The notes under the pieces were generated by a model. The model was not told the origin of the DNA. It made no database searches and saw only the letters and a list, made by a program, of their open reading frames with translations. Below are positions 1 through 64,000 of a stretch of DNA of 64,000 nucleotides, piece by piece. Position 1 is the first letter of the stretch. Every line of letters starts with the position of its first letter. Made by a program: the position numbers and the translations under genes. The stretch covers positions 62,001 to 126,000 of the forward strand of contig JABDHJ010000003.1 in the NCBI GenBank assembly GCA_013285645.1. Direction: 5' to 3'. The DNA comes from Verrucomicrobiota bacterium (lineage in GTDB: Bacteria; Verrucomicrobiota; Verrucomicrobiia; Methylacidiphilales; UBA1321).

Positions 1-427
1 GAAAAATGCGCTTGAATACAAGCTCGTCGACCACAACAACATTTATTTTCCGGAGAGCTTTTATCCGAAAACAGACGAGGACCGCCAGAAGCACGCCATT
101 GGTTATGGGGGCCGCTTGCCTCTTGTGTCAGAAACTCAGTACCAGGTAAGTTTCTGGGTCAAGGCCACGGGTGTGCACGATCTCACCTATGGTTTCGGTG
201 GAGAACAGCGATCCAAAAATCCTGGAGCTGACTATTCTCCGGGACATACCATCGACATCGTCAACTCTTTCAGCCCCGGTTCCAGTTGGAGCAGGGTAAG
301 CGATACCATTTCGTGGGCCACCACCAGCGAGAAGAAACACGACACCTCCAACTTTGGTTTTGGCATCAAGTTTGAAGGCCAGGGATCGCTGTATATCGCC
401 GATGTGGAAGTGCACCAAATACCGTAG
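1..427 (+). CDS. C-terminal part of a carbohydrate-binding-like secreted protein (5' end outside window)
   Basis: The reading frame is open from the first bases of the window to a TAG at 425-427, so this is the 3' end of a longer gene. The visible ~140 residues alternate hydrophobic and polar positions (QYQVSFWVKA, SLYIADVEV). This is the pattern of a galactose-binding or CBM4/9-type jelly-roll, in which a strand reading 'Y.VSFWVKA' opens the domain and '..YIADVEV' closes it. The catalytic or other part lies upstream and cannot be seen. The family call is inferred from the strand pattern only; the frame itself is clear. The TTG at 116 is an internal codon rather than a likely start, because the frame continues upstream. 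Confidence 0.6.
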   Translation, partial: KNALEYKLVDHNNIYFPESFYPKTDEDRQKHAIGYGGRLPLVSETQYQVSFWVKATGVHDLTYGFGGEQRSKNPGADYSPGHTIDIVNSFSPGSSWSRVSDTISWATTSEKKHDTSNFGFGIKFEGQGSLYIADVEVHQIP

Positions 428-456
428 AGACAGGTCTTAAGGCTTCGGCTTTAGGG

Positions 457-485
457 GTAGCCCGCGCTCTCACGAGCGCGGCTAC
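457..485. repeat. Palindrome GTAGCC-family overlapping the stop codon of the next minus-strand gene
   Basis: The arms GTAGCCCGCGCTC and GAGCGCGGCTAC pair over almost their whole length around a TCAC loop. The palindrome lies between two genes that converge here, and it contains the TAG stop (482-484, minus strand) of the epimerase-like gene. It could act as a transcription barrier for both genes. Similar 'AGCGG-GGTCTATGACCG' palindromes occur near 32.5 and 42.1 kb. Confidence 0.7.
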
Positions 486-1654
486 GCGGTACGGCGGCTA
501 CCTAAATAAAGAAAATCGAGATCAAGCGTGACGGAAATGTCGCTTCCCGCAGTGGAATGAAGAGTGATGCCGTGCGGTCCCGCGGTAATCGTTTTTACAC
601 GGCCCCATTTTCTCGGAATGGCAGCGACCGCCATGATGTAATTGATGGCAAGAGGCGTGGTGGAATTCAGCGATAGGTGTGTCGCGATGCCTCGCTCGCT
701 GATGGGATTGGACCGGGTCGATTCCGCCAGCCCCATGTGAAAATAGGAAGTGACGTCTTCAAGTCCCATGACGTTGATATGTCTGCCATTCCACGGCGGA
801 TAATGGCGTCCCCCATTGGAAATCCAGAGTACGGTACTGCGGAGAACGCGAGGGTCTTTGAGCGCGAACCAGACGTAGCGTTGCTTGGGGAAAGTAACCG
901 CCGTCCAGGCGAATTCCGGCGTCGCTTGATGGACGACCATTGCGAGATCCTCAAAGCCGCGCCGGGCTGGATAGCGGCTTAAATCGGCCAAGGTTCCGTC
1001 CAGCGCAGGGACTTGGTCGAGCTTGGAAAAGAAGGCGCCCGGCTTCAGGCTGCTGTAACCGCGTTGAGACGGCTGCTCAAAAGTAGTGGGCAGAACCTGG
1101 GCGAACGAAATCGGGCTGGTATCAACGAAACCTGAGCCAGGCGCATCGGGAAATTTCAAGGTAGCGTGATGCCCCAAATTCATTTTTCCAGACATGTTGG
1201 AAAGAACATGGCGGCAATAGAGGGAGGTTTCGCCCCGTCGCAGACGAATCATTTTATTGATGCGCCCGGTACGTACCTTGGTTTCGAGGGACAGGTGCAA
1301 CTCTGTCTCCGCTTTGCTTTTCCTGATCTCTTCCAGCTTCCACTGTGCGTTGGCGGTCTCGCCATGGGGCGGATGATGTTCGCCGCGATAAGGCTTTTCA
1401 TTTCCGCCAAACGGAGCGCAAAAGAAATCGCCGCGCAGTGACTGCAAAAGCGCGGGGAGTTTGGGACCTATCTTTTCTTCAGCCCACGGCGCGATGGAAA
1501 AGGGTTCGACAACTCCATGGGGCAGGCGAAAGCGGACCGGCGCCAAATGTCCGCCCTGCCGGGTAATGGCCGCATCGACCATGTCCGAGTTGAAGCGCCA
1601 GGAGTCCTGACCATGGATGTGGCTCAGTTTCATCGACTGGATACCTTCGCCCAA
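482..1654 (-). CDS. Aldose 1-epimerase-like (galactose mutarotase fold) hypothetical protein
   Basis: 390 residues with no signal peptide. The all-beta layout, the N-terminal phrase VDAAITRQGGHLAPVRFRLP and the late HHATLKFPD segment fit the galactose mutarotase-like sandwich that many bacterial sugar-binding and epimerase proteins share. The canonical His and Glu residues cannot be placed with confidence. An internal ATG at residue 8 (MKLSHIHG) is an equally good start. The gene follows a sugar isomerase/epimerase gene by 36 nt on the same strand, so the two probably form a small operon acting on one sugar. The substrate is unknown. Confidence 0.55.
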   Translation of the reverse strand: MGEGIQSMKLSHIHGQDSWRFNSDMVDAAITRQGGHLAPVRFRLPHGVVEPFSIAPWAEEKIGPKLPALLQSLRGDFFCAPFGGNEKPYRGEHHPPHGETANAQWKLEEIRKSKAETELHLSLETKVRTGRINKMIRLRRGETSLYCRHVLSNMSGKMNLGHHATLKFPDAPGSGFVDTSPISFAQVLPTTFEQPSQRGYSSLKPGAFFSKLDQVPALDGTLADLSRYPARRGFEDLAMVVHQATPEFAWTAVTFPKQRYVWFALKDPRVLRSTVLWISNGGRHYPPWNGRHINVMGLEDVTSYFHMGLAESTRSNPISERGIATHLSLNSTTPLAINYIMAVAAIPRKWGRVKTITAGPHGITLHSTAGSDISVTLDLDFLYLGSRRTA

Positions 1655-1690
1655 AGGAGGGAGTTGGATGATGGAATAGGCATGGCTGTC

Positions 1691-2512
1691 CTATTGAGAG
1701 AACTCTTCTGCCAGCGATAATCTCAATCGATTAAGATAAAGTCCATCCCTGCGCGCGGTCTCCCATGGATCGTGCTGTTGACCGTGGTCGGCATGTTCAA
1801 CGGATAGCGTGAGTGACTCGCGTCCTTTGCCCAGAATGGAACGCACAACGGGCTTCCAGTCAAAAGCGCCCTCTTCGAGGAAAGTCATGTCGCCTTTATT
1901 CAGGCCCGCCGTCCAATTATGGATATGAATATGGGTCGTCGTTTGTGCCAGCGAGTCGATGCTGAATTTCCAATCTTCCTTGACCAAAGGTAACTGGAGG
2001 TTGGTCGTTAGGTTCGGACGATTCACCTCCCGGAGAAGACGGAGCGTTGAGGGACTGTCTTCCATCAGGCTCCCTTCATGGCATTCGAGGCAGAGTTCAA
2101 CGTTTTGTCGGGCGGCAACATCACAAAACTCGCGGAGAGATTGGATCGCATCCTCCCATTGCTGGGGTGTTGCTTCATGTGCCCCGACCACACCGTCGCC
2201 CCACGGAGGGCCGGTAAAGACCCGCAGGCGCGAGCAATCCATAGTCCTGGCATCGGTGAGAAATTTGGCGAGAATCTCCCGGCTCCTGGCAATCGTTGGT
2301 TCGCCTCCCATGAAATTAAAGTAAGGACAGAGTTGGAGCGCGCGCATTCCTGTGGCCTTCAGGGCTGCAGCCCACGCGACTGCTCCTCGCTCATTGAGGT
2401 AGTCCGGCCAAAGCTCGATGCCATCAAAGCCGTAATCGCGGAGGCGTTCGAGGCCTTCCTTGGGTTCAAGGCCGGAGAAGGGCCAGCAAAATCCGAGTTC
2501 GATTCGTCGCAT
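1691..2512 (-). CDS. Sugar phosphate isomerase/epimerase (xylose isomerase-like TIM barrel)
   Basis: 273 residues with the AP-endonuclease-2/xylose isomerase-like barrel pattern: N-terminal GFDGIELWPDY at strand 2, LELCLECHEGSL with the metal-binding Glu and His near residues 150-160, HIHIHNW in the metal site, and a late LSVEHAD. This family isomerises or epimerises sugars, inositols or hydroxypyruvate using a divalent metal. It is the first gene of a two-gene minus-strand unit with the mutarotase-like gene downstream, consistent with cytosolic sugar catabolism. The exact substrate cannot be deduced. Confidence 0.8.
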   Translation of the reverse strand: MRRIELGFCWPFSGLEPKEGLERLRDYGFDGIELWPDYLNERGAVAWAAALKATGMRALQLCPYFNFMGGEPTIARSREILAKFLTDARTMDCSRLRVFTGPPWGDGVVGAHEATPQQWEDAIQSLREFCDVAARQNVELCLECHEGSLMEDSPSTLRLLREVNRPNLTTNLQLPLVKEDWKFSIDSLAQTTTHIHIHNWTAGLNKGDMTFLEEGAFDWKPVVRSILGKGRESLTLSVEHADHGQQHDPWETARRDGLYLNRLRLSLAEEFSQ

Positions 2513-2725
2513 GGGCGATAATCCTAGTCTACGAGGGTGGGAACGTCACGATAATGACGATTTGCTTCGAAGCAATAATGTCGAAGAAAATATTTATACA
2601 TAGGCAATGCCATCCCTGGCTCGAAAGGCGAGTAATCGCAGCCAGAAAGACAAATCAGATTCAAAGCCTCAAAATAAATAAAAAATTGCTTGGAAGCAGC
2701 ATAAAATCGTGTAGGGTCAACTCGG

Positions 2726-3442
2726 ATGGCAAATGCAACAAATTCAATGTTGGGACTTGGACGGCAGTCCGCTTTGCGAAACAAAAGAGGATTTTCGCTA
2801 GTGGAGTTGATGTGCGTCTTGGCGATTGTTTCAGTCATGGCTTCCATGTCGTGGTCGTCCATCGTTGGCATTGTGTCGGGAAATCGTTTGACCAATAATG
2901 CTTACGAATTGAGTGGATTGATCCAGCAAGCAAGAACCACTGCCTTGACTGAACACACTTACGTATGGCTCGGTTTTTATAGCTTTACGCAAAATGGTGC
3001 TCCAGCGCTCATGGTAACAAGCTTGGCAGAGAACAGCGGCCAGGCCTCCATTCTCCCAAGCACAAGCAGTCTACCTAACAGCAATTTTCAACTGACCAGC
3101 CAGTCGGTTATCCTTAAAAACGTTTCCATCGCCTCTGTGACGAACTATACCAGTCCCGCTCTTCCCGGCCTGGACGTAGCCGATAATACGGATGTAGGAT
3201 CACAGGCCTACTCTTTTCCCATGAGTGTTCCGGGCACCTCCAATGCTACGTTTAACAATGTGATTGTTTTTGGTCCTGACGGTCAGACCTACCTGCCGAC
3301 ATCCACGGGTGCTCTTGGAAGCAATCCTGTCCTGTGTGTGGGCATTGGTTTAAATTCATCGCCGGGCACCGCTAACCATTTGCATACGGCGGCAGTTCAG
3401 ATTCACGGGCTAAGCGGTCAAGTCTCGGTCTTTCAACAGTAG
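2726..3442 (+). CDS. Type IV pilin-like protein, Verru_Chthon cassette protein D type
   Basis: 238 residues. Residues 21-45 carry a prepilin cleavage and methylation motif (RG|FSLVEL) followed by one hydrophobic helix, as in type II secretion or type IV pseudopilins. The rest is Ser/Thr/Asn-rich beta structure. It heads a run of three pseudopilin genes (D-, B- and C-like), the arrangement known as the Verru_Chthon cassette, which is seen mainly in Verrucomicrobia. The protein would be cleaved by a prepilin peptidase and assembled across the envelope. ATG 2726 is used; ATG 2747 would also preserve the leader. No function is established for this cassette. Confidence 0.8.
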   Translation: MANATNSMLGLGRQSALRNKRGFSLVELMCVLAIVSVMASMSWSSIVGIVSGNRLTNNAYELSGLIQQARTTALTEHTYVWLGFYSFTQNGAPALMVTSLAENSGQASILPSTSSLPNSNFQLTSQSVILKNVSIASVTNYTSPALPGLDVADNTDVGSQAYSFPMSVPGTSNATFNNVIVFGPDGQTYLPTSTGALGSNPVLCVGIGLNSSPGTANHLHTAAVQIHGLSGQVSVFQQ

Positions 3443-3472
3443 CGCCTGGCCTAGGTTCGGCTTTATTTACTT

Positions 3473-3988
3473 ATGGCAGTCAAACCGAATGACGGTTTTG
3501 AACATCGCGATCCATGCATCAGCGCTTTTTCGCTGGTGGAGGTCGTCCTGGCCATGGGCATCGTTTCCTTCGCGCTGATCATTATGTTCGCGCTGCTTCC
3601 GATTGGGTTAAAATCGAATAATGACTCGATGGGGGAAAGTCAGGGCGTCAATTTACTGCAAAGCTTGATCGCGGATCGCAGGTCCTCCGCCTACTCCAAT
3701 TACTCGTCGTCCTACAACATACCTGCCCTGACGAACGTTACGAGTCAGATGACAGGCACTCTTTATGTCATGGAAGATGGTTTAACGACGAACGCCCAGG
3801 CAACCACTGCGCGTTATTGCGTCAACTATACCATCTATCCTGCGACCAATATTTATCCGGGAGCCACCAATAATCCGGTAACCGGTCCCCCACAGCCTGT
3901 TTCCATCAACTTCAGGGTGAGTTGGCCGGCGGCCCAAACCAACCGGCCCTCCTCCGTCGAAACGATTGCGACTTTCATGCAACCATGA
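3473..3988 (+). CDS. Type IV pilin-like protein, Verru_Chthon cassette protein B type
   Basis: 171 residues. The prepilin signature SAFSLVEVVLAMG begins at about residue 18 and runs into a hydrophobic helix ending in ALLPIGL, a hallmark of the cassette B family. The C-terminal half is a short beta domain ending in FRVSWP. It follows the D-type gene by 30 nt and its stop overlaps the C-type start (ATGA at 3985-3988), so the genes are translationally coupled. It is likely a minor pseudopilin of an envelope-spanning fibre or secretion complex. Confidence 0.8.
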   Translation: MAVKPNDGFEHRDPCISAFSLVEVVLAMGIVSFALIIMFALLPIGLKSNNDSMGESQGVNLLQSLIADRRSSAYSNYSSSYNIPALTNVTSQMTGTLYVMEDGLTTNAQATTARYCVNYTIYPATNIYPGATNNPVTGPPQPVSINFRVSWPAAQTNRPSSVETIATFMQP

Positions 3989-4896
3989 AAGAACGTGCTC
4001 ATCGTCGGGAATACAGGCGTGTTTCTTCGGCGGCATTTACCCTCGTGGAAGTGTTGGTGGCAGAAGTGGTATTCCTGATTTTGATGCTCGTCGTCGTGCA
4101 GTTAATTTTTGGAGTTATCCAAACCGCCGCCACGCAAAAGAAGCGAATGGATTCGCTGGACGATGCGCGGCAATCGCTCGATCGCTTGAGTTTGGACTGG
4201 ACCTCAAGAGTCAGGCGCAGCGATCTACCCGGAGCTTTCACCCGGCAGACGGCATCTGCCACCAATGCGCCAAACGCGCAGATAAGTTTCTTAACGCAGG
4301 CTCAAGCCTACTCCGGGGCGAGGCATCTCGCCTGGGTAACTTATGAGGTGAATAACATCACCCAGGTGAACCAGGGAAGCCAGAGTACATCGACGCCCGC
4401 CTTGGAGCGGGGAATCCTTGGTTACAACTGGGCTCTCTCCGATGGAACTCCGAACCCCTTGATGACATTTCCATCCGGAGCCAGCGCGCCATTAGGAACG
4501 GCAACGATTGAACCTTTGGCTAACACCGTTTTTCGCGTTGAGTATTGTTTCCTGCAAAAGGTCCCGGCCACCGTTCCGCCGGCGACGACGACCAGCGCAT
4601 TTACGACCAATTTCTCGCTCTATCTCAACTCACCCAATCTTGTGGGCATTGTGGTGGCGGTTGCATCGCTTGATCAACAAACCCGCCAGAACCTGACGCA
4701 GTCGCAACTAGTGGCATTGGGCAATGCGTTGCCTTCTGTTTCGGACGGTCAGGATCCACAAGCCCAGTGGACGACGAGCATCAATAATGGCTCTTTTGTA
4801 TCGGCAGCCGTGAGCGCCGGTGTTCCTCAAGCCACGGCCCAAAATGCTGCCCGGGCTGTACGGGTCTTTCAGCGCATCCTATATACCAACGAATAG
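3985..4896 (+). CDS. Type IV pilin-like protein, Verru_Chthon cassette protein C type
   Basis: 303 residues from the ATG that overlaps the previous stop codon. The signature AAFTLVEVLVAEVVFLILML near residues 16-36 is a prepilin leader plus helix; an Ala replaces the usual Gly before the cleavage site. A helical DSLDDARQSLDRL stretch follows, as in GspJ-like minor pseudopilins. A much longer in-frame extension upstream would run inside the preceding gene and is rejected. The fourth, very large cassette member (protein A) does not follow: the next gene is on the other strand. Confidence 0.8.
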   Translation: MKERAHRREYRRVSSAAFTLVEVLVAEVVFLILMLVVVQLIFGVIQTAATQKKRMDSLDDARQSLDRLSLDWTSRVRRSDLPGAFTRQTASATNAPNAQISFLTQAQAYSGARHLAWVTYEVNNITQVNQGSQSTSTPALERGILGYNWALSDGTPNPLMTFPSGASAPLGTATIEPLANTVFRVEYCFLQKVPATVPPATTTSAFTTNFSLYLNSPNLVGIVVAVASLDQQTRQNLTQSQLVALGNALPSVSDGQDPQAQWTTSINNGSFVSAAVSAGVPQATAQNAARAVRVFQRILYTNE

Positions 4897-4999
4897 GTGG
4901 AATCGAGGATGGCGGAATTCTAAAAGTGAGACTTTTGCAGAAGTCTTTTACGGGAAAGATGTCCGTTCCCTATCGGTAACGCATCGCTGATCTTTTCGA

Positions 5000-6127
5000 C
5001 TACTGCTGGCTCGGAGTTGCTGGCGCTTGCCCCGTGATATGTGCCACCGAAGACTCCGCTGCCTGCCGAATCTTGGGCGGTTGGGCCGGATCTGCCGCGA
5101 TGGCCTGCAGGGCGGCCAGCGAATCCTGGTCCTTCAAATTGCCCAGGCCAATGATGCTCCATCCCTTGATATTGACGTCGGATTCCTTGAGCGACTCCCT
5201 CAACGTCGGGATGGCCGCCGGATCGCCCGATTCGCCCAAGCCCTTCAGGGCCTGCAGGCGCGTGGTGAGATCGGTTGACGTGGTCAATTTCAACAAAGCG
5301 GGAACTGCCCTTGGGTCGTGCATGACGGCCAGGCAGACTGCTGAAATCATGACGATCTTTTGATTTGGATCGTTCAACCGGCTGCCATAGTCATCAGCAT
5401 TGGCTCCCGGCGCGGTGCACAGCAGCAGCAGGGCGGATTCCGCCGAGCTTTCCACATTGCTGTCGGAATCGGCAACGGCATCTTGTAGCGGCTTGACCGC
5501 GCGTTGATCTTTTTCCCGGCCCAAGGCCTCGGCGGCTTCCGAACGGACGAACCAATAGGAATCTTTCAAAGCTGCCAATAACGGATCGATCGTGGAGGGA
5601 TCCTTGATCGATCCCAACGCCGCCACTGCGGCACGACGCACATCCTTGTCATCGTCCTTGGTCGCGGTGACCAGTGCCGGAATCGCATCGGTCTTTCCCT
5701 CCAGGCCCAGGACGCGGACCGCGCCCGTGCGGATGAGAGGGTCCTTGTCATGCAACGTATCGGACACCACGGAATCGCCGGGATTGCCGTGAAGAATATC
5801 CGAGTAAACGGCGGAGGCCAGGTCGGCCCGTTCCAAGTGGAGATAAATGACAATCTGGGCGCGCTCCAGCTTGAGAATCTCCGGGTCCGCCTGTGTCTTT
5901 TTGCTCAACGCATCGATGGAGGCCTCATCCGTTGTCGGGGGATTGGAGGTGCGAATCTGCCTCACGCGCGCCTGGAGAGCTTCCAGCAGCACGGTGTTGG
6001 CATCCTGATATTGCTTTTGGTCTTCGAGGGCCCCCGCTTTTGTGAGGGCTTCCTTTGTTTCTTTATTACCGCAACCAGTCAGGGCCATGGTGACGCAGGC
6101 CACCAGGAAAAGACGCCGAAAAGACAT
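5000..6127 (-). CDS. HEAT-repeat lipoprotein
   Basis: 375 residues from the chosen start MSFRRLFLV. A signal peptide ends in the lipobox LTGC, so the protein should be lipid-anchored in the envelope. A helical TPR-like stretch (about residues 20-115) is followed by HEAT/PBS-lyase-type repeats, each about 31 residues (for example DPLIRTGAVRVLGLEGKTDA, KDVRRAAVAALGSIKDP, YWFVRSEAAEALGREKD). Such scaffolds bind proteins. Codons upstream of 6127 are possible starts, but they place charged residues ahead of the signal peptide. It is divergent from rbfA; the partner is unknown. Confidence 0.8.
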   Translation of the reverse strand: MSFRRLFLVACVTMALTGCGNKETKEALTKAGALEDQKQYQDANTVLLEALQARVRQIRTSNPPTTDEASIDALSKKTQADPEILKLERAQIVIYLHLERADLASAVYSDILHGNPGDSVVSDTLHDKDPLIRTGAVRVLGLEGKTDAIPALVTATKDDDKDVRRAAVAALGSIKDPSTIDPLLAALKDSYWFVRSEAAEALGREKDQRAVKPLQDAVADSDSNVESSAESALLLLCTAPGANADDYGSRLNDPNQKIVMISAVCLAVMHDPRAVPALLKLTTSTDLTTRLQALKGLGESGDPAAIPTLRESLKESDVNIKGWSIIGLGNLKDQDSLAALQAIAADPAQPPKIRQAAESSVAHITGQAPATPSQQ

Positions 6128-6257
6128 ATGCATGAGAACGGTCATTAAGCGGCACCTTGCCATCCGGCGCAAGAAAAAGTGCTGGGTGCGGCCATTCGAT
6201 TATATTCGACTTTCCCCAAAGATTGCATCCGTCGCCGGTTTGGTTGACAGTAGGAGC

Positions 6258-6632
6258 ATGCCAACTCGCCGCACGGTTCGCGTCGCCGAGGTCCTTCGCA
6301 AGGAACTCGCCGCCTGCATGAATCAGTCCCTCGACCTCGAGGGGCTTCTCATCACCATTTCCTCTGTGGAACTTCCGCCTGACATGAAGCAGGCGTTTGT
6401 CTACGTCAGCACGATTCATCCCGAGTTGGACAAGGTAAAGACCCTGGCCCTCCTCACCCGCAATCGCAGGGAATGGCAGGGCCGCATCGGACGCCGCCTC
6501 GGGGCGAAGTTTACGCCACAACTTATTTTCCGCTTTGACGACGCCGTTGAGCGTGGTGATCGCGTCATGGAAATCCTGACCAAGCTCGAACTCGAAAAAG
6601 AAAAACCTTCAGAAGAAAAAGAATCCGAATGA
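6258..6632 (+). CDS. rbfA: Ribosome-binding factor A
   Basis: 124 residues from ATG 6258 (MPTRRTVRVAEVLRKEL). The KH-like fold is recognisable by the N-terminal helix that binds the 16S rRNA helix-1 region, the VSTIHPELDK strand and the C-terminal LIFRFDDAVERGDRVMEIL, close to the family consensus for the last helix. RbfA is a late 30S maturation factor. An upstream in-frame extension overlaps the divergent lipoprotein gene and lacks RbfA similarity. The gene ends in an ATGA overlap with rph, so the two RNA-maturation genes are coupled. Confidence 0.9.
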   Translation: MPTRRTVRVAEVLRKELAACMNQSLDLEGLLITISSVELPPDMKQAFVYVSTIHPELDKVKTLALLTRNRREWQGRIGRRLGAKFTPQLIFRFDDAVERGDRVMEILTKLELEKEKPSEEKESE

Positions 6633-7366
6633 ACACCCGCCGCCATGACGGACGCCGTCCCGATCAACTCCGCCCCATCACTTTTCAGCCCGGTATTGCG
6701 CCCCATGCGGCGGGATCGGTCCTTGCCAGTTGCGGCCGCACGCAAGTCATTTGCGCCGTCACCGTGGAGGAAAGCGTCCCACGATGGATGAAGGAACAGA
6801 AGGTCTCCGGCGGTTGGATCACGGCCGAATATTCGATGCTGCCCTACTCGACGCTGGACCGCAAAGCGCGCGACATCACCAAGGGGCGTCTCGATGGTCG
6901 CAGCACCGAAATCCAACGCCTCATCGGTCGCAGTGTCCGCGCCGCCGTTGATCTCGAAGCGCTCGGTGCGCGCACGATCTGCATCGATTGCGATGTCCTC
7001 GCCGCTGACGGTGGGACCCGCACCACGGCCATCACCGGTACCTACGTCGCGCTGGAACTCGCTGTGAAAAGCCTGCGCGAAAAGGGGCTTCTTCCCTCGA
7101 CGGGAAAGTCGCCAATCAAGACACCCTTCGCGGCCATCAGTGTCGGCATCGTCAACGGCCTTCCGGTTCTCGATCTCGATTACATTGAAGACAAGGATGC
7201 GCAGACGGACATGAACGTCGTGATGACCGCCAAGGGGCAATTCATCGAAGTCCAGGCCAGCGGCGAGGAGAGCACGTTCTCACCAAAAGAGTTCGCCGCA
7301 TTGATTGCGCTGGCGACGAAGGGGATCAAGAAGCTGAGTGCATTGCAGAAGAAGGCGCTCTCTTAA
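6629..7366 (+). CDS. rph: Ribonuclease PH
   Basis: 245 residues, the normal length. The family signature runs from RRPDQLRPITF through GSVLASCGRTQVICAVTVEE to the phosphate-site region GRSTEIQRLIGRSVRAAVD and the active-site stretch CDVLAADGGTRTTAITG. Rph trims tRNA 3' ends phosphorolytically. Translation is coupled to rbfA by a 4-nt overlap. Confidence 0.96.
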   Translation: MNTRRHDGRRPDQLRPITFQPGIAPHAAGSVLASCGRTQVICAVTVEESVPRWMKEQKVSGGWITAEYSMLPYSTLDRKARDITKGRLDGRSTEIQRLIGRSVRAAVDLEALGARTICIDCDVLAADGGTRTTAITGTYVALELAVKSLREKGLLPSTGKSPIKTPFAAISVGIVNGLPVLDLDYIEDKDAQTDMNVVMTAKGQFIEVQASGEESTFSPKEFAALIALATKGIKKLSALQKKALS

Positions 7367-7371
7367 AAGTT

Positions 7372-7403
7372 CCGTCATCCCGAGCTTGTCGAAGGATCAG
7401 TTC
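7372..7403. repeat. Single arm of dispersed repeat REP-A
   Basis: Carries the GTCATCC-GAGCTTGTCGAAGGATCAG core with one substitution (CCCGAG instead of CCTGAG). Only one arm is present, unlike most copies in the window, which are paired in inverted orientation. It lies directly after rph. Confidence 0.8.
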
Positions 7404-7409
7404 TGCTTC

Positions 7410-7561
7410 CCTTGTTCCCAAACTCCATTTGGGAACACGCTTGCTTAGGCAACTCTATTGCTGACCTTTGTGCGGGTATTCGCACGGGCAACAAGAAAAC
7501 GACTGCAGCAATGGAGTTGCGCAGACAATCGCGTTCCCAAATGGAGTTTGGGAACGAGGAA
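7410..7561. repeat. REPIN-like pair of palindromes, RAYT family (REP-B)
   Basis: Two palindromes, TTCCCAAACT..ATTTGGGAAC at 7411-7436 and its inverted partner at 7531-7556, flank about 95 bp. Inside, GCAACTCTATTGCT and AGCAATGGAGTTGC also pair, so the whole unit could fold as one long nested hairpin. The GTTCCCAA...TTGGGAAC core matches the ends of the transposase-bearing element at 43.3-43.9 kb. This looks like a non-autonomous copy mobilised by that enzyme. Confidence 0.75.
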
Positions 7562-7562
7562 C

Positions 7563-7650
7563 AAAGAACGCAAAGAACACGAAGAACGAGGGAGGCGAGA
7601 CGGTGTTTTTCAGCCTCTTTATGATCTCTGCGTTCTTTCGCGGCTAAATC
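7563..7650. repeat. Dispersed inverted repeat of the AAAGAACGC-AAAGAACAC family (REP-C)
   Basis: The left arm is AACAAAGAACGCAAAGAACA and the right arm is CTCTGCGTTCTTTCGCGGCT, imperfectly complementary. It reaches the stop codon of the DUF2264 gene. A better conserved copy lies at 17042-17109. Confidence 0.6.
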
Positions 7651-8810
7651 CCAATCGCATGATCCGCTGGAAGATTCTCACCTGACCAGAGCCGTTTCTG
7701 CGTCCAGGGCTGGTCGGGTTCCGTCCAGAACGGATCGTTGGGCGGCAGGCCTAGATGGAGCAAGCCAACGGCGCAGAGATAGAGACTGCCGGTTGAAATA
7801 TAACCCTCGGCTTGAGCAGGCTGATGCCCCGCGACACCCAACGTCAACCAGCCTTCCGCATCGAGAGTCCCGGGCGCTTCGATCATCCGCCGAACCACCG
7901 CCGTCAACGCCGCGCGAACTCCAGCGGGAGCAAGCCCCTCCGGAAGCTGATGCTCCAGCGCCATCTGCGAAAGCGCCTGAAAAGCCCCAAAGCGGTAGCA
8001 ACTCGACCGGCCAATAATGGGAAAAGTCGCCTCGGGCGAAATCAACCGCTCCTGCACCACCGCATAACGTCGGGCTCTTTCAAGAATTAGCGAATAATGC
8101 GTTCCAAGCGGATGCTTCTTCTCCGCGCAAATGCGCAGGACATCGAGCAGCATCGGCTGAATCACGAAGCTGTTGTAGTAATCCCAATGATAACGCGGGC
8201 CATCGCCATACGCGCCGTCGCCCACGTACCATTCCAGATGTTTATCAACCGCCGTCTGAATCGGAGCCATCTCGCATTCGCCGGTAAATTCCCACAGCGC
8301 CACCTCGACCATCGCGCTGAACAACAGCCAGTTGTTCTGGCCCGGCGTAATCACGCGAGTCAATTTGAAGGCGGTAACGACACGGGCGCGAGTCTCCTTG
8401 TCCAGATTGCCCCAGAGTTGCTTCGGTGCGCGCAGAAGCCCATGGGCCAGAAAAGCAGTGTCCACCAGCGGTTGTGATCCCTGGTTGAAATTCATGTAAT
8501 CGGGCGACTGCGGATCGACCGCGTGAGCAATCCCTTTTACTGCGAGTCCAATAAAACGCTCCCGAAGTTTTCCCTCGTCTGTCGCATCCGTGCCCAGTTC
8601 CAGCCACGGCGCCATTCCGGCCAGCAGACGTCCCAGTGCCTCCAGATGCGTGTAGGCGGGACGATCGGCACTGCCCGGAAGCGACTCCACCGGCATCCGC
8701 GCCCGAAGCTGGCCTTCGCTCAGCGCAGTTAGGACGGGAGTAGCGATGCGGGTCAGTACGTCGATTGAATAGGCACGTGCCGCCGTTCCATCGGAGTTCG
8801 GTATAGTCAT
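7644..8810 (-). CDS. DUF2264 domain protein
   Basis: 388 residues from the chosen ATG 8810 (MTIPNSDGTAARAY). The DUF2264 features are the early THLEALGRLLAGMAPWLEL, the central GQNNWLLFSAMVEVALWEF and YVGDGAYGDGPRYHWDYYNSFVIQPM, and the late PAQAEGYISTGSLYLCAVGLLHLGLP. The family has an (alpha/alpha)6-barrel character and is often found in polysaccharide-degradation loci. The fully conserved acidic and aromatic clusters suggest a carbohydrate-active enzyme, but no activity is assigned here. The longer form would begin inside the adjacent REP-A repeat, so the shorter start is preferred. Confidence 0.85.
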   Translation of the reverse strand: MTIPNSDGTAARAYSIDVLTRIATPVLTALSEGQLRARMPVESLPGSADRPAYTHLEALGRLLAGMAPWLELGTDATDEGKLRERFIGLAVKGIAHAVDPQSPDYMNFNQGSQPLVDTAFLAHGLLRAPKQLWGNLDKETRARVVTAFKLTRVITPGQNNWLLFSAMVEVALWEFTGECEMAPIQTAVDKHLEWYVGDGAYGDGPRYHWDYYNSFVIQPMLLDVLRICAEKKHPLGTHYSLILERARRYAVVQERLISPEATFPIIGRSSCYRFGAFQALSQMALEHQLPEGLAPAGVRAALTAVVRRMIEAPGTLDAEGWLTLGVAGHQPAQAEGYISTGSLYLCAVGLLHLGLPPNDPFWTEPDQPWTQKRLWSGENLPADHAIGI

Positions 8811-8860
8811 GGGAATCCCTAAATACACAGGGATTTCTCTAAAAGTCTCTTTTAAAAATT

Positions 8861-8974
8861 CCGTCATCCTGAGCTTGTCGAAGGATCAGCTTCCGGTGAC
8901 TTTCTCATTAGCGAGTCCATGGGTGGTTTTGAAAACGCATGGAAGCTGATCCTTCGACAGGCTCAGGATGACGG
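8861..8974. repeat. REP-A inverted pair
   Basis: The left arm (8861-8894) and right arm (8941-8974) are inverted copies with one mismatch and could form a ~34-bp hairpin with a 46-nt loop. The core is CCTGAGCTTGTCGAAGGATC. It lies between two minus-strand genes. Confidence 0.9.
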
Positions 8975-9010
8975 ATCGTTTGGAGAAGTGGCTTTGAGGA
9001 TCCAGAGAAA

Positions 9011-9631
9011 TCACTCCAGAGGATTCTCTTTGCACCAATCGACAAATTTTTTCAAGGCGCGGCCCCGATGACTTAAATTCGTCTTCGTCTTTTCAAGCAA
9101 TTGGCCAAAAGTCCGCGTGTAGGTGCGTGGAACAAAGAGCGGATCGTAACCGAAGCCATTCGTCCCTTTTGGCTCGAGGGTAATGGCACCCTCGCACGCG
9201 CCGTCGAAGGTCTCAAGCACCTCGCCGCCTTTCGCGAGGACCAACACGCAGCGGAAGCGGGCGCCGCGCTGCTCCGGTGTTAGCGCGCCCACGCGCTTCA
9301 GTTCTTCCAACAGCTTGGCGTTGTTCCTTTCCGTGGAGGAGGGGATGCCGCCATATCGCGCGGAGAAAACACCCGGTGCGCCGTCCAGCGCATCGATTTC
9401 CAGTCCCGAATCATCGGCCAGGGCGTAATCGGAAATCAGTTGCGAGGTCGCCACGGCCTTCAGTGTTGCGTTGGCTAGAAAGGTGTCGCCTGTCTCCGCA
9501 ATTTCGTCGGAGCCGTCCATCTCATGGTAATCGGCGGAACTTTTTACCTCCCAAAACGGGGAGAGAACGGTGGTCATCTCCTGGACCTTGTGCAGATTGC
9601 GAGTGGCGATGCAGAGCGTTTTCTTATTCAT
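9011..9631 (-). CDS. rdgB: dITP/XTP pyrophosphatase (Ham1/RdgB)
   Basis: 206 residues, typical length. It begins with the nucleotide-binding motif CIATRNLHKVQEM and continues with ALADDSGLEIDALDGAPGVFSARYGG, the family signature containing catalytic Asp residues. It ends with TNGFGYDPLFVP and the LSHRGRALKKF segment. The enzyme hydrolyses non-canonical purine triphosphates to monophosphates and pyrophosphate, protecting DNA and RNA. It is divergent from leuS. Confidence 0.95.
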   Translation of the reverse strand: MNKKTLCIATRNLHKVQEMTTVLSPFWEVKSSADYHEMDGSDEIAETGDTFLANATLKAVATSQLISDYALADDSGLEIDALDGAPGVFSARYGGIPSSTERNNAKLLEELKRVGALTPEQRGARFRCVLVLAKGGEVLETFDGACEGAITLEPKGTNGFGYDPLFVPRTYTRTFGQLLEKTKTNLSHRGRALKKFVDWCKENPLE

Positions 9632-9721
9632 GACAAATGGGTATTATTCTACGTTACTGCCAACCGTAGGTCTTTTGCTTTCCATATATAGGCGGCTGTA
9701 GTTAACTGAGAGGCTCTCACC

Positions 9722-12205
9722 ATGCAAGTACGCAAACAATTTCCTTTCGCCGTCTTTGAACCCGTCTGGCAACGCTATTGGGCCGAAAAGAGCACGTTTC
9801 GCGCCGCCAATCCCGGCGAGCCCGGCAGCGAGAAACCGAAGTTCTACGCCCTCGACATGTTCCCGTATCCGTCGGGCGCGGGACTCCACGTCGGCCATCC
9901 TGAAGGCTACACGGCCACGGATATTGTTTGCCGCTATAAGCGCATGAAGGGCTTCAACGTCCTTCATCCCATGGGTTGGGACGCCTTCGGACTGCCTGCT
10001 GAACAATACGCCGTTCAGACTGGCACGCATCCGCGCGAGACGACCGCAAAGAACATCGCCAACTTCCGCCGCCAGATCGATGCGATTGGTTTTTCCTACG
10101 ACTGGTCGCGGGAAATCAACACGACCGATCCCGCCTATTATAAATGGACGCAGTGGATTTTCATCCAGCTTTATAAGAAGGGCCTCGCTTACACTTCCCA
10201 CGCACCGGTTTGGTATTGTCCGGAACTCGGAACGACGCTGGCCAATGAAGAGGTCATCCAAACCGATGAAGGCCCCCGTTCTGACCGCGGTAATTTTCCC
10301 GTTGAGCGGCGTCCTTTGCGGCAGTGGATGCTGAAAATCACCGCCTATGCGGAGCGTTTGCTGAAGGACCTCGATCAACTCGATTGGCCGGAATCGCTGA
10401 AGGAAATGCAGCGGAACTGGATTGGTCGCAGCGAAGGCGCGGAGGTGCATTTCAAATCATCGTTGGACACCATCATCACCGTCTTCACTACTCGGCCCGA
10501 TACGCTTTTTGGCGCGACCTATATGGTTCTTTCGCCCGAGCACCCACTGGTCGAGAGTCTGACCACACTTTACCAACAGGAAGCTGTCCAGAAGTACAAA
10601 GCCGAAGTCGCCAACAAGAGCGACCTCGAACGAACCGATCTCGCCAAGAGCAAGACCGGTGTCTTCACCGGCGCCTACGCGGTCAACCCGGTCAACCAGG
10701 CTGAAATTCCCATCTGGATCGCCGATTACGTCCTCATGGGCTACGGCACCGGCGCGATCATGGCCGTGCCCGCCCATGACGTGCGCGATCACGAATTCGC
10801 CCATACGTTCGATCTGCCGATCATCGAAGTGGTCCGACCGGTGGCGCCCGGAATGGTCGACGAATATAGCGAAACCACAGGAGCAGCGTTTACGGGCGCG
10901 GGCATCGCCGTAAATTCCGGGCAGCTTGATGGGCTGCCGACGGACGAGGCGAAGGCGAAGATGATTTCATGGCTGGAAGAAACGGGTCTTGGCGCTCGCC
11001 GTATCCAGTACAAATTGCGGGACTGGCTCTTCTCCCGCCAACGCTATTGGGGCGAACCCTTTCCGGTGATTTGGAATGGCGATCAGCACGAAGTTCTTTC
11101 CGAAAGCGACCTGCCGCTGACGCTGCCCGAACTTGCAGATTACAAGCCGAGCCCCGAAGGCAACGCGCCGCTCGCGAAGGCGAAGGATTGGGTCAATCTC
11201 CCTGATGGTCGCACGCGCGAAACCAATACGATGCCGCAATGGGCCGGGTCGTCTTGGTATTATCTGCGCTATTGCGATCCAAAGAATCCCGATAAACTTA
11301 TCGATCCCGCCATCGAAAAATATTGGATGGGACAGAACGGCGTCGATCTCTACATCGGCGGCGCGGAGCATGCCGTGCTGCATCTTCTCTACGCCCGCTT
11401 CTGGCACAAGGTTCTCTTTGACCTGGGCGTCGTTTCCACTGCGGAACCGTTCCATAAGCTGGTCAACCAGGGCATCATTCTCGGCGAGGACAATCGCAAA
11501 ATGTCCAAGGCTTGGGGCAATGTGGTCAATCCTGATGATGTCATCGCCGAATATGGTGGCGACTCGCTACGCCTCTTCGAGATGTTCATGGGGCCGCTCG
11601 AACAGATGAAGCCGTGGTCGACCAAGGGCGTCGAAGGCGTCTATCGCTTCCTCGGTCGCGTCTGGCGTCTCGTCATGGAAGAGGACCAGGAAGGCCTCTG
11701 GCATTTCGCGCCTGCGAAAGTCACTGATGCCGCGCCGTCGCCGGAAATACTTCGCACCACTCACGCCGCGATCAACAAAGTCACCGAAGATATCGAGTTA
11801 CTCAAGTTCAATACCGGCATCTCAGCCCTTATGGAACTGGTCAACGATCTCACCAAGGAAGCGGTCCGGCCGCGCGCTGCCATCGAAACGTTGCTTCTGC
11901 TTCTCTCGCCCTTCGCGCCCCACATGGCCGAGGAACTCTGGAAAGAATTGGACCACACCAAGACGCTCGCCTACGAGCCCTGGCCTGTTGCCGACCCGAA
12001 ATATCTCGTCAAGACCGAGGTCGAAATTCCGATGCAAATCAACGGCAAGCTGCGCGGACTTATCACCGTCCCTCCCGGCTCAACCAAGGAAGCCATCGAA
12101 GCTGCCGCTCGGGCGCTTCCCGCGTTCGCCGAATGGACCACCGACAAGACCGTCCGGAAAGTCATCGTCGTCCCGGATAAACTGATCAACTTTGTCGTGG
12201 GTTAA
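9722..12205 (+). CDS. leuS: Leucyl-tRNA synthetase
   Basis: 827 residues, full length for the bacterial enzyme. Domains in order: class-I HIGH motif as HVGH (residues 56-59, in [16 protein letters not shown]); the CP1 editing domain with [20 protein letters not shown] and [14 protein letters not shown]; the leucine-specific and catalytic return; the KMSKS loop written KMSKA (residues 593-597); the anticodon-binding helical domain; and the C-terminal domain ending [10 protein letters not shown]. It charges tRNA-Leu and hydrolyses misacylated tRNA. The Ser-to-Ala change at the last KMSKS position is a mild departure. It is a single gene with no obvious partner. Confidence 0.97.
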
Positions 12206-12286
12206 TCCTGGCATTTTTAATCTCGTTCGGGTTAATTCCCCGTCGCTTGCGGCGTTATTTTCATAATCTGAAATTGTTCCCCAATA

Positions 12287-12316
12287 CCCGCTGCTTGCGG
12301 CGGGGTTCTTTATTTC
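12287..12316 (+). terminator. Possible intrinsic terminator after leuS
   Basis: A CCGC-TGCTT-GCGG hairpin is followed by GGGTTCTTTATTT. A similar CGTCGCTTGCGGCG hairpin lies 45 nt upstream. The T-tract is interrupted, so termination is plausible rather than certain. Confidence 0.35.
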
Positions 12317-12422
12317 TGTCATCCTGATTCGTAACGATGGAATTGATTTAATAAGCCGGAGGCGTGTGACTGAAACTAGAATTCGTCCTGTCTCAATACG
12401 GCGGTCTGTGTATCCTGACCCG

Positions 12423-13175
12423 ATGTTTAGGCATTCAGCCCTTCTTCTATTGGCACTTGCGTTTGCGACATCCGGCCACGCCCAGCAGCTTAATCTCAAC
12501 TCTGTTTCCATTCCCACGAACAGTCCCGCGGCAAATGCCCCGGTGATCAATGCGTTTTCGCCCACCGCGGCTTCAAGCAAGACTTCCACGGATGTTGTCG
12601 TTCTGCTGCACCAAGCCTATGAACTTTTGCAGCAAAAACAAAACGATGCCGCGCTGGATAAGGTGAACCAGGTCATTCAGATTTCGCCCAAGAATCTGGA
12701 CGCCTTCGGAATCCGTGGAGGCATCTATGCCGCAAAGAAGCAATGGGACTTGGCCGGAAAGGACTATCTGACGGTCCTCCAGATCGACGCCACCAATACC
12801 CAGGCAAAATTCAACCTGGGCGAGATCCAATTCATGCAGAAGAAGTACGATGTGGCGCGCACCAGTTTCGACACCTTGAAGCATGATCGAGATTTGGGAG
12901 ACCTGGCCGCTTACAAGGTCTTCCTCTGTGATCTTCTTGGAGGACACGACGACATCGCGGCCACGGAACTCGCCGCATTCGATACGGTTGCCCCGGGGCC
13001 CTCCTTCTATTTTGGAAAAGCCGCCTGGTGCCTTTATCACAAACAAACGGAAGACGCCCGGAGCTGGCTCCAGTCGGCGGCTGGCATTTATCTGCCCCAG
13101 AAGTTCAAGCTTTACGCGGCCAGCCTGTTCGATCTTGGTTATTTGCCTCTTCCGGCGCCTCCTCAAAAAAGTTGA
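12423..13175 (+). CDS. Secreted TPR protein
   Basis: 250 residues from ATG 12423. An N-terminal signal peptide (FRHSALLLLALAFATSGHA, cleavage before QQ) is followed by a Ser/Thr/Asn linker. Three or four tetratricopeptide helical pairs come next (LLHQAYELLQQKQNDAALDKV, AFGIRGGIYAAKKQWDLAGK, AKFNLGEIQFMQKKYDVART). The protein is probably a periplasmic protein-protein adaptor. It is followed by another small secreted protein 30 nt downstream, likely co-transcribed. The upstream in-frame extension is rejected because it buries the signal peptide. Confidence 0.75.
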   Translation: MFRHSALLLLALAFATSGHAQQLNLNSVSIPTNSPAANAPVINAFSPTAASSKTSTDVVVLLHQAYELLQQKQNDAALDKVNQVIQISPKNLDAFGIRGGIYAAKKQWDLAGKDYLTVLQIDATNTQAKFNLGEIQFMQKKYDVARTSFDTLKHDRDLGDLAAYKVFLCDLLGGHDDIAATELAAFDTVAPGPSFYFGKAAWCLYHKQTEDARSWLQSAAGIYLPQKFKLYAASLFDLGYLPLPAPPQKS

Positions 13176-13205
13176 CGGAAGCTTACAACGGGTTAATCTA
13201 TTCCT

Positions 13206-13604
13206 ATGAAGACGTTGACCAGCATTCTCGCGGTTTTTCTCCTCTCCGCTGGCTTTGCCGCAGCTCAGGATCTTAGCGGCTTGGTTGGGACGTCTGCTCA
13301 TACGAGCGGGCAGAGAGATGTGAGCGGTTACAAGTATAACTACGCGCCGGGCTATAATCCCGTCACCGCCAAGGCCGCTCCCAATCCGAAAGTCGTTCTC
13401 AAACCGCAAGTTGGCGGTATTTTCGTTGATGGCGGCAAATATGGATGGACAATCATTTCTCCTGCTGCACCAGTCACTTGGGGCAATGGTGAGAAATATA
13501 TGACCGCCCCGGCACCTGCGCCCAGTGCAGATTTGTTGCAGGAATCCGGTCCCGCCGCCCATCGCGACTCCGGCGGCTTCAAGCTTTTCAGCCTGGAATT
13601 CTAA
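13206..13604 (+). CDS. Small secreted protein of unknown function
   Basis: 132 residues with a clear signal peptide (MKTLTSILAVFLLSAGFAAA, cleavage before QD). The mature part is rich in Gly, Pro and Tyr, with no recognised domain. It lies 30 nt behind the TPR protein and may share its transcript. I do not recognise the family. Confidence 0.6.
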   Translation: MKTLTSILAVFLLSAGFAAAQDLSGLVGTSAHTSGQRDVSGYKYNYAPGYNPVTAKAAPNPKVVLKPQVGGIFVDGGKYGWTIISPAAPVTWGNGEKYMTAPAPAPSADLLQESGPAAHRDSGGFKLFSLEF

Positions 13605-13701
13605 CCGGCTGGATTTTCGTCATCATTAGTTAAAAAATTGCTTGCAGCTGCCGTTACTTCGGGCATGCTTGCGGGCTCGTTAAATTCAAAGGAGTATTTT
13701 C

Positions 13702-14019
13702 ATGTTTGCCGTTATTCGTACAGGTGGAAAGCAGTATAAAGTCACAGAAGGGGAAACCCTCGATATCGAACTGGTCGAATTTCCCGCCGAAGGCGAGAAG
13801 AAGATCACCATTTCCGATGTTCTCATGATCGGCAACGGCGACAAGTATTCGCTCGGCAGCCCGCTCGTCAGCGGCGCCACGGTCGGCCTCGAGCTCGTCG
13901 AGGACATCAAGGCCAAGAAGGTCATCGCTTACAAATACCGCCGTCGCGAAGGTTATCATCGCACCGTCGGTCACCGGCAGAAGCTCAGCCGCGTGAAAAT
14001 CACCAAAATTTCAGTCTAA
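13702..14019 (+). CDS. rplU: 50S ribosomal protein L21
   Basis: 105 residues. It starts MFAVIRTGGKQYKVTEGETLDIE, the family N-terminus, and ends in the RNA-binding KKVIAYKYRRREGYHRTVGHRQ. A good ribosome-binding site (AAGGAG) lies 8 nt before the ATG. It begins the conserved rplU-rpmA-obgE cluster, which couples ribosome components to the assembly GTPase Obg. Confidence 0.98.
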   Translation: MFAVIRTGGKQYKVTEGETLDIELVEFPAEGEKKITISDVLMIGNGDKYSLGSPLVSGATVGLELVEDIKAKKVIAYKYRRREGYHRTVGHRQKLSRVKITKISV

Positions 14020-14037
14020 ATAGAATAGGACACCACT

Positions 14038-14292
14038 ATGGCGCATAAAAAAGGTCAAGGTTCCGTACGCAACGGGCGCGATAGCGTCAGCAAGCGACTC
14101 GGCGTGAAGAAATTCGGCAGCGAAGCGGTCATCGCCGGCAACATCATTGTTCGCCAGCGCGGGACCCGTTTTCGTCCCGGAGCCAACGTTGGCATCGGTC
14201 GCGACCACACTCTGTGGGCATTGACGGATGGCGTGGTCAAGTTCGACCGCGTCAACCGCCGCGTTCACGTTCTCGAACCGGTCGCGGCTTAA
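14038..14292 (+). CDS. rpmA: 50S ribosomal protein L27
   Basis: 84 residues: [27 protein letters not shown], close to the universal L27 start, followed by [29 protein letters not shown]. The N-terminal tail reaches the peptidyl-transferase centre. There is no Firmicutes-type N-terminal extension needing cleavage. It lies 18 nt after rplU. Confidence 0.98.
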
Positions 14293-14346
14293 AGCCCCCG
14301 CTTCTTCGCCGGTTGCGCTCTTCGCGCCATCGGCGATAATCTATCT

Positions 14347-15414
14347 ATGTTTGTCGATCGCGTCCGCATCGTCGCGCGAGCCGGTAACGGCGGCCCCGGT
14401 GCCTGCTCCTTTCTTCGCGAGAAGAACATGCCCGATGGCGGTCCCGATGGCGGTAACGGCGGACGTGGCGGCAGCGTCATCATCGTCGTCGATCCGCACG
14501 TCAACAACCTGATTAAGTACCGGTACTCACCGCACCAGTTCGCCAAGAATGGGCAGAGCGGCGGCAAGAAGCAGATGTCGGGAAGATCGGGCCTCGATTG
14601 CCTTATTTCCGTTCCGCCCGGCACCGTCGTCAGTCGGATTCCAGATGAGATCATCCAGGCGCCCATCGAGGAAGGCCAGCGTGCGCCGGACGACTTGGCT
14701 CCGGTTCCCGAAGATCCTGCCGTTCTCGAACCCGTGACCGACCTGGTCAAAGCGGGTGACAAATTTGTCCTCTGTACCGGTGGCCGGGGCGGGCGCGGCA
14801 ACATGAATTTCAAGTCTTCGACCAACCAAGCGCCGAAGCGTTATGAGAATGGCGAGGAAGGCGAACGCGGTCAGTTCCAGCTTGAGCTGAAATCGATCGC
14901 CGATGCCGGACTCGTTGGTTTTCCGAACGCCGGAAAATCGACTCTTCTCTCCCGCATTTCCGCTGCTCATCCCAAGATCGCGCCTTATCCGTTCACGACT
15001 CTGGAACCGATGATTGGTGTGGTCGAGTATCCCGATTTCGCACGCGTCACCGTGGCCGATATTCCGGGCCTGATCGAGGGTGCCCATGAAGGGGTCGGAC
15101 TCGGCTACGATTTTCTTCGGCATATCGAACGTTGCCGGACACTCCTGTTCGTCATCGACATGGCCGGAAGTGAAGGCCGCGATCCGCGCGACGATTTTGC
15201 CCAATTGCGCAAAGAAGTCAGCCTTTACCAGAAGGAACTCGGCGAGCGGCCCTACCAGATTATCGCCAACAAAATGGATCTACCCGAAGCGGCGGAGAAC
15301 CTGAAAGCATTTGAGAAGCGTGTGCGACGCAAAGCCATTCCGATCGCCGGAGATCGCGAGGAAGGTCTCGACGAGCTGAAAGCGTTCCTCAAAAAAGAGC
15401 TCACTACTTCGTAA
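14347..15414 (+). CDS. obgE: Obg family GTPase
   Basis: 355 residues. The Gly-rich Obg fold (residues 1-180, with GGPDGGNGGRGGSV) precedes a G domain with the P-loop GFPNAGKSTLL, switch-II DIPGLIEGAHEG and NKMD as the G4 base-recognition motif. The C-terminal tail after the G domain is short, so the variable Obg C-terminal domain is minimal. It acts in 50S assembly and in growth control. Compared with typical Obg, about 20 residues are inserted in the Obg fold after IPDEIIQAP. Confidence 0.96.
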   Translation: MFVDRVRIVARAGNGGPGACSFLREKNMPDGGPDGGNGGRGGSVIIVVDPHVNNLIKYRYSPHQFAKNGQSGGKKQMSGRSGLDCLISVPPGTVVSRIPDEIIQAPIEEGQRAPDDLAPVPEDPAVLEPVTDLVKAGDKFVLCTGGRGGRGNMNFKSSTNQAPKRYENGEEGERGQFQLELKSIADAGLVGFPNAGKSTLLSRISAAHPKIAPYPFTTLEPMIGVVEYPDFARVTVADIPGLIEGAHEGVGLGYDFLRHIERCRTLLFVIDMAGSEGRDPRDDFAQLRKEVSLYQKELGERPYQIIANKMDLPEAAENLKAFEKRVRRKAIPIAGDREEGLDELKAFLKKELTTS

Positions 15415-15428
15415 GAGAAATGCAGTCC

Positions 15429-15558
15429 GAACTGATCCTTCGACAGGCTCAGGATGACTAATGATGTGAGTGGGAGTCGGTTGGCTCGCTATGCTCGAGA
15501 GAGTCTCAAGAGGAGCAAATTAGTGGAACTGATTCTTCAGCAAGCTCAGGATGACGGA
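15429..15558. repeat. Two REP-A copies in the same orientation
   Basis: Copies at 15429-15458 and 15528-15558 both read in the GATCC-TTCGACAGGCTCAGGATGAC direction; the second is degenerate (GATTCTTCAGCAAGCTC). They are unpaired head-to-tail copies, in contrast to the usual inverted pairs. They lie between the convergent obgE and fasciclin genes. Confidence 0.8.
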
Positions 15559-15598
15559 TTATCTTGAGAAGATTTACAGAGATAGATCTCTGCAAGAA

Positions 15599-16243
15599 TC
15601 AGTTGACCGGGCTGGACGGAGGCATCGTCGGCGCCGCGTTAGTATCAGTGGGCGGAGTTGCGGCGGGGGCATTCGTCGCTGGAGGTGGTGGTGGCGGAGT
15701 GGTGACCAACGGCGGCAACGATTTTTCCGGTGGCATCAGGACGGCGTCGATTTCATGGATGACGCCGTTCATGCACCGGATATCCGCGTGAATGATCTTC
15801 GCCTTCATCACCATCTGCGTGCCTGCCTTGGTGGTGTGAATCGCGATCGGACTTCCCTGACAGGAGAGGAGACTGGTGATGGGCAGAAGGTCTTTCGCGT
15901 TCAGCCTCTTTCCGTTCACGACATGGAAAAGCAGGATGTCCTGCAGTCGCTCCTTGTTTTCCGGGCGAAGCAGGGCGTCCAGCACGCCAGGCGGCAGCTT
16001 GGAGAAGGCGGAATCAGTCGGTAAAAAGACAGTGAAGGGCCCTTTGCTGCTGAGAAATGTCGCCATCTCGGAGGCTTGCAGCATGGTGGCAAACTTGGTC
16101 GTGATGCGGTTGGCGGCAATCGTATCGGCGATGTCCATCATCTTGGGAGCCTTTTCCTTGGCTTCTACCGAGTGGCTTAGGACTCCCAGCAGGAGAGCCA
16201 GGAGCAACGCGAATCGTAGACGTGAAAAAAGCAGACCTTTCAT
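15599..16243 (-). CDS. Secreted fasciclin (FAS1) domain protein
   Basis: 214 residues from ATG 16243. A signal peptide (LLFSRLRFALLLALLLGVLSHSVEA) is followed by one complete FAS1 domain (about residues 35-165) with the H1-like FTVFLPTDSAFSKLPPGVLDALL and the H2-like CMNGVIHEIDAVLMP. The tail is rich in Pro, Thr and Ala and probably disordered. FAS1 proteins mediate adhesion at the cell surface or in the periplasm. It is a single gene, divergent from nothing nearby. Confidence 0.9.
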   Translation of the reverse strand: MKGLLFSRLRFALLLALLLGVLSHSVEAKEKAPKMMDIADTIAANRITTKFATMLQASEMATFLSSKGPFTVFLPTDSAFSKLPPGVLDALLRPENKERLQDILLFHVVNGKRLNAKDLLPITSLLSCQGSPIAIHTTKAGTQMVMKAKIIHADIRCMNGVIHEIDAVLMPPEKSLPPLVTTPPPPPPATNAPAATPPTDTNAAPTMPPSSPVN

Positions 16244-16292
16244 CAAGGGGTCAAAATAGAGACTGGATCGCCAGGAGACAAGCGATGGCTTT

Positions 16293-17012
16293 TCATCGGT
16301 CCAGGATCACTGTCGATTTGCTCGGATCGCGCGGGTCGTAATAGACGTCGATGGAATCCCCTTCGCTCCACCGGCCTTCCTGTTTTTCCGAAAGGTACAC
16401 GCTGCTATCCCGCTGCTTTTTTCCGGTGGCATCCGTGTAGCTGTAGAGGAGATAGTGTGGGTTTCGGTGATTGATCTGCATCGAGGTATTGATTTCGATA
16501 CTATCGACGGAGCCAGCCCGGCGAACTCCAAATTTCCTCAGCCATCGCCGGTAAAAAATCAACCTTTCCAACTCGATGAAGGAATACCAACCGCATCCGC
16601 CGAAGAGTCCTCCGAGCAGCATGGAGGCCCAGGCCATCGTTGTGTAATTGCTGTCCTCCGCGGGCAAATCGATGCGATTGATCGTCGGAAATTTGGGTAG
16701 GTATTTCACCGGGATGGAGCCGTGAAGCGTTACCTCATAGTAGGTAGTCGAGGTCACCGTCGTGTTGCTGACATACATATTCTCACCTGTATCTCGGAAC
16801 CGATATCCCAGATGATAATTTGTGGAGGAGCCGTGTCGCCCATGAGAGACGGTGATGTAGTGGCTGGTCACGATGCCTTCGATCCGCTCGATATTTCCGG
16901 CAAACTGGCAGTTCCTATAAAAGGTGTGAGCCCCAATGATGAAGAAAAGAGTGCCCAACGCCGCAAAAAATGCGGCCATGATGGCAAAGGAGGAAGGCAG
17001 GTTTTTGAACAT
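16293..17012 (-). CDS. DUF3592 membrane protein
   Basis: 239 residues with two or more membrane segments (residues 8-30, AIMAAFFAALGTLFFIIGAHT; and about 128-147). Extracytoplasmic beta-rich modules read '..GIVTSHYITVSHG...YHLGYRFRDTGE' and 'SIPVKYLPKFPTINRI', the DUF3592 pattern. A second module at the C-terminus ends 'GDSIDVYYDPRDPSKSTVI'. The function is unknown; it is probably an envelope protein. Confidence 0.75.
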   Translation of the reverse strand: MFKNLPSSFAIMAAFFAALGTLFFIIGAHTFYRNCQFAGNIERIEGIVTSHYITVSHGRHGSSTNYHLGYRFRDTGENMYVSNTTVTSTTYYEVTLHGSIPVKYLPKFPTINRIDLPAEDSNYTTMAWASMLLGGLFGGCGWYSFIELERLIFYRRWLRKFGVRRAGSVDSIEINTSMQINHRNPHYLLYSYTDATGKKQRDSSVYLSEKQEGRWSEGDSIDVYYDPRDPSKSTVILDR

Positions 17013-17041
17013 GGGGCGGTCGCCGAAAGATGGCAGAATTG

Positions 17042-17109
17042 GCCACGAAAGAACACAAAGAGCGCAGAGAATTTGAATCAGCCTTTGTGTTCTCTGCGTT
17101 CTTTGTGGC
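17042..17109. repeat. REP-C inverted repeat hairpin
   Basis: The arms GCCACGAAAGAACACAAAG and CTTTGTGTTCTCTGCGTTCT, the latter continuing into TTGTGGC, are nearly complementary. The right end touches the stop codon of the chelatase gene. A second, more decayed copy is at 7563-7650. Confidence 0.8.
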
Positions 17110-18542
17110 TAATCCTCCGCTGTACCCTTCAGTTTTTCCCGCGCTTTGCCGACCAGGAAGTTGCAGGCTTCGGGACAGAAGAGGGGAATCTGGCTCGGAT
17201 AGGCATGAGGGGTTTCAGGCGTTGGCGGCCAGAGTTTTTGCTTTCGGCAAACTGCCACGCAATTGTCCCTTATCAATTCGCCAAGGGCCGCTTCATCGAT
17301 CTCCCGTACAATGCGAAAGCGACCAGTCTGGCGCTCCGCGGTTTCCTGCCACGAAGTGGTGGGGAACCGGTTGTGTCGCAAGAACGACCAGTTTGCCACT
17401 CCGGCGGGATAGAAATAATCGAGGGCCCAAAGAAGCTCGGACAGGTTAGCTGGGTTATAGACCCACCCGCTTCGCAGGTTCGTTGCGGCGTGTAGAGGGC
17501 GAAAATTTCCCTCGGAATCGAGCCGGAGTAATTCGCGTAAATCTTCCAGCGAATGAAGTTGGCGCAGTTCTACGGCGGGAACGGACAAGTCGGCAACGTG
17601 ACGTAAAGTAAAACCGCCACTTTCTCCGGGAAGAATGGAAACTTCTCCGATTCTCTGCGGTGCAGGGAATTTTCGAAAAAAATCTTCGACCTCATCTCGA
17701 AGAGACGGCGATGCCTTCAAAACCGGCGAGGGGAGAGGAGCATATTCCATCTGAAATTGCTGCACCTGCGCCACGATCACATCGGCGATGGCGGCGTCTG
17801 TGCCGATGGCCGTTGCGTACCAAAGGCGCCGTCCAGCTTCGCGATGCGGGTTGATAAAGCTCCGCTCTTTGATGTTATGCGTCAGTCCCAGGAGAACGGG
17901 AATATCCTCAAAGGAATGCAGGCCGTCCGAGATGAAAAAAGGGACGACGATGACATCGGGACATGCCGTCAGCGTGCGCCAGTTTTTGACGAAGGGCGTT
18001 TGCTCCATCAGCACGGCCTGACAGTCGGCATAGAGGCCGCGAGATCGGATGATGTCCGCTTGCTCATGAATGATTTTGGTCGAGTTGTCGTTGAGCGATG
18101 TTCCGTGTCCGCAAATGAAGAGGCAGGTGGTTTTCGAAGGCTCGGAAATCGGTTCATTCGATGCGGCAACAACTTCGGTCGCACGGTGCAAGAGGGCTTC
18201 GGTCATCGAGGGATGTAGTCCCACCGGCTGGCAGTAGAAAATGTCCTGGCCATCTTTATGGGTGATAGGTCCATCCAAACCTAGTTCGCGCGGAATAATC
18301 TGCTCCGTGAAGTAACCCGAACTGATGAAATTCGGCACGACATAGACCTGTCTTTGATTAGTCTGGCGCAAGGCTTGCCGAAAATTCGGCTCCTCTTTCC
18401 AGAACGCGACATGGACTTCGGCGAAGATACCGCGCCGCCGGATTTCCTCCGCGTGTTGATAGGTCGGCGCGCTGGAATCGGCATTCAGCGTCGAGCCATG
18501 GCCCAAGAGAAGCAAGGCGGCATCGCGGAGGGGCGTTACCAT
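17109..18542 (-). CDS. CbiX-type chelatase with two CbiX domains and a C-terminal 4Fe-4S (DR2241-like) domain
   Basis: 477 residues. Two tandem CbiX/sirohydrochlorin chelatase domains are marked by LLLLGHGSTLNADS (near residue 13) and LFICGHGTSLND (near residue 142), each holding the catalytic/metal His. The C-terminal region resembles the DR2241 family and has four Cys at residues 428, 432, 456 and 460 (CVAVC, CPEAC), suited to a 4Fe-4S cluster. Class-II chelatases insert cobalt or ferrous iron into sirohydrochlorin. No other cobalamin or siroheme genes are nearby, so the metal and product stay open. The gene follows the PHP gene by 15 nt. Confidence 0.85.
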   Translation of the reverse strand: MVTPLRDAALLLLGHGSTLNADSSAPTYQHAEEIRRRGIFAEVHVAFWKEEPNFRQALRQTNQRQVYVVPNFISSGYFTEQIIPRELGLDGPITHKDGQDIFYCQPVGLHPSMTEALLHRATEVVAASNEPISEPSKTTCLFICGHGTSLNDNSTKIIHEQADIIRSRGLYADCQAVLMEQTPFVKNWRTLTACPDVIVVPFFISDGLHSFEDIPVLLGLTHNIKERSFINPHREAGRRLWYATAIGTDAAIADVIVAQVQQFQMEYAPLPSPVLKASPSLRDEVEDFFRKFPAPQRIGEVSILPGESGGFTLRHVADLSVPAVELRQLHSLEDLRELLRLDSEGNFRPLHAATNLRSGWVYNPANLSELLWALDYFYPAGVANWSFLRHNRFPTTSWQETAERQTGRFRIVREIDEAALGELIRDNCVAVCRKQKLWPPTPETPHAYPSQIPLFCPEACNFLVGKAREKLKGTAED

Positions 18543-18557
18543 GGCGTCTCGTACTGG

Positions 18558-19313
18558 TCAGGCTCCGATTTTGCGCGGTGCCAGCCGGGCCTTGACCCAG
18601 CGACCGATGTGCTTGGGTTGAGAGGACATCGCCCGGCTCGTTTGATAAATCAGCGGAACTAGTTCCAGCGAACGGCGATGAAACGAGACTCGTCCGGCGC
18701 GAATACCCGCAAAGAGGGCCTCTGGCGTCAGCGCATCGGCTTCGACGGTACTTGCGTTTTTGCCGATGGCGGAGAGCGCATGTGCATCCGAACAGGCGAC
18801 CATCGGTTTGCCATGTTGTTGGGCCCAGCGGGCCGCGCGCAGGTTGGGGTTGACGTGTGCGGGCAGCCAGCCGACGTGAACCATGCACCATTCGACCGCA
18901 TCGATGCAGTCGACGTGATCGTTCAGCAGGTTGCCGAGGCAACTCGGGTGGGGATAGAACGGATGCGGAGCCAGCATGAGTACCTCCGGCTTTCGCGCGC
19001 GCAGGGCACGGACTTCTTCCCAGGTCGGCGCGCCGGGCAAATCGCCCTCGGCGACATTCAACACGACCAGGTGCTTGCGCTCGTCCATATCGGCCTCCAT
19101 GCCGGGAATCAGAAGAATGCCGCGCGATTTCGCATACGCGAAAGCCTCGGGATCGGAGCAAATCTTGCGATGCCACGTCACAGCAATGGCGTCGAGTCCC
19201 ACTTCCTTCGCGCGGTCGATATGCTCAAAAATCGTGTGGCCGAGATAAGTATCGACGGGATCGCCATGGCAATGACTATGCAACTCGACACGATAAGATG
19301 GCACGGAGCCCAC
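18558..19313 (-). CDS. PHP-domain metal-dependent phosphoesterase
   Basis: 251 residues from a GTG start at 19313 (alternative GTG at 19304). The start was set there because a longer frame would overlap the divergent gene, and PHP homology begins at YRVELHSHCHGDP. Metal-binding motifs are HSHCHGD, AVTWH, GMEAD, APHPFYPHPS and CSDAHAL. The protein is of the PHP phosphoesterase type, but the substrate is not evident. It lies directly upstream of the CbiX-type chelatase gene on the same strand, so the two should be co-transcribed. Confidence 0.75.
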   Translation of the reverse strand: MGSVPSYRVELHSHCHGDPVDTYLGHTIFEHIDRAKEVGLDAIAVTWHRKICSDPEAFAYAKSRGILLIPGMEADMDERKHLVVLNVAEGDLPGAPTWEEVRALRARKPEVLMLAPHPFYPHPSCLGNLLNDHVDCIDAVEWCMVHVGWLPAHVNPNLRAARWAQQHGKPMVACSDAHALSAIGKNASTVEADALTPEALFAGIRAGRVSFHRRSLELVPLIYQTSRAMSSQPKHIGRWVKARLAPRKIGA

Positions 19314-19391
19314 TATGCCCGCGTAATCGCGCTTAGGCAAGGGGTGGATGGTAGCTGTTGCCTTCGACTCCGCCTTGGTCAAACATCCTCC

Positions 19392-20099
19392 ATGGTACGG
19401 CAGGCGATTTTCTCCATCTGGTGTCTGCTCTTCATGGGGCTGCCGACTTCCAACAAAGATCACGAGGAGCTTTATCGCGGACAAATCGAGTGGGCCCGCC
19501 TCAAGACGCAGGACCCGCAATGGGCCCGCCATTCGCGCAGCGATCCCAGGCTGCTGCGCTTCATCCACGATAACACCACCCTGGATATCGACACGGAATG
19601 GCATTCCGCCGACGTGGAAAATCTGCGGCAGATGACCGCCTATCCGTTTCTTTTTTCAGCGGGCATCCAGGGCGTTGCGGATGAGGAGGGGCGCGAAAAT
19701 ATCCGCGAATACCTGCAACGCGGCGGATTTGTTTTCATCGATGCCTGCATCAACACCACGGTGAATCCGGACCCGGACGCTTTTCTCAAGATGCAGATCG
19801 ATACGCTAAGCACCATCCTGCCCAAGGTGAAGGTGGAACGCCTGCCGGATGACCACGCCATCTTCCGCTCCTGTTTTGAAATGAAAGACGGGTTGCCGCA
19901 CACCTACATGAATAACCAGTATAATCCTGTGTGGGCCAAGCACGGTCTCTACGCGGTTTACTCGGAAAAGCATTTCGTTGGCCTGATCAGCCTCAGTGGA
20001 CTGCAATGCGGGTGGGACGGGATGTTTCCCAATGACGACCACATCACCAATTGCATGAAAATGATGGTGAACATCTACGTTTATGTCGTGGAGCACTAG
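19392..20099 (+). CDS. DUF4159 domain protein
   Basis: 235 residues from ATG 19392. The first ~25 residues are hydrophobic (VRQAIFSIWCLLFMGLP) and may be a signal peptide or anchor. The domain shows the DUF4159 motifs: MTAYPFLFSAGIQG, REYLQRGGFVFIDACINT (a glutamine-amidotransferase-like Rossmann feature without the Cys), and DDHAIFRSCFEMKDGLP. DUF4159 proteins are frequent in Verrucomicrobia and Planctomycetes and often accompany MoxR/BatA-type complexes, which are not present here. A longer upstream in-frame extension crosses the divergent PHP gene and is rejected. Confidence 0.8.
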   Translation: MVRQAIFSIWCLLFMGLPTSNKDHEELYRGQIEWARLKTQDPQWARHSRSDPRLLRFIHDNTTLDIDTEWHSADVENLRQMTAYPFLFSAGIQGVADEEGRENIREYLQRGGFVFIDACINTTVNPDPDAFLKMQIDTLSTILPKVKVERLPDDHAIFRSCFEMKDGLPHTYMNNQYNPVWAKHGLYAVYSEKHFVGLISLSGLQCGWDGMFPNDDHITNCMKMMVNIYVYVVEH

Positions 20100-20132
20100 A
20101 AAGCCCAACGAAGAGTTGTTCTGAAAAAGCCT

Positions 20133-20160
20133 TTACCTGTCTGTTTGAACTGATACATTC
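20133..20160 (+). promoter_or_regulatory. Possible sigma-70 promoter for the tRNA-Arg gene
   Basis: TTTACC and TACATT are separated by 16 nt, placed 58 nt before the tRNA 5' end. It is a moderate match; no other good hexamer pair is evident in this gap. Confidence 0.35.
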
Positions 20161-20217
20161 TCCCTTCCCGAGAACGGTTTTTCAGGCAGGAGTCCGAAAG
20201 CTGCTTCTCCCCTTAAC

Positions 20218-20291
20218 GGGCCCTTAGCTCAGCGGATTAGAGCGCCTGGCTACGGACCAGGAGGCCATAGGTTCAAATCCTATAGGGCCCA
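20218..20291 (+). tRNA. tRNA-Arg (anticodon ACG)
   Basis: 74 nt. The acceptor stem GGGCCCT pairs perfectly with AGGGCCC. The D-arm reads TAGCTCAGCGGATTAGAGC, the anticodon arm CCTGGCTACGGACCAGG has ACG at its centre, and the T-arm GGTTCAAATCC is standard. CCA is not encoded. The ACG anticodon, edited to ICG in bacteria, reads CGU, CGC and CGA. The 3' end is the site of a 29-bp duplication 4.2 kb downstream. Confidence 0.97.
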
Positions 20292-20297
20292 CTTTTA
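20269..20297. repeat. attL-like site: tRNA-Arg 3' end, proximal copy
   Basis: Contains the tRNA T-loop and acceptor sequence (core TTCAAATCCTATAGGGCCCA) and is identical to 24488-24516 over 29 bp. The first mismatches are at 20268 and 20298. Confidence 0.8.
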
Positions 20298-20535
20298 CTT
20301 TTCGGAGGCGAAATCTGTTCACCTCCATTCGGGTCCATCAGGAAAAGATCATCGTCTTACTTTTTTCGAAGATCGACTCAAAGTTAGTCTGATTCATCTT
20401 CGAATTTGCCCGTGATATTGGCCTCGAAAGGCCAGTAATACTCCAGCAAAAGTGCTTATATCTGCTGAACAGATTGTAACTAATAAGTAACGAACAAGTC
20501 GCCAAATTGCCTCAGGGGGCATCTACCAAGAGTCT

Positions 20536-23500
20536 GTGAAAAAATTGATCATTTATTCGTGCCTGGCATTTGTTGGATTTCTCGCCATCCCTAATCTCAG
20601 CCGGGGTGCCACCTTTGTCATCACCAATGGGCAAACCGTCACGACCGGCCAGACACTCAGCTCGGGCCAAAGCGGAACGATCAATGCGGGAGGCACCTTG
20701 CAGATCGGCAGCGGCAGCACGGTGGCCATCACCGTCACTGGATCTGCCACCATCACGAATAACGGCGTAATTAATCAGGCGGGAACCGGGCGCGCCATTC
20801 GGGACAACACGGGCAACCTGACCCTGATCATCACGAACACGGGAACGATCGAGTCCCATGGTAACGATACCTTTCAGATGAACGTGGCCGGCAGCTCCGT
20901 GACGTTGACCAACTCGGGCACGATCGAGTCCTTGGGAACCGGCGGTTCCAATGGCCAGGCGATCGACTGGAACGCTCTTAATTCTAATGTGGGAAGCAAT
21001 ACACTGAATAACCAAGCCGGGGGTGTTATCACCGCTGCGGACTCGGATTCGGTGCGTCCGGGCCAAAATGGAGTCATCTACAACGACGGCACCATCAAGA
21101 GTTCTACCATCGGGGATTCAGGTAATGACGGTATCGATGCGCAGTCCAACAACAATATTACGGTCGTCAATGGCGAGGATATGGCGGGCAACACGGGCGG
21201 TGCCGCTTTGATCGAAGGCGCCAGACACGGCATCACCGGCGGAAATACCGCCACGCTCGGCGGGACGGTGCAGCTGGGTGACTATACCGGCACGGGCTCT
21301 TACACCATGTCGATCACCAATACGTTGGGCGGCATCATCCAGGGTGATAACGGCAGCGGCATCAATATCGACGGCTTTGGCATCCGGGGACCAGGCAACA
21401 CATTGATCACAAACGAGCTTGTGACGGTGACCAATCACGGCTCGATCATCGGCGACGGTGTGACTGCGGACGGCGATGGCATCGACGTCGACGGTAATGT
21501 CATCGTCGATAACTTTGGCACAATTGTCTCGAAGAACGCGGTACCCGATCCCGGTTCAACGCTGGAATTCAGCGAGGGCGTCACGGTCGGTGGTGGCACG
21601 ATCACCAACGAAGCGAACGCGACGATCGAAGGTCAGGTGGCCATTGGTAATACGCAGGCGGTGGGACGCGGGATCACGCTGGCTGGCATCGATAAGGACG
21701 CGAACGACAATCAAATGCCAATTCAAAGCATCTACACCAACTCGATCGTAACTAACAGCGGTCTGATCAAAGGCGACAGCGATTCAGGCATTGCTGTTCT
21801 CGGTACAACCGGGGGCGGATATAGCGTGACGATCACGAACAATGCCACGGGCACGATCGAAGGCAACAATACGGGCATCAGCCAGGATAGCACCATTACG
21901 GGAACCGGGCCCTTTGCTGGGCAAATGTCAGGCGAAAGCCTGAACAAAGGCGCCATCGAACTGGACGACACGGGAAATACTTACGTCGTCACGGATTATG
22001 GCACGATCAAGCAGGACAACACGTCGGGCGGTTCGGCTGTCGCCATGCACAGCAGCACGTCGAACGTGTTGAACATCCTCGGCGGTTCTGCCTCCGTCAT
22101 CGGTGATGTTTCCGGCGACACGGCGGCGGACAGCACGCTGACCATCAACCCCGGGACGGGAAACAGCTTCAGCTACGGCTACGTCATCTCGAATTTTACG
22201 GTGCAGATTAATTCCGACAGCACGACCGGAACGGTGACGTTCTCCGGTGCGAACACCTACTCCGGTGGCACCACCATCACCGCTGGCACGTTGGCCCTCG
22301 CTGGTCCTAACGGTTCTCTCCTGAGCACCGGCACGGTGCACGACAATGGAACGTTCGATATCTCGGGAATCACCAATATTGGTGACTCCACGAGCATCGG
22401 CAATCTGTATGGTTCCGGCGTCGTCGCCTTGGGTGCCAACAACCTGACTCTCAACGATACCGGCTTATCATTCTTCCGTGGTACGATCCAGGATGGTGGA
22501 ATCGCCGGTGGTACCTTTGGTAGCATCACGAAGGAAGGATCCGGCGTCCTTATCCTCACGGGGGCCAGCACCTACACGGGTGGCACCGTGGTCGACGCGG
22601 GTATCATCGGTGTGGGTAATTCACACGCGCTAGGTAACGGTTCCGTCACCCTCAACGGTGGCCGACTCAATACCGAAGCTGAAACTGGCTTCCTCCCTCC
22701 GCTCACGATCAACGTGGGTAACAACCCGGGTGCGAACTACACGCAGAACGGGGGCACATTGCTCCTCGAAGTCACTGGAAACAGCACTGCCTCGACGACG
22801 CAGGCCCAGGCTGGAACCGGTGGTAACTACGACACGTTGGTCTCCTCCGGTGGCGCTGCCATCCTGGGAGGAACGGTTCAGTTGAACTTCGAGAACCCTG
22901 CGTTCGCTGTGGCCGGTCAACGTTATCAGGTGATCTCCGCCAACACTGCGGTGACCACTGATCCGATTGCGGTCACTGTGACTGGTACCACGAACAGCTT
23001 CTTGACTTCCATCACGACCTATAACGATTCGTTTGGTGGTGCGTTTGCTCAAAACAGCGTGGTAGTCACCCTGTTGCAGCCGTTCACGACATTCGGTCAA
23101 AGCCTGACTGCGAATCAGTCGAGTGTGGCCAATGGTGTTGATAACGCGGTCAAGGGCATGCTCACCGGTGGAGTGCTGATGAATCCTACAGGTGCCCAGG
23201 CAGACTTCTTCAACAACATTGTGGGAGGACTGACCACGGCCGCCAATGGTGGCAGCCTGGGTTATGCGCTCGATCAGCTTTCGCCGCAGCGCTTCCAACT
23301 CCTGCGTAACGTCGCCTACGACAACAACGCATTCGACGTCCAGACCTTGGATGACGAGTTTTCCCGCGAGCGTAACGGCCCCGGCGGATTCGATACCTCA
23401 GGCTTCGCGTTCAACGACAGCCGCCTCGGCGGACAGTTGTCCGGGGTCAAGAGTCGCTTGCTCGCCTGGTCGCCCCAGACGGAACCCGGTCTCCTGAGCG

Positions 23501-24414
23501 ATTCCAACCAGTCCGTGCTCGGTGGCGTGGCCATGGCTGACTCGAAGAACGTGACGACCCCGATGGGTGAGTACAGCAAGTGGAACGGATTCCTCGATGG
23601 CGGCGCCGACCTAGGCAGCATCGACAGCAACTCCGATATCAGCAATGCGTCTTATACCACGGCCCGGATTCGGGTTGGCGGCGACTACGCGGTGACCAGC
23701 AACCTGCGAGTTGGTATGATGTTCGGTTACAGCCACACCAACGCCGACCTTGATAACGAAGGCAGCAAGGCGAAAGTGAACAGCTACACGCCTGGTATCT
23801 TCGTCACCTACGCGGACAAGAGCGGGTTCTACGCCAACGGTATCTTCACGGGTACGGTGAATGACTACTCCACGAGCCGTAACATCATCATCCCCGGTGT
23901 CAACCGCACGGCCAGTGGCTCAACCAGCGGTTTGCAGTTTGGTGCCGATCTGGATGGTGGTTACGAGTTCCACAAAGGTGACTGGACGTTCGGCCCCTCG
24001 GCTGGCTTGACCTACGTCAATTTGGGTATCGATTCCTTCACCGAAGGTGGAGCGAACTCGGCTGACTTGGCCATTAACAACCAGTCCTCCGACTCGCTGC
24101 GCAGCAGGTTGGGAGGCTCGGTCTCCTACAAGGCCAAGATTGGCTCGGTCAATCTGACCCCGCATGTCGACGCCTACTGGCAGCACGAATTTCTCGACCA
24201 GTCGGGATCGATCAGCAGCAACTTCGTAGGCGTGCCTAATGGTAACTTCTCGGTGACCACCACGCAGGGAGACAAGAACAACGCGCTGGTCGGAGCCGGA
24301 TTGGATGCCGACCTGGACCAGCATGTGACCCTGTTCATCGACTATCAAGCGGAAGCCGGTGGTGCCAGCTACTTCGGCCAATCGATTGATGGCGGGGTGA
24401 AAATTGGGTTCTAG
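20536..24414 (+). CDS. Autotransporter (type Va secretion) with beta-helical passenger
   Basis: 1292 residues from a GTG start. A signal peptide (KKLIIYSCLAFVGFLAIPNLSRG, cleavage before ATF) leads into a long Gly/Thr/Asn-rich passenger. The passenger has repeated 'ITNxGxIxS/G' turns (for example LTNSGTIES, ITNNGVINQ, VTNSGLIKG), typical of a right-handed beta-helix. Two autotransporter-associated beta-strand (PATR) units lie near residues 575 and 668 (GVLILTGASTYTGGT). From about residue 1010 the sequence is an outer-membrane autotransporter beta-barrel ending GGVKIGF, with the required terminal Phe. It should display or release the passenger at the cell surface. It is the only gene between the tRNA-end duplications. 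Confidence 0.92.
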   Translation: MKKLIIYSCLAFVGFLAIPNLSRGATFVITNGQTVTTGQTLSSGQSGTINAGGTLQIGSGSTVAITVTGSATITNNGVINQAGTGRAIRDNTGNLTLIITNTGTIESHGNDTFQMNVAGSSVTLTNSGTIESLGTGGSNGQAIDWNALNSNVGSNTLNNQAGGVITAADSDSVRPGQNGVIYNDGTIKSSTIGDSGNDGIDAQSNNNITVVNGEDMAGNTGGAALIEGARHGITGGNTATLGGTVQLGDYTGTGSYTMSITNTLGGIIQGDNGSGINIDGFGIRGPGNTLITNELVTVTNHGSIIGDGVTADGDGIDVDGNVIVDNFGTIVSKNAVPDPGSTLEFSEGVTVGGGTITNEANATIEGQVAIGNTQAVGRGITLAGIDKDANDNQMPIQSIYTNSIVTNSGLIKGDSDSGIAVLGTTGGGYSVTITNNATGTIEGNNTGISQDSTITGTGPFAGQMSGESLNKGAIELDDTGNTYVVTDYGTIKQDNTSGGSAVAMHSSTSNVLNILGGSASVIGDVSGDTAADSTLTINPGTGNSFSYGYVISNFTVQINSDSTTGTVTFSGANTYSGGTTITAGTLALAGPNGSLLSTGTVHDNGTFDISGITNIGDSTSIGNLYGSGVVALGANNLTLNDTGLSFFRGTIQDGGIAGGTFGSITKEGSGVLILTGASTYTGGTVVDAGIIGVGNSHALGNGSVTLNGGRLNTEAETGFLPPLTINVGNNPGANYTQNGGTLLLEVTGNSTASTTQAQAGTGGNYDTLVSSGGAAILGGTVQLNFENPAFAVAGQRYQVISANTAVTTDPIAVTVTGTTNSFLTSITTYNDSFGGAFAQNSVVVTLLQPFTTFGQSLTANQSSVANGVDNAVKGMLTGGVLMNPTGAQADFFNNIVGGLTTAANGGSLGYALDQLSPQRFQLLRNVAYDNNAFDVQTLDDEFSRERNGPGGFDTSGFAFNDSRLGGQLSGVKSRLLAWSPQTEPGLLSDSNQSVLGGVAMADSKNVTTPMGEYSKWNGFLDGGADLGSIDSNSDISNASYTTARIRVGGDYAVTSNLRVGMMFGYSHTNADLDNEGSKAKVNSYTPGIFVTYADKSGFYANGIFTGTVNDYSTSRNIIIPGVNRTASGSTSGLQFGADLDGGYEFHKGDWTFGPSAGLTYVNLGIDSFTEGGANSADLAINNQSSDSLRSRLGGSVSYKAKIGSVNLTPHVDAYWQHEFLDQSGSISSNFVGVPNGNFSVTTTQGDKNNALVGAGLDADLDQHVTLFIDYQAEAGGASYFGQSIDGGVKIGF

Positions 24415-24487
24415 TACAAGGCTAATTCCTACTGGGCACTTTTACTCACTTCGTACAGAGATCGCCTCTGTACGAGGTGTGATAACC

Positions 24488-24516
24488 AGGTTCAAATCCT
24501 ATAGGGCCCACTTTTA
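24488..24516. repeat. attR-like site: distal copy of the tRNA-Arg 3' end
   Basis: 29 bp identical to 20269-20297. The sequence upstream of it does not extend into a D-arm or anticodon arm, so this is a partial tRNA copy rather than a second gene. Confidence 0.8.
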
Positions 24517-24560
24517 TAGCACTTACCGAGTGTCAAATTAGTGCCAATATTGCCGCTGAA

Positions 24561-24764
24561 ATGGCACGTACAAAGGCACAATTTTACACTCGCGTTCGCT
24601 GTCCCAAGAATCCCCCAGGTAAGATTTCTTGGCTCGTAGATCTCTCGAAAAATGCGCCGCATGAGCGGATTTTCATCCAAGCATCAGGCCGGGTCGTGAT
24701 CACCTACTCGTTTATGGGCAATGGACTGAGTATGCCCCCGCGGGTGAGAACCATTGGAGTTTAA
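24561..24764 (+). pseudogene. Probable remnant of a tyrosine recombinase N-terminus
   Basis: A 67-residue frame. Its first ~30 residues (MARTKAQFYTRVRCPKNP, then GKISWLVDL) look like the arm-binding N-terminus of tRNA-associated phage-type integrases, which often read 'G..SW.VDLG...GKR'. Similarity ends at residue ~31, and the rest shows no catalytic R-H-R-Y residues. It begins 44 nt after the attachment-site copy, where an integrase gene normally starts. I recognise the pattern only by eye, so the call is tentative; if correct, the gene has lost nearly all of its body. Confidence 0.4.
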
Positions 24765-25171
24765 AGTGAATGTCTGAGCCGAAGGAGTCGTGGTTCATGA
24801 CATCCAGAAATATAAATGTAATTTCCATTTGTAGCTATTGTTTGCCAAGTCATTGACTGCTCAAGTTTGACTTAAATTCGTTCCATAGCTTCAAAGGCTA
24901 TGTTCGTTCAAATCCAGATGAAAAGGAGATTTACCTCTAATCTTCTCTTTCCAGGCCCGTTTGCAATGGAATGATCGCTAGGCCTGTTGACACATGCATA
25001 GAGTTGTCATATTTTGCATTATATTGTTGACTCAAATGGTTAGATTAGCGTAATAGATGTTAAGTGTAGCATGAATTGCAGCTGTCAAGTAATGGATAGC
25101 CTCCCTCCACGATCCTCGAGTCTTGAACCAAGCAACAAGAAAATCAACCTCACCCAGACAGGAGCAAAAAA
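24765..25171. other. AT-rich non-coding stretch before the PEP-CTERM gene
   Basis: About 400 bp without a convincing gene, richer in A and T than its surroundings, with TTGACA- and TTGACT-type boxes near 24.99-25.06 kb. No further recombinase homology was recognised. It may be decayed remains of the integrated element or a long leader region. Confidence 0.5.
24987..25015 (+). promoter_or_regulatory. Likely sigma-70 promoter upstream of the PEP-CTERM gene
   Basis: A perfect TTGACA box is separated by 17 nt from TATTTT. A second weaker pair (TTGACT-18-TAATAG) lies at 25027-25056. Either would give a leader of roughly 110-150 nt before the ATG at 25172. Confidence 0.5.
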
Positions 25172-25924
25172 ATGAAAAAACAGACTTACCTCAGCATGGC
25201 CATGATGGCCCTGACGGCGATCTTGATCAGTGCCACTCCTGCGCATGCGCAAATCTTGTGGGGTTCTGCAATAAATGTTGTCGGGGATAGTGATGTCTTG
25301 GCGAATGGAACCTATTTCGATGCGGCGCTGTTCGCTAACAATTTTACTTTGGGAGCAGGCGGATCGAACAGCCCCGGTGTAAACAACTTTCTGACGGTCA
25401 ATGGCGTTTCGTTTAATACGGTTGGAGGCCAAAACGTAGGCTCCGATCTGAGTGGAGACGTCACGCTAAATTCCAGCCGCAACCCTTTTACTGGAGCCAA
25501 TTCCCTCAGCGGCGGTACGTCCTACAACACCCTGATTGTCAATGGGGAGTATTCTCAGAACCTTGCCCAAACCGTGACTCTGAGTAATTTAACGGTCGGA
25601 GACACCTATCAAGTTGAAGTATGGAGTGCCGCGATCGGACAACCGGCTTTTGTCACCGATTTGAGTGGCACAAATACAGTCAGTCTGAGCGCAACCAAGG
25701 GACAGTATGCGGTGGGTACGTTCGTTGCCGGAGCCACCGGCACGCTGACGTTCAATGCGTCGAACGATTCGACCTCTGTTAATGGCGTTGACATGCTTAA
25801 CGCCATTTCGATTCGCGATATCACCTCTGCTGTGCCCGAACCTTCTACTTACGCACTGTTATTCGCCGGCCTTCTGGTCTTCGGGGTCATTTCATCTCGT
25901 CGCCGAAAACACCAAGCGCTCTAA
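25172..25924 (+). CDS. PEP-CTERM sorted secreted protein
   Basis: 250 residues. The signal peptide (KQTYLSMAMMALTAILISATPAHA, cleavage before QI) precedes a beta-sandwich rich in Asn, Gly, Thr and Ser. The C-terminus from residue 221 is a textbook PEP-CTERM tail: VPEPSTYALLF, a hydrophobic helix, then SSRRRK. Such proteins are processed by exosortase and usually linked to exopolysaccharide production. No exosortase gene is in the window. A strong ribosome-binding site (ACAGGAG) precedes the ATG. The mature domain is otherwise unrecognised. Confidence 0.9.
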   Translation: MKKQTYLSMAMMALTAILISATPAHAQILWGSAINVVGDSDVLANGTYFDAALFANNFTLGAGGSNSPGVNNFLTVNGVSFNTVGGQNVGSDLSGDVTLNSSRNPFTGANSLSGGTSYNTLIVNGEYSQNLAQTVTLSNLTVGDTYQVEVWSAAIGQPAFVTDLSGTNTVSLSATKGQYAVGTFVAGATGTLTFNASNDSTSVNGVDMLNAISIRDITSAVPEPSTYALLFAGLLVFGVISSRRRKHQAL

Positions 25925-26343
25925 TCAAGAGTCCTTGGTTTCGACGGGACCACTTCTGTTTTGCGGGAACCGAAGGCAGTTTGATGCTGGTCGGCGCAAG
26001 AACGTAGTCGGGGATACCGGCATATCTCATCCCGTAGGAGATATCTGCGAAAGTCATCTTTTCGTCATCGCAAGCCGAAGGCTTGTCACAATCCTGGCAG
26101 GTGGTAAGACCGTGCCAGTGGTCGCCACCACCGGTATTTTATCTCGCAACCCGACCCCAGCGGGGGGGCGTACAGAGGTGGCACCCCTGCACGGGGTGCG
26201 TTCCTTGAAAAACATTTTCCGGTGGTGTCGCCCGCAACGGGCTCAACCACCGGCTAGGATTGTGCCATTCCTCCGGAATGCAAAAAACAAGATTCAGCGA
26301 CTTTCGCAGAGGTCTCCGACAGGACAGTTTGTTTCCGTTCGGA
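25925..26343. other. Intergenic tract of short hairpins, no gene
   Basis: About 420 bp holding several small palindromes typical of decayed dispersed repeats in this phylum: GCAAGCCGAAGGCTTGT, TGGCACCCCTGCACGGGGTG, GTTTGAGCC-like CGCAACGGGCTC and TTCCTCCGGAA. Coding frames here give low-quality, Arg/Pro-rich translations on both strands. I see no gene. Confidence 0.6.
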
Positions 26344-26799
26344 TTATCGCACGATGTTGGACGCCGGGGCATTCGTTCCGCCCGTATTGACGGAGGGAAT
26401 GCCGACATTATTAATTGTCGGCACCACCGGAGCCCCCGGACTAGTCATCCCCGCATTCGGATTAATGGAGGGAACAATGGAACTTGCGGTTGGAGTGGTC
26501 GTACTGGGCTGTGGAATACTGGTATTGGCCGTAGGGATGCTCGTACTCGCCTGGGGCATACTGGTGTTCGCTCGGGGCATGCTGGTATTTGCTTGGGGTA
26601 TGCTGGTATTCGCCCGGGGAATACTGGTGTTTGCTGTCGGCATGCTGATAACTGTCTTGGGAGTGCTTGTATTGGCTTTCGGGGTGCTTGTCGTGGCCGT
26701 AGGGGCTGCAGTTGTACCCGCTGGCGCAGCTGGTGCGTTAAGCGAGAGAAGGCTGGCCATCAGGGCGATGGATAGAGCAAAGGCTTGTGTTGTTTTCAT
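26344..26799 (-). CDS. Secreted low-complexity protein with heptad NTSxPxA repeats
   Basis: 151 residues from ATG 26799. A signal peptide (KTTQAFALSIALMASLLSLNAPAAPA) is followed by about ten tandem 7-residue units (residues 36-105) of the form NTS[IMT]P[QRTK]A, encoded by ~21-bp repeats. A Pro/Asn/Gly-rich tail ends ASNIVR. Pro at one fixed position of every unit and a Thr-Ser pair two residues before it suggest an extended, possibly O-glycosylated rod. The antisense frame is also open, but only as a by-product of the repeats. No known family is recognised. Confidence 0.65.
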   Translation of the reverse strand: MKTTQAFALSIALMASLLSLNAPAAPAGTTAAPTATTSTPKANTSTPKTVISMPTANTSIPRANTSIPQANTSMPRANTSMPQASTSIPTANTSIPQPSTTTPTASSIVPSINPNAGMTSPGAPVVPTINNVGIPSVNTGGTNAPASNIVR

Positions 26800-26996
26800 G
26801 GTGGAGTCTCCAAATATACATTGCATGCGATATGCCAGCAAAGGCCTTTGCCTAACTATCATGTAATCAGTCGCTTGTGATTTAAGGTTGCTCCGGTCGA
26901 TTCGCGTATTGCGCTCAATTCAATGATCGACCATGCGACATGCAAAAGATCGGCGACGGTAGAATCCCTGCTCGGATTGCTTAATCCGCGAGGACT

Positions 26997-27977
26997 TTAA
27001 CCGATGTGGGCCGCATACCAGGCGGCACCCTGCAGAGCGGTCTTCTCGTTGAGGATCACGTAGACCGGGGTCGATTCCAGCAGCGGTTGGAGGCGGCCCT
27101 TGTGAAAGAAGGATTCGAGAAAAAGAGGGCTCTGCATTTTTTCCAACATTTTCGGGGCGATTCCGCCGCCGATGTAGACGCCGCCCAAGGCGAGCATTTT
27201 CAGCGCGAGGTTGCCCGCCTCCGAGCCGTAAATATGGACAAAGGCATCAAGTGCCTCGACGCAGACGGGATCCGTCTTTGCCAAGCCAACCTGCGTTGTG
27301 ATGGCGGCGAGATCGCCCGTGCGAATTTGTTCGGTGAGCCATTCGGGCTCGGGTTGGCCGGATCGCTGGCGGAAGAAGCTGTAAAGATTTTTCATCCCCA
27401 TGCCAGAGAGGACCCGTTCCCAACTCACATGGCCATGTTCCTTGCGCAAAAAGACAAGAAGTTCGTCTCCTATGGCGCTATTGGGAGCGAAGCTGGCGTG
27501 GCCGCCTTCGCTGGCAAAGGGACGATGGGTGACTCCGTCCCAGAACAAACCGGCTTCGCCGAGGCCCGTGCCTGCGGAAATGAGCGCCCGGTTGCCGACT
27601 TGCCGCTGATTGGCTTTCGGATTGAGGGACAACAGCTCCTTGGGCTTGAGGGTCTTGATTCCATAGGCGTTGGCTTCAAGATCGTTGAGAAGACTGACGC
27701 GCTGCAGTTTGAGCTCAGCCTGAATTTCCGCGGCATTGATAACCCAGGGAAGATTGGTCACCTGCACGACGCCGTCCTTCACGGGACCCGCGACGCCGAA
27801 GCAGGCATACCGGACTTCGCTTGGACCGTCGCCAAGAAAGAGGCGGACGATTTCCACCAGCGTCTTGTGATCCTTGCTGGGGAAGGCGGCGCTTTTCTGC
27901 ACCGCAAGTTCATCGTCCTGGTATGCGTAAACGGCCAGGTTGGTTTTTGTGCCGCCGATATCGCCTGCGAGGAACAT
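26997..27977 (-). CDS. glk: Glucokinase (ROK-independent Glk type)
   Basis: 326 residues. It begins with the ATP-phosphate motif FLAGDIGGTKTNLAVY, contains FGVAGPVKDGVVQVTNLPWVI, the catalytic LLNDLEANAYGI and GTGLGEAGL, and the glucose-binding EGGHASFAP. These match the Glk family (hexokinase fold) rather than ROK kinases, which have a zinc motif that is absent here. It phosphorylates glucose in the cytosol to feed glycolysis. The gene stands alone, bounded by a REP-A element. Confidence 0.93.
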   Translation of the reverse strand: MFLAGDIGGTKTNLAVYAYQDDELAVQKSAAFPSKDHKTLVEIVRLFLGDGPSEVRYACFGVAGPVKDGVVQVTNLPWVINAAEIQAELKLQRVSLLNDLEANAYGIKTLKPKELLSLNPKANQRQVGNRALISAGTGLGEAGLFWDGVTHRPFASEGGHASFAPNSAIGDELLVFLRKEHGHVSWERVLSGMGMKNLYSFFRQRSGQPEPEWLTEQIRTGDLAAITTQVGLAKTDPVCVEALDAFVHIYGSEAGNLALKMLALGGVYIGGGIAPKMLEKMQSPLFLESFFHKGRLQPLLESTPVYVILNEKTALQGAAWYAAHIG

Positions 27978-28047
27978 AGGGGAAGGTTGCGGGGAAACCG
28001 GACAAATGTAGAGCGGGAAATGAGACTAAACTTTCGATTTTAAAACG

Positions 28048-28197
28048 CCGTCATCCTGAGCTTGTCGAAGGATCAGCCTCCGAAAGATGTTCGTGATTAG
28101 CAGTTGATTCGATAATGGCAAAATGAAGTTATTATCCAACTAGCAAAAATCACGAAGCTCACCGGGAGCTGATCTTTCGACAAGCTCAGGATGACGG
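28048..28197. repeat. REP-A inverted pair
   Basis: The left arm (28048-28083) and right arm (28165-28197) carry the CTGAGCTTGTCGAAGGATC core in opposite orientation, 80 bp apart. They lie between two minus-strand genes, glk and the phosphoesterase. Confidence 0.9.
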
Positions 28198-28226
28198 ATT
28201 GTTTTATGGAAGATTTTTGAGAACCG

Positions 28227-28691
28227 CTAAAGCAACACGACCTCTGCACGAAACTTTTTACCGGGTTCGCATGTTAAGAAACCGACGCTAAGCGGTGCCC
28301 CTTTATTTGCGCGCCCGGCGGAGCCCGGATTGAATAGGTGAACGCCTTCATGCATCTCGTCGAGCGGACGATGAGTATGGCCGAAAAGAAGCCATTGGGC
28401 GCGTGGCGGCATCTGCCGGGGCAGGATGTGGATCAGGTGAAAACGCTCCCCGTTGCGTTCCAGGTTGAGGCTCGCGGGTGACTCCAGACTGAAGTCATTA
28501 TTGCCCAAAACGACGGTGAGTCTGGGGTTGATTATGCGCAGGGAATCGAGGATCGGTTCCCGGCAAACGTCGCCCAAGTGCCAGATTTCGTCGACATCCT
28601 TGAAAAGTTTCTCGATGAGGGGAATCCATCGATCATGGGTGTCAGCGATGACCCCGATCCGGTAAGTTTGTTTGTTCACGGTACGGCTCAA
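28227..28691 (-). CDS. YfcE/MJ0936-type metallophosphoesterase
   Basis: 154 residues. All calcineurin-like metal motifs are in order: GVIADTHD, IWHLGDV, VLGNND, HILPR and LFGHTHRP. They bind two divalent metals for phosphodiester hydrolysis. The length and the lack of extra domains match the YfcE/MJ0936 group of small phosphodiesterases, whose natural substrate is generally unknown. It is transcribed divergently from the small basic protein gene. Confidence 0.9.
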   Translation of the reverse strand: MSRTVNKQTYRIGVIADTHDRWIPLIEKLFKDVDEIWHLGDVCREPILDSLRIINPRLTVVLGNNDFSLESPASLNLERNGERFHLIHILPRQMPPRAQWLLFGHTHRPLDEMHEGVHLFNPGSAGRANKGAPLSVGFLTCEPGKKFRAEVVLL

Positions 28692-28728
28692 GCTTGACTA
28701 ACTACCCTTTTCTCGCAACAAGTCTTTT

Positions 28729-28866
28729 ATGGGTCAACAGTCGAACAAAACACAAAAACGTCGTCGCCGCATCAATTATAAGAAGCGCGTCAAACTAAAA
28801 ACTAAAACAACCGCAGTCAAAGCCGCCGCCAAGCCTGCCTCCACGAAAGCCACCGCCAAGGCGTAA
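28729..28866 (+). CDS. Small basic protein (45 residues)
   Basis: ATG 28729 to TAA 28866. The sequence starts MGQQSNKTQKRRRRINYKKR and ends in an Ala/Lys tail (AAAKPASTKATAKA). It resembles tiny, highly basic nucleic-acid or ribosome-associated proteins common in Verrucomicrobia, with a histone-H1-like C-terminal tail. Codon use is consistent with coding, and the frame lies between two well-supported genes, with the NYN gene starting 29 nt later. No established function. Confidence 0.6.
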   Translation: MGQQSNKTQKRRRRINYKKRVKLKTKTTAVKAAAKPASTKATAKA

Positions 28867-28895
28867 AGCCTGGCGGGGGATCGTCCGGTCCTTTC

Positions 28896-29351
28896 ATGAG
28901 CGCCCGCTATCTGGTCGTCGACGGGCATAGCGTCATCTTTGCCTGGCCTGATTTACGGAAGCAGCATGATCGTAACCGGGCGGCCGCGCGCAAGGCATTG
29001 GCCGAGCGCCTGCAGCACCTGCACGATACCACTCCTTGGCGGGTCACCCTGATTCTTGATGGCAAGCTGGGAACGGCCATTGCCTCTGGTACACGCAAAC
29101 CAACAGATATGGTCATCAGTTATGCCACCGCAGATCAAACTGCCGATAGTATCATTGAGCGATTGGTGGCGGCATCGGGTGTGGCACCGGAGATTCTGGT
29201 GATCACCGCCGATGAAGCAGAACGACGCGTGGTCGAGTCGCTGGGCGCTGGGGTGGCATCACCCTCGTGGCTGCGGGAAGAACTGGAGCGCGAGGGAGCT
29301 TCTTTTGCAGGCGATCTTGAGCGGGTTCACCGTTCTGCACGGTGGAAATAA
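28896..29351 (+). CDS. NYN-domain (YacP/Rae1-like) RNase
   Basis: 151 residues. It starts YLVVDGHSVIFAWPDL (PIN-like first acidic strand) and continues with TLILDG and the acidic cluster YATADQTADSIIERLV, then ILVITADEAERRVVESLGA. These are the Asp-rich hallmarks of NYN endoribonucleases. In Bacillus the YacP homologue Rae1 cuts mRNA on translating ribosomes, which would fit its position next to a small, possibly ribosome-associated basic protein. Confidence 0.85.
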   Translation: MSARYLVVDGHSVIFAWPDLRKQHDRNRAAARKALAERLQHLHDTTPWRVTLILDGKLGTAIASGTRKPTDMVISYATADQTADSIIERLVAASGVAPEILVITADEAERRVVESLGAGVASPSWLREELEREGASFAGDLERVHRSARWK

Positions 29352-29498
29352 AAGCGGTCGCAACTCACCGAAGTTGTTGCCGTAAACGGAAAAAACTGTC
29401 ATTTCTATTATTAGACTGTAAGAATGGTTTGACAGATGAATCCCATTTATGAGATTTGTATGAGCCGTTTTAAGTCAACGACCTAGCCAACTTATCAC

Positions 29499-30257
29499 AT
29501 GTCCCAACTTGGAAAAATATTTCTCTGGATAGCCTTTGCCGGTCTTTTGGCTTCCCTTGGCGCAGGTTATTTTCTGATCACCCAGAAAAATGACATCAAC
29601 ACCAAGCTTGCCACTGAGTCACAATCTAAAGCTTCCGCCGTTCAAGAAGCAGCCAAGCAAAAGGCATTAGCTCAAGCTGCGGCTTTGGCCCAAGCCGATG
29701 CGGAAAAGAAGCTAGCCGACCAAAAAGCCACGGTTGATGATCTCAACACGCAGCTTAAGACGGCCAACGACAAGGCAGACACGGCTGCCAAGGCCCTGAC
29801 TCAAGCGCAGACTGATGGCGCCCAGGCGGCCTCGGATTTGGCCGCGATCAAAAAAGACCTCAATGGCAAGTCGGTGGCTGATATTCTTGCGGCCGAGTCG
29901 AAGGCCGAGGCGGACCTGCAATCGAACCTGTCTGAACAAAAGATTCTGACCGATCAGGTGCAGGCAGCCCAAGGTCAGATTGATCAGTTGAAGAAGGACA
30001 TCAATGCCTCCAAGATTCCCTTTATCCCTCCCGGCGTCAGCGGCAAGGTCACGTTTGTCAATCGCACTTGGAACTTTGTGGTTCTCGATGTGGGACTTTC
30101 CAATGGCGTGGTGCCCAACGGGCAACTGATCGTCTATCGCAAGAACGCCTTTTTGGGCAAGGTGAAGATCACCACGGCCGATGCGAATTCATCGGTGGCC
30201 GATATTCTGCCTGACGCAAAAGGTGATATTCAAGTTGGGGATTATGTGCTTAACTAG
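29499..30257 (+). CDS. Membrane-anchored coiled-coil protein
   Basis: 252 residues. One N-terminal membrane helix (IFLWIAFAGLLASLGAGYFLI) is followed by ~130 residues of Ala/Gln/Lys/Asp-rich coiled coil (residues 35-165). A C-terminal beta domain (GVSGKVTFVNRTWNFVVLDVGLSNGVVPNGQLIVYRKNAFLGKVKI) is similar in feel to the OB-like folds that end MreC. Topology would place the coil and the beta domain in the periplasm. It is followed after 4 nt by a small lipoprotein gene, so the two are likely partners. Confidence 0.75.
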   Translation: MSQLGKIFLWIAFAGLLASLGAGYFLITQKNDINTKLATESQSKASAVQEAAKQKALAQAAALAQADAEKKLADQKATVDDLNTQLKTANDKADTAAKALTQAQTDGAQAASDLAAIKKDLNGKSVADILAAESKAEADLQSNLSEQKILTDQVQAAQGQIDQLKKDINASKIPFIPPGVSGKVTFVNRTWNFVVLDVGLSNGVVPNGQLIVYRKNAFLGKVKITTADANSSVADILPDAKGDIQVGDYVLN

Positions 30258-30261
30258 AGCC

Positions 30262-30450
30262 ATGATTCGTCTTCGCTTGATCCTGCTTTTGCTCTCCGTG
30301 GTACTGTTCCAGACCGGATGCTCCACTGCCTCGACCGCCTCGACGCAGCAAAACAATATTGATTCAACCGGACAGCCGGTTTCCAGCACGCCTTGGAACA
30401 CTCCCGAGTCATGGGAAACGCAGGGCCAGCTCGGTGCTTTGAGTCACTAA
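30262..30450 (+). CDS. Small lipoprotein
   Basis: 62 residues: MIRLRLILLLLSVVLFQTGC with a lipobox (FQTGC), then a short Ser/Thr/Gln-rich tail with WNTPESWETQGQLG. An in-frame longer version would run through the end of the previous gene and is rejected. It lies 4 nt after the coiled-coil gene. Small Trp-containing lipoproteins of this type are frequent in Verrucomicrobia; the function is unknown. Confidence 0.65.
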   Translation: MIRLRLILLLLSVVLFQTGCSTASTASTQQNNIDSTGQPVSSTPWNTPESWETQGQLGALSH

Positions 30451-30453
30451 GCG

Positions 30454-30924
30454 CTAGGTCGCACGTACTTGGCGGATCGCCTCAAAGAGGACAATCGCCG
30501 CCGCTGTCGCCAGATTCAGGCTTCTCACATTTGGATTGAGCATTGGAATCGTCAGGCAGGCGGCTTCGTTTTCCCGGAGCAGCGACTCGGGCAGTCCCTT
30601 GGTCTCCCGGCCGAATACCAGAAAATCGTTCGGAGCGAATCGCACCTCCGTGTAGGGACGGGGTGCCTTTGTGGTTAGAAAATGAAACCGGGCGCGGGGA
30701 TAAGCAGCCTGCAAAGCAGTCCAGTTGGGCCAGGTATGCCAGGTGACGTGTCGCCAATAATCCATGCCAGCGCGCTTGAGTGCCTTGTCGTCGAGTTTGA
30801 ATCCGAGCGGTTCCACCAGATGGAGAACAGTGTGAGTGGCCGCGCAAAGGCGGGCGATCGCGCCGGTGTTCGGCGGGATTTCCGGCTCGACCAGAACGAT
30901 CTGGAGGTGGTGCGCTGGAGGCAT
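30454..30924 (-). CDS. trmL: tRNA (cytidine(34)-2'-O)-methyltransferase
   Basis: 156 residues, the usual length for minimal SPOUT enzymes. It opens with IVLVEPEIPPNTGAIARLCAAT, has FLVFGRETKGLPESLL and closes with LNPNVRSLNLATAAAIVLFE, the knotted AdoMet-binding region. TrmL methylates the wobble ribose of tRNA-Leu. It converges on the lipoprotein gene, with only 3 nt between the stop codons. Confidence 0.94.
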   Translation of the reverse strand: MPPAHHLQIVLVEPEIPPNTGAIARLCAATHTVLHLVEPLGFKLDDKALKRAGMDYWRHVTWHTWPNWTALQAAYPRARFHFLTTKAPRPYTEVRFAPNDFLVFGRETKGLPESLLRENEAACLTIPMLNPNVRSLNLATAAAIVLFEAIRQVRAT

Positions 30925-30964
30925 AGCAGGGACAATACTAACTCTAAACTGGTTGCCATAACAA

Positions 30965-31267
30965 CTCCGTCATCCTGAGCAAAGGCGAGCCGGTGATTTA
31001 CTTTTATCAAAAGATCCACTCGAGCCGCAGTCGAAGGACCTGTGATGCCTGAATGGAAGGTGTGGCATGCGTCTAAAGATATCTTTGAGAAAGGTAACCC
31101 ACTTGCTCTTCGCCCGGGCGACAAGCGAGCGGTTTGGATGGAAATTCAAAATCTGATGGCGCCACCCATATAGAGCATCTTTCTGGACTAGGTCCTTCGA
31201 CTGCGGCTCGAGAAGCTCTTTTGAAGAAAGGAGGTTGGTTGCCTCACTTTCGCTCAGGATGACGGAG
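30965..31267. repeat. MITE-like element with REP-A type ends, reaching into truA
   Basis: About 300 bp with inverted ends CTCCGTCATCCTGAGC and GCTCAGGATGACGGAG. A second inverted pair sits inside: CTCGAGCCGCAGTCGAAGGAC and its complement near 31190-31212. The interior is non-coding. The right end encodes the last residues and the stop of truA. Confidence 0.8.
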
Positions 31268-32072
31268 CTTTTTTTGCGGGGTACTTGACGTTCATCAGGT
31301 AGAGACCGCAAGCGGGTGCGTTGGCGGGGGCTTCGGAGCGGGAGCAGGCCTTCAAGATTCGTCCAAAATCGTTCGCGGTCATTTTACCGAGACCGACTTT
31401 GATCAGGCCTCCGACCAGATTGCGGACCATGCGATAGAGGTAGCCTTCGGAGGTGAAGTGAAAGACCAGGATCGCGCCATCGCGGACGACGGAGGCGCGG
31501 GTCATGGTGCGCACCGTTGATTCGCGTTCGTAGCCGGGGTTGCTGGTGAACGAGGCGAAATCGTGGCGGCCCAAGAGCATCTTTGCGGCGCGGCGCATGG
31601 AAGGGAGATCGAGGGGGCGAGGCACATGCCAGTGGGTATCGAGGGTGAAGGGATTCTGCACGAGATGGTTCAGGACCAGATAGCGATAGGTCTTCGCGAT
31701 GGCGTCGAAGCGGGCGTGAAAAGCAGGCGAGACGAGTCGGCAGTTCACCACGCGGACATCCCGAGGCAGATTGGCGTTGAGCGCCCTTTGCAGGACGATG
31801 GCGTTGTGAAGCCGTGGCGCGTTGAAGGAGGCGACTTGGCCGAGCGCGTGGACGCCGGTATCGGTACGGCCTGAGCCTTGCAGGCTGATCTTCTTGCCCC
31901 AGAGCTTTTCCAGCGCGGATTCGAGGCATTCCTGCACCGTCCGTTTGCCAGGCTGACATTGCCAGCCGGAGAATTCGGTGCCCCGGTAGGCGATGGTGAG
32001 CTTGTGGCCTTGCAGGGCCGGGTCAAAGCGATGAGGCCGACTCTTGCGCACGGCGAGCGATTCGAGGCTCAT
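31254..32072 (-). CDS. truA: tRNA pseudouridine(38-40) synthase
   Basis: 272 residues. The catalytic Asp lies in GSGRTDTGVHALGQVASF. The family blocks HKLTIAYRGTEFSGWQCQPG, RDVRVVNCRLVSPAFHARFDA and FTSEGYLYRMVRNLVGGLIKVG are all intact. It modifies U38-40 in the tRNA anticodon arm. The start overlaps the ruvX stop (ATGA). The final codons (CCG TCA TCC TGA) lie inside the right terminal repeat of the adjacent MITE-like element, so the repeat insertion has reset the C-terminus. Confidence 0.95.
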   Translation of the reverse strand: MSLESLAVRKSRPHRFDPALQGHKLTIAYRGTEFSGWQCQPGKRTVQECLESALEKLWGKKISLQGSGRTDTGVHALGQVASFNAPRLHNAIVLQRALNANLPRDVRVVNCRLVSPAFHARFDAIAKTYRYLVLNHLVQNPFTLDTHWHVPRPLDLPSMRRAAKMLLGRHDFASFTSNPGYERESTVRTMTRASVVRDGAILVFHFTSEGYLYRMVRNLVGGLIKVGLGKMTANDFGRILKACSRSEAPANAPACGLYLMNVKYPAKKAPSS

Positions 32073-32503
32073 GCGTCCGGGCGGAGGGAGGGAAAGCTGG
32101 CCATGTCGAGATAGACTTGGAGGAGGACGGCGGCGGAGGCACTGTCGATCTTGTCGCGTTGCTTGCGGGTGTCCTTGCCCGATTCCTGCAACTGGCGACT
32201 GGCCTGCACGGTGGAGAGGCGCTCGTCGATGAGCTTGAAAGGGATGGTGGTTGCCTTGCCCAATTCAACAGAGAAAGCGCGCACTTTGTCTGCGGCTTCA
32301 CCGAACGTGCCGTTCATGTTGCGGGGCAGACCGAGCAGGATCAATTCAGCCTGTTCTTTTTTCACCAAGGCGGCGATCTCCTGCGCGAGCTTGGTGTCGC
32401 CTTTCGCGGGAACGAAGGGCAGGGGACGGGCCAGCGTGCCGGTGGGATCGCTGATGGCGATGCCGATCCGCTGGCTGCCGTAGTCGATGGCGAGGATTCG
32501 CAT
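32069..32503 (-). CDS. ruvX: Putative pre-16S rRNA nuclease (YqgF/RuvX)
   Basis: 144 residues from ATG 32503 (MRILAIDYGSQRIGIAISDP). RNase H-fold motifs are the first-strand DYGSQRIGIA, LILLGLPRNMNGTFGEAAD and LIDERLSTVQA, with acidic residues in each. The 5' longer form lacks conservation and overlaps a repeat region. YqgF trims the 5' end of 16S rRNA. Coupled to truA by a 4-nt overlap, it makes a small RNA-processing operon. Confidence 0.93.
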   Translation of the reverse strand: MRILAIDYGSQRIGIAISDPTGTLARPLPFVPAKGDTKLAQEIAALVKKEQAELILLGLPRNMNGTFGEAADKVRAFSVELGKATTIPFKLIDERLSTVQASRQLQESGKDTRKQRDKIDSASAAVLLQVYLDMASFPSLRPDA

Positions 32504-32512
32504 CTTCGTAGT

Positions 32513-32651
32513 GTAGCGGTGGTCTATGACCGCCGCACTTCTATTTCGCATTTTTAGATTTTGTCATCCTGAGCTTGTCGAAGGATCAGTTCCGTAGCAT
32601 CGAAGAAGAAAGGCAGACCGAACTGATCCTTCGACAAGCTCAGGATGACTA
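32513..32651. repeat. REP-A inverted pair preceded by a GGTCTATGACCG palindrome
   Basis: TAGCGGTGGTCTATGACCGC at 32514-32535 is a separate small palindrome of the REP-E type. The REP-A arms at 32563-32592 and 32620-32650 are inverted, 27 bp apart. They lie upstream of ruvX and downstream of the cyclophilin gene. Confidence 0.85.
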
Positions 32652-32705
32652 ATGATAAATGTGAGAGTTTCGCAGAGATCTCTTTCAGGGTTGGCACTCT
32701 CAAAA

Positions 32706-32775
32706 GAAAACCCAGGGTAGGCGTTGCTACGCCAACCCTGAGCTAAATGATCACAACCCCGTTGGGGTTGCAGAG
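32706..32775. repeat. GGGTAGGCGTTGCTACGCC / CAACCCCGTTGGGGTTG hairpin pair
   Basis: Two adjacent hairpins (GGGTAGGCGT..ACGCCAACCC and CAACCCCGTTGGGGTTG). I recognise similar doublets as common intergenic repeats in Verrucomicrobia and Planctomycetes. They sit just past the cyclophilin stop codon and could end its transcript. Confidence 0.6.
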
Positions 32776-32796
32776 TTTTCGCCAGATAATCGATGG

Positions 32797-33216
32797 TTAA
32801 TCGACGATCGTCAGCTTGGTGATTTTATCACCCTGCTTGATGGCGTTGACTACGGCCATGTCCTGGGTGCGGCCAAAAACGGTGTGGACGCCGTCAAGGT
32901 GAGGCGTGGCGACGTGGGTGATGAAGAACTGGCTGCCGCCGGTGTCCTTGCCCGCGTGGGCCATGGAGAGCGTTCCAGGGGTATGCTTCTGCTTGTTGAT
33001 CTCGCACTTGATTTTGTAGCCGGGACCGCCTGTGCCGGTGCCGGTGGGGCATCCGCCCTGGATCATGAACTGCGGAATGACGCGATGGAAGTTGAGTCCG
33101 TCATAAAAGCCGCTGCGGGCGAGCTTGGTGAAATTGGCGACGGTTCCGGGGGCGTCCGTTTCGAAGAGATCGAGGTTGATGGTGCCCTTGCTGGTTTCCA
33201 TGATGGCTTTCGGCAT
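32797..33216 (-). CDS. Peptidyl-prolyl cis-trans isomerase, cyclophilin type
   Basis: 139 residues, compact cytosolic type without a signal peptide. It contains [20 protein letters not shown] with the catalytic Arg, then [35 protein letters not shown]. The conserved Gln, Phe and His around the proline pocket are present; the usual Trp is replaced, as in many bacterial cyclophilins. It speeds up prolyl isomerisation during folding. Confidence 0.95.
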
Positions 33217-33361
33217 AAAAAAAGTTCCTTGTTAGATGGTTGAGCCGTCAAAATTAGCGTGCTTGCCGGGATGGAGCCAAGGCATTTCGTTGCACAATGA
33301 AAGGGAGGGGGCATAGTTGGAAACGGGGATCAGTTGCAACCGATCCCCGTGATTTTCAATT

Positions 33362-34477
33362 ATGGATGCGCACGCCAATCGGTTCCTGGAGGGCTTTTCG
33401 GAAGCCGGGCGCAATCGTCTCATTGGAGATATGATCCATCAGGATCTGTCGCCGGGCGCTTATCTTTTTCGCGAGGGTGACGCAGCTTATGGCGTCTGCC
33501 TGGTACTGAAAGGAGCGGTTGAGATTGTCAAAGTGGCGGGAACGAGCGAGAAAGTTCTCGGTTGCTTTGAAGCGGGCGAGTATTTCGGTGAAGTTGCGGT
33601 GCTTGACGGCTATGGACGCAGCACGGACGCGCGGGCCAAAAGCAGCGCGGTCATTGCGACGATCCCAAGTGATATACTCTTTGAGGTGCTGGACAAGGAA
33701 CCGGTTGCTCTTACCCTGGGTCTCTTTCAAAACGTGCTGAATCATCTGCGCCGCACCAACGATCTCTTTGTTCAGGAAGTGGTGCGGAAGGAAAAGCTTT
33801 CGCTCGTGGGCGAGATGGCAAGTTCGCTCATGCATGATCTGCGCAATCCGATTGCCGGCATTCACCTGGCCTCCGATCTCATCACGATGAATCATGACGA
33901 TGCCGAGACGGTGCATTGCTGCACCAATATCCGTCTGCAGTGCGACCGAGTTGTCGCGATGGCGGGGGAGCTGCTGGAGTTTTCACGGGGCGAATCCAAG
34001 CTCGATCTCGTTCAGACCGATACCAGCGCCTTTCTCAAGCAGTACCTCACGCTCAACGAGGAATATTTCCGCACTACCGGCATCCAGTTCAGTCTTGAAG
34101 CTGATCCCGCGCCCATTGAGGTCGATTCGATGCGGCTTTTGCGGTTGGTGCAAAATCTGGTTTCCAACGCGGTCGATGCGCTCAGCGGCAGGGTGGGTGG
34201 GCACATCGATGTTCGGGCGCAGGTGGTTGATTCGATCTTTTATCTAAGGGTGCAGGACAACGGTCCCGGTATTCCCGATGCGGTCAAAGACCGGATTTTC
34301 GAGCCGTTTGTCACGCACGGGAAAAAGGGCGGCACGGGTCTGGGCATGGCCATCGCGCATAGCGTGGTCAAGGCCCATCGCGGAACGATTTCGTTCGTCA
34401 CCGCGGCGGGTGAGGGGACTGAGTTTACGGTGAAGCTTCCGCAGAATTCGGAATGCGCGGCGGTTGTCCAGGCGTAA
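33362..34477 (+). CDS. Cyclic-nucleotide-binding-domain histidine kinase
   Basis: 371 residues. The N-terminal cNMP-binding/Crp-like sensor (residues 5-125, with the cassette FEAGEYFGEVAVLDGYGRSTDARA) is joined directly to a histidine kinase core: phospho-acceptor H158 in SLMHDLRNPIAG, N-box with N265 and N269 (LVQNLVSNAVDAL), G1 DNGPGIP, F-box IFEPFVTH and G2 GGTGLGMAIAH. The protein has no membrane segment, so it is a soluble sensor kinase reading a small intracellular ligand. The gene is an orphan; no response regulator is adjacent. The phosphate cassette lacks the exact E-x-x-x-x-x-x-R-T-S-A match for cAMP, so the ligand is open. Confidence 0.9.
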   Translation: MDAHANRFLEGFSEAGRNRLIGDMIHQDLSPGAYLFREGDAAYGVCLVLKGAVEIVKVAGTSEKVLGCFEAGEYFGEVAVLDGYGRSTDARAKSSAVIATIPSDILFEVLDKEPVALTLGLFQNVLNHLRRTNDLFVQEVVRKEKLSLVGEMASSLMHDLRNPIAGIHLASDLITMNHDDAETVHCCTNIRLQCDRVVAMAGELLEFSRGESKLDLVQTDTSAFLKQYLTLNEEYFRTTGIQFSLEADPAPIEVDSMRLLRLVQNLVSNAVDALSGRVGGHIDVRAQVVDSIFYLRVQDNGPGIPDAVKDRIFEPFVTHGKKGGTGLGMAIAHSVVKAHRGTISFVTAAGEGTEFTVKLPQNSECAAVVQA

Positions 34478-34491
34478 CCCCTAAAAACAAT

Positions 34492-34607
34492 CCGTCATCC
34501 TGAGCTTGTCGAAGGATCAGCCTCCGGGAAGTTTTCAAGATCATCGCGCGACTAGCTAATTGCGAACCTCAGTGAGAGCTGATCCTTCGACAAGCTCAGG
34601 ATGACGG
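34492..34607. repeat. REP-A inverted pair
   Basis: Arms at 34492-34526 and 34576-34607 are inverted copies around a ~50-bp loop. They sit exactly between two convergent genes, so the hairpin could act as a bidirectional barrier. Confidence 0.9.
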
Positions 34608-34636
34608 AGCTTTAAAAGATAATTGGCAGGACGCGC

Positions 34637-35572
34637 TTACTGATCGGGACCTGCGGGAGGAGGATTGCTGAATCCTGCGGATCCACTCGCTCCCTGTTGC
34701 GCGAAAGCCCAGTTGTAGAGGATCTGCGTATCCGCCCATTTATTGGGGCTGTCGAGGAGAACGAGGAGGATTTCACGACCGTTCTGTGTGACAGAGCAGG
34801 CATAGGTGTGCCGGGATGCTTCGGTCCAGCCGGTCTTGGCGGGGCCCATCCCCGGATAGTAACCGAGCAAGCGGTTGTGATTGCGCAGATTATGGACCCC
34901 CGAAGCGGTATGAATCGTATATTCCTTGGTGCTCATGATTTTGCGCAGATCGGGGTATTTGAGGACCGCTTGGAATATCTTCATCAAGTCCGCGCAGCAG
35001 GTATAGTGAGTGCCGGTGGGCGCGGGCAGGCCATTGGGATTGTAGAAATGGGTGTTGAACAGTCCCATGGCCAACGCCTTCTCATTCATCATCTGGACGA
35101 ACGCGGTTGTACTGCCAGCGACGGAACGACCCAGTGTGCGCGCTGAGTCGTTGGCCGATTCGATGAGCAGGGCGTGAAAGAGGGTATCGACGGAAATCGT
35201 TTCGCCGGGAACAACCGGTATATTGCTCGGCTCTGCACGGTCATCGGGCGAGACGACAACGTTGCCATTTAAGCCGCCCAATCTTTCGCGAACGATAAGC
35301 GCGGTCATCAACTTGGTCGTGCTGGCAGGTAGGAGATGAGTCGTTTCGTTGCGCGCAAAGAGGACCTGCCCTGTTTTGGCATCCACCATCAGGGCTGCCA
35401 CGGCCTTGATTTCATCCGGCTGCGGGGTCTTGGGTTTGCCGAGATAATCCCGGAAATGAAATTGCGCCGAAGCCGTGCCCGTCCAGCAAAACAGCCCCAG
35501 CCAGATGGTCAGGGCGAAGAGGAGAAGGTTGGGCTTGAAGTTAGGGAGTGGGCGCGGAGCGGGTGTGAGCAT
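34637..35572 (-). CDS. dacA: D-alanyl-D-alanine carboxypeptidase (peptidase S11)
   Basis: 311 residues. The signal peptide runs to residue ~36 (TASA|QF). The three penicillin-binding motifs are visible: SxxK at S84-K87 (PASTTKLM), SxN at S139-N141 (ESANDSA) and KTG at K246-G248 (GPAKTGWT). The protein trims pentapeptide stems in the periplasm. The C-terminal PBP5-like beta domain seems to be missing (the protein ends ~60 residues after KTG), so it is a short, soluble or weakly anchored form. The start overlaps the end of the TPR gene by 32 nt. Confidence 0.92.
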   Translation of the reverse strand: MLTPAPRPLPNFKPNLLLFALTIWLGLFCWTGTASAQFHFRDYLGKPKTPQPDEIKAVAALMVDAKTGQVLFARNETTHLLPASTTKLMTALIVRERLGGLNGNVVVSPDDRAEPSNIPVVPGETISVDTLFHALLIESANDSARTLGRSVAGSTTAFVQMMNEKALAMGLFNTHFYNPNGLPAPTGTHYTCCADLMKIFQAVLKYPDLRKIMSTKEYTIHTASGVHNLRNHNRLLGYYPGMGPAKTGWTEASRHTYACSVTQNGREILLVLLDSPNKWADTQILYNWAFAQQGASGSAGFSNPPPAGPDQ

Positions 35573-37475
35573 TTTTCGCTTGCGCCAGTGCGGCGTCTAT
35601 CCGATTGGCAAGATCGCCGTTACGGGGGGCTTTTTCCAGACCGTGCCGCCAGGCAGCGATTGCTTCGCTCCTGAGGCTCAGTTTCAAATATGCATCTCCA
35701 AGATGTTGCATGACGATGGGATCATTGTTGGTCAGAAAGGCGGCTCGTTGCAAGTACGGTAATGCATCTTTTGCTTCGCCCATCTGAAAAGAGACCCAGC
35801 CACGGGTGTCCTGAATGGGACCATTATCCGGTTCCAACTCGACGGCACGCTTGCTCAAGGCGAGGGCCTCGGTCAAGTGGGTGCCCTCATCCGCCCAAAA
35901 AAAAGCGAGCTCGTTCATCAGGTCGGCGCTGTTTGGAAATTTGACCAGCCCTTCGTGCAGGGTCGCCTCGAAGCGATCTTTTTGACCGGCCAGATTCATG
36001 GTCATGGCGCACTCGAGATAAAAGTGCATGTCGAGAACGCCCGCCTCGGGGCCTACGGCAAGCAGGCGGGTCTGGTCCAGGCTATCAAGAGCGGCGGTGT
36101 AGTTTTTCTCGTACCGGTGCTGGATCGCCTCGTAAAAACGGACCTTGGCCGAATTGGGAAACCGGGTCTGCGCGGCGGCCAGGGTGGCAGCAGCTTTCGC
36201 AGGTTCATCTCGCGCGAGTTGGAAAACAGCCAGTTGAAGGTAGGCTTCCACGGGACATGAGTCAGAGGCAAAGACCTGTTGGAAAGAAGCCTCGGCCTCG
36301 TCGGGGCGATGAGCGCCTTCGAGGGCAATACTCAGGCTGATGGCGAGGCTGATGTTATGGGGAGACTCGGCGAGCGCTTCCTGAAAAAGGCGAACGGCGT
36401 CCTCGAATCGTTGGTTATCGAGGTAAAGACCACCCAGCGTCTCGCGGACTCCGCTCATTCCCGGACTCAGCGCGTAGGCTTCCTCGTAATGCTTGAGGGC
36501 AGAGGCTTTCTGCCCCAGGGCGGTCTCCAGCTCGGCACAGCGCAGGATGATGTCGACATTGGCGGGGTCAATCTCCACGGCCTGCTGCAGGGCTCGCAGG
36601 GCGTCACGCTTGCGGCCCAAGTCGCGGTAGGTATCGGCCAGGAGGGTCAGCGTCTCGATTTCCGCCGGAGGCTTGGCGGCGGCTTCCTGGTAAATCGGCA
36701 AAAGAGTTTCGTTCAGCGAGTCGCCAACGACTGCATGGGCACTGCCGCGCGCGACTTCTACGTAAAGCTTCGCCAGCATCAACCACGATGATGCAGGTAC
36801 ATTGGAACCGTTCGACTTGAGAATATCTTCAACATGCAGGACGCCACCCGCGAGATCGTTTTGGTCTCCGGCTACTTCCAGCATGACGCGCATGGCGGTG
36901 ACTTGGCTCGGATTTTTGGTCAGGGCTTCCTTGGCTAGACGAACAGCTTCTTCGTTCTGGCCGCGCAAGCGTTGGACGTAGGCAAGCGCGGCTTCGATGT
37001 CGATGGAATGAGGATTGGCCGCCGCCGCCGTCTGAAGTTGTTCCAGGGCAGCGCTGAGTTGTCCGAGTTGGAGCAGAAGATTCGCGATTTCCACCTGCGC
37101 ATCGGTGAAGTGGGGATCGAGCGCCGCGACTTGTCGGAGTTCGGCCAGCGACGCCTGAAGATTGTTTTTGGGGTCTTCAAGGGAAAGCATGGCCTCGGTG
37201 TAGAGGGCATTCGCGCGGCTTTTGGCCTCGGCTTTGGGGCTTAGCTTGCCGGTGCCCATGCGGTCCTGCCCATCGGTCAGATGGGAGGTTACGACCACAT
37301 CCGGTGTGGGCACAGGGGAGGGTGCGCTAGCGTTGTCCGCGCAGATCGCGGGTGTGCAGAGGAGTCCAAGGCAGAAAATAGCCGGGCCGACCTTCCTGCG
37401 AAGGGCAGTTTTGTAGCGGTGCGCAAGACGTCTGCGCAGCGGCGGCAGCAAATTCTTCAGAGAATCTCCAGGCAC
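35541..37475 (-). CDS. Large TPR protein
   Basis: 644 residues. After a basic N-terminus and a hydrophobic segment (PAIFCLGLLCTPAICA) there is a Pro/Thr-rich stretch. About 13-15 tetratricopeptide repeats then run from residue 95 to the end (for example AQVEIANLLLQLGQLSAALEQL, ILRCAELETALGQKASALKHYEEAYALSP, GVRETLGGLYLDNQRFEDAVRLF). It is probably a periplasmic scaffold. Its 3' end overlaps dacA, suggesting a link with cell wall trimming. No catalytic domain. Confidence 0.85.
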   Translation of the reverse strand: MPGDSLKNLLPPLRRRLAHRYKTALRRKVGPAIFCLGLLCTPAICADNASAPSPVPTPDVVVTSHLTDGQDRMGTGKLSPKAEAKSRANALYTEAMLSLEDPKNNLQASLAELRQVAALDPHFTDAQVEIANLLLQLGQLSAALEQLQTAAAANPHSIDIEAALAYVQRLRGQNEEAVRLAKEALTKNPSQVTAMRVMLEVAGDQNDLAGGVLHVEDILKSNGSNVPASSWLMLAKLYVEVARGSAHAVVGDSLNETLLPIYQEAAAKPPAEIETLTLLADTYRDLGRKRDALRALQQAVEIDPANVDIILRCAELETALGQKASALKHYEEAYALSPGMSGVRETLGGLYLDNQRFEDAVRLFQEALAESPHNISLAISLSIALEGAHRPDEAEASFQQVFASDSCPVEAYLQLAVFQLARDEPAKAAATLAAAQTRFPNSAKVRFYEAIQHRYEKNYTAALDSLDQTRLLAVGPEAGVLDMHFYLECAMTMNLAGQKDRFEATLHEGLVKFPNSADLMNELAFFWADEGTHLTEALALSKRAVELEPDNGPIQDTRGWVSFQMGEAKDALPYLQRAAFLTNNDPIVMQHLGDAYLKLSLRSEAIAAWRHGLEKAPRNGDLANRIDAALAQAKNAHTRSAPTP

Positions 37476-37492
37476 ACCTGGAAGTTTAAGGA

Positions 37493-37597
37493 CTAAGCCT
37501 TGTAACGCAACCGCTTCTTATGCCTGTTCGCCTTCATGCGTTTGCGGCGCTTATGTTTGGCGATTTTGGCTTTGCGGCGTTTTTTGATTGAACCCAT
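37493..37597 (-). CDS. Tiny basic protein, COX24/AURKAIP1-like (34 residues)
   Basis: ATG 37597 to TAG 37493. The sequence MGSIKKRRKAKIAKHKRRKR, continuing MKANRHKKRLRYKA, has the shape of the bacterial 'AURKAIP1/COX24' proteins (MGS.IKKRRKR...KHRK), some of which are ribosomal small-subunit proteins (bS22 of actinobacteria). It lies between hisG and the TPR gene on the same strand. Its extreme basicity and short length argue for a ribosome-associated role; the family match is by eye. Confidence 0.7.
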   Translation of the reverse strand: MGSIKKRRKAKIAKHKRRKRMKANRHKKRLRYKA

Positions 37598-37632
37598 AAA
37601 AAGTTGAGTCGGTCGTTTTAAAGCCCTTCGGC

Positions 37633-38514
37633 TTAATACACAACCTTATTCAGCGGATATTCGATTATTCCTTCGGCGCCCAGTTCTTTTAACCGGGGGA
37701 TCAGGTCGCGGACAACGGCCTCGTCGATGATGATTTCCACCGCTGTCCAACCGGGATCTGCCAGAGGCGAAATAGTCGGATTGCGGAGAGCGGGGAGGGT
37801 GGCGGAAAGTTTTTCGAGAACGGCCTTGGGCACATTCATTTTGAGGCCAACTTTTTGGCGCGCATTTAATGCCCCAATCAGGAGCAATTTCATGTTTTCG
37901 AGCTTTTTGCGCTTATCGGGATCGGCGTAAACCGCCGGATTGACGATCAATTGCGGGTAGCTTTCGACGATGGTGTCGATGATTTTGAGCTTGTTGGCGC
38001 GGAGGGAGCTGCCGGTTTCGGTCAGGTCAACGATGGCGTCGACGAGTTCGGGGACTTTCACTTCGGTCGCGCCCCAGGAAAATTCGATCTCGGCGGTGAC
38101 GTTGTGCTCGGCGAGATAACGCTTGGTGGTCTCGACCAACTCGGTGGCGATGCGCTTGCCTTGCAAATCCTTGACGGTCTTGATCGGGGAATCTTCCGGC
38201 ACGGCGACGACCCAACGGGCGGGCAGGCTGGTGGCCTTGCTGTAGGCGAGGTCGCACATGACCTCGACCTTGTGGCCGCTTTCGAGAATCCAGTCCTTGC
38301 CGGTGATGCCGAAATCGAGGAAGCCCTGCGCCACGTAGCGGCTCATCTCCTGAGGACGGACGAGGCGGGCGTCAAGCTCCGGATCGTTGATGTACGGCTT
38401 ATAGCCGCGGCTCGACGACTGCACGTTGAACCCCGCGCGATCGAGAAGCTCGAACGTCGATTTTTCCAGGCTGCCCTTGGGCAGACCGAAACGAAGTGGG
38501 GTTTTGAGTGACAT
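37633..38514 (-). CDS. hisG: ATP phosphoribosyltransferase, long form
   Basis: 293 residues from ATG 38514 ([28 protein letters not shown]). The catalytic bilobal domain contains [15 protein letters not shown] and the PRPP-binding [21 protein letters not shown]-like stretch (as [18 protein letters not shown]). A C-terminal regulatory domain is present ([33 protein letters not shown]), so this is the long, histidine-inhibited form that does not need HisZ. It performs the first step of histidine biosynthesis. There are no other his genes nearby. Confidence 0.95.
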
Positions 38515-38614
38515 GGGGAGCCTGACATCCTGTGCGTTTTGCACGGGATGTAAAGGGAATAGAGAAGGACATCATCCGAGTTGAGTTTGGCCGTTATATT
38601 GCCAAAGTAGGTGG

Positions 38615-38881
38615 GTGAGGATTTTTAGGCGGCCTTTGTTTATCGCACTTTGTATGGCGATTTTGGTCTCTTTGTTTTGGCTGTTTTTTGGACCTCATCA
38701 TTCTTCAGCGTTGCTTCCTGCCAATATAGATACCTTTTTCGCTTTAAACTGGATTGTGGCCACACTCGGAATGTTCGTATGGTGTGCCACTTTTGGAAGA
38801 ATTGAAAAGAGGCTCGCTATAACTGGATTGATCCTCGCGATCATTTCGGTTTTTCTCGGCTTATCCGTCGGTTCAAGTTAA
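38615..38881 (+). CDS. Small membrane protein of unknown function
   Basis: 88 residues from GTG 38615, with three hydrophobic stretches (FIALCMAILVSLFWLFF, FALNWIVATLGMFVWC, LAITGLILAIISVFLGL). It is likely an inner-membrane protein. No family is recognised. It diverges from hisG. Confidence 0.55.
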   Translation: MRIFRRPLFIALCMAILVSLFWLFFGPHHSSALLPANIDTFFALNWIVATLGMFVWCATFGRIEKRLAITGLILAIISVFLGLSVGSS

Positions 38882-38977
38882 TACCTTTAATTTTCGCGAG
38901 CCTTAAAGAGCTAATTTAGGTCAGCGCCATCCCTTCGGGATGGCTATGACTATGATGACGGATTTTTATACGCGGGC

Positions 38978-39028
38978 AAAAAAATGCCGCCGTGAACCGG
39001 GCTTTAGCCCAATCCAACGGCGGCAATT
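38978..39028 (-). terminator. Rho-independent terminator of the RRM gene
   Basis: On the minus strand a 9-bp GC-rich stem (TGCCGCCGT with ACGGCGGCA on the plus strand, 38985-38993 and 39017-39025) encloses a smaller GGGCT/AGCCC hairpin. Seven U residues follow in the RNA (A-run at 38978-38984). It starts 20 nt after the RRM stop codon. Confidence 0.8.
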
Positions 39029-39045
39029 CTTGGAAAACCTATCGC

Positions 39046-39369
39046 TTAGTAGCGATTACGGTTTCCGCCACCTGATCCACCGCGTCCGCCGGATCCACCG
39101 GAGAATTCGCGACGAGGTCCGCGCGCTTCCATCGGCTTGGCTTCGTTGACCGTGAGGTCACGTCCGTCATGGTTCTTGCCATGGAGGGCTTCGATGGCGC
39201 GATTGCCTTCGTCGGCGCTGCTCATGGTGACAAATCCGAAGCCGCGGGGGCGGTTCGTTTCGCGATCCATGATCAGGTTGGTTTCAGTGACAGTGCCATG
39301 TTGAGCGAAAAGCTCTTTGAGGTCCTGTTCGGTGGTCTGGAAGGAAAGATTTCCTACGTATAATTTCAT
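39046..39369 (-). CDS. RNA-recognition-motif protein, glycine-rich tail
   Basis: 107 residues: one RRM with RNP2 LYVGNL (residues 3-8) and RNP1 RGFGFVTM, followed by a Gly/Arg/Ser tail ([18 protein letters not shown]). This is the architecture of bacterial and cyanobacterial cold-inducible RNA-binding proteins. It binds single-stranded RNA, with the tail adding weak contacts. The ~240-bp region upstream may contain its leader; no known RNA thermometer or riboswitch is recognised. Confidence 0.93.
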
Positions 39370-39607
39370 GCTATTTTTTCTTTTCTGTTGAGGTTGCGAC
39401 CTGGGCGCCGACTATTGAAGAGTGTGCGAAAGCACAACATAAGATACCGTTGGGAGCGAACAGGGACAACCTGCGACACTACTACTTGGCTTCAGAGGGA
39501 AGCGATTTGATCGATGGGGGTGACAGTCGCAGGTATTTGCCGCAGGTCAAGATATATATCTGGAAACATCACTGGCGTGCGTTTCCTTTCAGGGTAGATT
39601 CATTCGA

Positions 39608-40243
39608 TTGAAAGCGATTGCCACATGGATTGACGAAGCCAGCGCACCCTTTTTTAAGTGGGTTTTCGCCAATTATCCGGAACTGCGTTTGTACGATGCG
39701 CGGATCGAACCGGTCCCTCCTTGGGAGAAGATCGACGCGCTCCTGCTGACGGGTGGTTCCGATATCTCGGAAAAATATCTGCGCCAACCGGTGCCTGATC
39801 CGACGCTGATCAAGAATCCCGATATGGAGCGCGATATCTGGGAGTTCGATGTGGCCCGGAAAGCGCTTGATCAACGCATGCCCATCCTAGCCATCTGTCG
39901 TGGACATCAGGTACTCAATGTCGTTATGGGCGGTACGCTGCATCTCGATATTCCGAATCATTACGAAGCCAATCTCAAATTTGGAAACCTCCAGGAATTG
40001 CGTTATGCCGATGGCGCGCCGATTCAAATTCCGCGCGTGAACAGTTCCCATCATCAGGCCGTTGATAAACTGGGAGAAGGCTTGGAGGTCGAAGCGTGGT
40101 GCAAGGCCGATGACATCATTGAGCAGATGCGGCTGACCGATTATCCGTTTGGTTTGAGCGTTCAATATCACCCGGAACGCGATCCGCTTTATCTCTCCAT
40201 CTTCAACGCTTTCGCGCATCAGGTGCTGCGAGGTGGCGTATGA
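39608..40243 (+). CDS. Class-I glutamine amidotransferase-like protein (peptidase C26 / PuuD-like)
   Basis: 211 residues from a TTG start. The triad is visible: nucleophile C97 in PILAICRGHQVLNVVMGG, and H188-x-E190 in SVQYHPERDP. Peptidase C26 enzymes hydrolyse gamma-glutamyl amides (for example gamma-glutamyl-GABA in PuuD). The stop overlaps the ATG of the next gene (ATGA, 40240-40243), so it is translated with two transglutaminase-like genes. The substrate cannot be told from sequence; the neighbourhood suggests gamma-glutamyl or amide chemistry. Confidence 0.88.
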   Translation: MKAIATWIDEASAPFFKWVFANYPELRLYDARIEPVPPWEKIDALLLTGGSDISEKYLRQPVPDPTLIKNPDMERDIWEFDVARKALDQRMPILAICRGHQVLNVVMGGTLHLDIPNHYEANLKFGNLQELRYADGAPIQIPRVNSSHHQAVDKLGEGLEVEAWCKADDIIEQMRLTDYPFGLSVQYHPERDPLYLSIFNAFAHQVLRGGV

Positions 40244-41136
40244 GCGCTCCTCTTGATCTCACCGTCCGAATCGGCTGCCACATCGTTTACCAGACGACGC
40301 GACCCACGCCGATTGTCTTCGTGCTTCGGCCACGCCTCGATAGCAGGCAGATCGTACAGCAGGAGAAACTCACCTTCACGCCCTATCTTCCCTCGGATGA
40401 GTTCACGGATGCGCACGGGAATACCTCCTACCGTTCCATGCTGCAACCAGGGCAGAATATTATTCATCACGACGCGCTGGTCGCGGTTTCATCCCAGCCA
40501 GATAATCACGATCTGCAAGCCGCCGTCATTCCCATCGACCAGTTGCCGCCGTGGGTGCTCCGCTACACGCTGCCGAGTCGCTACTGCGATTCCGATAAGC
40601 TCCTCAATTTTGCTTGGAACCAATTTAGTCAATTCCGGCATGGCCTCGATCGGATCTATGCGATTTGCAATTGGGTCCAACTCAATATCCAATATCGATT
40701 TGGCTCTGGTCGCTCAGATATCGCCGCCTCGGAAGTCATCAATCAAGGCTTCGGTGTGTGTCGCGATTTTGCCCATGTCGCGATTGCGCTCTGCCGGGCT
40801 TTCAATCTACCGGCACGTTATGTCACCGGCCATTTGCCCGACATCGGGCATACCGATCCCGGCACACCGATGGATTTCCACGCTTACTTCGAGGTCTTTC
40901 TGGGGCAAACATGGTGCACCTTTGACGCGCGCTTCAACGAACCGCGAATCGGTCGCGTGAAGGTGACGCAGGGGCTCGATGCGGTCGATGGCGCATTCTC
41001 CACGATCTACGGCGAGGCGGCGATGACATGGTTCGAGGTGTGGGCCTATCAGGTCAACCCCATGCAGGTTTCCATCAATGATCCGGTTGATCTTTCACGC
41101 CGTCTCGATGGGACGCAACAGGTCCGCTTCAGCTAA
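40240..41136 (+). CDS. Transglutaminase-like cysteine protein 1
   Basis: 298 residues. The Cys-His-Asp triad of the transglutaminase-like fold is intact: C174 (GFGVCRDFAHV), H214 (MDFHAYFEVF) and D229 (CTFDAR). It has no signal peptide. The N-terminal ~110 residues form the beta domain usual in this family (bacterial transglutaminase-like N-terminal type). Known members act as peptidases, amidases or cross-linkers; which applies here is unknown. It is translationally coupled to the amidotransferase and followed by a second transglutaminase-like gene after 8 nt. Confidence 0.9.
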   Translation: MSAPLDLTVRIGCHIVYQTTRPTPIVFVLRPRLDSRQIVQQEKLTFTPYLPSDEFTDAHGNTSYRSMLQPGQNIIHHDALVAVSSQPDNHDLQAAVIPIDQLPPWVLRYTLPSRYCDSDKLLNFAWNQFSQFRHGLDRIYAICNWVQLNIQYRFGSGRSDIAASEVINQGFGVCRDFAHVAIALCRAFNLPARYVTGHLPDIGHTDPGTPMDFHAYFEVFLGQTWCTFDARFNEPRIGRVKVTQGLDAVDGAFSTIYGEAAMTWFEVWAYQVNPMQVSINDPVDLSRRLDGTQQVRFS

Positions 41137-41144
41137 ATCTTTTC

Positions 41145-42035
41145 GTGAAACTCCGCATTCAGCATCGAACGACCTATCGCTATTCGGAGAAGGTGCAGTT
41201 CGGCCCGCACCGGATCATGGTCCGCCCGCGCGAGGGGCACGATATCCAGATCGAGCGATCTTCGCTTGAGGTGTCGCCCGCGCACCGCATCCAGTGGTCG
41301 CAGGATGTTTATGGAAACAACATCGCGTTGATCCAATTCACCGAACCGGCTTCCGAGTTGATGATCTATAGCGATCTGGTCCTGCAACATCTCGAGACCA
41401 ATCCGTTTGATTTCTTCCTGGAACCGGAGGCGGTGCAGTATCCGTTTTCGTACGATCCGGAGACGACGCTGGAACTTGCAGGTCTCCTTCATCTCGTTTA
41501 TCCCGACGACGCGGCAGCGGTGCGTGAATGGCTTCACCAGTTTTGGTATCCGGGACAAACCATCGATACGCTGGCATTGCTCCAGAAAATTAACGGCTCG
41601 ATCCAGTACGTATTTGCCTATCAAGTCAGGGAGGAGGCCGGAGTTCAATCTCCCGCCGAGACCTTGAAAAAGAAAAGTGGCTCATGCCGCGATTTTGCGA
41701 CGCTATTCCTTGAGGCTTGCCGATGCCTTGGACTGGCTTCCCGTTTTGTCAGTGGATACATGCTCAGCGGCGCATTGGGTGCTGACGCATCCACGCACGC
41801 ATGGGCTGAGGTCTATCTTCCCGGTGGAGGATGGAAAGGATTTGATCCTACTCTCGGACTTCTCCCTACATCGCAACATGTCCCGGTGGCCGTTTCTCGA
41901 CATCCTGAAAATGCCATGCCGGTTATCGGCTCCTACTTTGGTTCCGCTCAGGCCTTGGGGATTGAGGTTGATGTGCGCGTGGAGGAGATCGGCCCGATTT
42001 CGCAGCAGGCTCAGTCGATGGTCAAAATTGCTTAA
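41145..42035 (+). CDS. Transglutaminase-like cysteine protein 2
   Basis: 296 residues from a GTG start, N-terminus MKLRIQHRTTYRYSEKVQFGPHR, the classic start of the bacterial transglutaminase N-terminal domain. Triad: C181 (KSGSCRDFATLF), H218 (ASTHAWAEVYLPGGGW) and D234 (KGFDPTLG). No signal peptide, so cytosolic. It is clearly a paralogue of the preceding gene, but diverged. In other bacteria this family clusters with alpha-E and circularly permuted ATP-grasp proteins; neither is seen here. Confidence 0.92.
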   Translation: MKLRIQHRTTYRYSEKVQFGPHRIMVRPREGHDIQIERSSLEVSPAHRIQWSQDVYGNNIALIQFTEPASELMIYSDLVLQHLETNPFDFFLEPEAVQYPFSYDPETTLELAGLLHLVYPDDAAAVREWLHQFWYPGQTIDTLALLQKINGSIQYVFAYQVREEAGVQSPAETLKKKSGSCRDFATLFLEACRCLGLASRFVSGYMLSGALGADASTHAWAEVYLPGGGWKGFDPTLGLLPTSQHVPVAVSRHPENAMPVIGSYFGSAQALGIEVDVRVEEIGPISQQAQSMVKIA

Positions 42036-42054
42036 CGATTTTCGCGTAAAAAGT

Positions 42055-42228
42055 CCGTCATCCTGAGCTTGTCGAAGGATCAGTTCAACTTGTAGCGGCG
42101 GTCTATGACCGTTGATCGTATTAGCAGCATACTTGAAAATTCCAGACGATCCTTCCCTTAGCCGACCGTCGCCCGGAGGTCGACGGCTACCAACGGAACA
42201 GATCCTTCGGCAAGCTTAGGATGACGGA
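42055..42228. repeat. REP-A inverted pair enclosing REP-E palindromes
   Basis: REP-A arms at 42055-42086 and 42195-42228 (the latter with AAGCTTAGG instead of AAGCTCAGG) enclose AGCGGCGGTCTATGACCG and CCGACCGTCG..CGACGGC palindromes. This is a nested composite of two repeat families, between co-directional genes. Confidence 0.85.
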
Positions 42229-42298
42229 TCATAATAGACATCTCATGTTCACAATCGCGGCCTTGCTCTCCGGCAATGGCACGATCTAACCTCAACTC

Positions 42299-43261
42299 AT
42301 GGAATACCGACGTCTAGGCAAAGCTGGGGTCCAAGTCAGCGCGCTGTCACTGGGATCATGGGTCACTTTCGGCCAACAAATCAGCGATGATGTCGCCGCC
42401 GATCTGATGAAAACCGCTTACGATGGCGGGGTCAATTTCTTCGACAATGCGGAAGCTTATGCGGGCGGTCGCTCCGAGGAAGTGATGGGCAATATCCTCC
42501 ACAAGATGGGTTGGTCTCATGAGACTTTTCTCGTCTCGAGCAAAGTTTTCTGGGGCGGTTCGCTTCCCAATCAAGAGGGCCTGAGCCGCAAGCATGTCAT
42601 GTCGGCTTGCGACAACGCGCTGCGCCGGTTGAAGGTCGATTACCTCGATCTCTACTTTTGTCATCGTCCCGACCCGAAGACGCCCATCGAGGAAACGGTT
42701 CGCGCCATGAGCGACCTGATTCATCAGGGCAAGGTTCTCTACTGGGGTACGTCGGAATGGAGCGCGCAGGAAATCACGCAGGCCTACGCCATCGCCCGCG
42801 AGTGCCATCTCGTTCCGCCCACAATGGAACAGCCGATGTACAATCTGTTCGGGCGGCACCGCATGGAGAAGGAATTCGCGCGGCTTTTCCCGGAATACGG
42901 CCTCGGCACGACGATCTGGTCGCCGCTTGCTTCCGGGTTGCTGACTGGCAAGCACAAGGGCGGTCCGCAGGAAGGCACCCGCGCGACGCTGAAGGATTAC
43001 GATTGGCTCAAGGACCAAATCACGCGCGAAGCGAAAGACAAGGCGGAGAAGGTTGAAAAACTTGGTGTGATCGCCAAGGATCTCGGCCTGAGTCTCGCCA
43101 TCTTCTCCATCGCGTGGTGCCTCAAGAATCCAAACGTCAGCACGGTGATCCTCGGCGCCTCCAAGACACCGCAACTCACGGAAAATCTGCAGGCGGTCGA
43201 GGCGCAATCGAAGCTCACGCCGGAGATCATGAAGACGGTTGATGAGTTGGTGGGGATTTAA
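42299..43261 (+). CDS. Aldo/keto reductase (potassium-channel beta-subunit type)
   Basis: 320 residues. It starts MEYRRLGKAGVQVSALSLGSW. The catalytic tetrad residues Asp-Tyr-Lys-His are in NFFDNAEAYAGG, VSSKVFW and DLYFCHRPDP. The cofactor region has WSPLASGLLTGKH and VILGASKTPQLTENL. The NFFDNAEAY-AGGRSEEVMG pattern is that of the KCNAB-like AKR subgroup, which uses NADPH. Substrate unknown. Confidence 0.93.
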   Translation: MEYRRLGKAGVQVSALSLGSWVTFGQQISDDVAADLMKTAYDGGVNFFDNAEAYAGGRSEEVMGNILHKMGWSHETFLVSSKVFWGGSLPNQEGLSRKHVMSACDNALRRLKVDYLDLYFCHRPDPKTPIEETVRAMSDLIHQGKVLYWGTSEWSAQEITQAYAIARECHLVPPTMEQPMYNLFGRHRMEKEFARLFPEYGLGTTIWSPLASGLLTGKHKGGPQEGTRATLKDYDWLKDQITREAKDKAEKVEKLGVIAKDLGLSLAIFSIAWCLKNPNVSTVILGASKTPQLTENLQAVEAQSKLTPEIMKTVDELVGI

Positions 43262-43265
43262 AGGT

Positions 43266-43926
43266 CCCTCGTTCCCAAGTTGCACTTGGGAACGCACTTG
43301 TCGGCGAAGCTTCGCTTCCCAATGATCGTTGCCAATGAGGAGCCGCTACAGAGTCCATGAAGCTCATGCCGTCTATTTCATTACCTCGACGGTTATAGCT
43401 TGGTTCCCGGTGTTCACGACTGCAACCCGCTGTGACATTCTAATTCAATCATTGGAGTATTGCCGCAGCCAGAAAGGACTCAAAATTTATGCTTGGGTTA
43501 TCTTGGACAATCACCTACATGCGATTGTCTCCGCGCCTGATCTCCCGCGCGTTATCGCGGATTTCAAGCGGCACACTGCCCAACGACTATTGGATCAATT
43601 GGAGGCCGAAAAAAGTGACTGGTTATTGAATCAATTCAGTTATTTTCGAGCCAAGCACAAAATGGAGAGCAAGCATCAAGTGTGGCAGGAGGGAGCGCAT
43701 CCACAGGAAATGTCGAATGATGAGATGATGTTGCAAAAGTTGGAATATATTCAAAACAACCCGGTAAAGCGAGGTTTGGTGGCTGCAGCGGAGCATTGGC
43801 GGTATTCCTCAGCTCACGAGTCTTGTGTGGGTTCGCAATCGGTTATGAAGAGCGATTCTTGGCAGTAGGCAGGGCAACGAAGTTGCGGGGACAAGTGCGT
43901 TCCCAAGTGCAACTTGGGAACGAGGG
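43266..43926. mobile_element. Intact RAYT element with ~37-bp perfect inverted ends
   Basis: The first and last ~37 bp (43266-43302 and 43890-43926) are exact reverse complements. Each end is itself a palindrome, TTCCCAAGT..ACTTGGGAA. The 661-bp unit contains one transposase gene. The perfection of the ends suggests recent activity. Related palindromes with no transposase lie at 7410-7561. Confidence 0.9.
43335..43868 (+). CDS. REP-associated tyrosine transposase (RAYT, Y1/HUH family)
   Basis: 177 residues from ATG 43335. The HUH metal motif is H60-L-H62 (LDNHLHAIV), and the catalytic Tyr is Y138 in LEYIQNNPVKRGLVAAAEHW, both in the order and spacing of RAYT/IS200-like Y1 transposases. The conserved downstream KRGLV..PE.W.YSS tail is present. 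The enzyme cuts single-stranded palindromic REP ends. It sits inside perfect inverted REP ends, so it should be competent. Confidence 0.95.
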   Translation: MRSRYRVHEAHAVYFITSTVIAWFPVFTTATRCDILIQSLEYCRSQKGLKIYAWVILDNHLHAIVSAPDLPRVIADFKRHTAQRLLDQLEAEKSDWLLNQFSYFRAKHKMESKHQVWQEGAHPQEMSNDEMMLQKLEYIQNNPVKRGLVAAAEHWRYSSAHESCVGSQSVMKSDSWQ

Positions 43927-43934
43927 GAGCAAAA

Positions 43935-44348
43935 TTACTTCCAATTGTCCCTGACGACATTATCTTCAATAATCACCGAATAGCAGTCGGTCCAATTTTT
44001 TTGCCATCGCCATCCTTTTATAGTGCCGGGAGCATTCTTTTCTAAATAGACTGAGGCCTTATCTGCCGATAATTCCTGCTGGCATGTGGGGCAGCGAGGT
44101 GAAGCGCCAAATTTAAAATTGCCGCCACATGAGCAAGGCTGCAGAAACGATTCGATTTGGGGCGTTATGCACCTATGAACCTTTAGGTGAGCGTTTTTTG
44201 GTATCTCTTTACACCACCCACTTAGGAGGCACGATTTTCCGCAGCCCTCACAGTAGGCATAAGCGGAGTCATTGAATCCGTTATGAACGATAAAATATTG
44301 GAACTGTGAAGCGCAATGTTCGCAAACACCTATGTCATTGGTTCTCAT
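43935..44348 (-). CDS. Zinc-ribbon protein of unknown function
   Basis: 137 residues. Cys pairs at 9/12, 33/36 (plus C40), 72/74 and 86/89 (CEHC, CEGC, CSCGG, CPTC) suggest two zinc ribbons separated by a helical stretch. The C-terminus is basic/aromatic (GTIKGWRWQKNWTDCYSVIIED). A+T content is higher than in the flanking genes, and it lies between the RAYT element and the GH57 gene, so it may be an acquired cargo gene. It has no signal peptide. I do not recognise the family. Confidence 0.6.
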   Translation of the reverse strand: MRTNDIGVCEHCASQFQYFIVHNGFNDSAYAYCEGCGKSCLLSGWCKEIPKNAHLKVHRCITPQIESFLQPCSCGGNFKFGASPRCPTCQQELSADKASVYLEKNAPGTIKGWRWQKNWTDCYSVIIEDNVVRDNWK

Positions 44349-44364
44349 TCGTCGCTGACCTACA

Positions 44365-45945
44365 TCAAATATAATACCGCCAATTGATATTGGGGAAGAT
44401 ATTGTCGCGCCACTCGCAGTTGCCGAGGAAATCGGTGTCGATGGTGTTGCTCTTGATCTGCTCGTAGAGGCGGGTGAAGCGCAGGATGTGGTCCTGGGTG
44501 CGCTTGACGGCGTAGGGAACCATGGTGCCGGTCTTCATGATGAAGGCCCAGTCGCTGGATTGGGCGAGGAGTAGTTCGCGCGCGGCTTGTTTCATGGCGC
44601 GGTCGGTGAGGCCGTAGCAATCGCGGAATTGACGCGCGAGTTCGATCATGCGGCCAGCGGCAGTGTGCAGGTGCGGATAAATCCACGCATTCGGCTCGTC
44701 GAGCCAGACTTTGTAATAGCCTTCCGCGCCCCATGAGGAAGCGCTGGGCGTGGCCAGTTGTTGGGTCGAGTAATTGGCTAGGTATTCGCCCGGCGTCGTC
44801 GTGCGGAAAACCTGCTGATCGTAGTGGGCCTTGCGGAAAACGTAGTTGAGGAACTCGGGCCCCTCGTACCACCAGTGGCCGTAGAGTTCGGCGTCGTAGG
44901 GTGCGAGGACGATGGGATCCATGCCGAGCACGCCGTGCAGATGCTCGATCTGCTTGCTGCGATTGAAGACGAAATTAGCCGCGTGGTCTGCGGAGCGATC
45001 GCGCGCCGCATTGGGACGATAAGGTTCCTTGTGACCGGACGGCCCGGTGATGCGGTGATACTTGAGGCCGGTGAATTTGCGCAGGCCATTGGACTGCACA
45101 TAGGGCGCGATGTAGTCTTGATCGAGATCGTAGCCGATGTCGCGGTAGAAATCGCGATACGCGGGATCGCCGGGATAGCCCTCGATGGAAGACCAGACCT
45201 GAACGCTTGATTCGATGTCGCGTCCAAAAGCGGCGGGGCCAGAGCGCGTGAAAAGCGGCGCGTAGACGCCGTAGCGAGGCCGCGGCTCGGCATGCATGAT
45301 CGCGTGGCTGTCGACGATGAACCAGCGGATATCGGCCTCCTGCAAAAACTTGTCGATACCCGGTGTGTAAGCGCATTCGGGCAGCCAGATGCCGCGGGGT
45401 GGGCGGCCAAAACATTCCTGATAATGATCCTTCGCGATCATGATCTGTGCGCGAATGGCCTCGGGATAATCGGCCATGAGCGGCAGATAACCATGGGTCG
45501 CGCCGCAGGTGATGATCTCGAGCTTGCCCTCGTCCTGGAACTTCCGGAAAGCGGTCAGCAGGTTGCGGTGATACTTATCAACGAAAACATGGCGGCAATT
45601 TTCGAGCCGATGGAGATAGAACCATGCGAGTTCGTGGAACTGGTGATCGCCCTTGGTGCGGTTAATTTCCTTGTGGGCCAATTCGATCGACTTGTCGACG
45701 GTCTTGACGTAGCGGTCCTGCAAAAGCGGATCGGCCAGCATTGAGGCGAGCGGCGGCGTGATCGACATCGTCAGGCGGAAATCGCAATTGTCATTCAGCA
45801 GGCCATCCATCATGTTGACCAGCGGAATATAGGTCTCCGTGATCGCCTCGTAGAACCAGTCCTCTTCGAGGAATTCCTCGTACTCGGGATGGCGGACGAA
45901 AGGCAGATGCGCGTGAAGGACAAGTGCGAGGTAACCTTGAGGCAT
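44365..45945 (-). CDS. Glycoside hydrolase family 57 protein (1,4-alpha-glucan branching type, DUF1957)
   Basis: 526 residues. The TIM-barrel start is GYLALVLHAHLPFVRHPEYEEFLEE. The probable nucleophile is E190 in RGIWLPECAYTPG and the acid/base is D351 in APYDAELYGHWWYEG. These positions match the GH57 branching-enzyme group that makes alpha-1,6 branches in glycogen, and the C-terminal helical domain of that group is present. Activity could alternatively be amylolytic. It is transcribed divergently from the PafA/Dop-like gene 125 nt away. Confidence 0.92.
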   Translation of the reverse strand: MPQGYLALVLHAHLPFVRHPEYEEFLEEDWFYEAITETYIPLVNMMDGLLNDNCDFRLTMSITPPLASMLADPLLQDRYVKTVDKSIELAHKEINRTKGDHQFHELAWFYLHRLENCRHVFVDKYHRNLLTAFRKFQDEGKLEIITCGATHGYLPLMADYPEAIRAQIMIAKDHYQECFGRPPRGIWLPECAYTPGIDKFLQEADIRWFIVDSHAIMHAEPRPRYGVYAPLFTRSGPAAFGRDIESSVQVWSSIEGYPGDPAYRDFYRDIGYDLDQDYIAPYVQSNGLRKFTGLKYHRITGPSGHKEPYRPNAARDRSADHAANFVFNRSKQIEHLHGVLGMDPIVLAPYDAELYGHWWYEGPEFLNYVFRKAHYDQQVFRTTTPGEYLANYSTQQLATPSASSWGAEGYYKVWLDEPNAWIYPHLHTAAGRMIELARQFRDCYGLTDRAMKQAARELLLAQSSDWAFIMKTGTMVPYAVKRTQDHILRFTRLYEQIKSNTIDTDFLGNCEWRDNIFPNINWRYYI

Positions 45946-46070
45946 GATGGGTGCTCAAAAGTTATACCGACTTGGCGGACTTGTCCCGCGTTAAGTCAGC
46001 AAAAAACGGTGGACGAAAAAATCGCGCAGTCGTGAGTTGGCAGCCGCCAAAAGACCGGTACGGTTAAAGC

Positions 46071-47462
46071 ATGAAGCGGCTCGCCGGCCTTGAGACCGAG
46101 TATGGCTGTATGGCGCCTGAATCGTTCGGGCTGCCAGCGGTACCGACGCGCGTTCGCGACTACATTTTCAAAAAGAAAAAGCTCGGTCTCATCGATTTGC
46201 ACGATCGCGATTACGATGAGCCGGCGGGCAATGGTGGATTTCTTTTCAACGGTGGTCGGCTCTACCTCGATATGGGCCATGTGGAATATTGTACGCCGGA
46301 GTGTCTCTCGCTGGCTGATGTTGTTGCTTACGACCAAGTGGGCGAGGTGTTGCTTCAGCAGGCGCTGCAGGAATTGCATCTGATCCCGGATGTTTCCTTC
46401 ATCAAGAACAACATCGATCACTACACGAGCGCAACTTTTGGCTGCCACGAGAATTACCTGCTCAATCGCGATGCCCCGCTGACAAAGAAGAATATCGATA
46501 CGCTGCTCACGTTTCTATCCGTGCGCATTTTGCTGGCGGGGGCGGGGCGTGTGGGGATGACGCAAGCCCCGCGGCGTTACGGTAAGATGGATGGTGGCGA
46601 CGGCGTGCCGTACCAGATTTCGCAACGGGCCGACTTCATCCAGACCGATATTTACGAGTGGGTGCAATTCAATCGCGCGCTGATCAATGCCCGCGATGAG
46701 CCGCTGGCGGATTATCGACGGTTTCGTCGACTGCACTTGTTGCTGGGCGATTCGAATCTGCTGCCTTTTGCCAATGCGTTGAAGGTCGGCTCGACCGCGT
46801 TGATGCTCGATTTGTTGGAGGCTGATGCGCTGCCCGATATCGCGCTGTATGATCCGGTCGGTGCGATGCGGAAGCTTTCACATCAACCGAACGGGCCGTG
46901 GAAAGTGGAGTTGGCCGATCGAAGCGAATGCCCGGCGCTCGATATCCTGGAGGAGTTTTTGGCGGCGGCGAATTCGGGAAAGATCGAACTCGATGCAGAT
47001 GGGAAATGGACGGTGGATGCGTGGCGGTTTGCGCTTGATCATCTCCGGCATGATCGCGGGGCGTTAATTGGGAAGCTCGACTGGATCACGAAGCAGTTCC
47101 TGCTCGAATCGTTCATCGAATCGGAGGGCATCACGTGGAAGGACACGTGGCTGGAGAGTCTCGATCTCGAATATCACTCAGTCGATCCGGCGAAATCGCT
47201 GCTGGCGGGATTGCCCGGGACGGCGTTGATCCAGCAGGGCCTGCCCGGCTTGGCCAAGCGAGATTTCTTTATTCAGCCTCCGCCAAATACGCGCGCCAAT
47301 GTCCGCAGCGAGGCGATGCGCACCATCCTGCACAAGAAGCTCTCTTACGTCATCGATTGGGATCTCATCTACATCGGCGAGGGGAAGCAGATCCATCTCG
47401 ATGATCCTTTTGTTTGCGATCTCAAGACGCTGAATAGTTTTCGCACGCACGACCATCGGTAA
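46071..47462 (+). CDS. PafA/Dop-family carboxylate-amine ligase (Pup ligase/deamidase fold), orphan
   Basis: 463 residues. The glutamine-synthetase-like fold signature is clear: ETEYG with Mg-binding E8 and E10, catalytic-type D67 in GGRLYLDMGHVEYCTPEC, FKNN-like FIKNN at 110-114, GCHENY at 124-129, then INARDEPLADYRRFRRLHLLLGDSNL and LKVGSTAL. These closely match PafA and Dop. The long Dop-loop insert is not obvious, so it resembles PafA more. The ATP-dependent enzyme would form or cut a Glu/Gln gamma-amide on a lysine. No Pup-like protein ending GGE or GGQ, no proteasome subunits and no Mpa/ARC ATPase occur in this window. It lies 119 nt upstream of the TldD gene. Confidence 0.85.
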   Translation: MKRLAGLETEYGCMAPESFGLPAVPTRVRDYIFKKKKLGLIDLHDRDYDEPAGNGGFLFNGGRLYLDMGHVEYCTPECLSLADVVAYDQVGEVLLQQALQELHLIPDVSFIKNNIDHYTSATFGCHENYLLNRDAPLTKKNIDTLLTFLSVRILLAGAGRVGMTQAPRRYGKMDGGDGVPYQISQRADFIQTDIYEWVQFNRALINARDEPLADYRRFRRLHLLLGDSNLLPFANALKVGSTALMLDLLEADALPDIALYDPVGAMRKLSHQPNGPWKVELADRSECPALDILEEFLAAANSGKIELDADGKWTVDAWRFALDHLRHDRGALIGKLDWITKQFLLESFIESEGITWKDTWLESLDLEYHSVDPAKSLLAGLPGTALIQQGLPGLAKRDFFIQPPPNTRANVRSEAMRTILHKKLSYVIDWDLIYIGEGKQIHLDDPFVCDLKTLNSFRTHDHR

Positions 47463-47471
47463 TCTCCGTCT

Positions 47472-47497
47472 CTGTCATCCTTCGACAAGGATGACAG
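47472..47497. terminator. Palindrome CTGTCATCCTT-CGAC-AAGGATGACAG
   Basis: A perfect 11-bp stem with a 4-nt loop lies 10 nt after the PafA/Dop stop codon. It looks like a minimal, collapsed REP-A unit (it shares GTCATCC and TTCGACAAG). It may terminate or stabilise that transcript; no T-tract follows. Confidence 0.5.
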
Positions 47498-47581
47498 ATT
47501 GCCTGAACATGGATTCAGTCCTACAGACTTGTAACTGCCTCGGTCTTTGACATTTGCCCTATCGCGTCGCACAGTTTCCCT

Positions 47582-49177
47582 GTGAATCGTCGTACGTTTC
47601 TTCGCTCGATGGGTGGATGCGCTTGCGCCACGCTGATCCCTTCCACGCTTTTTCTTGGCATGCGAAACGCCGCAGCCATTGAGATCGCGGAGAAGCTCGA
47701 TCTGCCCGGCAAGATGCGTCTGGCCGATATCGCCCTTGGAGCGGCCAAGACCATGGGCGCTTCCTACGCCGACTTCCGACTTTGCCGCTACCAAACCGAA
47801 TACATCCAGACCAAGGAACATCGGCTGGAGACCTCCGCCACCGGAATGAGCGTCGGTTTTGCCGTGCGCGTGCTTCTCGACGGCACTTGGGGTTACGCCA
47901 GCAGTCCGCTCGCCACCGACGACGAAGTCAAACGCGCCACGGCCAACGCCATCGCAGTGGCCAAGGCGAGCCAGCCACTTCAACTGCGCAAATTCGAGTT
48001 GGAAGACCTTACCTCCTATCAGGACCGCTGGGACATGCCGATGAAGGCCGATCCGTTTCTCGTGCCGGTGAATGAGAAGATCGACAAGCTGCTTTCGATC
48101 AACGAAGCCGCGCTCAAGGCCGGGGCCAATTATGCGAATGCCACCTTCACCTTTGTTCGTGAAGAGAAGTTTTTTGCCTCGAGCGTGGGCAGTCGAATCG
48201 AGCAGACCCGGGTTCGCAGCATGCCGGAAACCGAAGTGACGGTGATCGACAAGGTGACCGGAAAATTCGCTTCACGAGCGGGACTTGCCGCTCCCCGTGG
48301 TTCTGGCTATGACTACATTCAAGGTTACGATTTCCTAGGAGAAGCGGCGAAGGCAGCCGAGCAGGCCCGGGAAAAGTTGAAGGCGAAACCGATCGAACCG
48401 GATAAGTACGATCTCGTCCTCGATCCGACGCACCTGTGGTTGACCATTCACGAATCAGTCGGACATCCCACGGAACTCGATCGCGCGCTGGGTTGGGAAG
48501 CCAATTTCGCCGGGACGACCTTCTGCACACCGGACAAGCTGGGCAAACTCAAGTACGGTAGTGAGCTGATGAACATCGTGGCCGACCGCAGCCAGGAGGG
48601 TGGCCTTTCCACCGTTGGTTACGACGATGACGGCGTGAGTTGGATTGGAAATGATGGCTTCCCCATTATCCAGGACGGTATTTTTGTGAATTACCAGATG
48701 GCCATTGGCCAGGCGCAGCTTATCGGAAAAAAGACCTCTAACGGCTGCGCGTTCGCTGACAACTGGGATGCCTTCCCGATCCAGCGGATGCCGAATGTCT
48801 CGCTCCAACCCAATCCCAAGACCTGCTCGCTGGAGGATCTTATCTCCGACGTGAAGAGAGGCATCTACATCATGGGCAACGGCAGCTGGAGCATCGACCA
48901 GCAGCGGCACAATTTTCAATTTGGCGGCCAGCTTTTTTACGAGATCAAAAACGGAAAGCTCGGCGGCATGCTGCGAGACGTTGCCTATCAGGGCAGCACG
49001 GTCGAGTTTTGGAATTCGATGGATGGTATTGGCGACAAGAGTACTTATTTCCTCGGCGGCGCACCGAATTGCGGCAAGGGCCAGCCCGAGCAGACGGCGC
49101 CGGTATCGCATGGCGCGGTGCCGGGCCGGTTCCGTCAAATCACCGTGCTTAACACGGAGAGAAAGGATGTCACATGA
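47582..49177 (+). CDS. tldD: TldD family metalloprotease, with apparent Tat-type leader
   Basis: 531 residues from a GTG start. The zinc motif is HESVGH (H290, E291, H295), with the family third-ligand Cys at C497 in PNCGKGQP; both fit TldD. Unlike classical cytosolic TldD, this one begins with a twin-arginine-like leader (MNRRTFLRSMGGCA, a hydrophobic stretch, then AAA), ~33 residues longer than the usual start. TldD/TldE together degrade small unfolded peptides and mature modified peptides. The stop overlaps the TldE start (ATGA). Gene order (ligase-tldD-tldE) suggests a shared pathway. Confidence 0.93.
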   Translation: MNRRTFLRSMGGCACATLIPSTLFLGMRNAAAIEIAEKLDLPGKMRLADIALGAAKTMGASYADFRLCRYQTEYIQTKEHRLETSATGMSVGFAVRVLLDGTWGYASSPLATDDEVKRATANAIAVAKASQPLQLRKFELEDLTSYQDRWDMPMKADPFLVPVNEKIDKLLSINEAALKAGANYANATFTFVREEKFFASSVGSRIEQTRVRSMPETEVTVIDKVTGKFASRAGLAAPRGSGYDYIQGYDFLGEAAKAAEQAREKLKAKPIEPDKYDLVLDPTHLWLTIHESVGHPTELDRALGWEANFAGTTFCTPDKLGKLKYGSELMNIVADRSQEGGLSTVGYDDDGVSWIGNDGFPIIQDGIFVNYQMAIGQAQLIGKKTSNGCAFADNWDAFPIQRMPNVSLQPNPKTCSLEDLISDVKRGIYIMGNGSWSIDQQRHNFQFGGQLFYEIKNGKLGGMLRDVAYQGSTVEFWNSMDGIGDKSTYFLGGAPNCGKGQPEQTAPVSHGAVPGRFRQITVLNTERKDVT

Positions 49178-50511
49178 TTTTGAGCGAAGCCGATGCGCAA
49201 GACCTCACGAAGAAAATCCTGGCTCTTTCCCAGGCGGAGTCATGCGCGGTGTCTCTTTCAGGCGGCGAAAATCGGCACATTCGTTTCGCCCAGAACATGG
49301 CGACGACGAATGGTGCTCCCGGTTCTATTTCAATTACTGTTGAGTCGCATTACGGTAAGCGGTCAGGATCGGCCAACGGCAGTGACCTGACCGACGACGC
49401 GCTGGCGGCCCTCGTGGCGTCGTCCGAAAATACGGCGAAGCTTGCGCCGGAGAATCCTGAATTCATGCCGCCGCTCGGTCCTCAAAAGTACGGGACGGTT
49501 GCGGGCTTCTCCCCGGTGACGCAGGCGACTACTTCCAATCAGCTCGCGAGCGCGATTCAACCGGTACTACAGCAGGCGCAGGCCAAGAATTTGCAGGCTT
49601 CTGGTTTTCTCGATATCGGCACGTCATTCTCCAGTTTTGGCACCAGCAAGGGGCTGTTTGTTTACGACCAGGAAACCGGGGTGCTTCATACGATCTCGGC
49701 CCGCACGCCGGACGGTACCGGCTCCGGTTGGGCTGGCACGACGCATTATGATTTCAGCAAACTCGACATTGCCGGGATGGGAGGCGTGGCGATGGATAAG
49801 GCCGTGCGCTCCCAGAAGCCAGTCAAGCTTGAGCCCGGCAAGTACACGGTGATTCTCGAACCCTCCGCAGTCTCCGATTTGATTGGTATTTTGGTTGGCG
49901 AAGAATTTGATCAGAGATCCGCCGACGAGGGGCGTAACTTCGCCACAAAGAAAGGCGGAGGCTCGCGACTGGGTGAAACGATGTTTAGCAAGAGCGTCAC
50001 CATCTTTTCCGATCCCGCCGACGCCGTCGTACCCGGTGGCATTTATTCCGATGATGGCCAACCGGCTGTCCGGACGACCTGGATCGAGAATGGTGTCCTG
50101 AAAAATTTGCAGTGTGGTCGTTATTGGGCGCAGAAATCGGGACGAGCCCCTGTACCCGGGCCCACCACCCTGACGATGATTGGTGGTACGACCTCAACCG
50201 CAGATATGATCAAGCAGACCAAGAAAGGGCTCCTTATCACTCGCTTCTGGTATATCCGCGAAGTCGATCCGCAGACTGTGCTATTGACCGGCCTCACCCG
50301 CGATGGTGTTTTCCTGATCGAAAATGGGGAGATCACCAGGCCAGCCTGTAACTTCCGCTTTAATGAAAGTCCGGTGGCGATGCTGAACAAGGTCGTGGCG
50401 CTGGGGCCCTCCGTGCGCGCTTACGGGGAGGAATCGATCGGGATTCCCATCTCCGTCCCGACTATGCTCGTGGACGAGTTTACGCTGTCGAGCGTGTCCG
50501 ATGCGGTGTAG
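49174..50511 (+). CDS. tldE: TldE (PmbA) family partner protein
   Basis: 445 residues, starting MILSEADAQDLTKKILALS. It has no zinc HExxxH motif, as expected for TldE/PmbA, the non-catalytic half of the heterodimer. Regions like ILVGEEFDQRSADEGRNF and PALWD-like GTTSTADMIKQTKKGLLITRFWYIREVDPQT match the family. It carries no signal peptide although its partner does. The start is coupled to tldD by a 4-nt overlap. Confidence 0.93.
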   Translation: MILSEADAQDLTKKILALSQAESCAVSLSGGENRHIRFAQNMATTNGAPGSISITVESHYGKRSGSANGSDLTDDALAALVASSENTAKLAPENPEFMPPLGPQKYGTVAGFSPVTQATTSNQLASAIQPVLQQAQAKNLQASGFLDIGTSFSSFGTSKGLFVYDQETGVLHTISARTPDGTGSGWAGTTHYDFSKLDIAGMGGVAMDKAVRSQKPVKLEPGKYTVILEPSAVSDLIGILVGEEFDQRSADEGRNFATKKGGGSRLGETMFSKSVTIFSDPADAVVPGGIYSDDGQPAVRTTWIENGVLKNLQCGRYWAQKSGRAPVPGPTTLTMIGGTTSTADMIKQTKKGLLITRFWYIREVDPQTVLLTGLTRDGVFLIENGEITRPACNFRFNESPVAMLNKVVALGPSVRAYGEESIGIPISVPTMLVDEFTLSSVSDAV

Positions 50512-50520
50512 ATTTGGTCG

Positions 50521-50814
50521 ATGCGCGATCTCCAATCCGGTTGGGCGATGTGGGCGAAAGCCATCCTGTTTCTGCTCATCGGCTTAATCTCCTCGATCCT
50601 CATTCTGGTGGAAATGCCGACTCTGAGAGTGTTCCTGCTCCTCGGCTTGGCGATCTGGTCTTTTTGTCGCGCCTATTATTTCGCATTTTATGTCATCGAG
50701 CATTATCTCGATCCTACATTTCGCTACTCGGGATTATTTTCCGTGGCTCGGCATTTGATGACGGGAAAAGCCCCCTGTCAATCAATCGAGCCAAAAGAAA
50801 CCAAACGAACATAG
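50521..50814 (+). CDS. Small membrane protein
   Basis: 97 residues with two hydrophobic helices (AKAILFLLIGLISSILILV, LRVFLLLGLAIWSFCRAYYFAFYVIEHY) and a C-terminal YIDP/FRYSGL-type motif. It lies 9 nt after the TldE stop on the same strand, so it could be the last gene of that operon. I recognise the general shape from other Verrucomicrobia but no function. Confidence 0.6.
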   Translation: MRDLQSGWAMWAKAILFLLIGLISSILILVEMPTLRVFLLLGLAIWSFCRAYYFAFYVIEHYLDPTFRYSGLFSVARHLMTGKAPCQSIEPKETKRT

Positions 50815-50860
50815 GAGTTTCCTTGCCGTTCCGCAAAGAAACGCGCATCATCTCTCGCCT

Positions 50861-50974
50861 ATGGGAGACTATCCAGGACGCAAACAAGTTCGCAATCGCG
50901 CCAAGCGCGCCGTGAAAAACGATCGTATCATTGAAAAACGGGCAGCCGAAAAGAAAGCCGCCGCGAAGAAGTAG
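50861..50974 (+). CDS. Small basic protein (37 residues)
   Basis: ATG 50861 to TAG 50974. MGDYPGRKQVRNRAKRAVKN is followed by a Lys/Ala-rich tail (RIIEKRAAEKKAAAKK). Similar in type to the 45-residue basic protein at 28.7 kb; the ends do not match Pup (no GG-Glu/Gln). There is no strong ribosome-binding site, and overlapping frames on this strand are also open, so the call is uncertain. Confidence 0.45.
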   Translation: MGDYPGRKQVRNRAKRAVKNDRIIEKRAAEKKAAAKK

Positions 50975-51023
50975 GAGCCTCGGCATCAAACGGCACTCGG
51001 TGCCGTGGTTTCATCTTTTTCCC

Positions 51024-52736
51024 ATGCAAAAAGGTCTAACCATCCTGTTTCTGGCGTTGGCCGTTTTGTCATGCCCGGCGCAGGACGCGCCTCTGCCCTC
51101 GTGGAACAGCGCTGCCCAGACGGTGTGGTGGACCAAAAATCCGTCGCCTGATCAATGGCCTCAAGCCGTGACGGACCTGACGGCCCAGTTGGCGACCAGC
51201 TATCAACAAAATGGCGCTTCCGTCTTTTCCAATCCTGATTTCCAAGGCTGGCTGGAGCACCTTGAGTGGATTCGGTTGGGGCTCCAATGCCCCGAGATAC
51301 TGTCTGATGCCAATAATCTGGCTGCCTTTGTCGCTTTGGGCAAAGACGATGCGGTCTCGCATCTCTTCGTGGAGAAACTCAATCCACGAGATGTTAAGAA
51401 GGTGGCGCTGCAAAACCTGCTGAAGCTGGAAGAGGCCAACGCCGCCGATTTGCATGAGTACGCCGCTCTAGGTGTGGCTTTTTGCCTCGTCTTTGATCGG
51501 CCTTTTCCGCGCAACTGGCCGCATCCGCAAGTCCAGCAGAGCGCAGTTCCAATCGGCGATCTCGATGTCGTCCCGCGCTTCAATTTTTACGTGCAGTCAA
51601 ACCGCGACCACAAACTTGAACAAGACCCCAGCCAGTTGACTTTCGAAAAGCTCAAGTTCCTGGTCGATAGCGAGGTCTCATTGTCCGAACTCGAATACGC
51701 CCAGCACAATCGCATCTCGTACTCTCATTTCGAGGATGCCTTTTTCTCGATCACCTATAATGAGAGCCGGGCCACCTCGGGAAGTTTCGCTTTCATGTGG
51801 GACCAGCCCACCTATCTCCTCAAGGACATTGCAACGAATGGTGGCATCTGCGTCGACCAAGCCTACTACGCCACGATTCTCGGCAAGGGCCGTGGCATTC
51901 CCACCATCTACTTCCACGGGCAGGGGACTGGTGGTGGCCACGCCTGGTTCGGCTATCTGTCGAGTTCGGGAAAATGGGAGCTCGATTGCGGTCGCTACGA
52001 AAGTCAGAATTACCCCAAGGGCTATGCCTTGGATCCCCAGACTTGGGAGCCCATCGACGATACCATTCTGACCAACTTCTTTAAGAATGGTGACGCCAAT
52101 CCCAACTTTCACCCGGCGGAAAACGCCCTCGGTTGGGCGCAATTACAGGACAAAAAGGACCTATGTAAAAAGGCTCTCGATGATGCGCGCACCATCATGC
52201 CGGAACTGGCCGAGTCCTGGATAATGGAGGCCTCTTTCCTGGAGAACACCAACGCCAGCGACGACGACAAGAAGACCTTTTACCAGAGCTGGATTTCGCA
52301 ATTTCAATCGTTCGCCGATATGAAGGTGGAGGGCCAGCGCCGCCTCCTTGCGGTCCTCAAAAAAACCAATGATCCTGCGGCGGACAGTCTCCAGCAGGAC
52401 ATCGTCCTGGCCAATCGCAGCAGTGACATTGATGTCGGAATCTCGGGCTCATGGGACGCGATCAACGGAAAGATACAGGGTGGCGACTGGGACGGCGCCC
52501 GGTTGGACTATGAAAAATCGATTCGCGATTTCGGGGATCAGGGCGGCGGTACATTGTTTTACGACTTGGTATCTCCCTATATCGAGGCGTGCCTGAAAGA
52601 AGGCAAAATTGATCAGGCGGATCGCGGAATCAAGTTTACCGAGGAGAGGATGCAGATCGATGGCGGCAGTATCGTCAGCAGCGCATTCGACACGCTGAAG
52701 GGAAAAGTTGGGGATTTAAAGCGCTCCGAGCACTAA
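51024..52736 (+). CDS. Secreted transglutaminase-like protein
   Basis: 570 residues from ATG 51024 (MQKGLTILFLALAVLSC, a signal peptide, possibly with lipid attachment at C17). The central region contains a transglutaminase-like triad: C276 (GGICVDQAYYATILGKGRGIPT), H306 (GGGHAWFGYL) and D321 (ELDCGRY). The C-terminal part looks TPR-like and helical. It is a periplasmic or surface protease, amidase or cross-linker with unknown substrate. An upstream in-frame extension is rejected because it overlaps the small basic gene. It is the third transglutaminase-fold gene in 13 kb. Confidence 0.75.
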   Translation: MQKGLTILFLALAVLSCPAQDAPLPSWNSAAQTVWWTKNPSPDQWPQAVTDLTAQLATSYQQNGASVFSNPDFQGWLEHLEWIRLGLQCPEILSDANNLAAFVALGKDDAVSHLFVEKLNPRDVKKVALQNLLKLEEANAADLHEYAALGVAFCLVFDRPFPRNWPHPQVQQSAVPIGDLDVVPRFNFYVQSNRDHKLEQDPSQLTFEKLKFLVDSEVSLSELEYAQHNRISYSHFEDAFFSITYNESRATSGSFAFMWDQPTYLLKDIATNGGICVDQAYYATILGKGRGIPTIYFHGQGTGGGHAWFGYLSSSGKWELDCGRYESQNYPKGYALDPQTWEPIDDTILTNFFKNGDANPNFHPAENALGWAQLQDKKDLCKKALDDARTIMPELAESWIMEASFLENTNASDDDKKTFYQSWISQFQSFADMKVEGQRRLLAVLKKTNDPAADSLQQDIVLANRSSDIDVGISGSWDAINGKIQGGDWDGARLDYEKSIRDFGDQGGGTLFYDLVSPYIEACLKEGKIDQADRGIKFTEERMQIDGGSIVSSAFDTLKGKVGDLKRSEH

Positions 52737-52739
52737 GGG

Positions 52740-53954
52740 TTACGTCCCCAGCTTGAACGCATCATGCACGACCTGCGTCGCGCGAGGCCCTTCGGACTCG
52801 TTGATGATCACTGAAATCTTGATCTCGCTGGTGGAGATCATCTGGATATTGATCCCCGCCTGCGCCAAGGCCTGGAAAAGCGTCGCGGCCACGCCGGTGT
52901 GTGAACGCATCCCGATGCCCACGACCGAGAGCTTGCCGATTCCGTCCTGCGCCGTGTAGCTGCGGGCGCCGGTGTGCGCGACTTGCGCTTCGATGACTTT
53001 GCGTGCCGCCGTCAGGTCGTCCTTATTGATGGTAAAGGTGAGATCGGTTGTGCCGTCCTGCGAGACGTTCTGAACAATCATGTCGACGTTGGTGCCCGCT
53101 TCCGCCAGTGCGGAAAAGAGGCCTGCCGCCACGCCGGGTTTGTCCGGCACGCCGATGATGGTGACCTTGGCCTGGTTTTTTTCCAGGCTCACTCCGCGTA
53201 AAACGACATCTTCCATGGCTGCGTGTTCCTCTCGTATGACTGTCCCGGGATTATGATTGAAGCTCGAACGAACCTCAAACTTCACTTTGAACTTTTTGGC
53301 AAATTCGACTGACCGCGCCTGCATCACCTTGGCGCCGAGGCTGGCCAGTTCCAGCATTTCGTCGTACGAAATCTCCTGAATCTTTTTCGCGTTCGGCACA
53401 ATGCGGGGATCGGCGGTGTAGACGCCGTCGACGTCGGTGTAAATCTCGCAGGTATCCGCCTTGAGCGCTGCTGCCATCGCGATGGCCGTCAGGTCGGAGC
53501 CGCCTCGGCCCAGCGTGGTGATATGGCCGTCTTCATTCTGTCCTTGGAATCCGGCAACGATGACCACATGCCCCGAGTCGAGATGCTCAAAAACTTTTTT
53601 CGGCGTGATGTTGAGGATCTTCGCCTTCGTGTGAATCCGGTCGGTGACAATGCCCGCTTGCGCGCCTGTCAGGGAAACCGCAGGGACGCCCAATCCATGA
53701 AGAGCCATGGCCAGCAACGCGATGGTCTGCTGTTCGCCGGTGGAAACCAGCACGTCGACTTCGCGCGCCGTGGCTTCTGGGTTCACTTCTTTCGCGAGCT
53801 TGATCAGGCTGTCGGTCACACCGGACATGGCCGAGACAACGATCACAAGCCGATGCCCGGCCTTATGCGACTCGGCGACACGATTGGCGACATTGCGGAT
53901 CCGCTCAGGGTTACCCACCGAGGTGCCGCCATATTTCTGGACAAGGAATGACAT
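52740..53954 (-). CDS. lysC: Aspartate kinase
   Basis: 404 residues from ATG 53954 (MSFLVQKYGGTSVG). The aspartokinase core has KYGGTSVGN, VVVSAMSGVTDSLI-like, FQGQNEDGHITTLGRGGSDLTA and the GTDVDG-like YTDVDGVYTADPR. Two C-terminal ACT domains (VTIIGVPDKPGVAAGLF, LSVVGIGMRSHTGVAATLF) give feedback control by lysine/threonine. It catalyses the first step of lysine, threonine and methionine synthesis. It converges on the secreted transglutaminase gene, 3 nt between stops. Confidence 0.96.
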   Translation of the reverse strand: MSFLVQKYGGTSVGNPERIRNVANRVAESHKAGHRLVIVVSAMSGVTDSLIKLAKEVNPEATAREVDVLVSTGEQQTIALLAMALHGLGVPAVSLTGAQAGIVTDRIHTKAKILNITPKKVFEHLDSGHVVIVAGFQGQNEDGHITTLGRGGSDLTAIAMAAALKADTCEIYTDVDGVYTADPRIVPNAKKIQEISYDEMLELASLGAKVMQARSVEFAKKFKVKFEVRSSFNHNPGTVIREEHAAMEDVVLRGVSLEKNQAKVTIIGVPDKPGVAAGLFSALAEAGTNVDMIVQNVSQDGTTDLTFTINKDDLTAARKVIEAQVAHTGARSYTAQDGIGKLSVVGIGMRSHTGVAATLFQALAQAGINIQMISTSEIKISVIINESEGPRATQVVHDAFKLGT

Positions 53955-54056
53955 GGAAAGCGTCAAGCATTAGCGCGAAATCGCGTTTCTGACAACACTG
54001 GGTGTATGGGGGAGTGGTGCAGTTTGAAATTTTACATAAAATCTTGCGCTAAAACT

Positions 54057-54170
54057 CCGTCATCCTGAGCTTGTCGAAGGATCAGCCTCCATGGCATTTG
54101 CTCGTTACCAGCCCTCATTCGATCGCGCAAGTCACCGGAGGCTGATCCTTCGACAAGCTCAGGATGACGG
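54057..54170. repeat. REP-A inverted pair
   Basis: Arms at 54057-54090 and 54137-54170 are perfect inverted copies around a 46-bp loop. They lie between two minus-strand genes. Confidence 0.9.
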
Positions 54171-54242
54171 ATTATTCATAGAAAATTTTCCGCAAAAACT
54201 GAAACTGATTTGAATCTCTTGAGTTGCTCGTTCATTTTGCTC

Positions 54243-55718
54243 TCATGGAGTGGGCCTGAAAACCGCATGTGTCGAATCGTGATAAACCTCCGTCCATCCC
54301 GGCTCGACTAGCATCTTGGGATAAACACCGTCAGGAAGATTGACCAGGACGGCGTCGGGCGCGGGATCGGTGAGGGCATCTCGCCAATGATCGCCACCGG
54401 CAAAAAACCGCTGCACCTTTGCAAAGGTCCCAAAGGGATAACTGATATCGAACCGTCCATCGATCGAGACGCGCATTCGGCCGCGTAATTCCCACATGGC
54501 GTAACTGCCCGAGTTGAAGCCGACAAGTAAGCGACCGGTGATGCCCTTGTCTCGCAGATAATCCACCGCCTGAATGGGGCAGCTCTCCACGGGATAGGTC
54601 AAATGAAGCCCTTGATTATCGGGCAAGAGCTTGCATGCAAAGATCAGGGGAAGAATGACCAAAATCGCCCGGACGGTGAACCGATGCAGCCACGGTTTCC
54701 ATTCGCGAATCTCATGCAGCGATCGTTCAGGCGGAAAAAGAGGTGGGAGCAGGCCGCTGGCGGCAATGGCGAAAATCGAGGTGTGGCGGACATGAGTCAG
54801 AGAGGGAATCAGGAACAGGCCCAGCAGAATCACGGCGGTCTGGTCGCACTTTTTCCAGCCCACACGGCGAATATGATTGAAGAGCACGACTATCATCCAA
54901 AGGGCGAGGATTTTATAAGCGGAGAAATCCCCGAAATCGTGAAACCATGAGACGGGAGCCCATTCTGGAAAATCCGGTCGGGGGATAAAGACGGCTTGGC
55001 CGATGCTTATCCAAAGTTTGTAGCCGAAGGGATTCACGAGAGTAGCCAGTAGACATAAAATCAAGATTTGGAATCGTCGCTTCCAGTCGCCCCCGTTGAA
55101 AAACTCCGACACCCCAATGACCGCCAGCCAGGCCAGTCCAATGATCACGCCGCCATGCAGGTTCGCCCAGATAATCGTGGTTGCGACATAAGCCCACACC
55201 GGAGTTTTGTGACCACGTCGCTCGCGCTGAAACCAGAGTACCCAAAGTGCAAAGAAGAGATGAGTGAACGCGGCGGCCCGAACGGTCGAGAGTAATGAGG
55301 GCAGCATGGCCAGAAGCACCAGGCTGAAAAAAAAGGCGTCGAGCATGGTCGGCGCGCGGATCCCCAATGCCGCGCGGACGGTGAACGCCAGCGTCGCGCC
55401 GATGATCGCCAACTTCAAAAGCACGAGGCTGGACGGGCCTGCCCAGAAATAGAGAGGATAGAAAATGAGGGCGTTGCCCCATTCATGATCGGGCACGACT
55501 TGGGGATAGGCATCGTAGCTGAAGACATCACCAGTGGGGAAATGCCCCGTGTGGCTGATGAAATCAAAGAAAGCAAAATGCCACCAAAGATCGGGGTCGG
55601 CGGGATTTAGGGAGGTCCCGAATAGAACAACTAAAAGAAGCAGATAAATCCAAAATGCCACATCTCCCCAAGGAGAAAATTTCCCAGGGGTAGGCTTGGG
55701 TGAGGCGACGGACGACAT
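54243..55718 (-). CDS. Polytopic membrane protein, possible glycosyltransferase-like (GT-C)
   Basis: 491 residues with about ten membrane helices. A short charged N-terminal turn reads NPADPDLWWHFAFFDFIS...YDAYPQVVPDHEWG, an Asp/Trp-rich first loop typical of GT-C-fold enzymes and related dolichol/polyprenyl-sugar transferases. The C-terminal ~100 residues are soluble (GRLLVGFNSGSYAMWELRGRMRVSIDGR). No definite family. It could act in surface sugar assembly. Confidence 0.65.
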   Translation of the reverse strand: MSSVASPKPTPGKFSPWGDVAFWIYLLLLVVLFGTSLNPADPDLWWHFAFFDFISHTGHFPTGDVFSYDAYPQVVPDHEWGNALIFYPLYFWAGPSSLVLLKLAIIGATLAFTVRAALGIRAPTMLDAFFFSLVLLAMLPSLLSTVRAAAFTHLFFALWVLWFQRERRGHKTPVWAYVATTIIWANLHGGVIIGLAWLAVIGVSEFFNGGDWKRRFQILILCLLATLVNPFGYKLWISIGQAVFIPRPDFPEWAPVSWFHDFGDFSAYKILALWMIVVLFNHIRRVGWKKCDQTAVILLGLFLIPSLTHVRHTSIFAIAASGLLPPLFPPERSLHEIREWKPWLHRFTVRAILVILPLIFACKLLPDNQGLHLTYPVESCPIQAVDYLRDKGITGRLLVGFNSGSYAMWELRGRMRVSIDGRFDISYPFGTFAKVQRFFAGGDHWRDALTDPAPDAVLVNLPDGVYPKMLVEPGWTEVYHDSTHAVFRPTP

Positions 55719-56057
55719 TGAGATTTGAGCGGAGAATATCTGTCCGGCATCTCAATTGCCGAGAACAAACATCCTGACAAAAAATTACCCCAGAGAGCCG
55801 TGGTGGGCAGGACTTTCGACCCTCACTATAAGGCGGAGACGGCCGTGGTAATCCCGCCTTCCAGTGAAGGCGTGACGTTTATACCAACGACTTGGTGTCT
55901 CCTATTTCGTGTTTATAGGACGAAAGACATAGGCCCACAGCACGTACCCCCCAGGGTAAAGTGTGTTGCCGAAGATTTCTCCCCGGCGAAAAGCGTTTCA
56001 AAGAGCGTTCTTGAAAATTAACCCAATGATGTCCGCTGTCCAGAGACTTTCTTGGTA
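55719..56057. other. Intergenic region without a gene
   Basis: About 340 bp between two minus-strand genes. The only structure seen is a hairpin with arms AAGGCGG (55830-55836) and CCGCCTT (55854-55860). No credible coding frame, tRNA or promoter stands out. Confidence 0.5.
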
Positions 56058-56609
56058 TCAACGATAAGCCGCAAGCATGGCGTAGACGATTACACCGGTA
56101 ACCGAAACATAGAGCCAGATTGGAAAAGTATAACGAGCCAGTTTTTTGTGCTGTGGAAAGCGTCCGCTCAACGACAGAAAAAACGTGATGAGAATCATCG
56201 GCAACACCACGACGGAAAGACAGATATGAGAGATCAGCAGCGGGAAATAAAAGAGACGAATATCTCCCACACCATGAAAGTGGGATTCTCCATGCAAAGC
56301 GTAATTCGTGATGTAACTCGCGAGGAAAAGTGACGAAAAAATAAACGCCGTGAACATCGACGTGCGATGGGCCTCGATGCGTCTGTTGCGGATGAAGCAG
56401 AAGCCTGTGATCAACGCGATGGTACAGAGAGAATTAAGCAAGGCATTGAGCGCAGGCAAAAAGAGCAGATGGGTTCCACTCACATCGGCGGGCGCGTGAT
56501 AATAGACCAGCCAGCCGAGAAAAAGACTGGCGACGATGCTAATAACAATGATCGCCGCGACCGCGCTCAGCGGCGTTCGGGCTTCGTTGGGAATGAGAGT
56601 AGCGCTCAC
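56058..56609 (-). CDS. DUF420 membrane protein (cytochrome oxidase assembly type)
   Basis: 183 residues with five or six membrane helices and conserved His in SFMRNTAYALHGESHFHGVGDIRLFYFPLLISHICLS-like regions (residues ~105-135). This is the DUF420 (CtaM-like) pattern, linked to assembly of heme-copper oxidases. Its start overlaps the SCO1 gene end (ATGA-type, 56606-56609), giving a two-gene oxidase-assembly operon. Confidence 0.88.
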   Translation of the reverse strand: MSATLIPNEARTPLSAVAAIIVISIVASLFLGWLVYYHAPADVSGTHLLFLPALNALLNSLCTIALITGFCFIRNRRIEAHRTSMFTAFIFSSLFLASYITNYALHGESHFHGVGDIRLFYFPLLISHICLSVVVLPMILITFFLSLSGRFPQHKKLARYTFPIWLYVSVTGVIVYAMLAAYR

Positions 56610-57268
56610 GGGGCCTCCTCTTTTTCCAGCGTCTTGATACCCTTGAGCAAATCGGCCCGGCCATCTTCACCGACGCCATCGTAGGAACTTCGTACGTACC
56701 CATTGGCATCAACGAGCATGAAGTAGGTGCTGTGGGTGACGACGAATTGACCCTCTTCCGGGGGCTTGCCCCGGTTATCCTGTACCACCTGGTAAAATCC
56801 ATTCTGGATTAAATCGTAGAGCGGCTTTTCCGGGCCGGTCAGGAACCACCAGCGATTGGGATCAGCTCCATACTTGTCTGCGTAGGCGGCGAGCACGCCC
56901 GGCGTATCGGTTTGAGGATCGACGGTAAAAGTCACCAGTTGCACATGCGGATCATGCGCCGTGGCCGTCTGGATCTTGGCCATATTGGCCGTGACCAGCG
57001 GGCATGGACCGGGACAGGTCGTGTAAACGAAATCAGCCACCCAGATTTTCCCGGCCAAATCCTGATTGGTGATGTTTTTCCCGCTTCTCTCGGTCAACGT
57101 AAAAGGTGGCACGGTGCCAATCCGGGGCAGTTCAGTGGAGATGTGGCCTTGCTCCGGCGAAGGCGTCTCAGCAGAGAAACGATAGACCAAAACCGCCACC
57201 AGCAAAACGGCCAGCGCACGGATCAGCCAACGATAGGGGGACGGTTTGGAGACGAGAGGCGTGGACAT
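56606..57268 (-). CDS. SCO1/SenC copper chaperone for cytochrome oxidase
   Basis: 220 residues. An N-terminal membrane anchor (WLIRALAVLLVAVLVYRF) precedes a thioredoxin-like domain with the copper motif C85-x-x-x-C89 (YTTCPGPCP) and H179 (VVTHSTYF). It delivers copper to the Cu-A site of oxidase subunit II on the outer face of the inner membrane. It is coupled to the DUF420 gene downstream. The oxidase genes themselves are not in the window. Confidence 0.93.
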   Translation of the reverse strand: MSTPLVSKPSPYRWLIRALAVLLVAVLVYRFSAETPSPEQGHISTELPRIGTVPPFTLTERSGKNITNQDLAGKIWVADFVYTTCPGPCPLVTANMAKIQTATAHDPHVQLVTFTVDPQTDTPGVLAAYADKYGADPNRWWFLTGPEKPLYDLIQNGFYQVVQDNRGKPPEEGQFVVTHSTYFMLVDANGYVRSSYDGVGEDGRADLLKGIKTLEKEEAP

Positions 57269-57436
57269 GGCGAAAGCTCAATACTACGGAACTGGCCGAA
57301 GGGCGCAACTCCCGCACACGCTTTTTCGGGGGAATTGATGAAGTTATAAGCAACGAGAACGGGGAAAATTCCGGGGTTATGGAAGAAATAAATCTTTGTA
57401 TCGTCGTACAGGGACTTTTGCTAGTGTTCGCCGCGT

Positions 57437-58210
57437 ATGATTTCGATTCGATTGGCAACTGTTCGGCAATGGACATGTGGACTGGTTTTCGTGGCGGCAG
57501 CACTGGCGCTCACCGCCTGTGCCGGCGATGTCGATGACGTCACTGGCTCGCGCTTGACCCAGCCGCCGGTCGGAACGCCTCCTCCGAAGCCGACTCCGGC
57601 GGGCGATATCACCATCGTTGGACAGGAAGTCGGTCACGCGATCATGGAACTGCCCGAAGTGGCCAATGCCACGACTCCGCCTCTCGTGCAATTCACAGGC
57701 GTAACCAGCATCATTGTCAGTCCGGTGCCCATTGATACGGAGCCCTATACCGATTTGTTGCGGGATCGCATCCTGCTGATCACCCGCTTAAAACTGCGGT
57801 TCATTGAACATACGCTTCCTCCGCTGGTCGTGTCGTCGAAAAAAGGCAAGAAGTCGGCTGAGGCAGCTCCTGTACAAAACACCAGCAATCCTGACTTCCA
57901 GATTCTGGCCGAGTTGCGGGGTCGCTATGACGCCGAGCTCTACAAGATTCAGGTCGAGTTCGTTGATGCCCATACCCGGGAAGTCCTTTTCAACGGCCTC
58001 TACAGCATTCGCAAGGAGGGATCGCCTGACGCGCCGTCGGCCATTGAACAGGCCAACAGCCCCACCGGCGACACCATGGCGCCACCACAGCCCACCAATC
58101 TCGAGTCCACTGCCCCCGAGAAGGCTCCGGCAACATCATCTCCTTCGACTGGCCAGGCTCCTGCGGATCCGTTTCACCAGGCGAATCCCAATCCTGCTGG
58201 CATACAATAA
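57437..58210 (+). CDS. LpoB-like lipoprotein (penicillin-binding protein activator type)
   Basis: 257 residues. The lipobox LTACAG follows a signal peptide (VRQWTCGLVFVAAALALTAC). The folded part resembles LpoB: VQFTGVTSIIVSPVPIDTEPYTDLLRDRILLITRLKLRFIE, then LRGRYDAELYKIQVEFVDAHTREVLFNGLYSIRKEG. The C-terminal ~55 residues are Pro/Ser/Thr-rich and disordered. In E. coli LpoB activates PBP1b from the outer membrane. The next gene resembles YcfL, which neighbours LpoB in E. coli, strengthening the call. Confidence 0.7.
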   Translation: MISIRLATVRQWTCGLVFVAAALALTACAGDVDDVTGSRLTQPPVGTPPPKPTPAGDITIVGQEVGHAIMELPEVANATTPPLVQFTGVTSIIVSPVPIDTEPYTDLLRDRILLITRLKLRFIEHTLPPLVVSSKKGKKSAEAAPVQNTSNPDFQILAELRGRYDAELYKIQVEFVDAHTREVLFNGLYSIRKEGSPDAPSAIEQANSPTGDTMAPPQPTNLESTAPEKAPATSSPSTGQAPADPFHQANPNPAGIQ

Positions 58211-58225
58211 CCGGGACGATCCGTG

Positions 58226-58858
58226 ATGCGCGTGCCCCTCGTTCGACAAACGATGCTGGCTGCCATCTGTATCGTCGTCTCAGGCTGCAGTAATCCTCAA
58301 GCGGGGGCTTCTTCTTCGGGCGATGCAGCCACCACGGATACCTCGTCCGCTACTCCGCCTTCCGGTTTTCCCACGCAACCGTCCGTCCCTTCAGCATCAC
58401 CCACTTATCCCACAGGTCACCCACCTCGCCAGCCCTCGACATCGGTTGATTCAGGCGCGAATGCCGGGAACCTAGCGAACATGACGAGCGCTTCCGACCC
58501 AACCAGTGCGAGTCCGAAAATCGATGTTGGCTCGAACTTCGATAATCTGGACATCGTCGATGCCAGTCTGAAAGGAAAGCTGGGCATTCTGCGGGTCGGC
58601 TCGGAACAGACCTCAAACGATCTTCTTTCGGTCTTCGCGGGCTTGAAAAACAAAACGTCGCACTCGCTCGCCCTGGAAGTGCAGACCATTTACAAGGATA
58701 AGGCGGGCGATCCGCTCAATAGCGGAAGCTGGGTCCCGATGACGCTGAAACCACATGAGGAGACCGAGTACCGTTCCTCCTCCATCTCCGCGCAGGCGGT
58801 CGATTTTCTCGTGCGCGTTCGTAGCGCATCGAATAATGGGGCTGCAGGATCCAACTAA
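58226..58858 (+). CDS. YcfL-like (DUF1425) lipoprotein
   Basis: 210 residues from ATG 58226 (a GTG lies just before). A signal peptide with lipobox VSGCSN precedes ~85 disordered Ser/Pro/Thr residues. The folded tail contains SNDLLSVFAGLKNKTSHSLALEVQTIYKDKAGDPLNSGSWVPMTLKPHEETEYRSSSISAQAVDFLVRVR, shaped like the Ig-like DUF1425/YcfL domain. It lies 15 nt after the LpoB-like gene, the same pairing as ycfL-lpoB in E. coli (in the opposite order). Confidence 0.65.
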   Translation: MRVPLVRQTMLAAICIVVSGCSNPQAGASSSGDAATTDTSSATPPSGFPTQPSVPSASPTYPTGHPPRQPSTSVDSGANAGNLANMTSASDPTSASPKIDVGSNFDNLDIVDASLKGKLGILRVGSEQTSNDLLSVFAGLKNKTSHSLALEVQTIYKDKAGDPLNSGSWVPMTLKPHEETEYRSSSISAQAVDFLVRVRSASNNGAAGSN

Positions 58859-58923
58859 AGTGAAGTTTGATCTCTGAACAAATGGAGAAGTGAAACCGGC
58901 CGGGAATGTGCTAACTTGACCCC

Positions 58924-59379
58924 ATGAGCGCAGGTTCTCCTCAAGAAGTCCCAGTCGATGTCCTTCCCCCGTTGCCGAAGGATGCGCATGCCACGTCGCC
59001 AGCGACTCAAACCGAAGGCCCGCCGCCGCCCTTCGCTGGCTTGCGCACCTTCTATCACCCCGCCAGCGGCGTGGTCATTCTCGGACTCGATTGGCTGGCA
59101 TTTGGCTCGGATATCATGACCGGGTTTCTCGCCCTGCCTCTACTTTGCGTCCTGGCTTTCGCCATCAGTTTTCCGGTCATTTATGTCATTCAGTTGAAAT
59201 GGTCGAAAGACACAATAGGCCCGGCGCTAGGCAAGGCCTTTCTCGGTGCCTTCCTCGTCGGGCTGCCTTTTCCAATCACGGGAACGCTATTGGGTGCGGC
59301 GATCCTCGCACTGGCCGGTCTTCCGCATCATCCCGTCGATGCGGTGAAGAAGTTGACCTCGCGGGGGACTACCAAATAA
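58924..59379 (+). CDS. Small membrane protein, DUF4112-like shape
   Basis: 151 residues. A Pro-rich cytosolic start (PPLPKDAHATSPATQ) is followed by one long and two shorter hydrophobic segments (VVILGLDWLAFGSDIMTGFLALPLLCVLAFAISFPVIYVI, ALGKAFLGAFLVGLPFPITGTLLGAAILALAG). The family cannot be fixed with certainty. It converges on the sod gene across a strong bidirectional terminator. Confidence 0.55.
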   Translation: MSAGSPQEVPVDVLPPLPKDAHATSPATQTEGPPPPFAGLRTFYHPASGVVILGLDWLAFGSDIMTGFLALPLLCVLAFAISFPVIYVIQLKWSKDTIGPALGKAFLGAFLVGLPFPITGTLLGAAILALAGLPHHPVDAVKKLTSRGTTK

Positions 59380-59436
59380 CAATCAGTTCAGTGGTAGCCG
59401 CCGCAGGCCCGGCGGCGATGCAGTCCTCAGTACAAA

Positions 59437-59471
59437 GAAAAAGCCCCGAGGAAATATCCCCGGGGCTTTTC
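59437..59471. terminator. Bidirectional Rho-independent terminator
   Basis: A perfect stem GAAAAAGCCCCG / CGGGGCTTTTC with a short AU loop and flanking A and T runs. It lies between the convergent membrane-protein and sod genes, so it can terminate both. Confidence 0.9.
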
Positions 59472-59489
59472 TGATCACGACGTGATCGC

Positions 59490-60101
59490 TTACTTAGGCA
59501 ACAGCGCGTTGACCGCGGTGTAATCGACGAATTGCAGAAATTCATCAATGTACCCGGCGCGGGCCGTAAAGAAATCCGCGTAATAAGCGTGCTCATAAAC
59601 ATCCAGGCCGAGCAGCGGGGTGACGCCCCAGATCGGATAGCTGTTTTGCGCGTCGCCGATATAGTTGAACAGTTTGCCGGTATCGGAATCAATACCCGTC
59701 CAAGCCCAACCGCGTGCCGCAACGCCTGTCGCCTTCAGGTCCTTCTTGTAATTGTCGAAGGAACCGAAATCGCGATCAACCAGTTCGGCGAACTTACCGC
59801 TGATTTTTCCATCGCCGCCGAGGATATTGAAGTAGAGCTCGTGGTTCTTGAGGCCGCCCAAAGCGAAGGTCAGATCGACCTTCAAGTCGCGAATCTTCGA
59901 GGAGATTTGGTTCGCCACCGCAGGATCAGCGGGATCCGGCGTGCCGAGTGCCTCGACTGCTGCAAGCAGCGCGTTCGATTTATTGACGTAGCCCGTGTAG
60001 AGCTTGAGATGCTCCTCGTGGGTCTTGTCGGAGATTTTGCCGGTGTTGCCCTTCACCTTGGCGAGGAGAGCGGCCTGTTTGTTTTCGTATTTATGAGCCA
60101 T
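59490..60101 (-). CDS. Superoxide dismutase, Fe/Mn type
   Basis: 203 residues. Metal ligands are recognisable: H31 in ISDKTHEEHLKLYTGYV, a His in GLKNHELYFNIL, and Asp/His in LLGLDVYEHAYYADF. The second His pair usual after the first ligand (HHxxHH) is missing, replaced by HLKLYT. The glycine-rich SFDNYKKDLKATGVAARGWAW region fits the family. It dismutates superoxide in the cytosol. The metal (Fe or Mn) is not assigned; the altered N-terminal His cluster is unusual. Confidence 0.9.
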   Translation of the reverse strand: MAHKYENKQAALLAKVKGNTGKISDKTHEEHLKLYTGYVNKSNALLAAVEALGTPDPADPAVANQISSKIRDLKVDLTFALGGLKNHELYFNILGGDGKISGKFAELVDRDFGSFDNYKKDLKATGVAARGWAWTGIDSDTGKLFNYIGDAQNSYPIWGVTPLLGLDVYEHAYYADFFTARAGYIDEFLQFVDYTAVNALLPK

Positions 60102-60193
60102 ATGATTTTATAGTTAAGGTTGGAACTAACACGGTAAGGGTCGGGAGTGATCCGTCAAATACTCAATATCGGGTATTTGTATCCAGCTTGGAA

Positions 60194-60718
60194 TTAAGCG
60201 GTTGCCAAAGTGGGCGCTTTGAGCTGCAGACGCGGATCGCTGGTCAGAATCTTGTCCAGCTCGGGCCAGTGCGTTTCGTCAATCTGATTGAAGCAACGGA
60301 GATAAACCGTCACGAGCACCGGATCGAATTGCTTGAGGAGAACATCGACGCCCTTCTTGAACAGGGACGCATCGGGCTCCGGCGGGAATGTATCGGCGCA
60401 GCCATTTTCCGCATGCTCGATGCCAAGGGAATCGAGCCATGCGCAAAGCATGGGCCGCTGCGTCTCAATCAGCCACGTTGAAAGAATATTGAAGCTCAAT
60501 ACCTCCATCTCAGGCCGGGCGAGAATTTGTATCCAAGTGGCGTGCCGCTGGGTTTTCGACATTTCGATCAGGATGGGAACGCGAATGCCCATGCGCGGTG
60601 CCATGACTTCCAGCGCGGTGCGATAAAGTTTTTTATTCGTTTTCTGGACTGAAAGGAGGATGTCGTTGGCCAGTTGCGGGGGGAGAGCAGGCCAGATGGA
60701 GTAAGTGGGAGTTGGCAT
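60194..60718 (-). CDS. Conserved hypothetical protein
   Basis: 174 residues, mainly alpha-helical, with a short basic/aromatic core (SVQKTNKKLYRTALEVMAPRMGIRVPILIEMSKTQRHATW) and a C-terminal ~60-residue helical part with FKKGVDVLLKQFDPVLVTVYLRCFNQIDETHWPELDKIL. No signal peptide or motif is recognised. Confidence 0.6.
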   Translation of the reverse strand: MPTPTYSIWPALPPQLANDILLSVQKTNKKLYRTALEVMAPRMGIRVPILIEMSKTQRHATWIQILARPEMEVLSFNILSTWLIETQRPMLCAWLDSLGIEHAENGCADTFPPEPDASLFKKGVDVLLKQFDPVLVTVYLRCFNQIDETHWPELDKILTSDPRLQLKAPTLATA

Positions 60719-60768
60719 AGGGGAGGATTATTTTAAACCGTGACGATAAAATTAACGACAGAAAAGGG

Positions 60769-60872
60769 TTTTAACAGGAAAACATGAAAACAAGAAATAC
60801 ATGAAGAAAACAGGAAACCGTTCAGACAATTCCTTTCCTGTATTTCATGTCTTCATGTTTTCCTGTTAAAAA
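60769..60872. repeat. Inverted repeat of the AACAGGAAAACATGAA family (REP-D)
   Basis: The arms TTTTAACAGGAAAACATGAA and TTCATGTTTTCCTGTTAAAA are complementary, with inner parts also pairing (GAAATACATGAAG with TGTATTTCATG). They can fold into a ~45-bp hairpin. It lies just before the alkyl-adenine glycosylase gene. Confidence 0.85.
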
Positions 60873-60882
60873 TAGCTTGGAA

Positions 60883-61470
60883 ATGAAGAACGGTAAACTA
60901 AAGCGCGAAGATTACGCTGACCCCAACCCGGTGAGAATCGCCCGTTTCTTCCTCGGAAAATTTCTTTGCGTGCAGGCCCCCGATGGTTATGCCGAGGGAA
61001 TGATTACCGAAACGGAAGCCTACGGTGGCGTGCGGGATGCCGCCAGCCACGCCTTTGGCAATCGCCGCACAGCCCGTACCGAAATCATGTTTGCGCCCGG
61101 TGGTGTGGCCTACGTCTATTTCTGCTACGGGATGCATCGGCTTTTCAATATCGTGACCGGCCCCGTTGATTCACCCGAAGCCGTTCTGGTCCGCGCGGTG
61201 CGGATCACAGAGGGACGCGAACTCGTGCAAAAGCGCCGACATGGCGTGAAGGAAAAAGATTGGTCCAGCGGACCCGGCCGCGTCTGCGCGGCGCTTGGTA
61301 TCGGGATGGATCATAACCGCCACGACCTGCTCGGCGAAACAATTTGGATCGAGGACCGTGGCGTGAAAATCCCGCCACGACAAATAAAGCGGACCCCGCG
61401 CATCGGTGTGGACTACGCGGGATCGTGGGCGCTTAAACCATGGCGATTCGTATGGAAACCGAAGCCTTAG
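60883..61470 (+). CDS. mpg: 3-methyladenine DNA glycosylase (AAG/MPG family)
   Basis: 195 residues from ATG 60883 (MKNGKLKREDYADPNPVRIARFFLGKFL). The active-site region TETEAYGGVRDAASHAFGNRRTARTEIMFAPGGVAYVYFCYGMHRLFNIVTG contains the catalytic Glu (ETEAY) and the intercalating-Tyr region (YVYFCYGMH). The family repairs alkylated adenine in DNA. The longer in-frame upstream start falls inside the inverted repeat, so ATG 60883 is preferred. Confidence 0.93.
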   Translation: MKNGKLKREDYADPNPVRIARFFLGKFLCVQAPDGYAEGMITETEAYGGVRDAASHAFGNRRTARTEIMFAPGGVAYVYFCYGMHRLFNIVTGPVDSPEAVLVRAVRITEGRELVQKRRHGVKEKDWSSGPGRVCAALGIGMDHNRHDLLGETIWIEDRGVKIPPRQIKRTPRIGVDYAGSWALKPWRFVWKPKP

Positions 61471-61511
61471 ATGGGGCTCTGTTATGTACCGCGAGGGCTT
61501 TTGATCCTGAT

Positions 61512-62171
61512 TCAGCTTACGACAGAAGCCACATCCTCCGCCGTCACATCGCGCAGGGAGGCAAATGTGCGCGTGGCAATGGCGGCGATTTCCACCGGGC
61601 TGGAAGAGGGGACCGTAAAGCAGGCCATTCCCGCCGCTCGTGCCGCCTGCGTTCCAATCAGGCTGTCCTCAAAGACCAAGCATCGTGCCGGATCGACTTC
61701 CAATATCTTCGCGGCGGCCAGAAAGATATCAGGGAATGGTTTCCCGCGCGGCACGGATTCGCTGCTGACGAGGACCGCGAAACAATCCTTCAGTTCGAGC
61801 CGTTCCATCGCCAACTCAATCAGGGGCAGGGGACTGCCCGACGCCACCGCCAGCGGATACGACGCGGCGAGCGACCGCACGCATTCCACCGCGCCGGGCA
61901 TCGGCTTGATCGGACTTTTCTCAAAGGCTTCAAAGAGTGCGTTCCTCATGATTTCCTGGCATGATTTCACCGACAACTCCGGCTGCAAAAGGCGATGAAT
62001 CGTTGCGGCCACGTCGAGTGCGTTCATTCCCTTGTACTGAATGGCCAGTTCCGGAGTCCAGCGATGTCCGATCGTCTCCAGCAGTTTGCTCTCCGCCTCC
62101 AACCAGAACGCGAAAGTCGCCACTAGCGTGTCGTCCATGTCGAAGATCAGGGCAGCGGGAGGATGGGCCAT
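61512..62171 (-). CDS. HAD-superfamily phosphatase (beta-phosphoglucomutase-like)
   Basis: 219 residues from ATG 62171 (MAHPPAALIFDMDDTLV). Motif I is DMDDT, motif II appears as AVASGSP, motif III's Lys lies in SVPRGKPFPDIF, and the acidic motif IV is CLVFEDSLIGTQAARAAGM. The cap domain position and the GKP..D pattern fit the beta-PGM/DOG-like subgroup. Substrate is unknown, likely a sugar phosphate. It follows the PHP gene by 17 nt. Confidence 0.9.
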   Translation of the reverse strand: MAHPPAALIFDMDDTLVATFAFWLEAESKLLETIGHRWTPELAIQYKGMNALDVAATIHRLLQPELSVKSCQEIMRNALFEAFEKSPIKPMPGAVECVRSLAASYPLAVASGSPLPLIELAMERLELKDCFAVLVSSESVPRGKPFPDIFLAAAKILEVDPARCLVFEDSLIGTQAARAAGMACFTVPSSSPVEIAAIATRTFASLRDVTAEDVASVVS

Positions 62172-62188
62172 CGTCGTGGATTTTACGG

Positions 62189-63076
62189 CTAGGACGCGGT
62201 AACAAAAAATGGTTGAGTCCACGCGAAGCTCTCGCCTTTCCCCCAACATTCAAACCGCACGTGCTTGGCTCCCGACGGCACTTCAACCTCGATCTTATGC
62301 GAATCAGCCAGCGTAAAACGTTGCCCGTTTTCCTGCAACGCCACAATCCGTTCGGCATTCTCCGTCTCGATTCTGATTCTTGTTCCCGTCACGCTCATGT
62401 CGCGGATGGTCACCCCGGTCGAGGCGTAGAACCGGCCATGGCGCAGCGCATCCATGATGTCAGGGAGCGTTTTGGTCCGTGCATAAACCATGTTCCATCC
62501 CAACCCCGCATCGCCGACCGCCAGATGGTGGTCATCATTCGCAAATCCCCAAACCCGGCGGCCATGGCTGAGCAGCATGTCCCATTTATTCGTGGCATAG
62601 GGACTTCCTTCCAGCCGACCGACCGTGCCGTTGAATATCTCGATGCCCGCATAGCCCGTCCACTTCTCCAAATCTTTCATGGGAGTGTGATCAAACGTGC
62701 CCTGCCAATTCGGATGATTGATGATGACAAAAGATGATGGATCATTTTCGGCGGCCTCGGTCAGGACCAATTGCCGCTCTGGTGAAGGCGCGATCCGTCG
62801 GCTCGCATTAACGTGAAGCAAATGCGAACCATTGGCCGTCACCTCGTTGCCCGGAATCAACACCATCCCGCGCGCGTCATAACAGGTAAGATCTTCCGGC
62901 GACGTGTAGATGTCATGGTCCGAGATCATAAGGAAGTCGTACTTCCGACTGGCATAATCATCGATCACGACCTGATGCGGACGCTCTCCGTCACTCGCGG
63001 TGGTGTGGGTATGTAAATTGCCCTTGAGCCACTGGCCCCCGGTCAATTTCGCGTAAGGATTTTCGATTTTGCTCAT
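62189..63076 (-). CDS. PHP-domain protein
   Basis: 295 residues. Metal motifs are KGNLHTHTTASDG, MISDHDIY, GNEVTANGSHLLHV, IINHPNWQG and GFANDDHHLAV. The ~60-residue C-terminal beta portion (VRFECWGKGESFAWTQPFF) is extra. It is a metal-dependent hydrolase of phosphoester or similar bonds, unlike the 18.6-kb PHP protein in length and tail. It is the first gene of a two-gene unit with the HAD phosphatase. Confidence 0.9.
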   Translation of the reverse strand: MSKIENPYAKLTGGQWLKGNLHTHTTASDGERPHQVVIDDYASRKYDFLMISDHDIYTSPEDLTCYDARGMVLIPGNEVTANGSHLLHVNASRRIAPSPERQLVLTEAAENDPSSFVIINHPNWQGTFDHTPMKDLEKWTGYAGIEIFNGTVGRLEGSPYATNKWDMLLSHGRRVWGFANDDHHLAVGDAGLGWNMVYARTKTLPDIMDALRHGRFYASTGVTIRDMSVTGTRIRIETENAERIVALQENGQRFTLADSHKIEVEVPSGAKHVRFECWGKGESFAWTQPFFVTAS

Positions 63077-63105
63077 GGGTTGTAATCAAAGATTGTAAGG
63101 TAAAG

Positions 63106-63658
63106 CTAAGGATAAAAATGTGCTAAAATTTGCTTAAAAAGACGAAAATCATTCGGATCGGTTACTTCACCTTCAAATTTACTGTAAAATTCTGCAAGCA
63201 GAGGATGGATAATTTCATCTTTTTTCAGCAAATGTGGATAAGCTAGACCAAACCAGAGTTCGTATAAAAGAGCTGCAGGGCATTGATGAAATTTAAGAAA
63301 TTTATCCGAGGCAAGATGCCTATAAAGGTGGCATGCTTCTAAGAGCAAATACCGAAAGCCAACTGGATTATAATTTAAGACTTTATCGGTATCTTTGTCG
63401 GCGTGTTTAAAAAAAATTCTGTTCCTTGTGAAGTGCTCGAATCCATTTGGATTTGTACTCTGGGCGTATCATGTCACTATCATGAATAAAAGCCTGCACG
63501 CCGTGATGTTTTGCCAAGGCTGTGAGTACCCCTGAAGCAGCGCCAACCAAGGTTTCAATCGGAATTGGATCATCTTCAGAAAAGAAAAGCTTAATGGCAC
63601 ACTTTAGCTGAGCTTCGGCCACCTCTATTTTGCTCAAAGAGCGACCTGCTGAGTTCAT
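63106..63658 (-). pseudogene. Frameshifted conserved hypothetical gene (break at an 8-A run, 63409-63416)
   Basis: Two frames are really one gene. The first (63658 to 63407) ends ...RALHKEQNFF at a stop created by eight T's (minus strand). Removing one T gives NFFKHADKDTDKVLNYNPVGFRYLLLEACHLYRHLASDKF, which joins the downstream frame ending at 63106. The restored protein (~183 residues) has an N-terminal SKIEVAEAQLKCAIKLFFSEDDPIPIETLVGAASGVLTALAKH part and an NFFKHAD motif common in an uncharacterised bacterial family. Either a true pseudogene, slippery translation or a sequencing error in the homopolymer. It follows miaB by 11 nt. Confidence 0.8.
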
Positions 63659-63669
63659 TCGATTAGATG

Positions 63670-64000
63670 TTACAATAACACCGGCTCCGCATAATAAGTA
63701 AACCCGGTCGATTCCGTCAGCCGCACGGGGAGCAATTCTCCACGCCAGCGTTCGTTGGCTTCGATCAAGACCAGGCGATTGGTGCGGGTGCGCCCCTGAA
63801 ATCGTTTGTCACTGGTGCGACTCTCGCCCTCAACCAGAATTTCATCCTCGCGACCGATCAATTCCTTCACGCGCACCTCCGCAATTTCATCGAGAATTCG
63901 GAGCAGAACTTGATTCCGCTCCATCTTGATCTCCTCGGACAATTGCCCCTCCATCGTGGCCGCCGGAGTGTCGCGCCGAGGGGAGTAGCGGAAGACGAAC
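63670..64000 (-). CDS. miaB: tRNA-2-methylthio-N6-dimethylallyladenosine synthase MiaB, C-terminal part (5' end outside window)
   Basis: The frame runs off the window edge; on the coding strand it reads FVFRYSPRRDTPAA, the conserved end of the radical-SAM part of MiaB/RimO enzymes, then a TRAM domain with EDEILVEGESRTSDKRFQGRTRTNRLVLIEA. The GRT..N..V pattern fits MiaB over RimO. It would methylthiolate A37 in tRNA. The radical-SAM Cys motif lies outside the window and cannot be checked. Confidence 0.8.
   Translation of the reverse strand, partial: FVFRYSPRRDTPAATMEGQLSEEIKMERNQVLLRILDEIAEVRVKELIGREDEILVEGESRTSDKRFQGRTRTNRLVLIEANERWRGELLPVRLTESTGFTYYAEPVLL

What the first reader, a model, noticed from the sequence alone, without database searches (positions are those of the whole stretch)
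20218..24764. A 4.2-kb tRNA-Arg islet carrying a single autotransporter, with an integrase remnant just outside
Seen: 29 bp of the tRNA-Arg 3' end repeat exactly at 24488-24516; between them lies only the 3.9-kb autotransporter gene; 44 bp beyond the distal copy starts a frame resembling the N-terminus of a tyrosine integrase, which then breaks down. Known: tRNA 3' ends are the classic integration sites and leave such repeats. Inference: a former integrative element from which almost everything except a surface protein has been lost, or a small satellite moved by an integrase supplied in trans.
Basis: partly seen in the sequence, partly recalled or inferred. Interest (0 to 1): 0.68.

Follow-up and report, generated by a model that had tools for sequence, protein, structure and literature searches.

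The report
Decayed tRNA-Arg islet carrying one autotransporter
In an uncultured Verrucomicrobiota-type bacterium, a 4.2-kb piece of DNA holding one surface-protein (autotransporter) gene sits between a tRNA-Arg gene and an exact 29-base copy of that tRNA's end, which is the footprint of an integrating element that has lost its own integrase; this is a small example of a well-known kind of genomic islet.

Summary
The core observation holds. A tRNA-Arg(ACG) gene (20218-20292) has its 3' end repeated exactly over 29 nt at 24488-24516, and one intact 1292-aa autotransporter (20536-24414) lies between. Of 26 tRNA-Arg(ACG) loci compared (0.9-20 kb downstream in relatives), only this one and one congener (G005) carry a second copy of 13 nt or more. 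In G005 the same tRNA end bounds a 9,955-bp element with a tyrosine integrase and an HK97-type capsid gene. So this tRNA end is used as an attachment site in the genus, and an att-flanked, integrase-less islet (CIME-like) is the best reading here. The second claim fails: the 24561 frame is not demonstrably an integrase remnant (no family hit, no relatives above chance in 384 genomes, integrase scores within the range of shuffles; a frame that long is expected by chance in about 23% of shuffled copies). The autotransporter is compositionally native and belongs to a family with several chromosomal copies, none examined lying beside a tRNA-Arg. Whether the islet is a deletion remnant or was moved in trans cannot be decided, and no congener shares the downstream flank, so a true empty site could not be reconstructed. 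Ordinary kind, modest interest.

The parts
20218..20292 (+). tRNA-Arg(ACG) gene, the integration target; intact
   Evidence: ARAGORN
20269..20297 (+). tRNA-proximal att-like copy (29 nt: last 24 nt of the tRNA plus TTTTA)
   Evidence: only two copies in the window and in the assembly
20298..20535 (+). AT-rich (43% GC) 5' flank of the autotransporter; no match in any fetched relative
20536..24414 (+). autotransporter, 1292 aa, GTG start: N-terminal hydrophobic stretch, passenger with PATR repeats, C-terminal beta-barrel (residues 1022-1271)
   Evidence: PF03797 3.6e-61; PF12951 5.8e-13; TIGR01414
24423..24446 (+). possible third, degenerate copy of the tRNA-end sequence (AATTCCTACTGGG--CACTTTTACT)
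   Evidence: alignment score 24, 0.0008 of shuffles of this 72-nt stretch reach it, but chosen after the fact; scores of 22-23 occur elsewhere in kilobase stretches; weak
24447..24479 (+). strong hairpin (14-bp arms) after the autotransporter, no U-run; possible terminator or RNA-processing signal
   Evidence: I7; MFE -25.3 kcal/mol, z -4.1
24488..24516 (+). distal att-like copy, 29/29 identical to 20269-20297
24561..24764 (+). 67-aa ATG frame; identity unresolved, NOT demonstrably an integrase

Best explanation
A tRNA-anchored, att-flanked islet. A tyrosine-recombinase-type integrative element inserted at the 3' end of tRNA-Arg(ACG) and left the displaced 29-nt tRNA end at its far side. The element's recombination and transfer genes are gone, leaving the autotransporter between two intact att-like sites (CIME-like). 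Shown: the tRNA, the exact repeat, the single gene, the absence of a recognisable integrase in the islet or within about 20 kb beyond it, and use of the same tRNA end by an integrase-bearing element in a congener. Inferred: that the 4.2-kb segment itself entered by site-specific recombination and then lost its integrase. The autotransporter would be exported by Sec, insert its C-terminal barrel in the outer membrane and display the beta-rich passenger on the surface (adhesin-like role, inferred from family only).
For: Exact 29-nt repeat of the tRNA 3' end, unique in the assembly. 24 of 26 tRNA-Arg(ACG) loci have no second copy of 13 nt or more. In congener G005 a 46-nt repeat of the same tRNA end bounds a 9,955-bp element, 52.6% GC in 58-59% flanks, with an integrase (phrog_1, 1.9e-33) next to the distal copy and a major capsid protein (phrog_617, 1.9e-37; TIGR01554, 8.3e-20). 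Upstream gene order at the tRNA is conserved in four congeners while every downstream side differs. The unconstrained distal copy has no mutation although congeners differ by about 20-32% in nearby DNA, which fits insertion after the species diverged. No integrase within about 24 kb downstream of the tRNA.
Against: No integrase, excisionase or flank homology with the G005 element. The autotransporter is compositionally native and its relatives sit at ordinary chromosomal loci. The downstream flank is not beside tRNA-Arg in any congener, so there is no true empty-site comparison. The genome is a 66% complete draft.
Confidence: 0.6

Rival explanations
1. Small satellite or cassette mobilised in trans: the autotransporter segment is a minimal att-flanked unit that excises and integrates using the integrase of another element with the same tRNA-Arg specificity.
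For: Two identical att-like sites remain; a congener carries an integrase-encoding element at this tRNA; the assembly encodes 13 matches to PF00589.
Against: No second genomic copy of the islet and no third exact copy of the site in the assembly; no relative of the autotransporter in viral contigs; no other case of an autotransporter at this tRNA.
Confidence: 0.12
2. Tandem accretion: an older element already sat at the tRNA (its left end now at 24488, followed by the decayed 24517-24990 region), and the autotransporter islet inserted later between tRNA and that element.
For: AT-rich stretch of 43.7% GC and without homologues directly beyond the distal copy; orthology to a congener's locus begins only at about 24995; possible third degenerate copy at 24423-24446; accretion of CIMEs at one att site is a known route (PMC5704250).
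Against: The frame at 24561 is not demonstrably an integrase; no further att copy downstream.
Confidence: 0.15
3. The distal 29-mer is the scar of an unrelated old element or rearrangement at this synteny breakpoint, and the autotransporter reached the spot by ordinary duplication or recombination.
For: Native codon usage and multi-copy family; all congeners differ downstream of this tRNA.
Against: The distal copy is exact and starts 73 nt after the autotransporter stop, and the islet is just the gene plus short flanks.
Confidence: 0.1
4. Assembly artefact: a misjoin at the 29-nt repeat in a short-read metagenome bin.
For: The bin is 66% complete in 100 contigs; the repeat is short and exact.
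Against: 29 nt is shorter than the k-mers usually used for final contigs (own knowledge); composition is continuous; the window is inside a 155-kb contig.
Confidence: 0.03

Closest known systems
CIME (cis-mobilizable element; decayed ICE/IME with attL and attR but no recombination or transfer genes; PMC5704250)
   Same: Flanked by direct repeats of a chromosomal target gene's end, no integrase, cargo only
   Different: One gene in 4.2 kb; mobilisation in cis untested; parent element unknown, so descent from an ICE or IME is not shown
tRNA-associated genomic islands with autotransporter cargo (e.g. antigen 43 and EspC near E. coli pheV, PMC6174562)
   Same: 3' end of a tRNA gene as target, 22-24-nt repeat at the far end there against 29 nt here, surface autotransporter among cargo
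   Different: Those islands carry mobile-element genes and many CDS; here a single gene, in an uncultured bacterium
The 9,955-bp integrase and capsid-gene element at the same tRNA-Arg(ACG) in congener G005 (L033)
   Same: Same target tRNA end, direct repeat of that end at the far side
   Different: 46-nt repeat, own tyrosine integrase, capsid gene; no sequence shared with the islet outside the att
Classical autotransporters (type Va secretion; PF03797, TIGR01414; solved relatives 9oqa and 3kvn EstA)
   Same: C-terminal beta-barrel, PATR repeats in the passenger
   Different: Passenger function unknown; no catalytic domain found

Membership tests
Integrative element / islet at a tRNA 3' end | direct repeat of the tRNA 3' end bounding the insert | tested here: met
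   29/29 nt at 20269-20297 and 24488-24516
Integrative element / islet at a tRNA 3' end | empty (single-copy) site in relatives | tested here: inconclusive
   24 of 26 tRNA-Arg(ACG) loci are single-copy, but no relative shares the downstream flank
Integrative element / islet at a tRNA 3' end | foreign composition of the insert (common, not obligatory) | tested here: not met
   autotransporter codon-usage rank 30 of 67, islet GC 0.566 against window 0.553. Often absent in old or local transfers, so not strictly required
CIME | no integrase or transfer genes between attL and attR | tested here: met
   only the autotransporter lies between; no integrase in 24 kb downstream of the tRNA
CIME | derived from an ICE/IME by deletion and mobilisable by a cognate integrase | not testable with these tools
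   needs a parent element and an excision assay
Tyrosine integrase (24561 frame) | sequence similarity to integrase N-terminal domain above chance | tested here: not met
Tyrosine integrase (24561 frame) | catalytic domain downstream, even if frameshifted | tested here: not met
   frame ends after 67 aa; six frames of 24517-25200 show no continuation and no integrase profile hit in ORFs of 40 aa or more over 24 kb
Type Va autotransporter | C-terminal autotransporter beta-barrel | tested here: met
   PF03797 3.6e-61, residues 1022-1271; TIGR01414
Type Va autotransporter | N-terminal signal for export | tested here: inconclusive
   KKLIIYSCLAFVGFLAIPNLSRGA is signal-like by eye; no predictor was available

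The most novel reading that the evidence does not exclude
A single autotransporter gene as a minimal, integrase-less cassette that moves in and out of a tRNA-Arg site in trans, swapping surface proteins between soil bacteria.
Probability: 0.08. Interest if true: 0.6.

Novelty: new member of a known kind. Interest (0 to 1): 0.27.

Why it matters
If the att-flanked islet is real and recent, it shows that tRNA-site integration delivers and strands surface proteins in uncultured Methylacidiphilales-like bacteria, and that tRNA-Arg(ACG) is an integration site in this genus (a capsid-gene-bearing element uses the same site in a sister species). It does not change how such islets are thought to arise.

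Tried and rejected
Integrase reading of the 24561 frame: rejected for lack of any score above chance. Alternative reading of its C-terminal half as a fragment of a SASA-type acetylesterase: the motif VxIxYxxxGxGLxxPP matched congener and own-genome paralogues pairwise, but a profile of 20 such proteins ranked the frame only 93rd among 3000 shuffles, so also not accepted. AlphaFold on the 67-aa frame gave low confidence (mean pLDDT 46), uninformative. Kinship of the islet with the G005 element: no shared sequence beyond the att. Phage origin of the autotransporter: no viral-contig relatives. The only viral contig with the att core (L196) is a phage carrying its own tRNA genes, not an integration junction. 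Autotransporters as habitual tRNA-islet cargo in this clade: the paralogue loci examined in the own genome and congeners have no tRNA, except a tRNA-Val about 10 kb away in L120, and those checked are not bracketed by comparable repeats. Empty-site reconstruction: the downstream genes (ROK 26997-27977, NYN-like 28896-29351) lie on other contigs than the tRNA in the congeners.

Full report
Observation. The window lies in a 155-kb contig of a 3.18-Mb, 66% complete draft genome. Three congener contigs identified by exact length are titled Verrucomicrobia bacterium or Candidatus Methylacidiphilales bacterium (G006 = JABDGH010000013, G005 = JAJSLK010000015, G003 = JAMFSY010000003). ARAGORN finds one tRNA, tRNA-Arg(acg), at 20218-20292. 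Its last 24 nt plus TTTTA recur exactly at 24488-24516. No other copy exists in the window with up to 3 mismatches in the 22-nt core, and none elsewhere in the assembly. Between the copies the only substantial ORF is 20536-24414, an autotransporter (PF03797 3.6e-61 at residues 1022-1271; PATR repeats). The stop codon is 73 nt before the distal copy.

The integrase claim. The ATG frame 24561-24764 (67 aa) was tested in several independent ways. No Pfam, PHROG or NCBIfam family gives a credible match. In 384 class-level genomes its first 42 residues had matches at E 0.05 or better in 16 genomes outside the own one, about the 19 expected by chance. Against 34 integrases from related genomes its best Smith-Waterman score is 35 (shuffles: median 31, 95th percentile 39), although true integrase N-termini often score far higher against each other. 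Against a profile of those integrases it ranks 176th among 3000 shuffles. An ATG frame of 67 codons or more arises in 23% of shuffles of the 655-nt region. The second half of the frame resembles a C-terminal motif of SASA-type esterases, equally unproven by profile.

Comparison of the site. tRNA-Arg(ACG) loci were taken from congeners, family members and other families of the order. Of 26 loci scanned for a second copy of the tRNA end (13 nt or more, 0.9-20 kb downstream in relatives), only the window and G005 have one. In G005 the repeat is 46 nt, start-to-start 9,955 bp, and the element is 52.6% GC in 58-59% flanks. It encodes a tyrosine integrase next to the distal copy and reading towards the tRNA (phrog_1, 1.9e-33), a HK97-type major capsid protein (phrog_617, 1.9e-37; TIGR01554, 8.3e-20) and a putative excisionase-like protein (phrog_66, 4e-4). 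So this tRNA end is an attachment site in the genus. Upstream DNA (window about 17.9-19.3 kb) stays beside the tRNA in G001, G003, G004 and G006, but the downstream side differs in every congener. The window's downstream ROK gene is on other contigs than the tRNA in the congeners. The tRNA is therefore a synteny breakpoint, and a true empty site cannot be built from these genomes.

The cargo. The autotransporter has ordinary codon usage (rank 30 of 67 genes) and GC. Its barrel half is 66% identical to a paralogue in the same genome and 53-57% to others in G000, G004 and G012. Its passenger half is best matched by a chromosomal gene of G003 (54% over 1-696). None of the paralogue loci examined in this genome, nor the G003, G004 and G012 homologues, has a tRNA within the stretch fetched, and the loci checked are not bracketed by comparable repeats. 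The gene is thus a clade-native, mosaic surface protein that happens to sit at a tRNA site here; nothing points to a phage gene.

Mechanism. Best reading: an element integrated at the tRNA 3' end, the displaced end became the distal repeat, and only the autotransporter remains. This fits the definition of a CIME (PMC5704250), apart from the untested requirement that it derive from a conjugative or mobilizable element. A possible third, degenerate copy at 24423-24446 and the homologue-free AT-rich stretch 24517-24990 leave room for tandem accretion. Homology to a G003 locus starts only at about 24995, in front of the PEP-CTERM gene 25172-25924. Movement in trans is possible but nothing shows it.

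Novelty. tRNA islands with autotransporter cargo are known (for example around pheV in E. coli, PMC6174562), and att-flanked integrase-less remnants are known. This is a small new member from a poorly studied lineage. The more unusual observation made on the way is the capsid-bearing small element at the same tRNA in G005.

Noticed in passing
L033 (G005:C56), 4359-14359: 9,955-bp element at tRNA-Arg(ACG) with a tyrosine integrase, HK97-type major capsid protein and excisionase-like gene, and no other capsid or tail gene recognised among the products scanned; it may be a capsid-carrying phage satellite or a decayed prophage. A transposase-like gene and PEP-CTERM-like fragments lie near the tRNA.
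   Followed up: partly
L042 (G003:C21) 1222-1260: A solitary 3' fragment of another tRNA (GGATCAGGAGGTCGTAGGTTCAAATCCTATCACTCCGA), no whole tRNA there: probable att remnant of another integrated element.
   Followed up: no
L212 (G024:C1) 2638-14127: tRNA-Arg(ACG) and tRNA-Gly(TCC), close neighbours in many other genomes of the order, are separated by 11.3 kb here without a repeat of 13 nt or more; in the window's own family the tRNA-Gly is not beside tRNA-Arg.
   Followed up: partly
window 28049-28075 and 28170-28196: Inverted pair of a dispersed repeat (GTCATCCTGAGCTTGTCGAAGGATCA / TGATCTTTCGACAAGCTCAGGATGAC) that also occurs at high identity in relatives (L034, L039).
   Followed up: no
window 26344-26862 (-): 172-aa secreted-looking protein built of 7-residue NTS(M/I)PxA repeats (21-nt units at 26471-26704).
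   Followed up: no
window 24447-24479: Strong 14-bp-arm hairpin between the autotransporter stop and the distal repeat without a U-run; not found in the fetched loci of autotransporter paralogues.
   Followed up: partly
G000:C1:138000-152000 (L112): 2327-aa autotransporter paralogue with the closest barrel (66% identity) to the islet gene; the passenger regions differ, suggesting passenger swapping among autotransporters.
   Followed up: partly

Follow-up and report, generated by a model that had tools for sequence, protein, structure and literature searches.

A gene for an enzyme of the PafA/Dop family that lies next to tldD, with none of the genes that normally accompany such enzymes, raises the question of what this enzyme acts on. 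The gene is found in a stretch of 64,000 nucleotides, here termed the window, from a Verrucomicrobiota bacterium (GenBank assembly GCA_013285645.1). An earlier note, made from the sequence alone, described it as an orphan and left two options, namely, that its partners are encoded elsewhere in the genome or that it attaches or removes something other than Pup; a whole-genome search for partners, a phylogenetic tree, and an inspection of the Dop-loop were proposed as checks. The analyses reported here make it very likely that the gene codes for PafA, the ligase in a proteasome system of the UBact (Pup) type whose genes are divided between two genomic locations.

An intact gene of the Pup ligase family

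The pafA gene is an intact open reading frame with an ATG start, and its product matched the Pup_ligase profile PF03136 with an E value of 6e-106 and 355.5 bits (cut-off 25) over profile positions 1 to 439 of 441. The active-site features on which the family assignment had been based (E8/E10, D67, GCHENY, and NARDEPLAD) were all found where the earlier note had placed them and are conserved. In the numbering of the window protein, E8, E10, D67, H126, N206, R208, D209, E210, and P211 are invariant in 34 of 34 aligned relatives. D67 is the alignment partner of the catalytic Asp, which is D64 in C. glutamicum PafA and D94 in A. cellulolyticus Dop in the numbering of the consulted part of PMC7947786, from which the motif name GhExE was also taken. 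The catalytic core of PafA-type UBact ligases, consisting of GhExE, the catalytic Asp, and NxRDEP, is present in the window protein. Comparison with four same-genus orthologs gave dN/dS ratios of 0.05 to 0.083, which means that the gene is under selection. The corresponding values for the dop gene of the same genome, compared with three orthologs, were 0.05 to 0.06, and purifying selection on pafA is equally strong.

Table 1. Position of pafA and its motifs in the window, and of the partner genes on contig C19 (given in L003 coordinates; the C19 locus genes are on the minus strand)
Feature	Coordinates	Strand	Evidence
pafA, UBact (Pup-type) ligase, 463 aa (very likely)	46071..47462	+	PF03136, tree, orthology, dN/dS
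G-L-E-T-E-Y-G, GhExE ATP-binding motif, residues 6-12 (E8, E10)	46086..46106	+	Sequence; E8/E10 in 34/34
Residues 39-56 (GLIDLHDRDYDEPAGNGG), short, at Dop-loop place	46185..46238	+	Alignment with actinobacterial PafA and Dop
D67 codon, catalytic Asp	46269..46271	+	Alignment; invariant in 34/34
GCHENY block, residues 124-129	46440..46457	+	Invariant in 34/34
Alpha-loop region, residues 187-206 (ADFIQTDIYEWVQFNRALIN)	46629..46688	+	Neither actinobacterial PafA-like nor Dop-like
NARDEPLAD block, residues 206-214	46686..46712	+	N206, R208, D209, E210, P211, L212, D214 invariant in 34/34
C-terminal D-P-F, residues 445-447	47403..47411	+	Common to actinobacterial PafA, absent from Dop (15 alignment rows)
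mpa	L003 16504-18276	-	TIGR03689, 455.7 bits
dop (second PF03136 gene)	L003 14694-16235	-	Dop-like, Dop-loop present
UBact, 58 residues, ends RYRQRTGQ	L003 14072-14245	-	PF20513, E 2e-22
prcB	L003 13230-14072	-	TIGR03690, 157.2 bits
OsmC-like gene (PF02566), between prcB and prcA	L003 12788-13204	-	
prcA-like gene	L003 12019-12780	-	TIGR03691, 61.3 bits, under cut-off 139

The partner genes on a second contig

When the whole window was searched by tblastn with Dop, Mpa, UBact, PrcA, and PrcB queries, the sole match was pafA itself, found via the Dop query, and it is therefore correct that no proteasome or ATPase partner is in view. It had also been stated that no small protein ending in GG-E or GG-Q is encoded nearby; no such reading frame of 25 to 150 aa exists in the whole window, a test that is unable to reveal the modifier of this system because UBact here ends in R-T-G-Q.

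The assembly is a 3.18-Mb draft in 100 contigs that is 66% complete. Its PF03136 genes number exactly two: that of the window lies on contig C3 and the other on contig C19, where mpa, dop, the single UBact copy of the genome, prcB, and prcA form a UBact/proteasome locus (Table 1). The score of the C19 Dop, 467.3 bits, is under its own TIGR03688 cut-off of 492.3 bits, and the Dop model beats the PafA model by 86 bits for this protein. By eye, PrcB carries Thr, Asp, and Lys at what we take to be proteasome positions 1, 17, and 33. Downstream of prcA there are SGNH-hydrolase-like and uracil-DNA-glycosylase-like genes and, on the opposite strand, secA (labels by eye), and the usual pafA slot after prcA is empty of pafA. 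The orphan look of pafA, with the other parts on another contig, is due to its departure from the usual operon. The designation as an orphan thus holds for the window and fails for the genome, and the first of the two options, partners elsewhere, proved correct. The second, action on something other than Pup or UBact, is unsupported, since the genome was found to hold a UBact and proteasome locus and the gene to fall on the PafA side of the tree (see below), the combination that the note itself had held against it.

PafA or Dop

The window protein remained under both NCBIfam equivalog cut-offs, with 259.7 bits for Dop (TIGR03688, cut-off 492.3) and 258.3 bits for PafA (TIGR03686, cut-off 551.3). 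In phmmer comparisons with solved chains, it scored 206.6 bits with Dop and 176.5 with PafA, which counts against its reading as PafA; Nonomuraea PafA, an actinobacterial enzyme, likewise scores nearer UBact Dop than UBact PafA. Classing the gene by best score was rejected because the models tie, the Dop chains score higher, and the Nonomuraea PafA is likewise misleading. Since scores left the choice between PafA and Dop undecided, a tree was needed.

For the maximum-likelihood tree, the 80 rows were thinned by locus to 53, with 450 columns. With support of 97/94.5, it separated 25 UBact-PafA sequences, including the window protein, and two actinobacterial PafAs from 24 UBact-Dop sequences and two actinobacterial Dops, these four being the only actinobacterial sequences in the tree. 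The nearest row to the window gene is a same-genus gene that is 89% identical. An AU test rejected the grouping of the window's UBact-PafA clade with actinobacterial Dop (p 0.006); separate PafA/Dop splits in UBact bacteria and in actinobacteria were not rejected (p 0.083). In an alignment of 39 UBact-PafA, 37 UBact-Dop, and 4 actinobacterial sequences (15 rows printed), the Dop-loop is absent from the window protein and complete in the C19 protein. At the discriminating positions listed in the consulted part of PMC7947786, the window protein resembles PafA at Nos. 4, 7, 9, 11, and 46 and Dop at Nos. 15 and 25, and it resembles neither across most of the alpha-loop; over the alpha-loop positions Nos. 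25 to 33 of Table 1 in that part, 0 of 9 match PafA.

The reverse assignment, in which the window gene has the Dop function of a deamidase/depupylase and the ligase is encoded on C19, appears very improbable. The near-equal NCBIfam scores, the slightly better raw scores with Dop than with PafA chains, and the two Dop-like positions agree with it, but the protein with the full Dop-loop is that of C19, which is encoded between mpa and UBact, the usual place of dop, and is preferred by the Dop model by the margin given above, and both the tree and the first AU test place the window gene with PafA. The window gene is accordingly treated as PafA in what follows.

Features of UBact-type ligases

The UBact-type PafAs have two characteristic segments, an alpha-loop of the Tyr-x-Trp-x-Gln-Phe type and a D-x-H-x-R...E-P-x-G-N-G-G insert. 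The central residue of the alpha-loop is Trp in all 39 aligned PafA sequences of the UBact type; in two solved structures it is Ala (PafA) and Glu (Dop). In the insert, which occupies the Dop-loop site, D42, H44, R46, E50, P51, G53, N54, G55, and G56 are invariant in 34 of 34 relatives. L129 was excluded from the structure alignment because of a stop within its stretch. The alpha-loop of actinobacterial PafA meets its targets. According to the consulted part of PMC7947786, replacement of the alpha-loop together with removal of the Dop-loop is enough to make Dop a weak ligase.

An AlphaFold2 model of the window protein had a mean pLDDT of 79.8 and a pTM of 0.85. Foldseek and VIA-align placed PafA and Dop structures at the top in a tie (VIA Z scores of 31.6 for Dop and 31.0 for PafA), followed by YbdK-type and other glutamate-cysteine ligases and by glutamine synthetases. 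Structure was rejected as an arbiter between PafA and Dop, given that the fold searches tie. The model contains a PafA-like helix at residues 193 to 207, which was set aside as evidence because the pLDDT is below 50 at residues 192 to 195 and 200 to 213.

Taken together, these features could mean that UBact-type ligases are a separate class with another target rule, whose ligase/hydrolase pair arose apart from that of actinobacteria; this is considered unlikely. In that case, tagging would be under separate control, and the parting of ligase and modifier genes in at least two lineages would be a reflection of this. The alpha-loop of the UBact ligases is a concrete target for work on substrate choice by tag ligases.

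Gene order in related genomes

UBact and PF03136 are jointly present in 25 of 60 related genomes and jointly absent in the other 35. Two PF03136 matches were detected in 20 of these 25 genomes, and more in 4, where genes are cut by contig ends. The remaining genome, G004, is 83% complete; dop and UBact were detected there and pafA was not, which counts against the best reading.

The order mpa-dop-UBact-prcB-prcA-pafA is that of related genera, Latescibacterota, and Gemmatimonadota. The intact order, in part without mpa, was found in G009 (whose contig begins within dop), G010, G019, and G032, where prcA is followed each time by the window gene's ortholog (58 to 72% identity); in G011, the genes of the intact operon are spread over two short contigs. 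Within the genus of the window, which belongs to Candidatus Methylacidiphilales, pafA and dop/UBact are on different contigs in G002, G003, G005, G006, and G007. Other genes fill the slot after prcA in G000, G002, G003, G004, and G005, and contig ends are thus not the cause of the split there. G008 differs in that dop is the relocated gene, lying about 594 kb from UBact-prcB-prcA-pafA on the same contig.

A contig scan with 13 PafA sequences returned at least 559 confirmed relatives, of which the best 80 were kept; these include Candidatus Methylacidiphilales MAGs, Methylacidimicrobium, Chthoniobacter flavus, Pedosphaera, Latescibacterota, and Gemmatimonadota. Among the best 80 of at least 559 loci, the partners beside pafA were prcA in 49, prcB in 43, UBact in 41, dop in 34, and mpa in 30, and for 31 of these 80 no partner was found in the DNA examined (for 18 of the 31, this DNA extended at least 3 kb upstream and 1 kb downstream). 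Twelve whole genomes behind partnerless loci each possess exactly two PF03136 genes and UBact. Two of the split genomes (G071 and G219) have dop and mpa on one contig, pafA on a second, and UBact on a third, and in G310, dop with mpa are on one contig and UBact-prcB-prcA on another, with pafA about 4 kb beyond. A phylum match in G393, 27 codons at a contig end in a genome without UBact, was set aside. As the tree parts the split lineages from a Methylacidiphilales clade with intact-operon genera, splitting occurred at least twice. The pafA gene is out of the operon in the window's own genus, and the locus has also been split in Chthoniobacterales-like lineages.

The same data bear on the idea that the gene is a copy in decay or a contaminant and that the working pafA was lost in an assembly gap, which is hardly credible: the genome is an incomplete draft in many contigs, but the reading frame is intact and under purifying selection, the nearest relative belongs to the same genus, pafA is away from prcA in same-genus genomes too, and contig C3 is 155 kb long.

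The C terminus of UBact is Gln in seven sequences of the window's genus (its own genome included and G001 left out) and in G011, and Glu in G008, G009, and G010; both kinds keep Dop. Since G009, G010, and G011 are of one genus, the C terminus switches among close relatives. Among the best 80 of at least 559 loci, 26 UBacts end in Gln and 15 in Glu. The C termini were read from L003, L026, L035-L037, L039, L040, L042, L044, L046, L049, L051, L053, and L065-L144.

An OsmC-family gene (PF02566) is located between prcB and prcA in G000, G002, G003, G004, G005, and G007, and not in G006. The same slot contains a SUKH/SMI1-like gene, under the cut-off, in G008, and the gap may be a cargo site. Loci of verrucomicrobial-type pafA or UBact were also seen under a Betaproteobacteria label (L074) and under Akkermansia muciniphila labels (L100 and L136), and these organism labels are probably wrong. 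Another record, L145, is an 11.85-Mb Nonomuraea gerenzanensis sequence that stands in PLSDB as a plasmid and is surely a chromosome; it holds actinobacterial pafA and dop.

The surroundings of pafA

As the earlier note had reported, the gene is next to tldD (PF19289, PF01523, and PF19290), which is followed by a TldE-like gene. That the enzyme adds or takes off something different from UBact, for instance as a partner of this TldD/TldE peptidase, is even less probable than an exchange of the PafA and Dop functions. The location of tldD, 119 bp downstream of pafA on the same strand, and an alpha-loop unlike that of known Pup ligases are compatible with such a partnership, but TldD/TldE queries matched none of the best 80 of at least 559 pafA loci, TldD was never on a contig with a PafA-type gene in the other seven same-genus genomes (no PafA was found in G004), and G008 to G011 possess pafA with no TldD match. 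The joint presence or absence of PF03136 and UBact across the 60 relatives likewise ties the enzyme to UBact. Of the 12 genomes of the family, 8 have TldD. As a functional partner, TldD/TldE was rejected because its linkage to pafA is not conserved, and tldD is an ordinary neighbor.

Returning to the UBact ligase, about 45 bp directly upstream of pafA (46026-46070) can be aligned across six genomes of the genus, unlike DNA farther away, and the flanking genes of pafA differ among these six genomes. This conserved stretch suggests that pafA may carry its own control region. A promoter scan of positions 45800 to 47700 found no sigma-70-like site, with 1.2 expected from shuffles, and comparison of the pafA upstream region with those of mpa, dop, and UBact showed no clear motif in common.

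Several further genes were observed in the vicinity. A Y1_Tnp transposase gene (IS200-like/RAYT-type) lies at 43329-43868, about 2 kb from pafA, and a similar one (27% identity) lies between dop and mpa in L059; this transposase is a possible agent of rearrangements. A class-I glutamine amidotransferase gene (Peptidase_C26) and two transglutaminase-like genes stand in a row at 39608-42035, and a 601-residue reading frame with no Pfam match is located downstream of tldE (50931-52736). Five same-genus genomes (L041, L043, L045, L047, and L048) have a LysM gene no more than about 2 kb from their relocated pafA, which the window does not; that of L041 is of the NlpC/P60 type by Pfam, and the other four were labeled by eye.

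Function and comparison with known systems

By analogy with the studied actinobacterial enzymes, the parts would work together despite their separated genes. The C19 Dop would deamidate the C-terminal Gln of UBact to Glu, whereupon PafA, the window gene product, would phosphorylate the side-chain carboxylate of this Glu with ATP and join UBact to target lysines. Mpa would then unfold proteins bearing the tag and feed them to the PrcBA proteasome, and the tag may also be taken off by Dop.

The UBact modifier was reportedly described by Lehmann et al. in 2017. Proteasome genes of Methylacidiphilum (PMC2474590) and Pup-type systems in Verrucomicrobia (PMC2588565) were reported in 2008, in the consulted parts of these papers. 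PafA homologs and Pup are described as neighbors in all lineages in the part of PMC2588565 consulted, and the gene order as rigidly conserved in that of PMC3511204. Measured against these passages, the loci reported here are exceptions and mildly new, in that the gene order breaks repeatedly in Verrucomicrobiota, and partner searches confined to the neighborhood consequently miss partners. Among the literature titles and abstracts on UBact PafA/Dop, on verrucomicrobial and Nitrospirae systems, and on the alpha-loop, a set outside which the founding UBact paper falls, none concerned UBact ligase motifs or split loci.

The case of the apparent orphan is thereby closed, since the enzyme is part of a UBact system that is complete, and on the best reading it is a UBact ligase in a split locus, an ordinary enzyme of known kind. 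With the UBact system as described, the system of this genome shares the UBact modifier, PafA- and Dop-type enzymes, an Mpa-type ATPase, PrcB, and PrcA; the differences are the position of pafA outside the operon in the window's genus and the osmC-like gene between prcB and prcA in most genomes of that genus. With actinobacterial Dop (4b0r and 5lrt), the window protein has the fold and the catalytic core in common, whereas it has no Dop-loop, is PafA-like around the catalytic Asp, and falls off the Dop side of the tree. It resembles actinobacterial PafA (4b0t and 4bjr) in fold, GhExE motif, catalytic Asp, lack of a Dop-loop, C-terminal DPF, and side of the tree, but differs in an identity of about 25 to 26% in structural alignments, a score under the TIGR03686 cut-off, and an alpha-loop and insert motif of its own.
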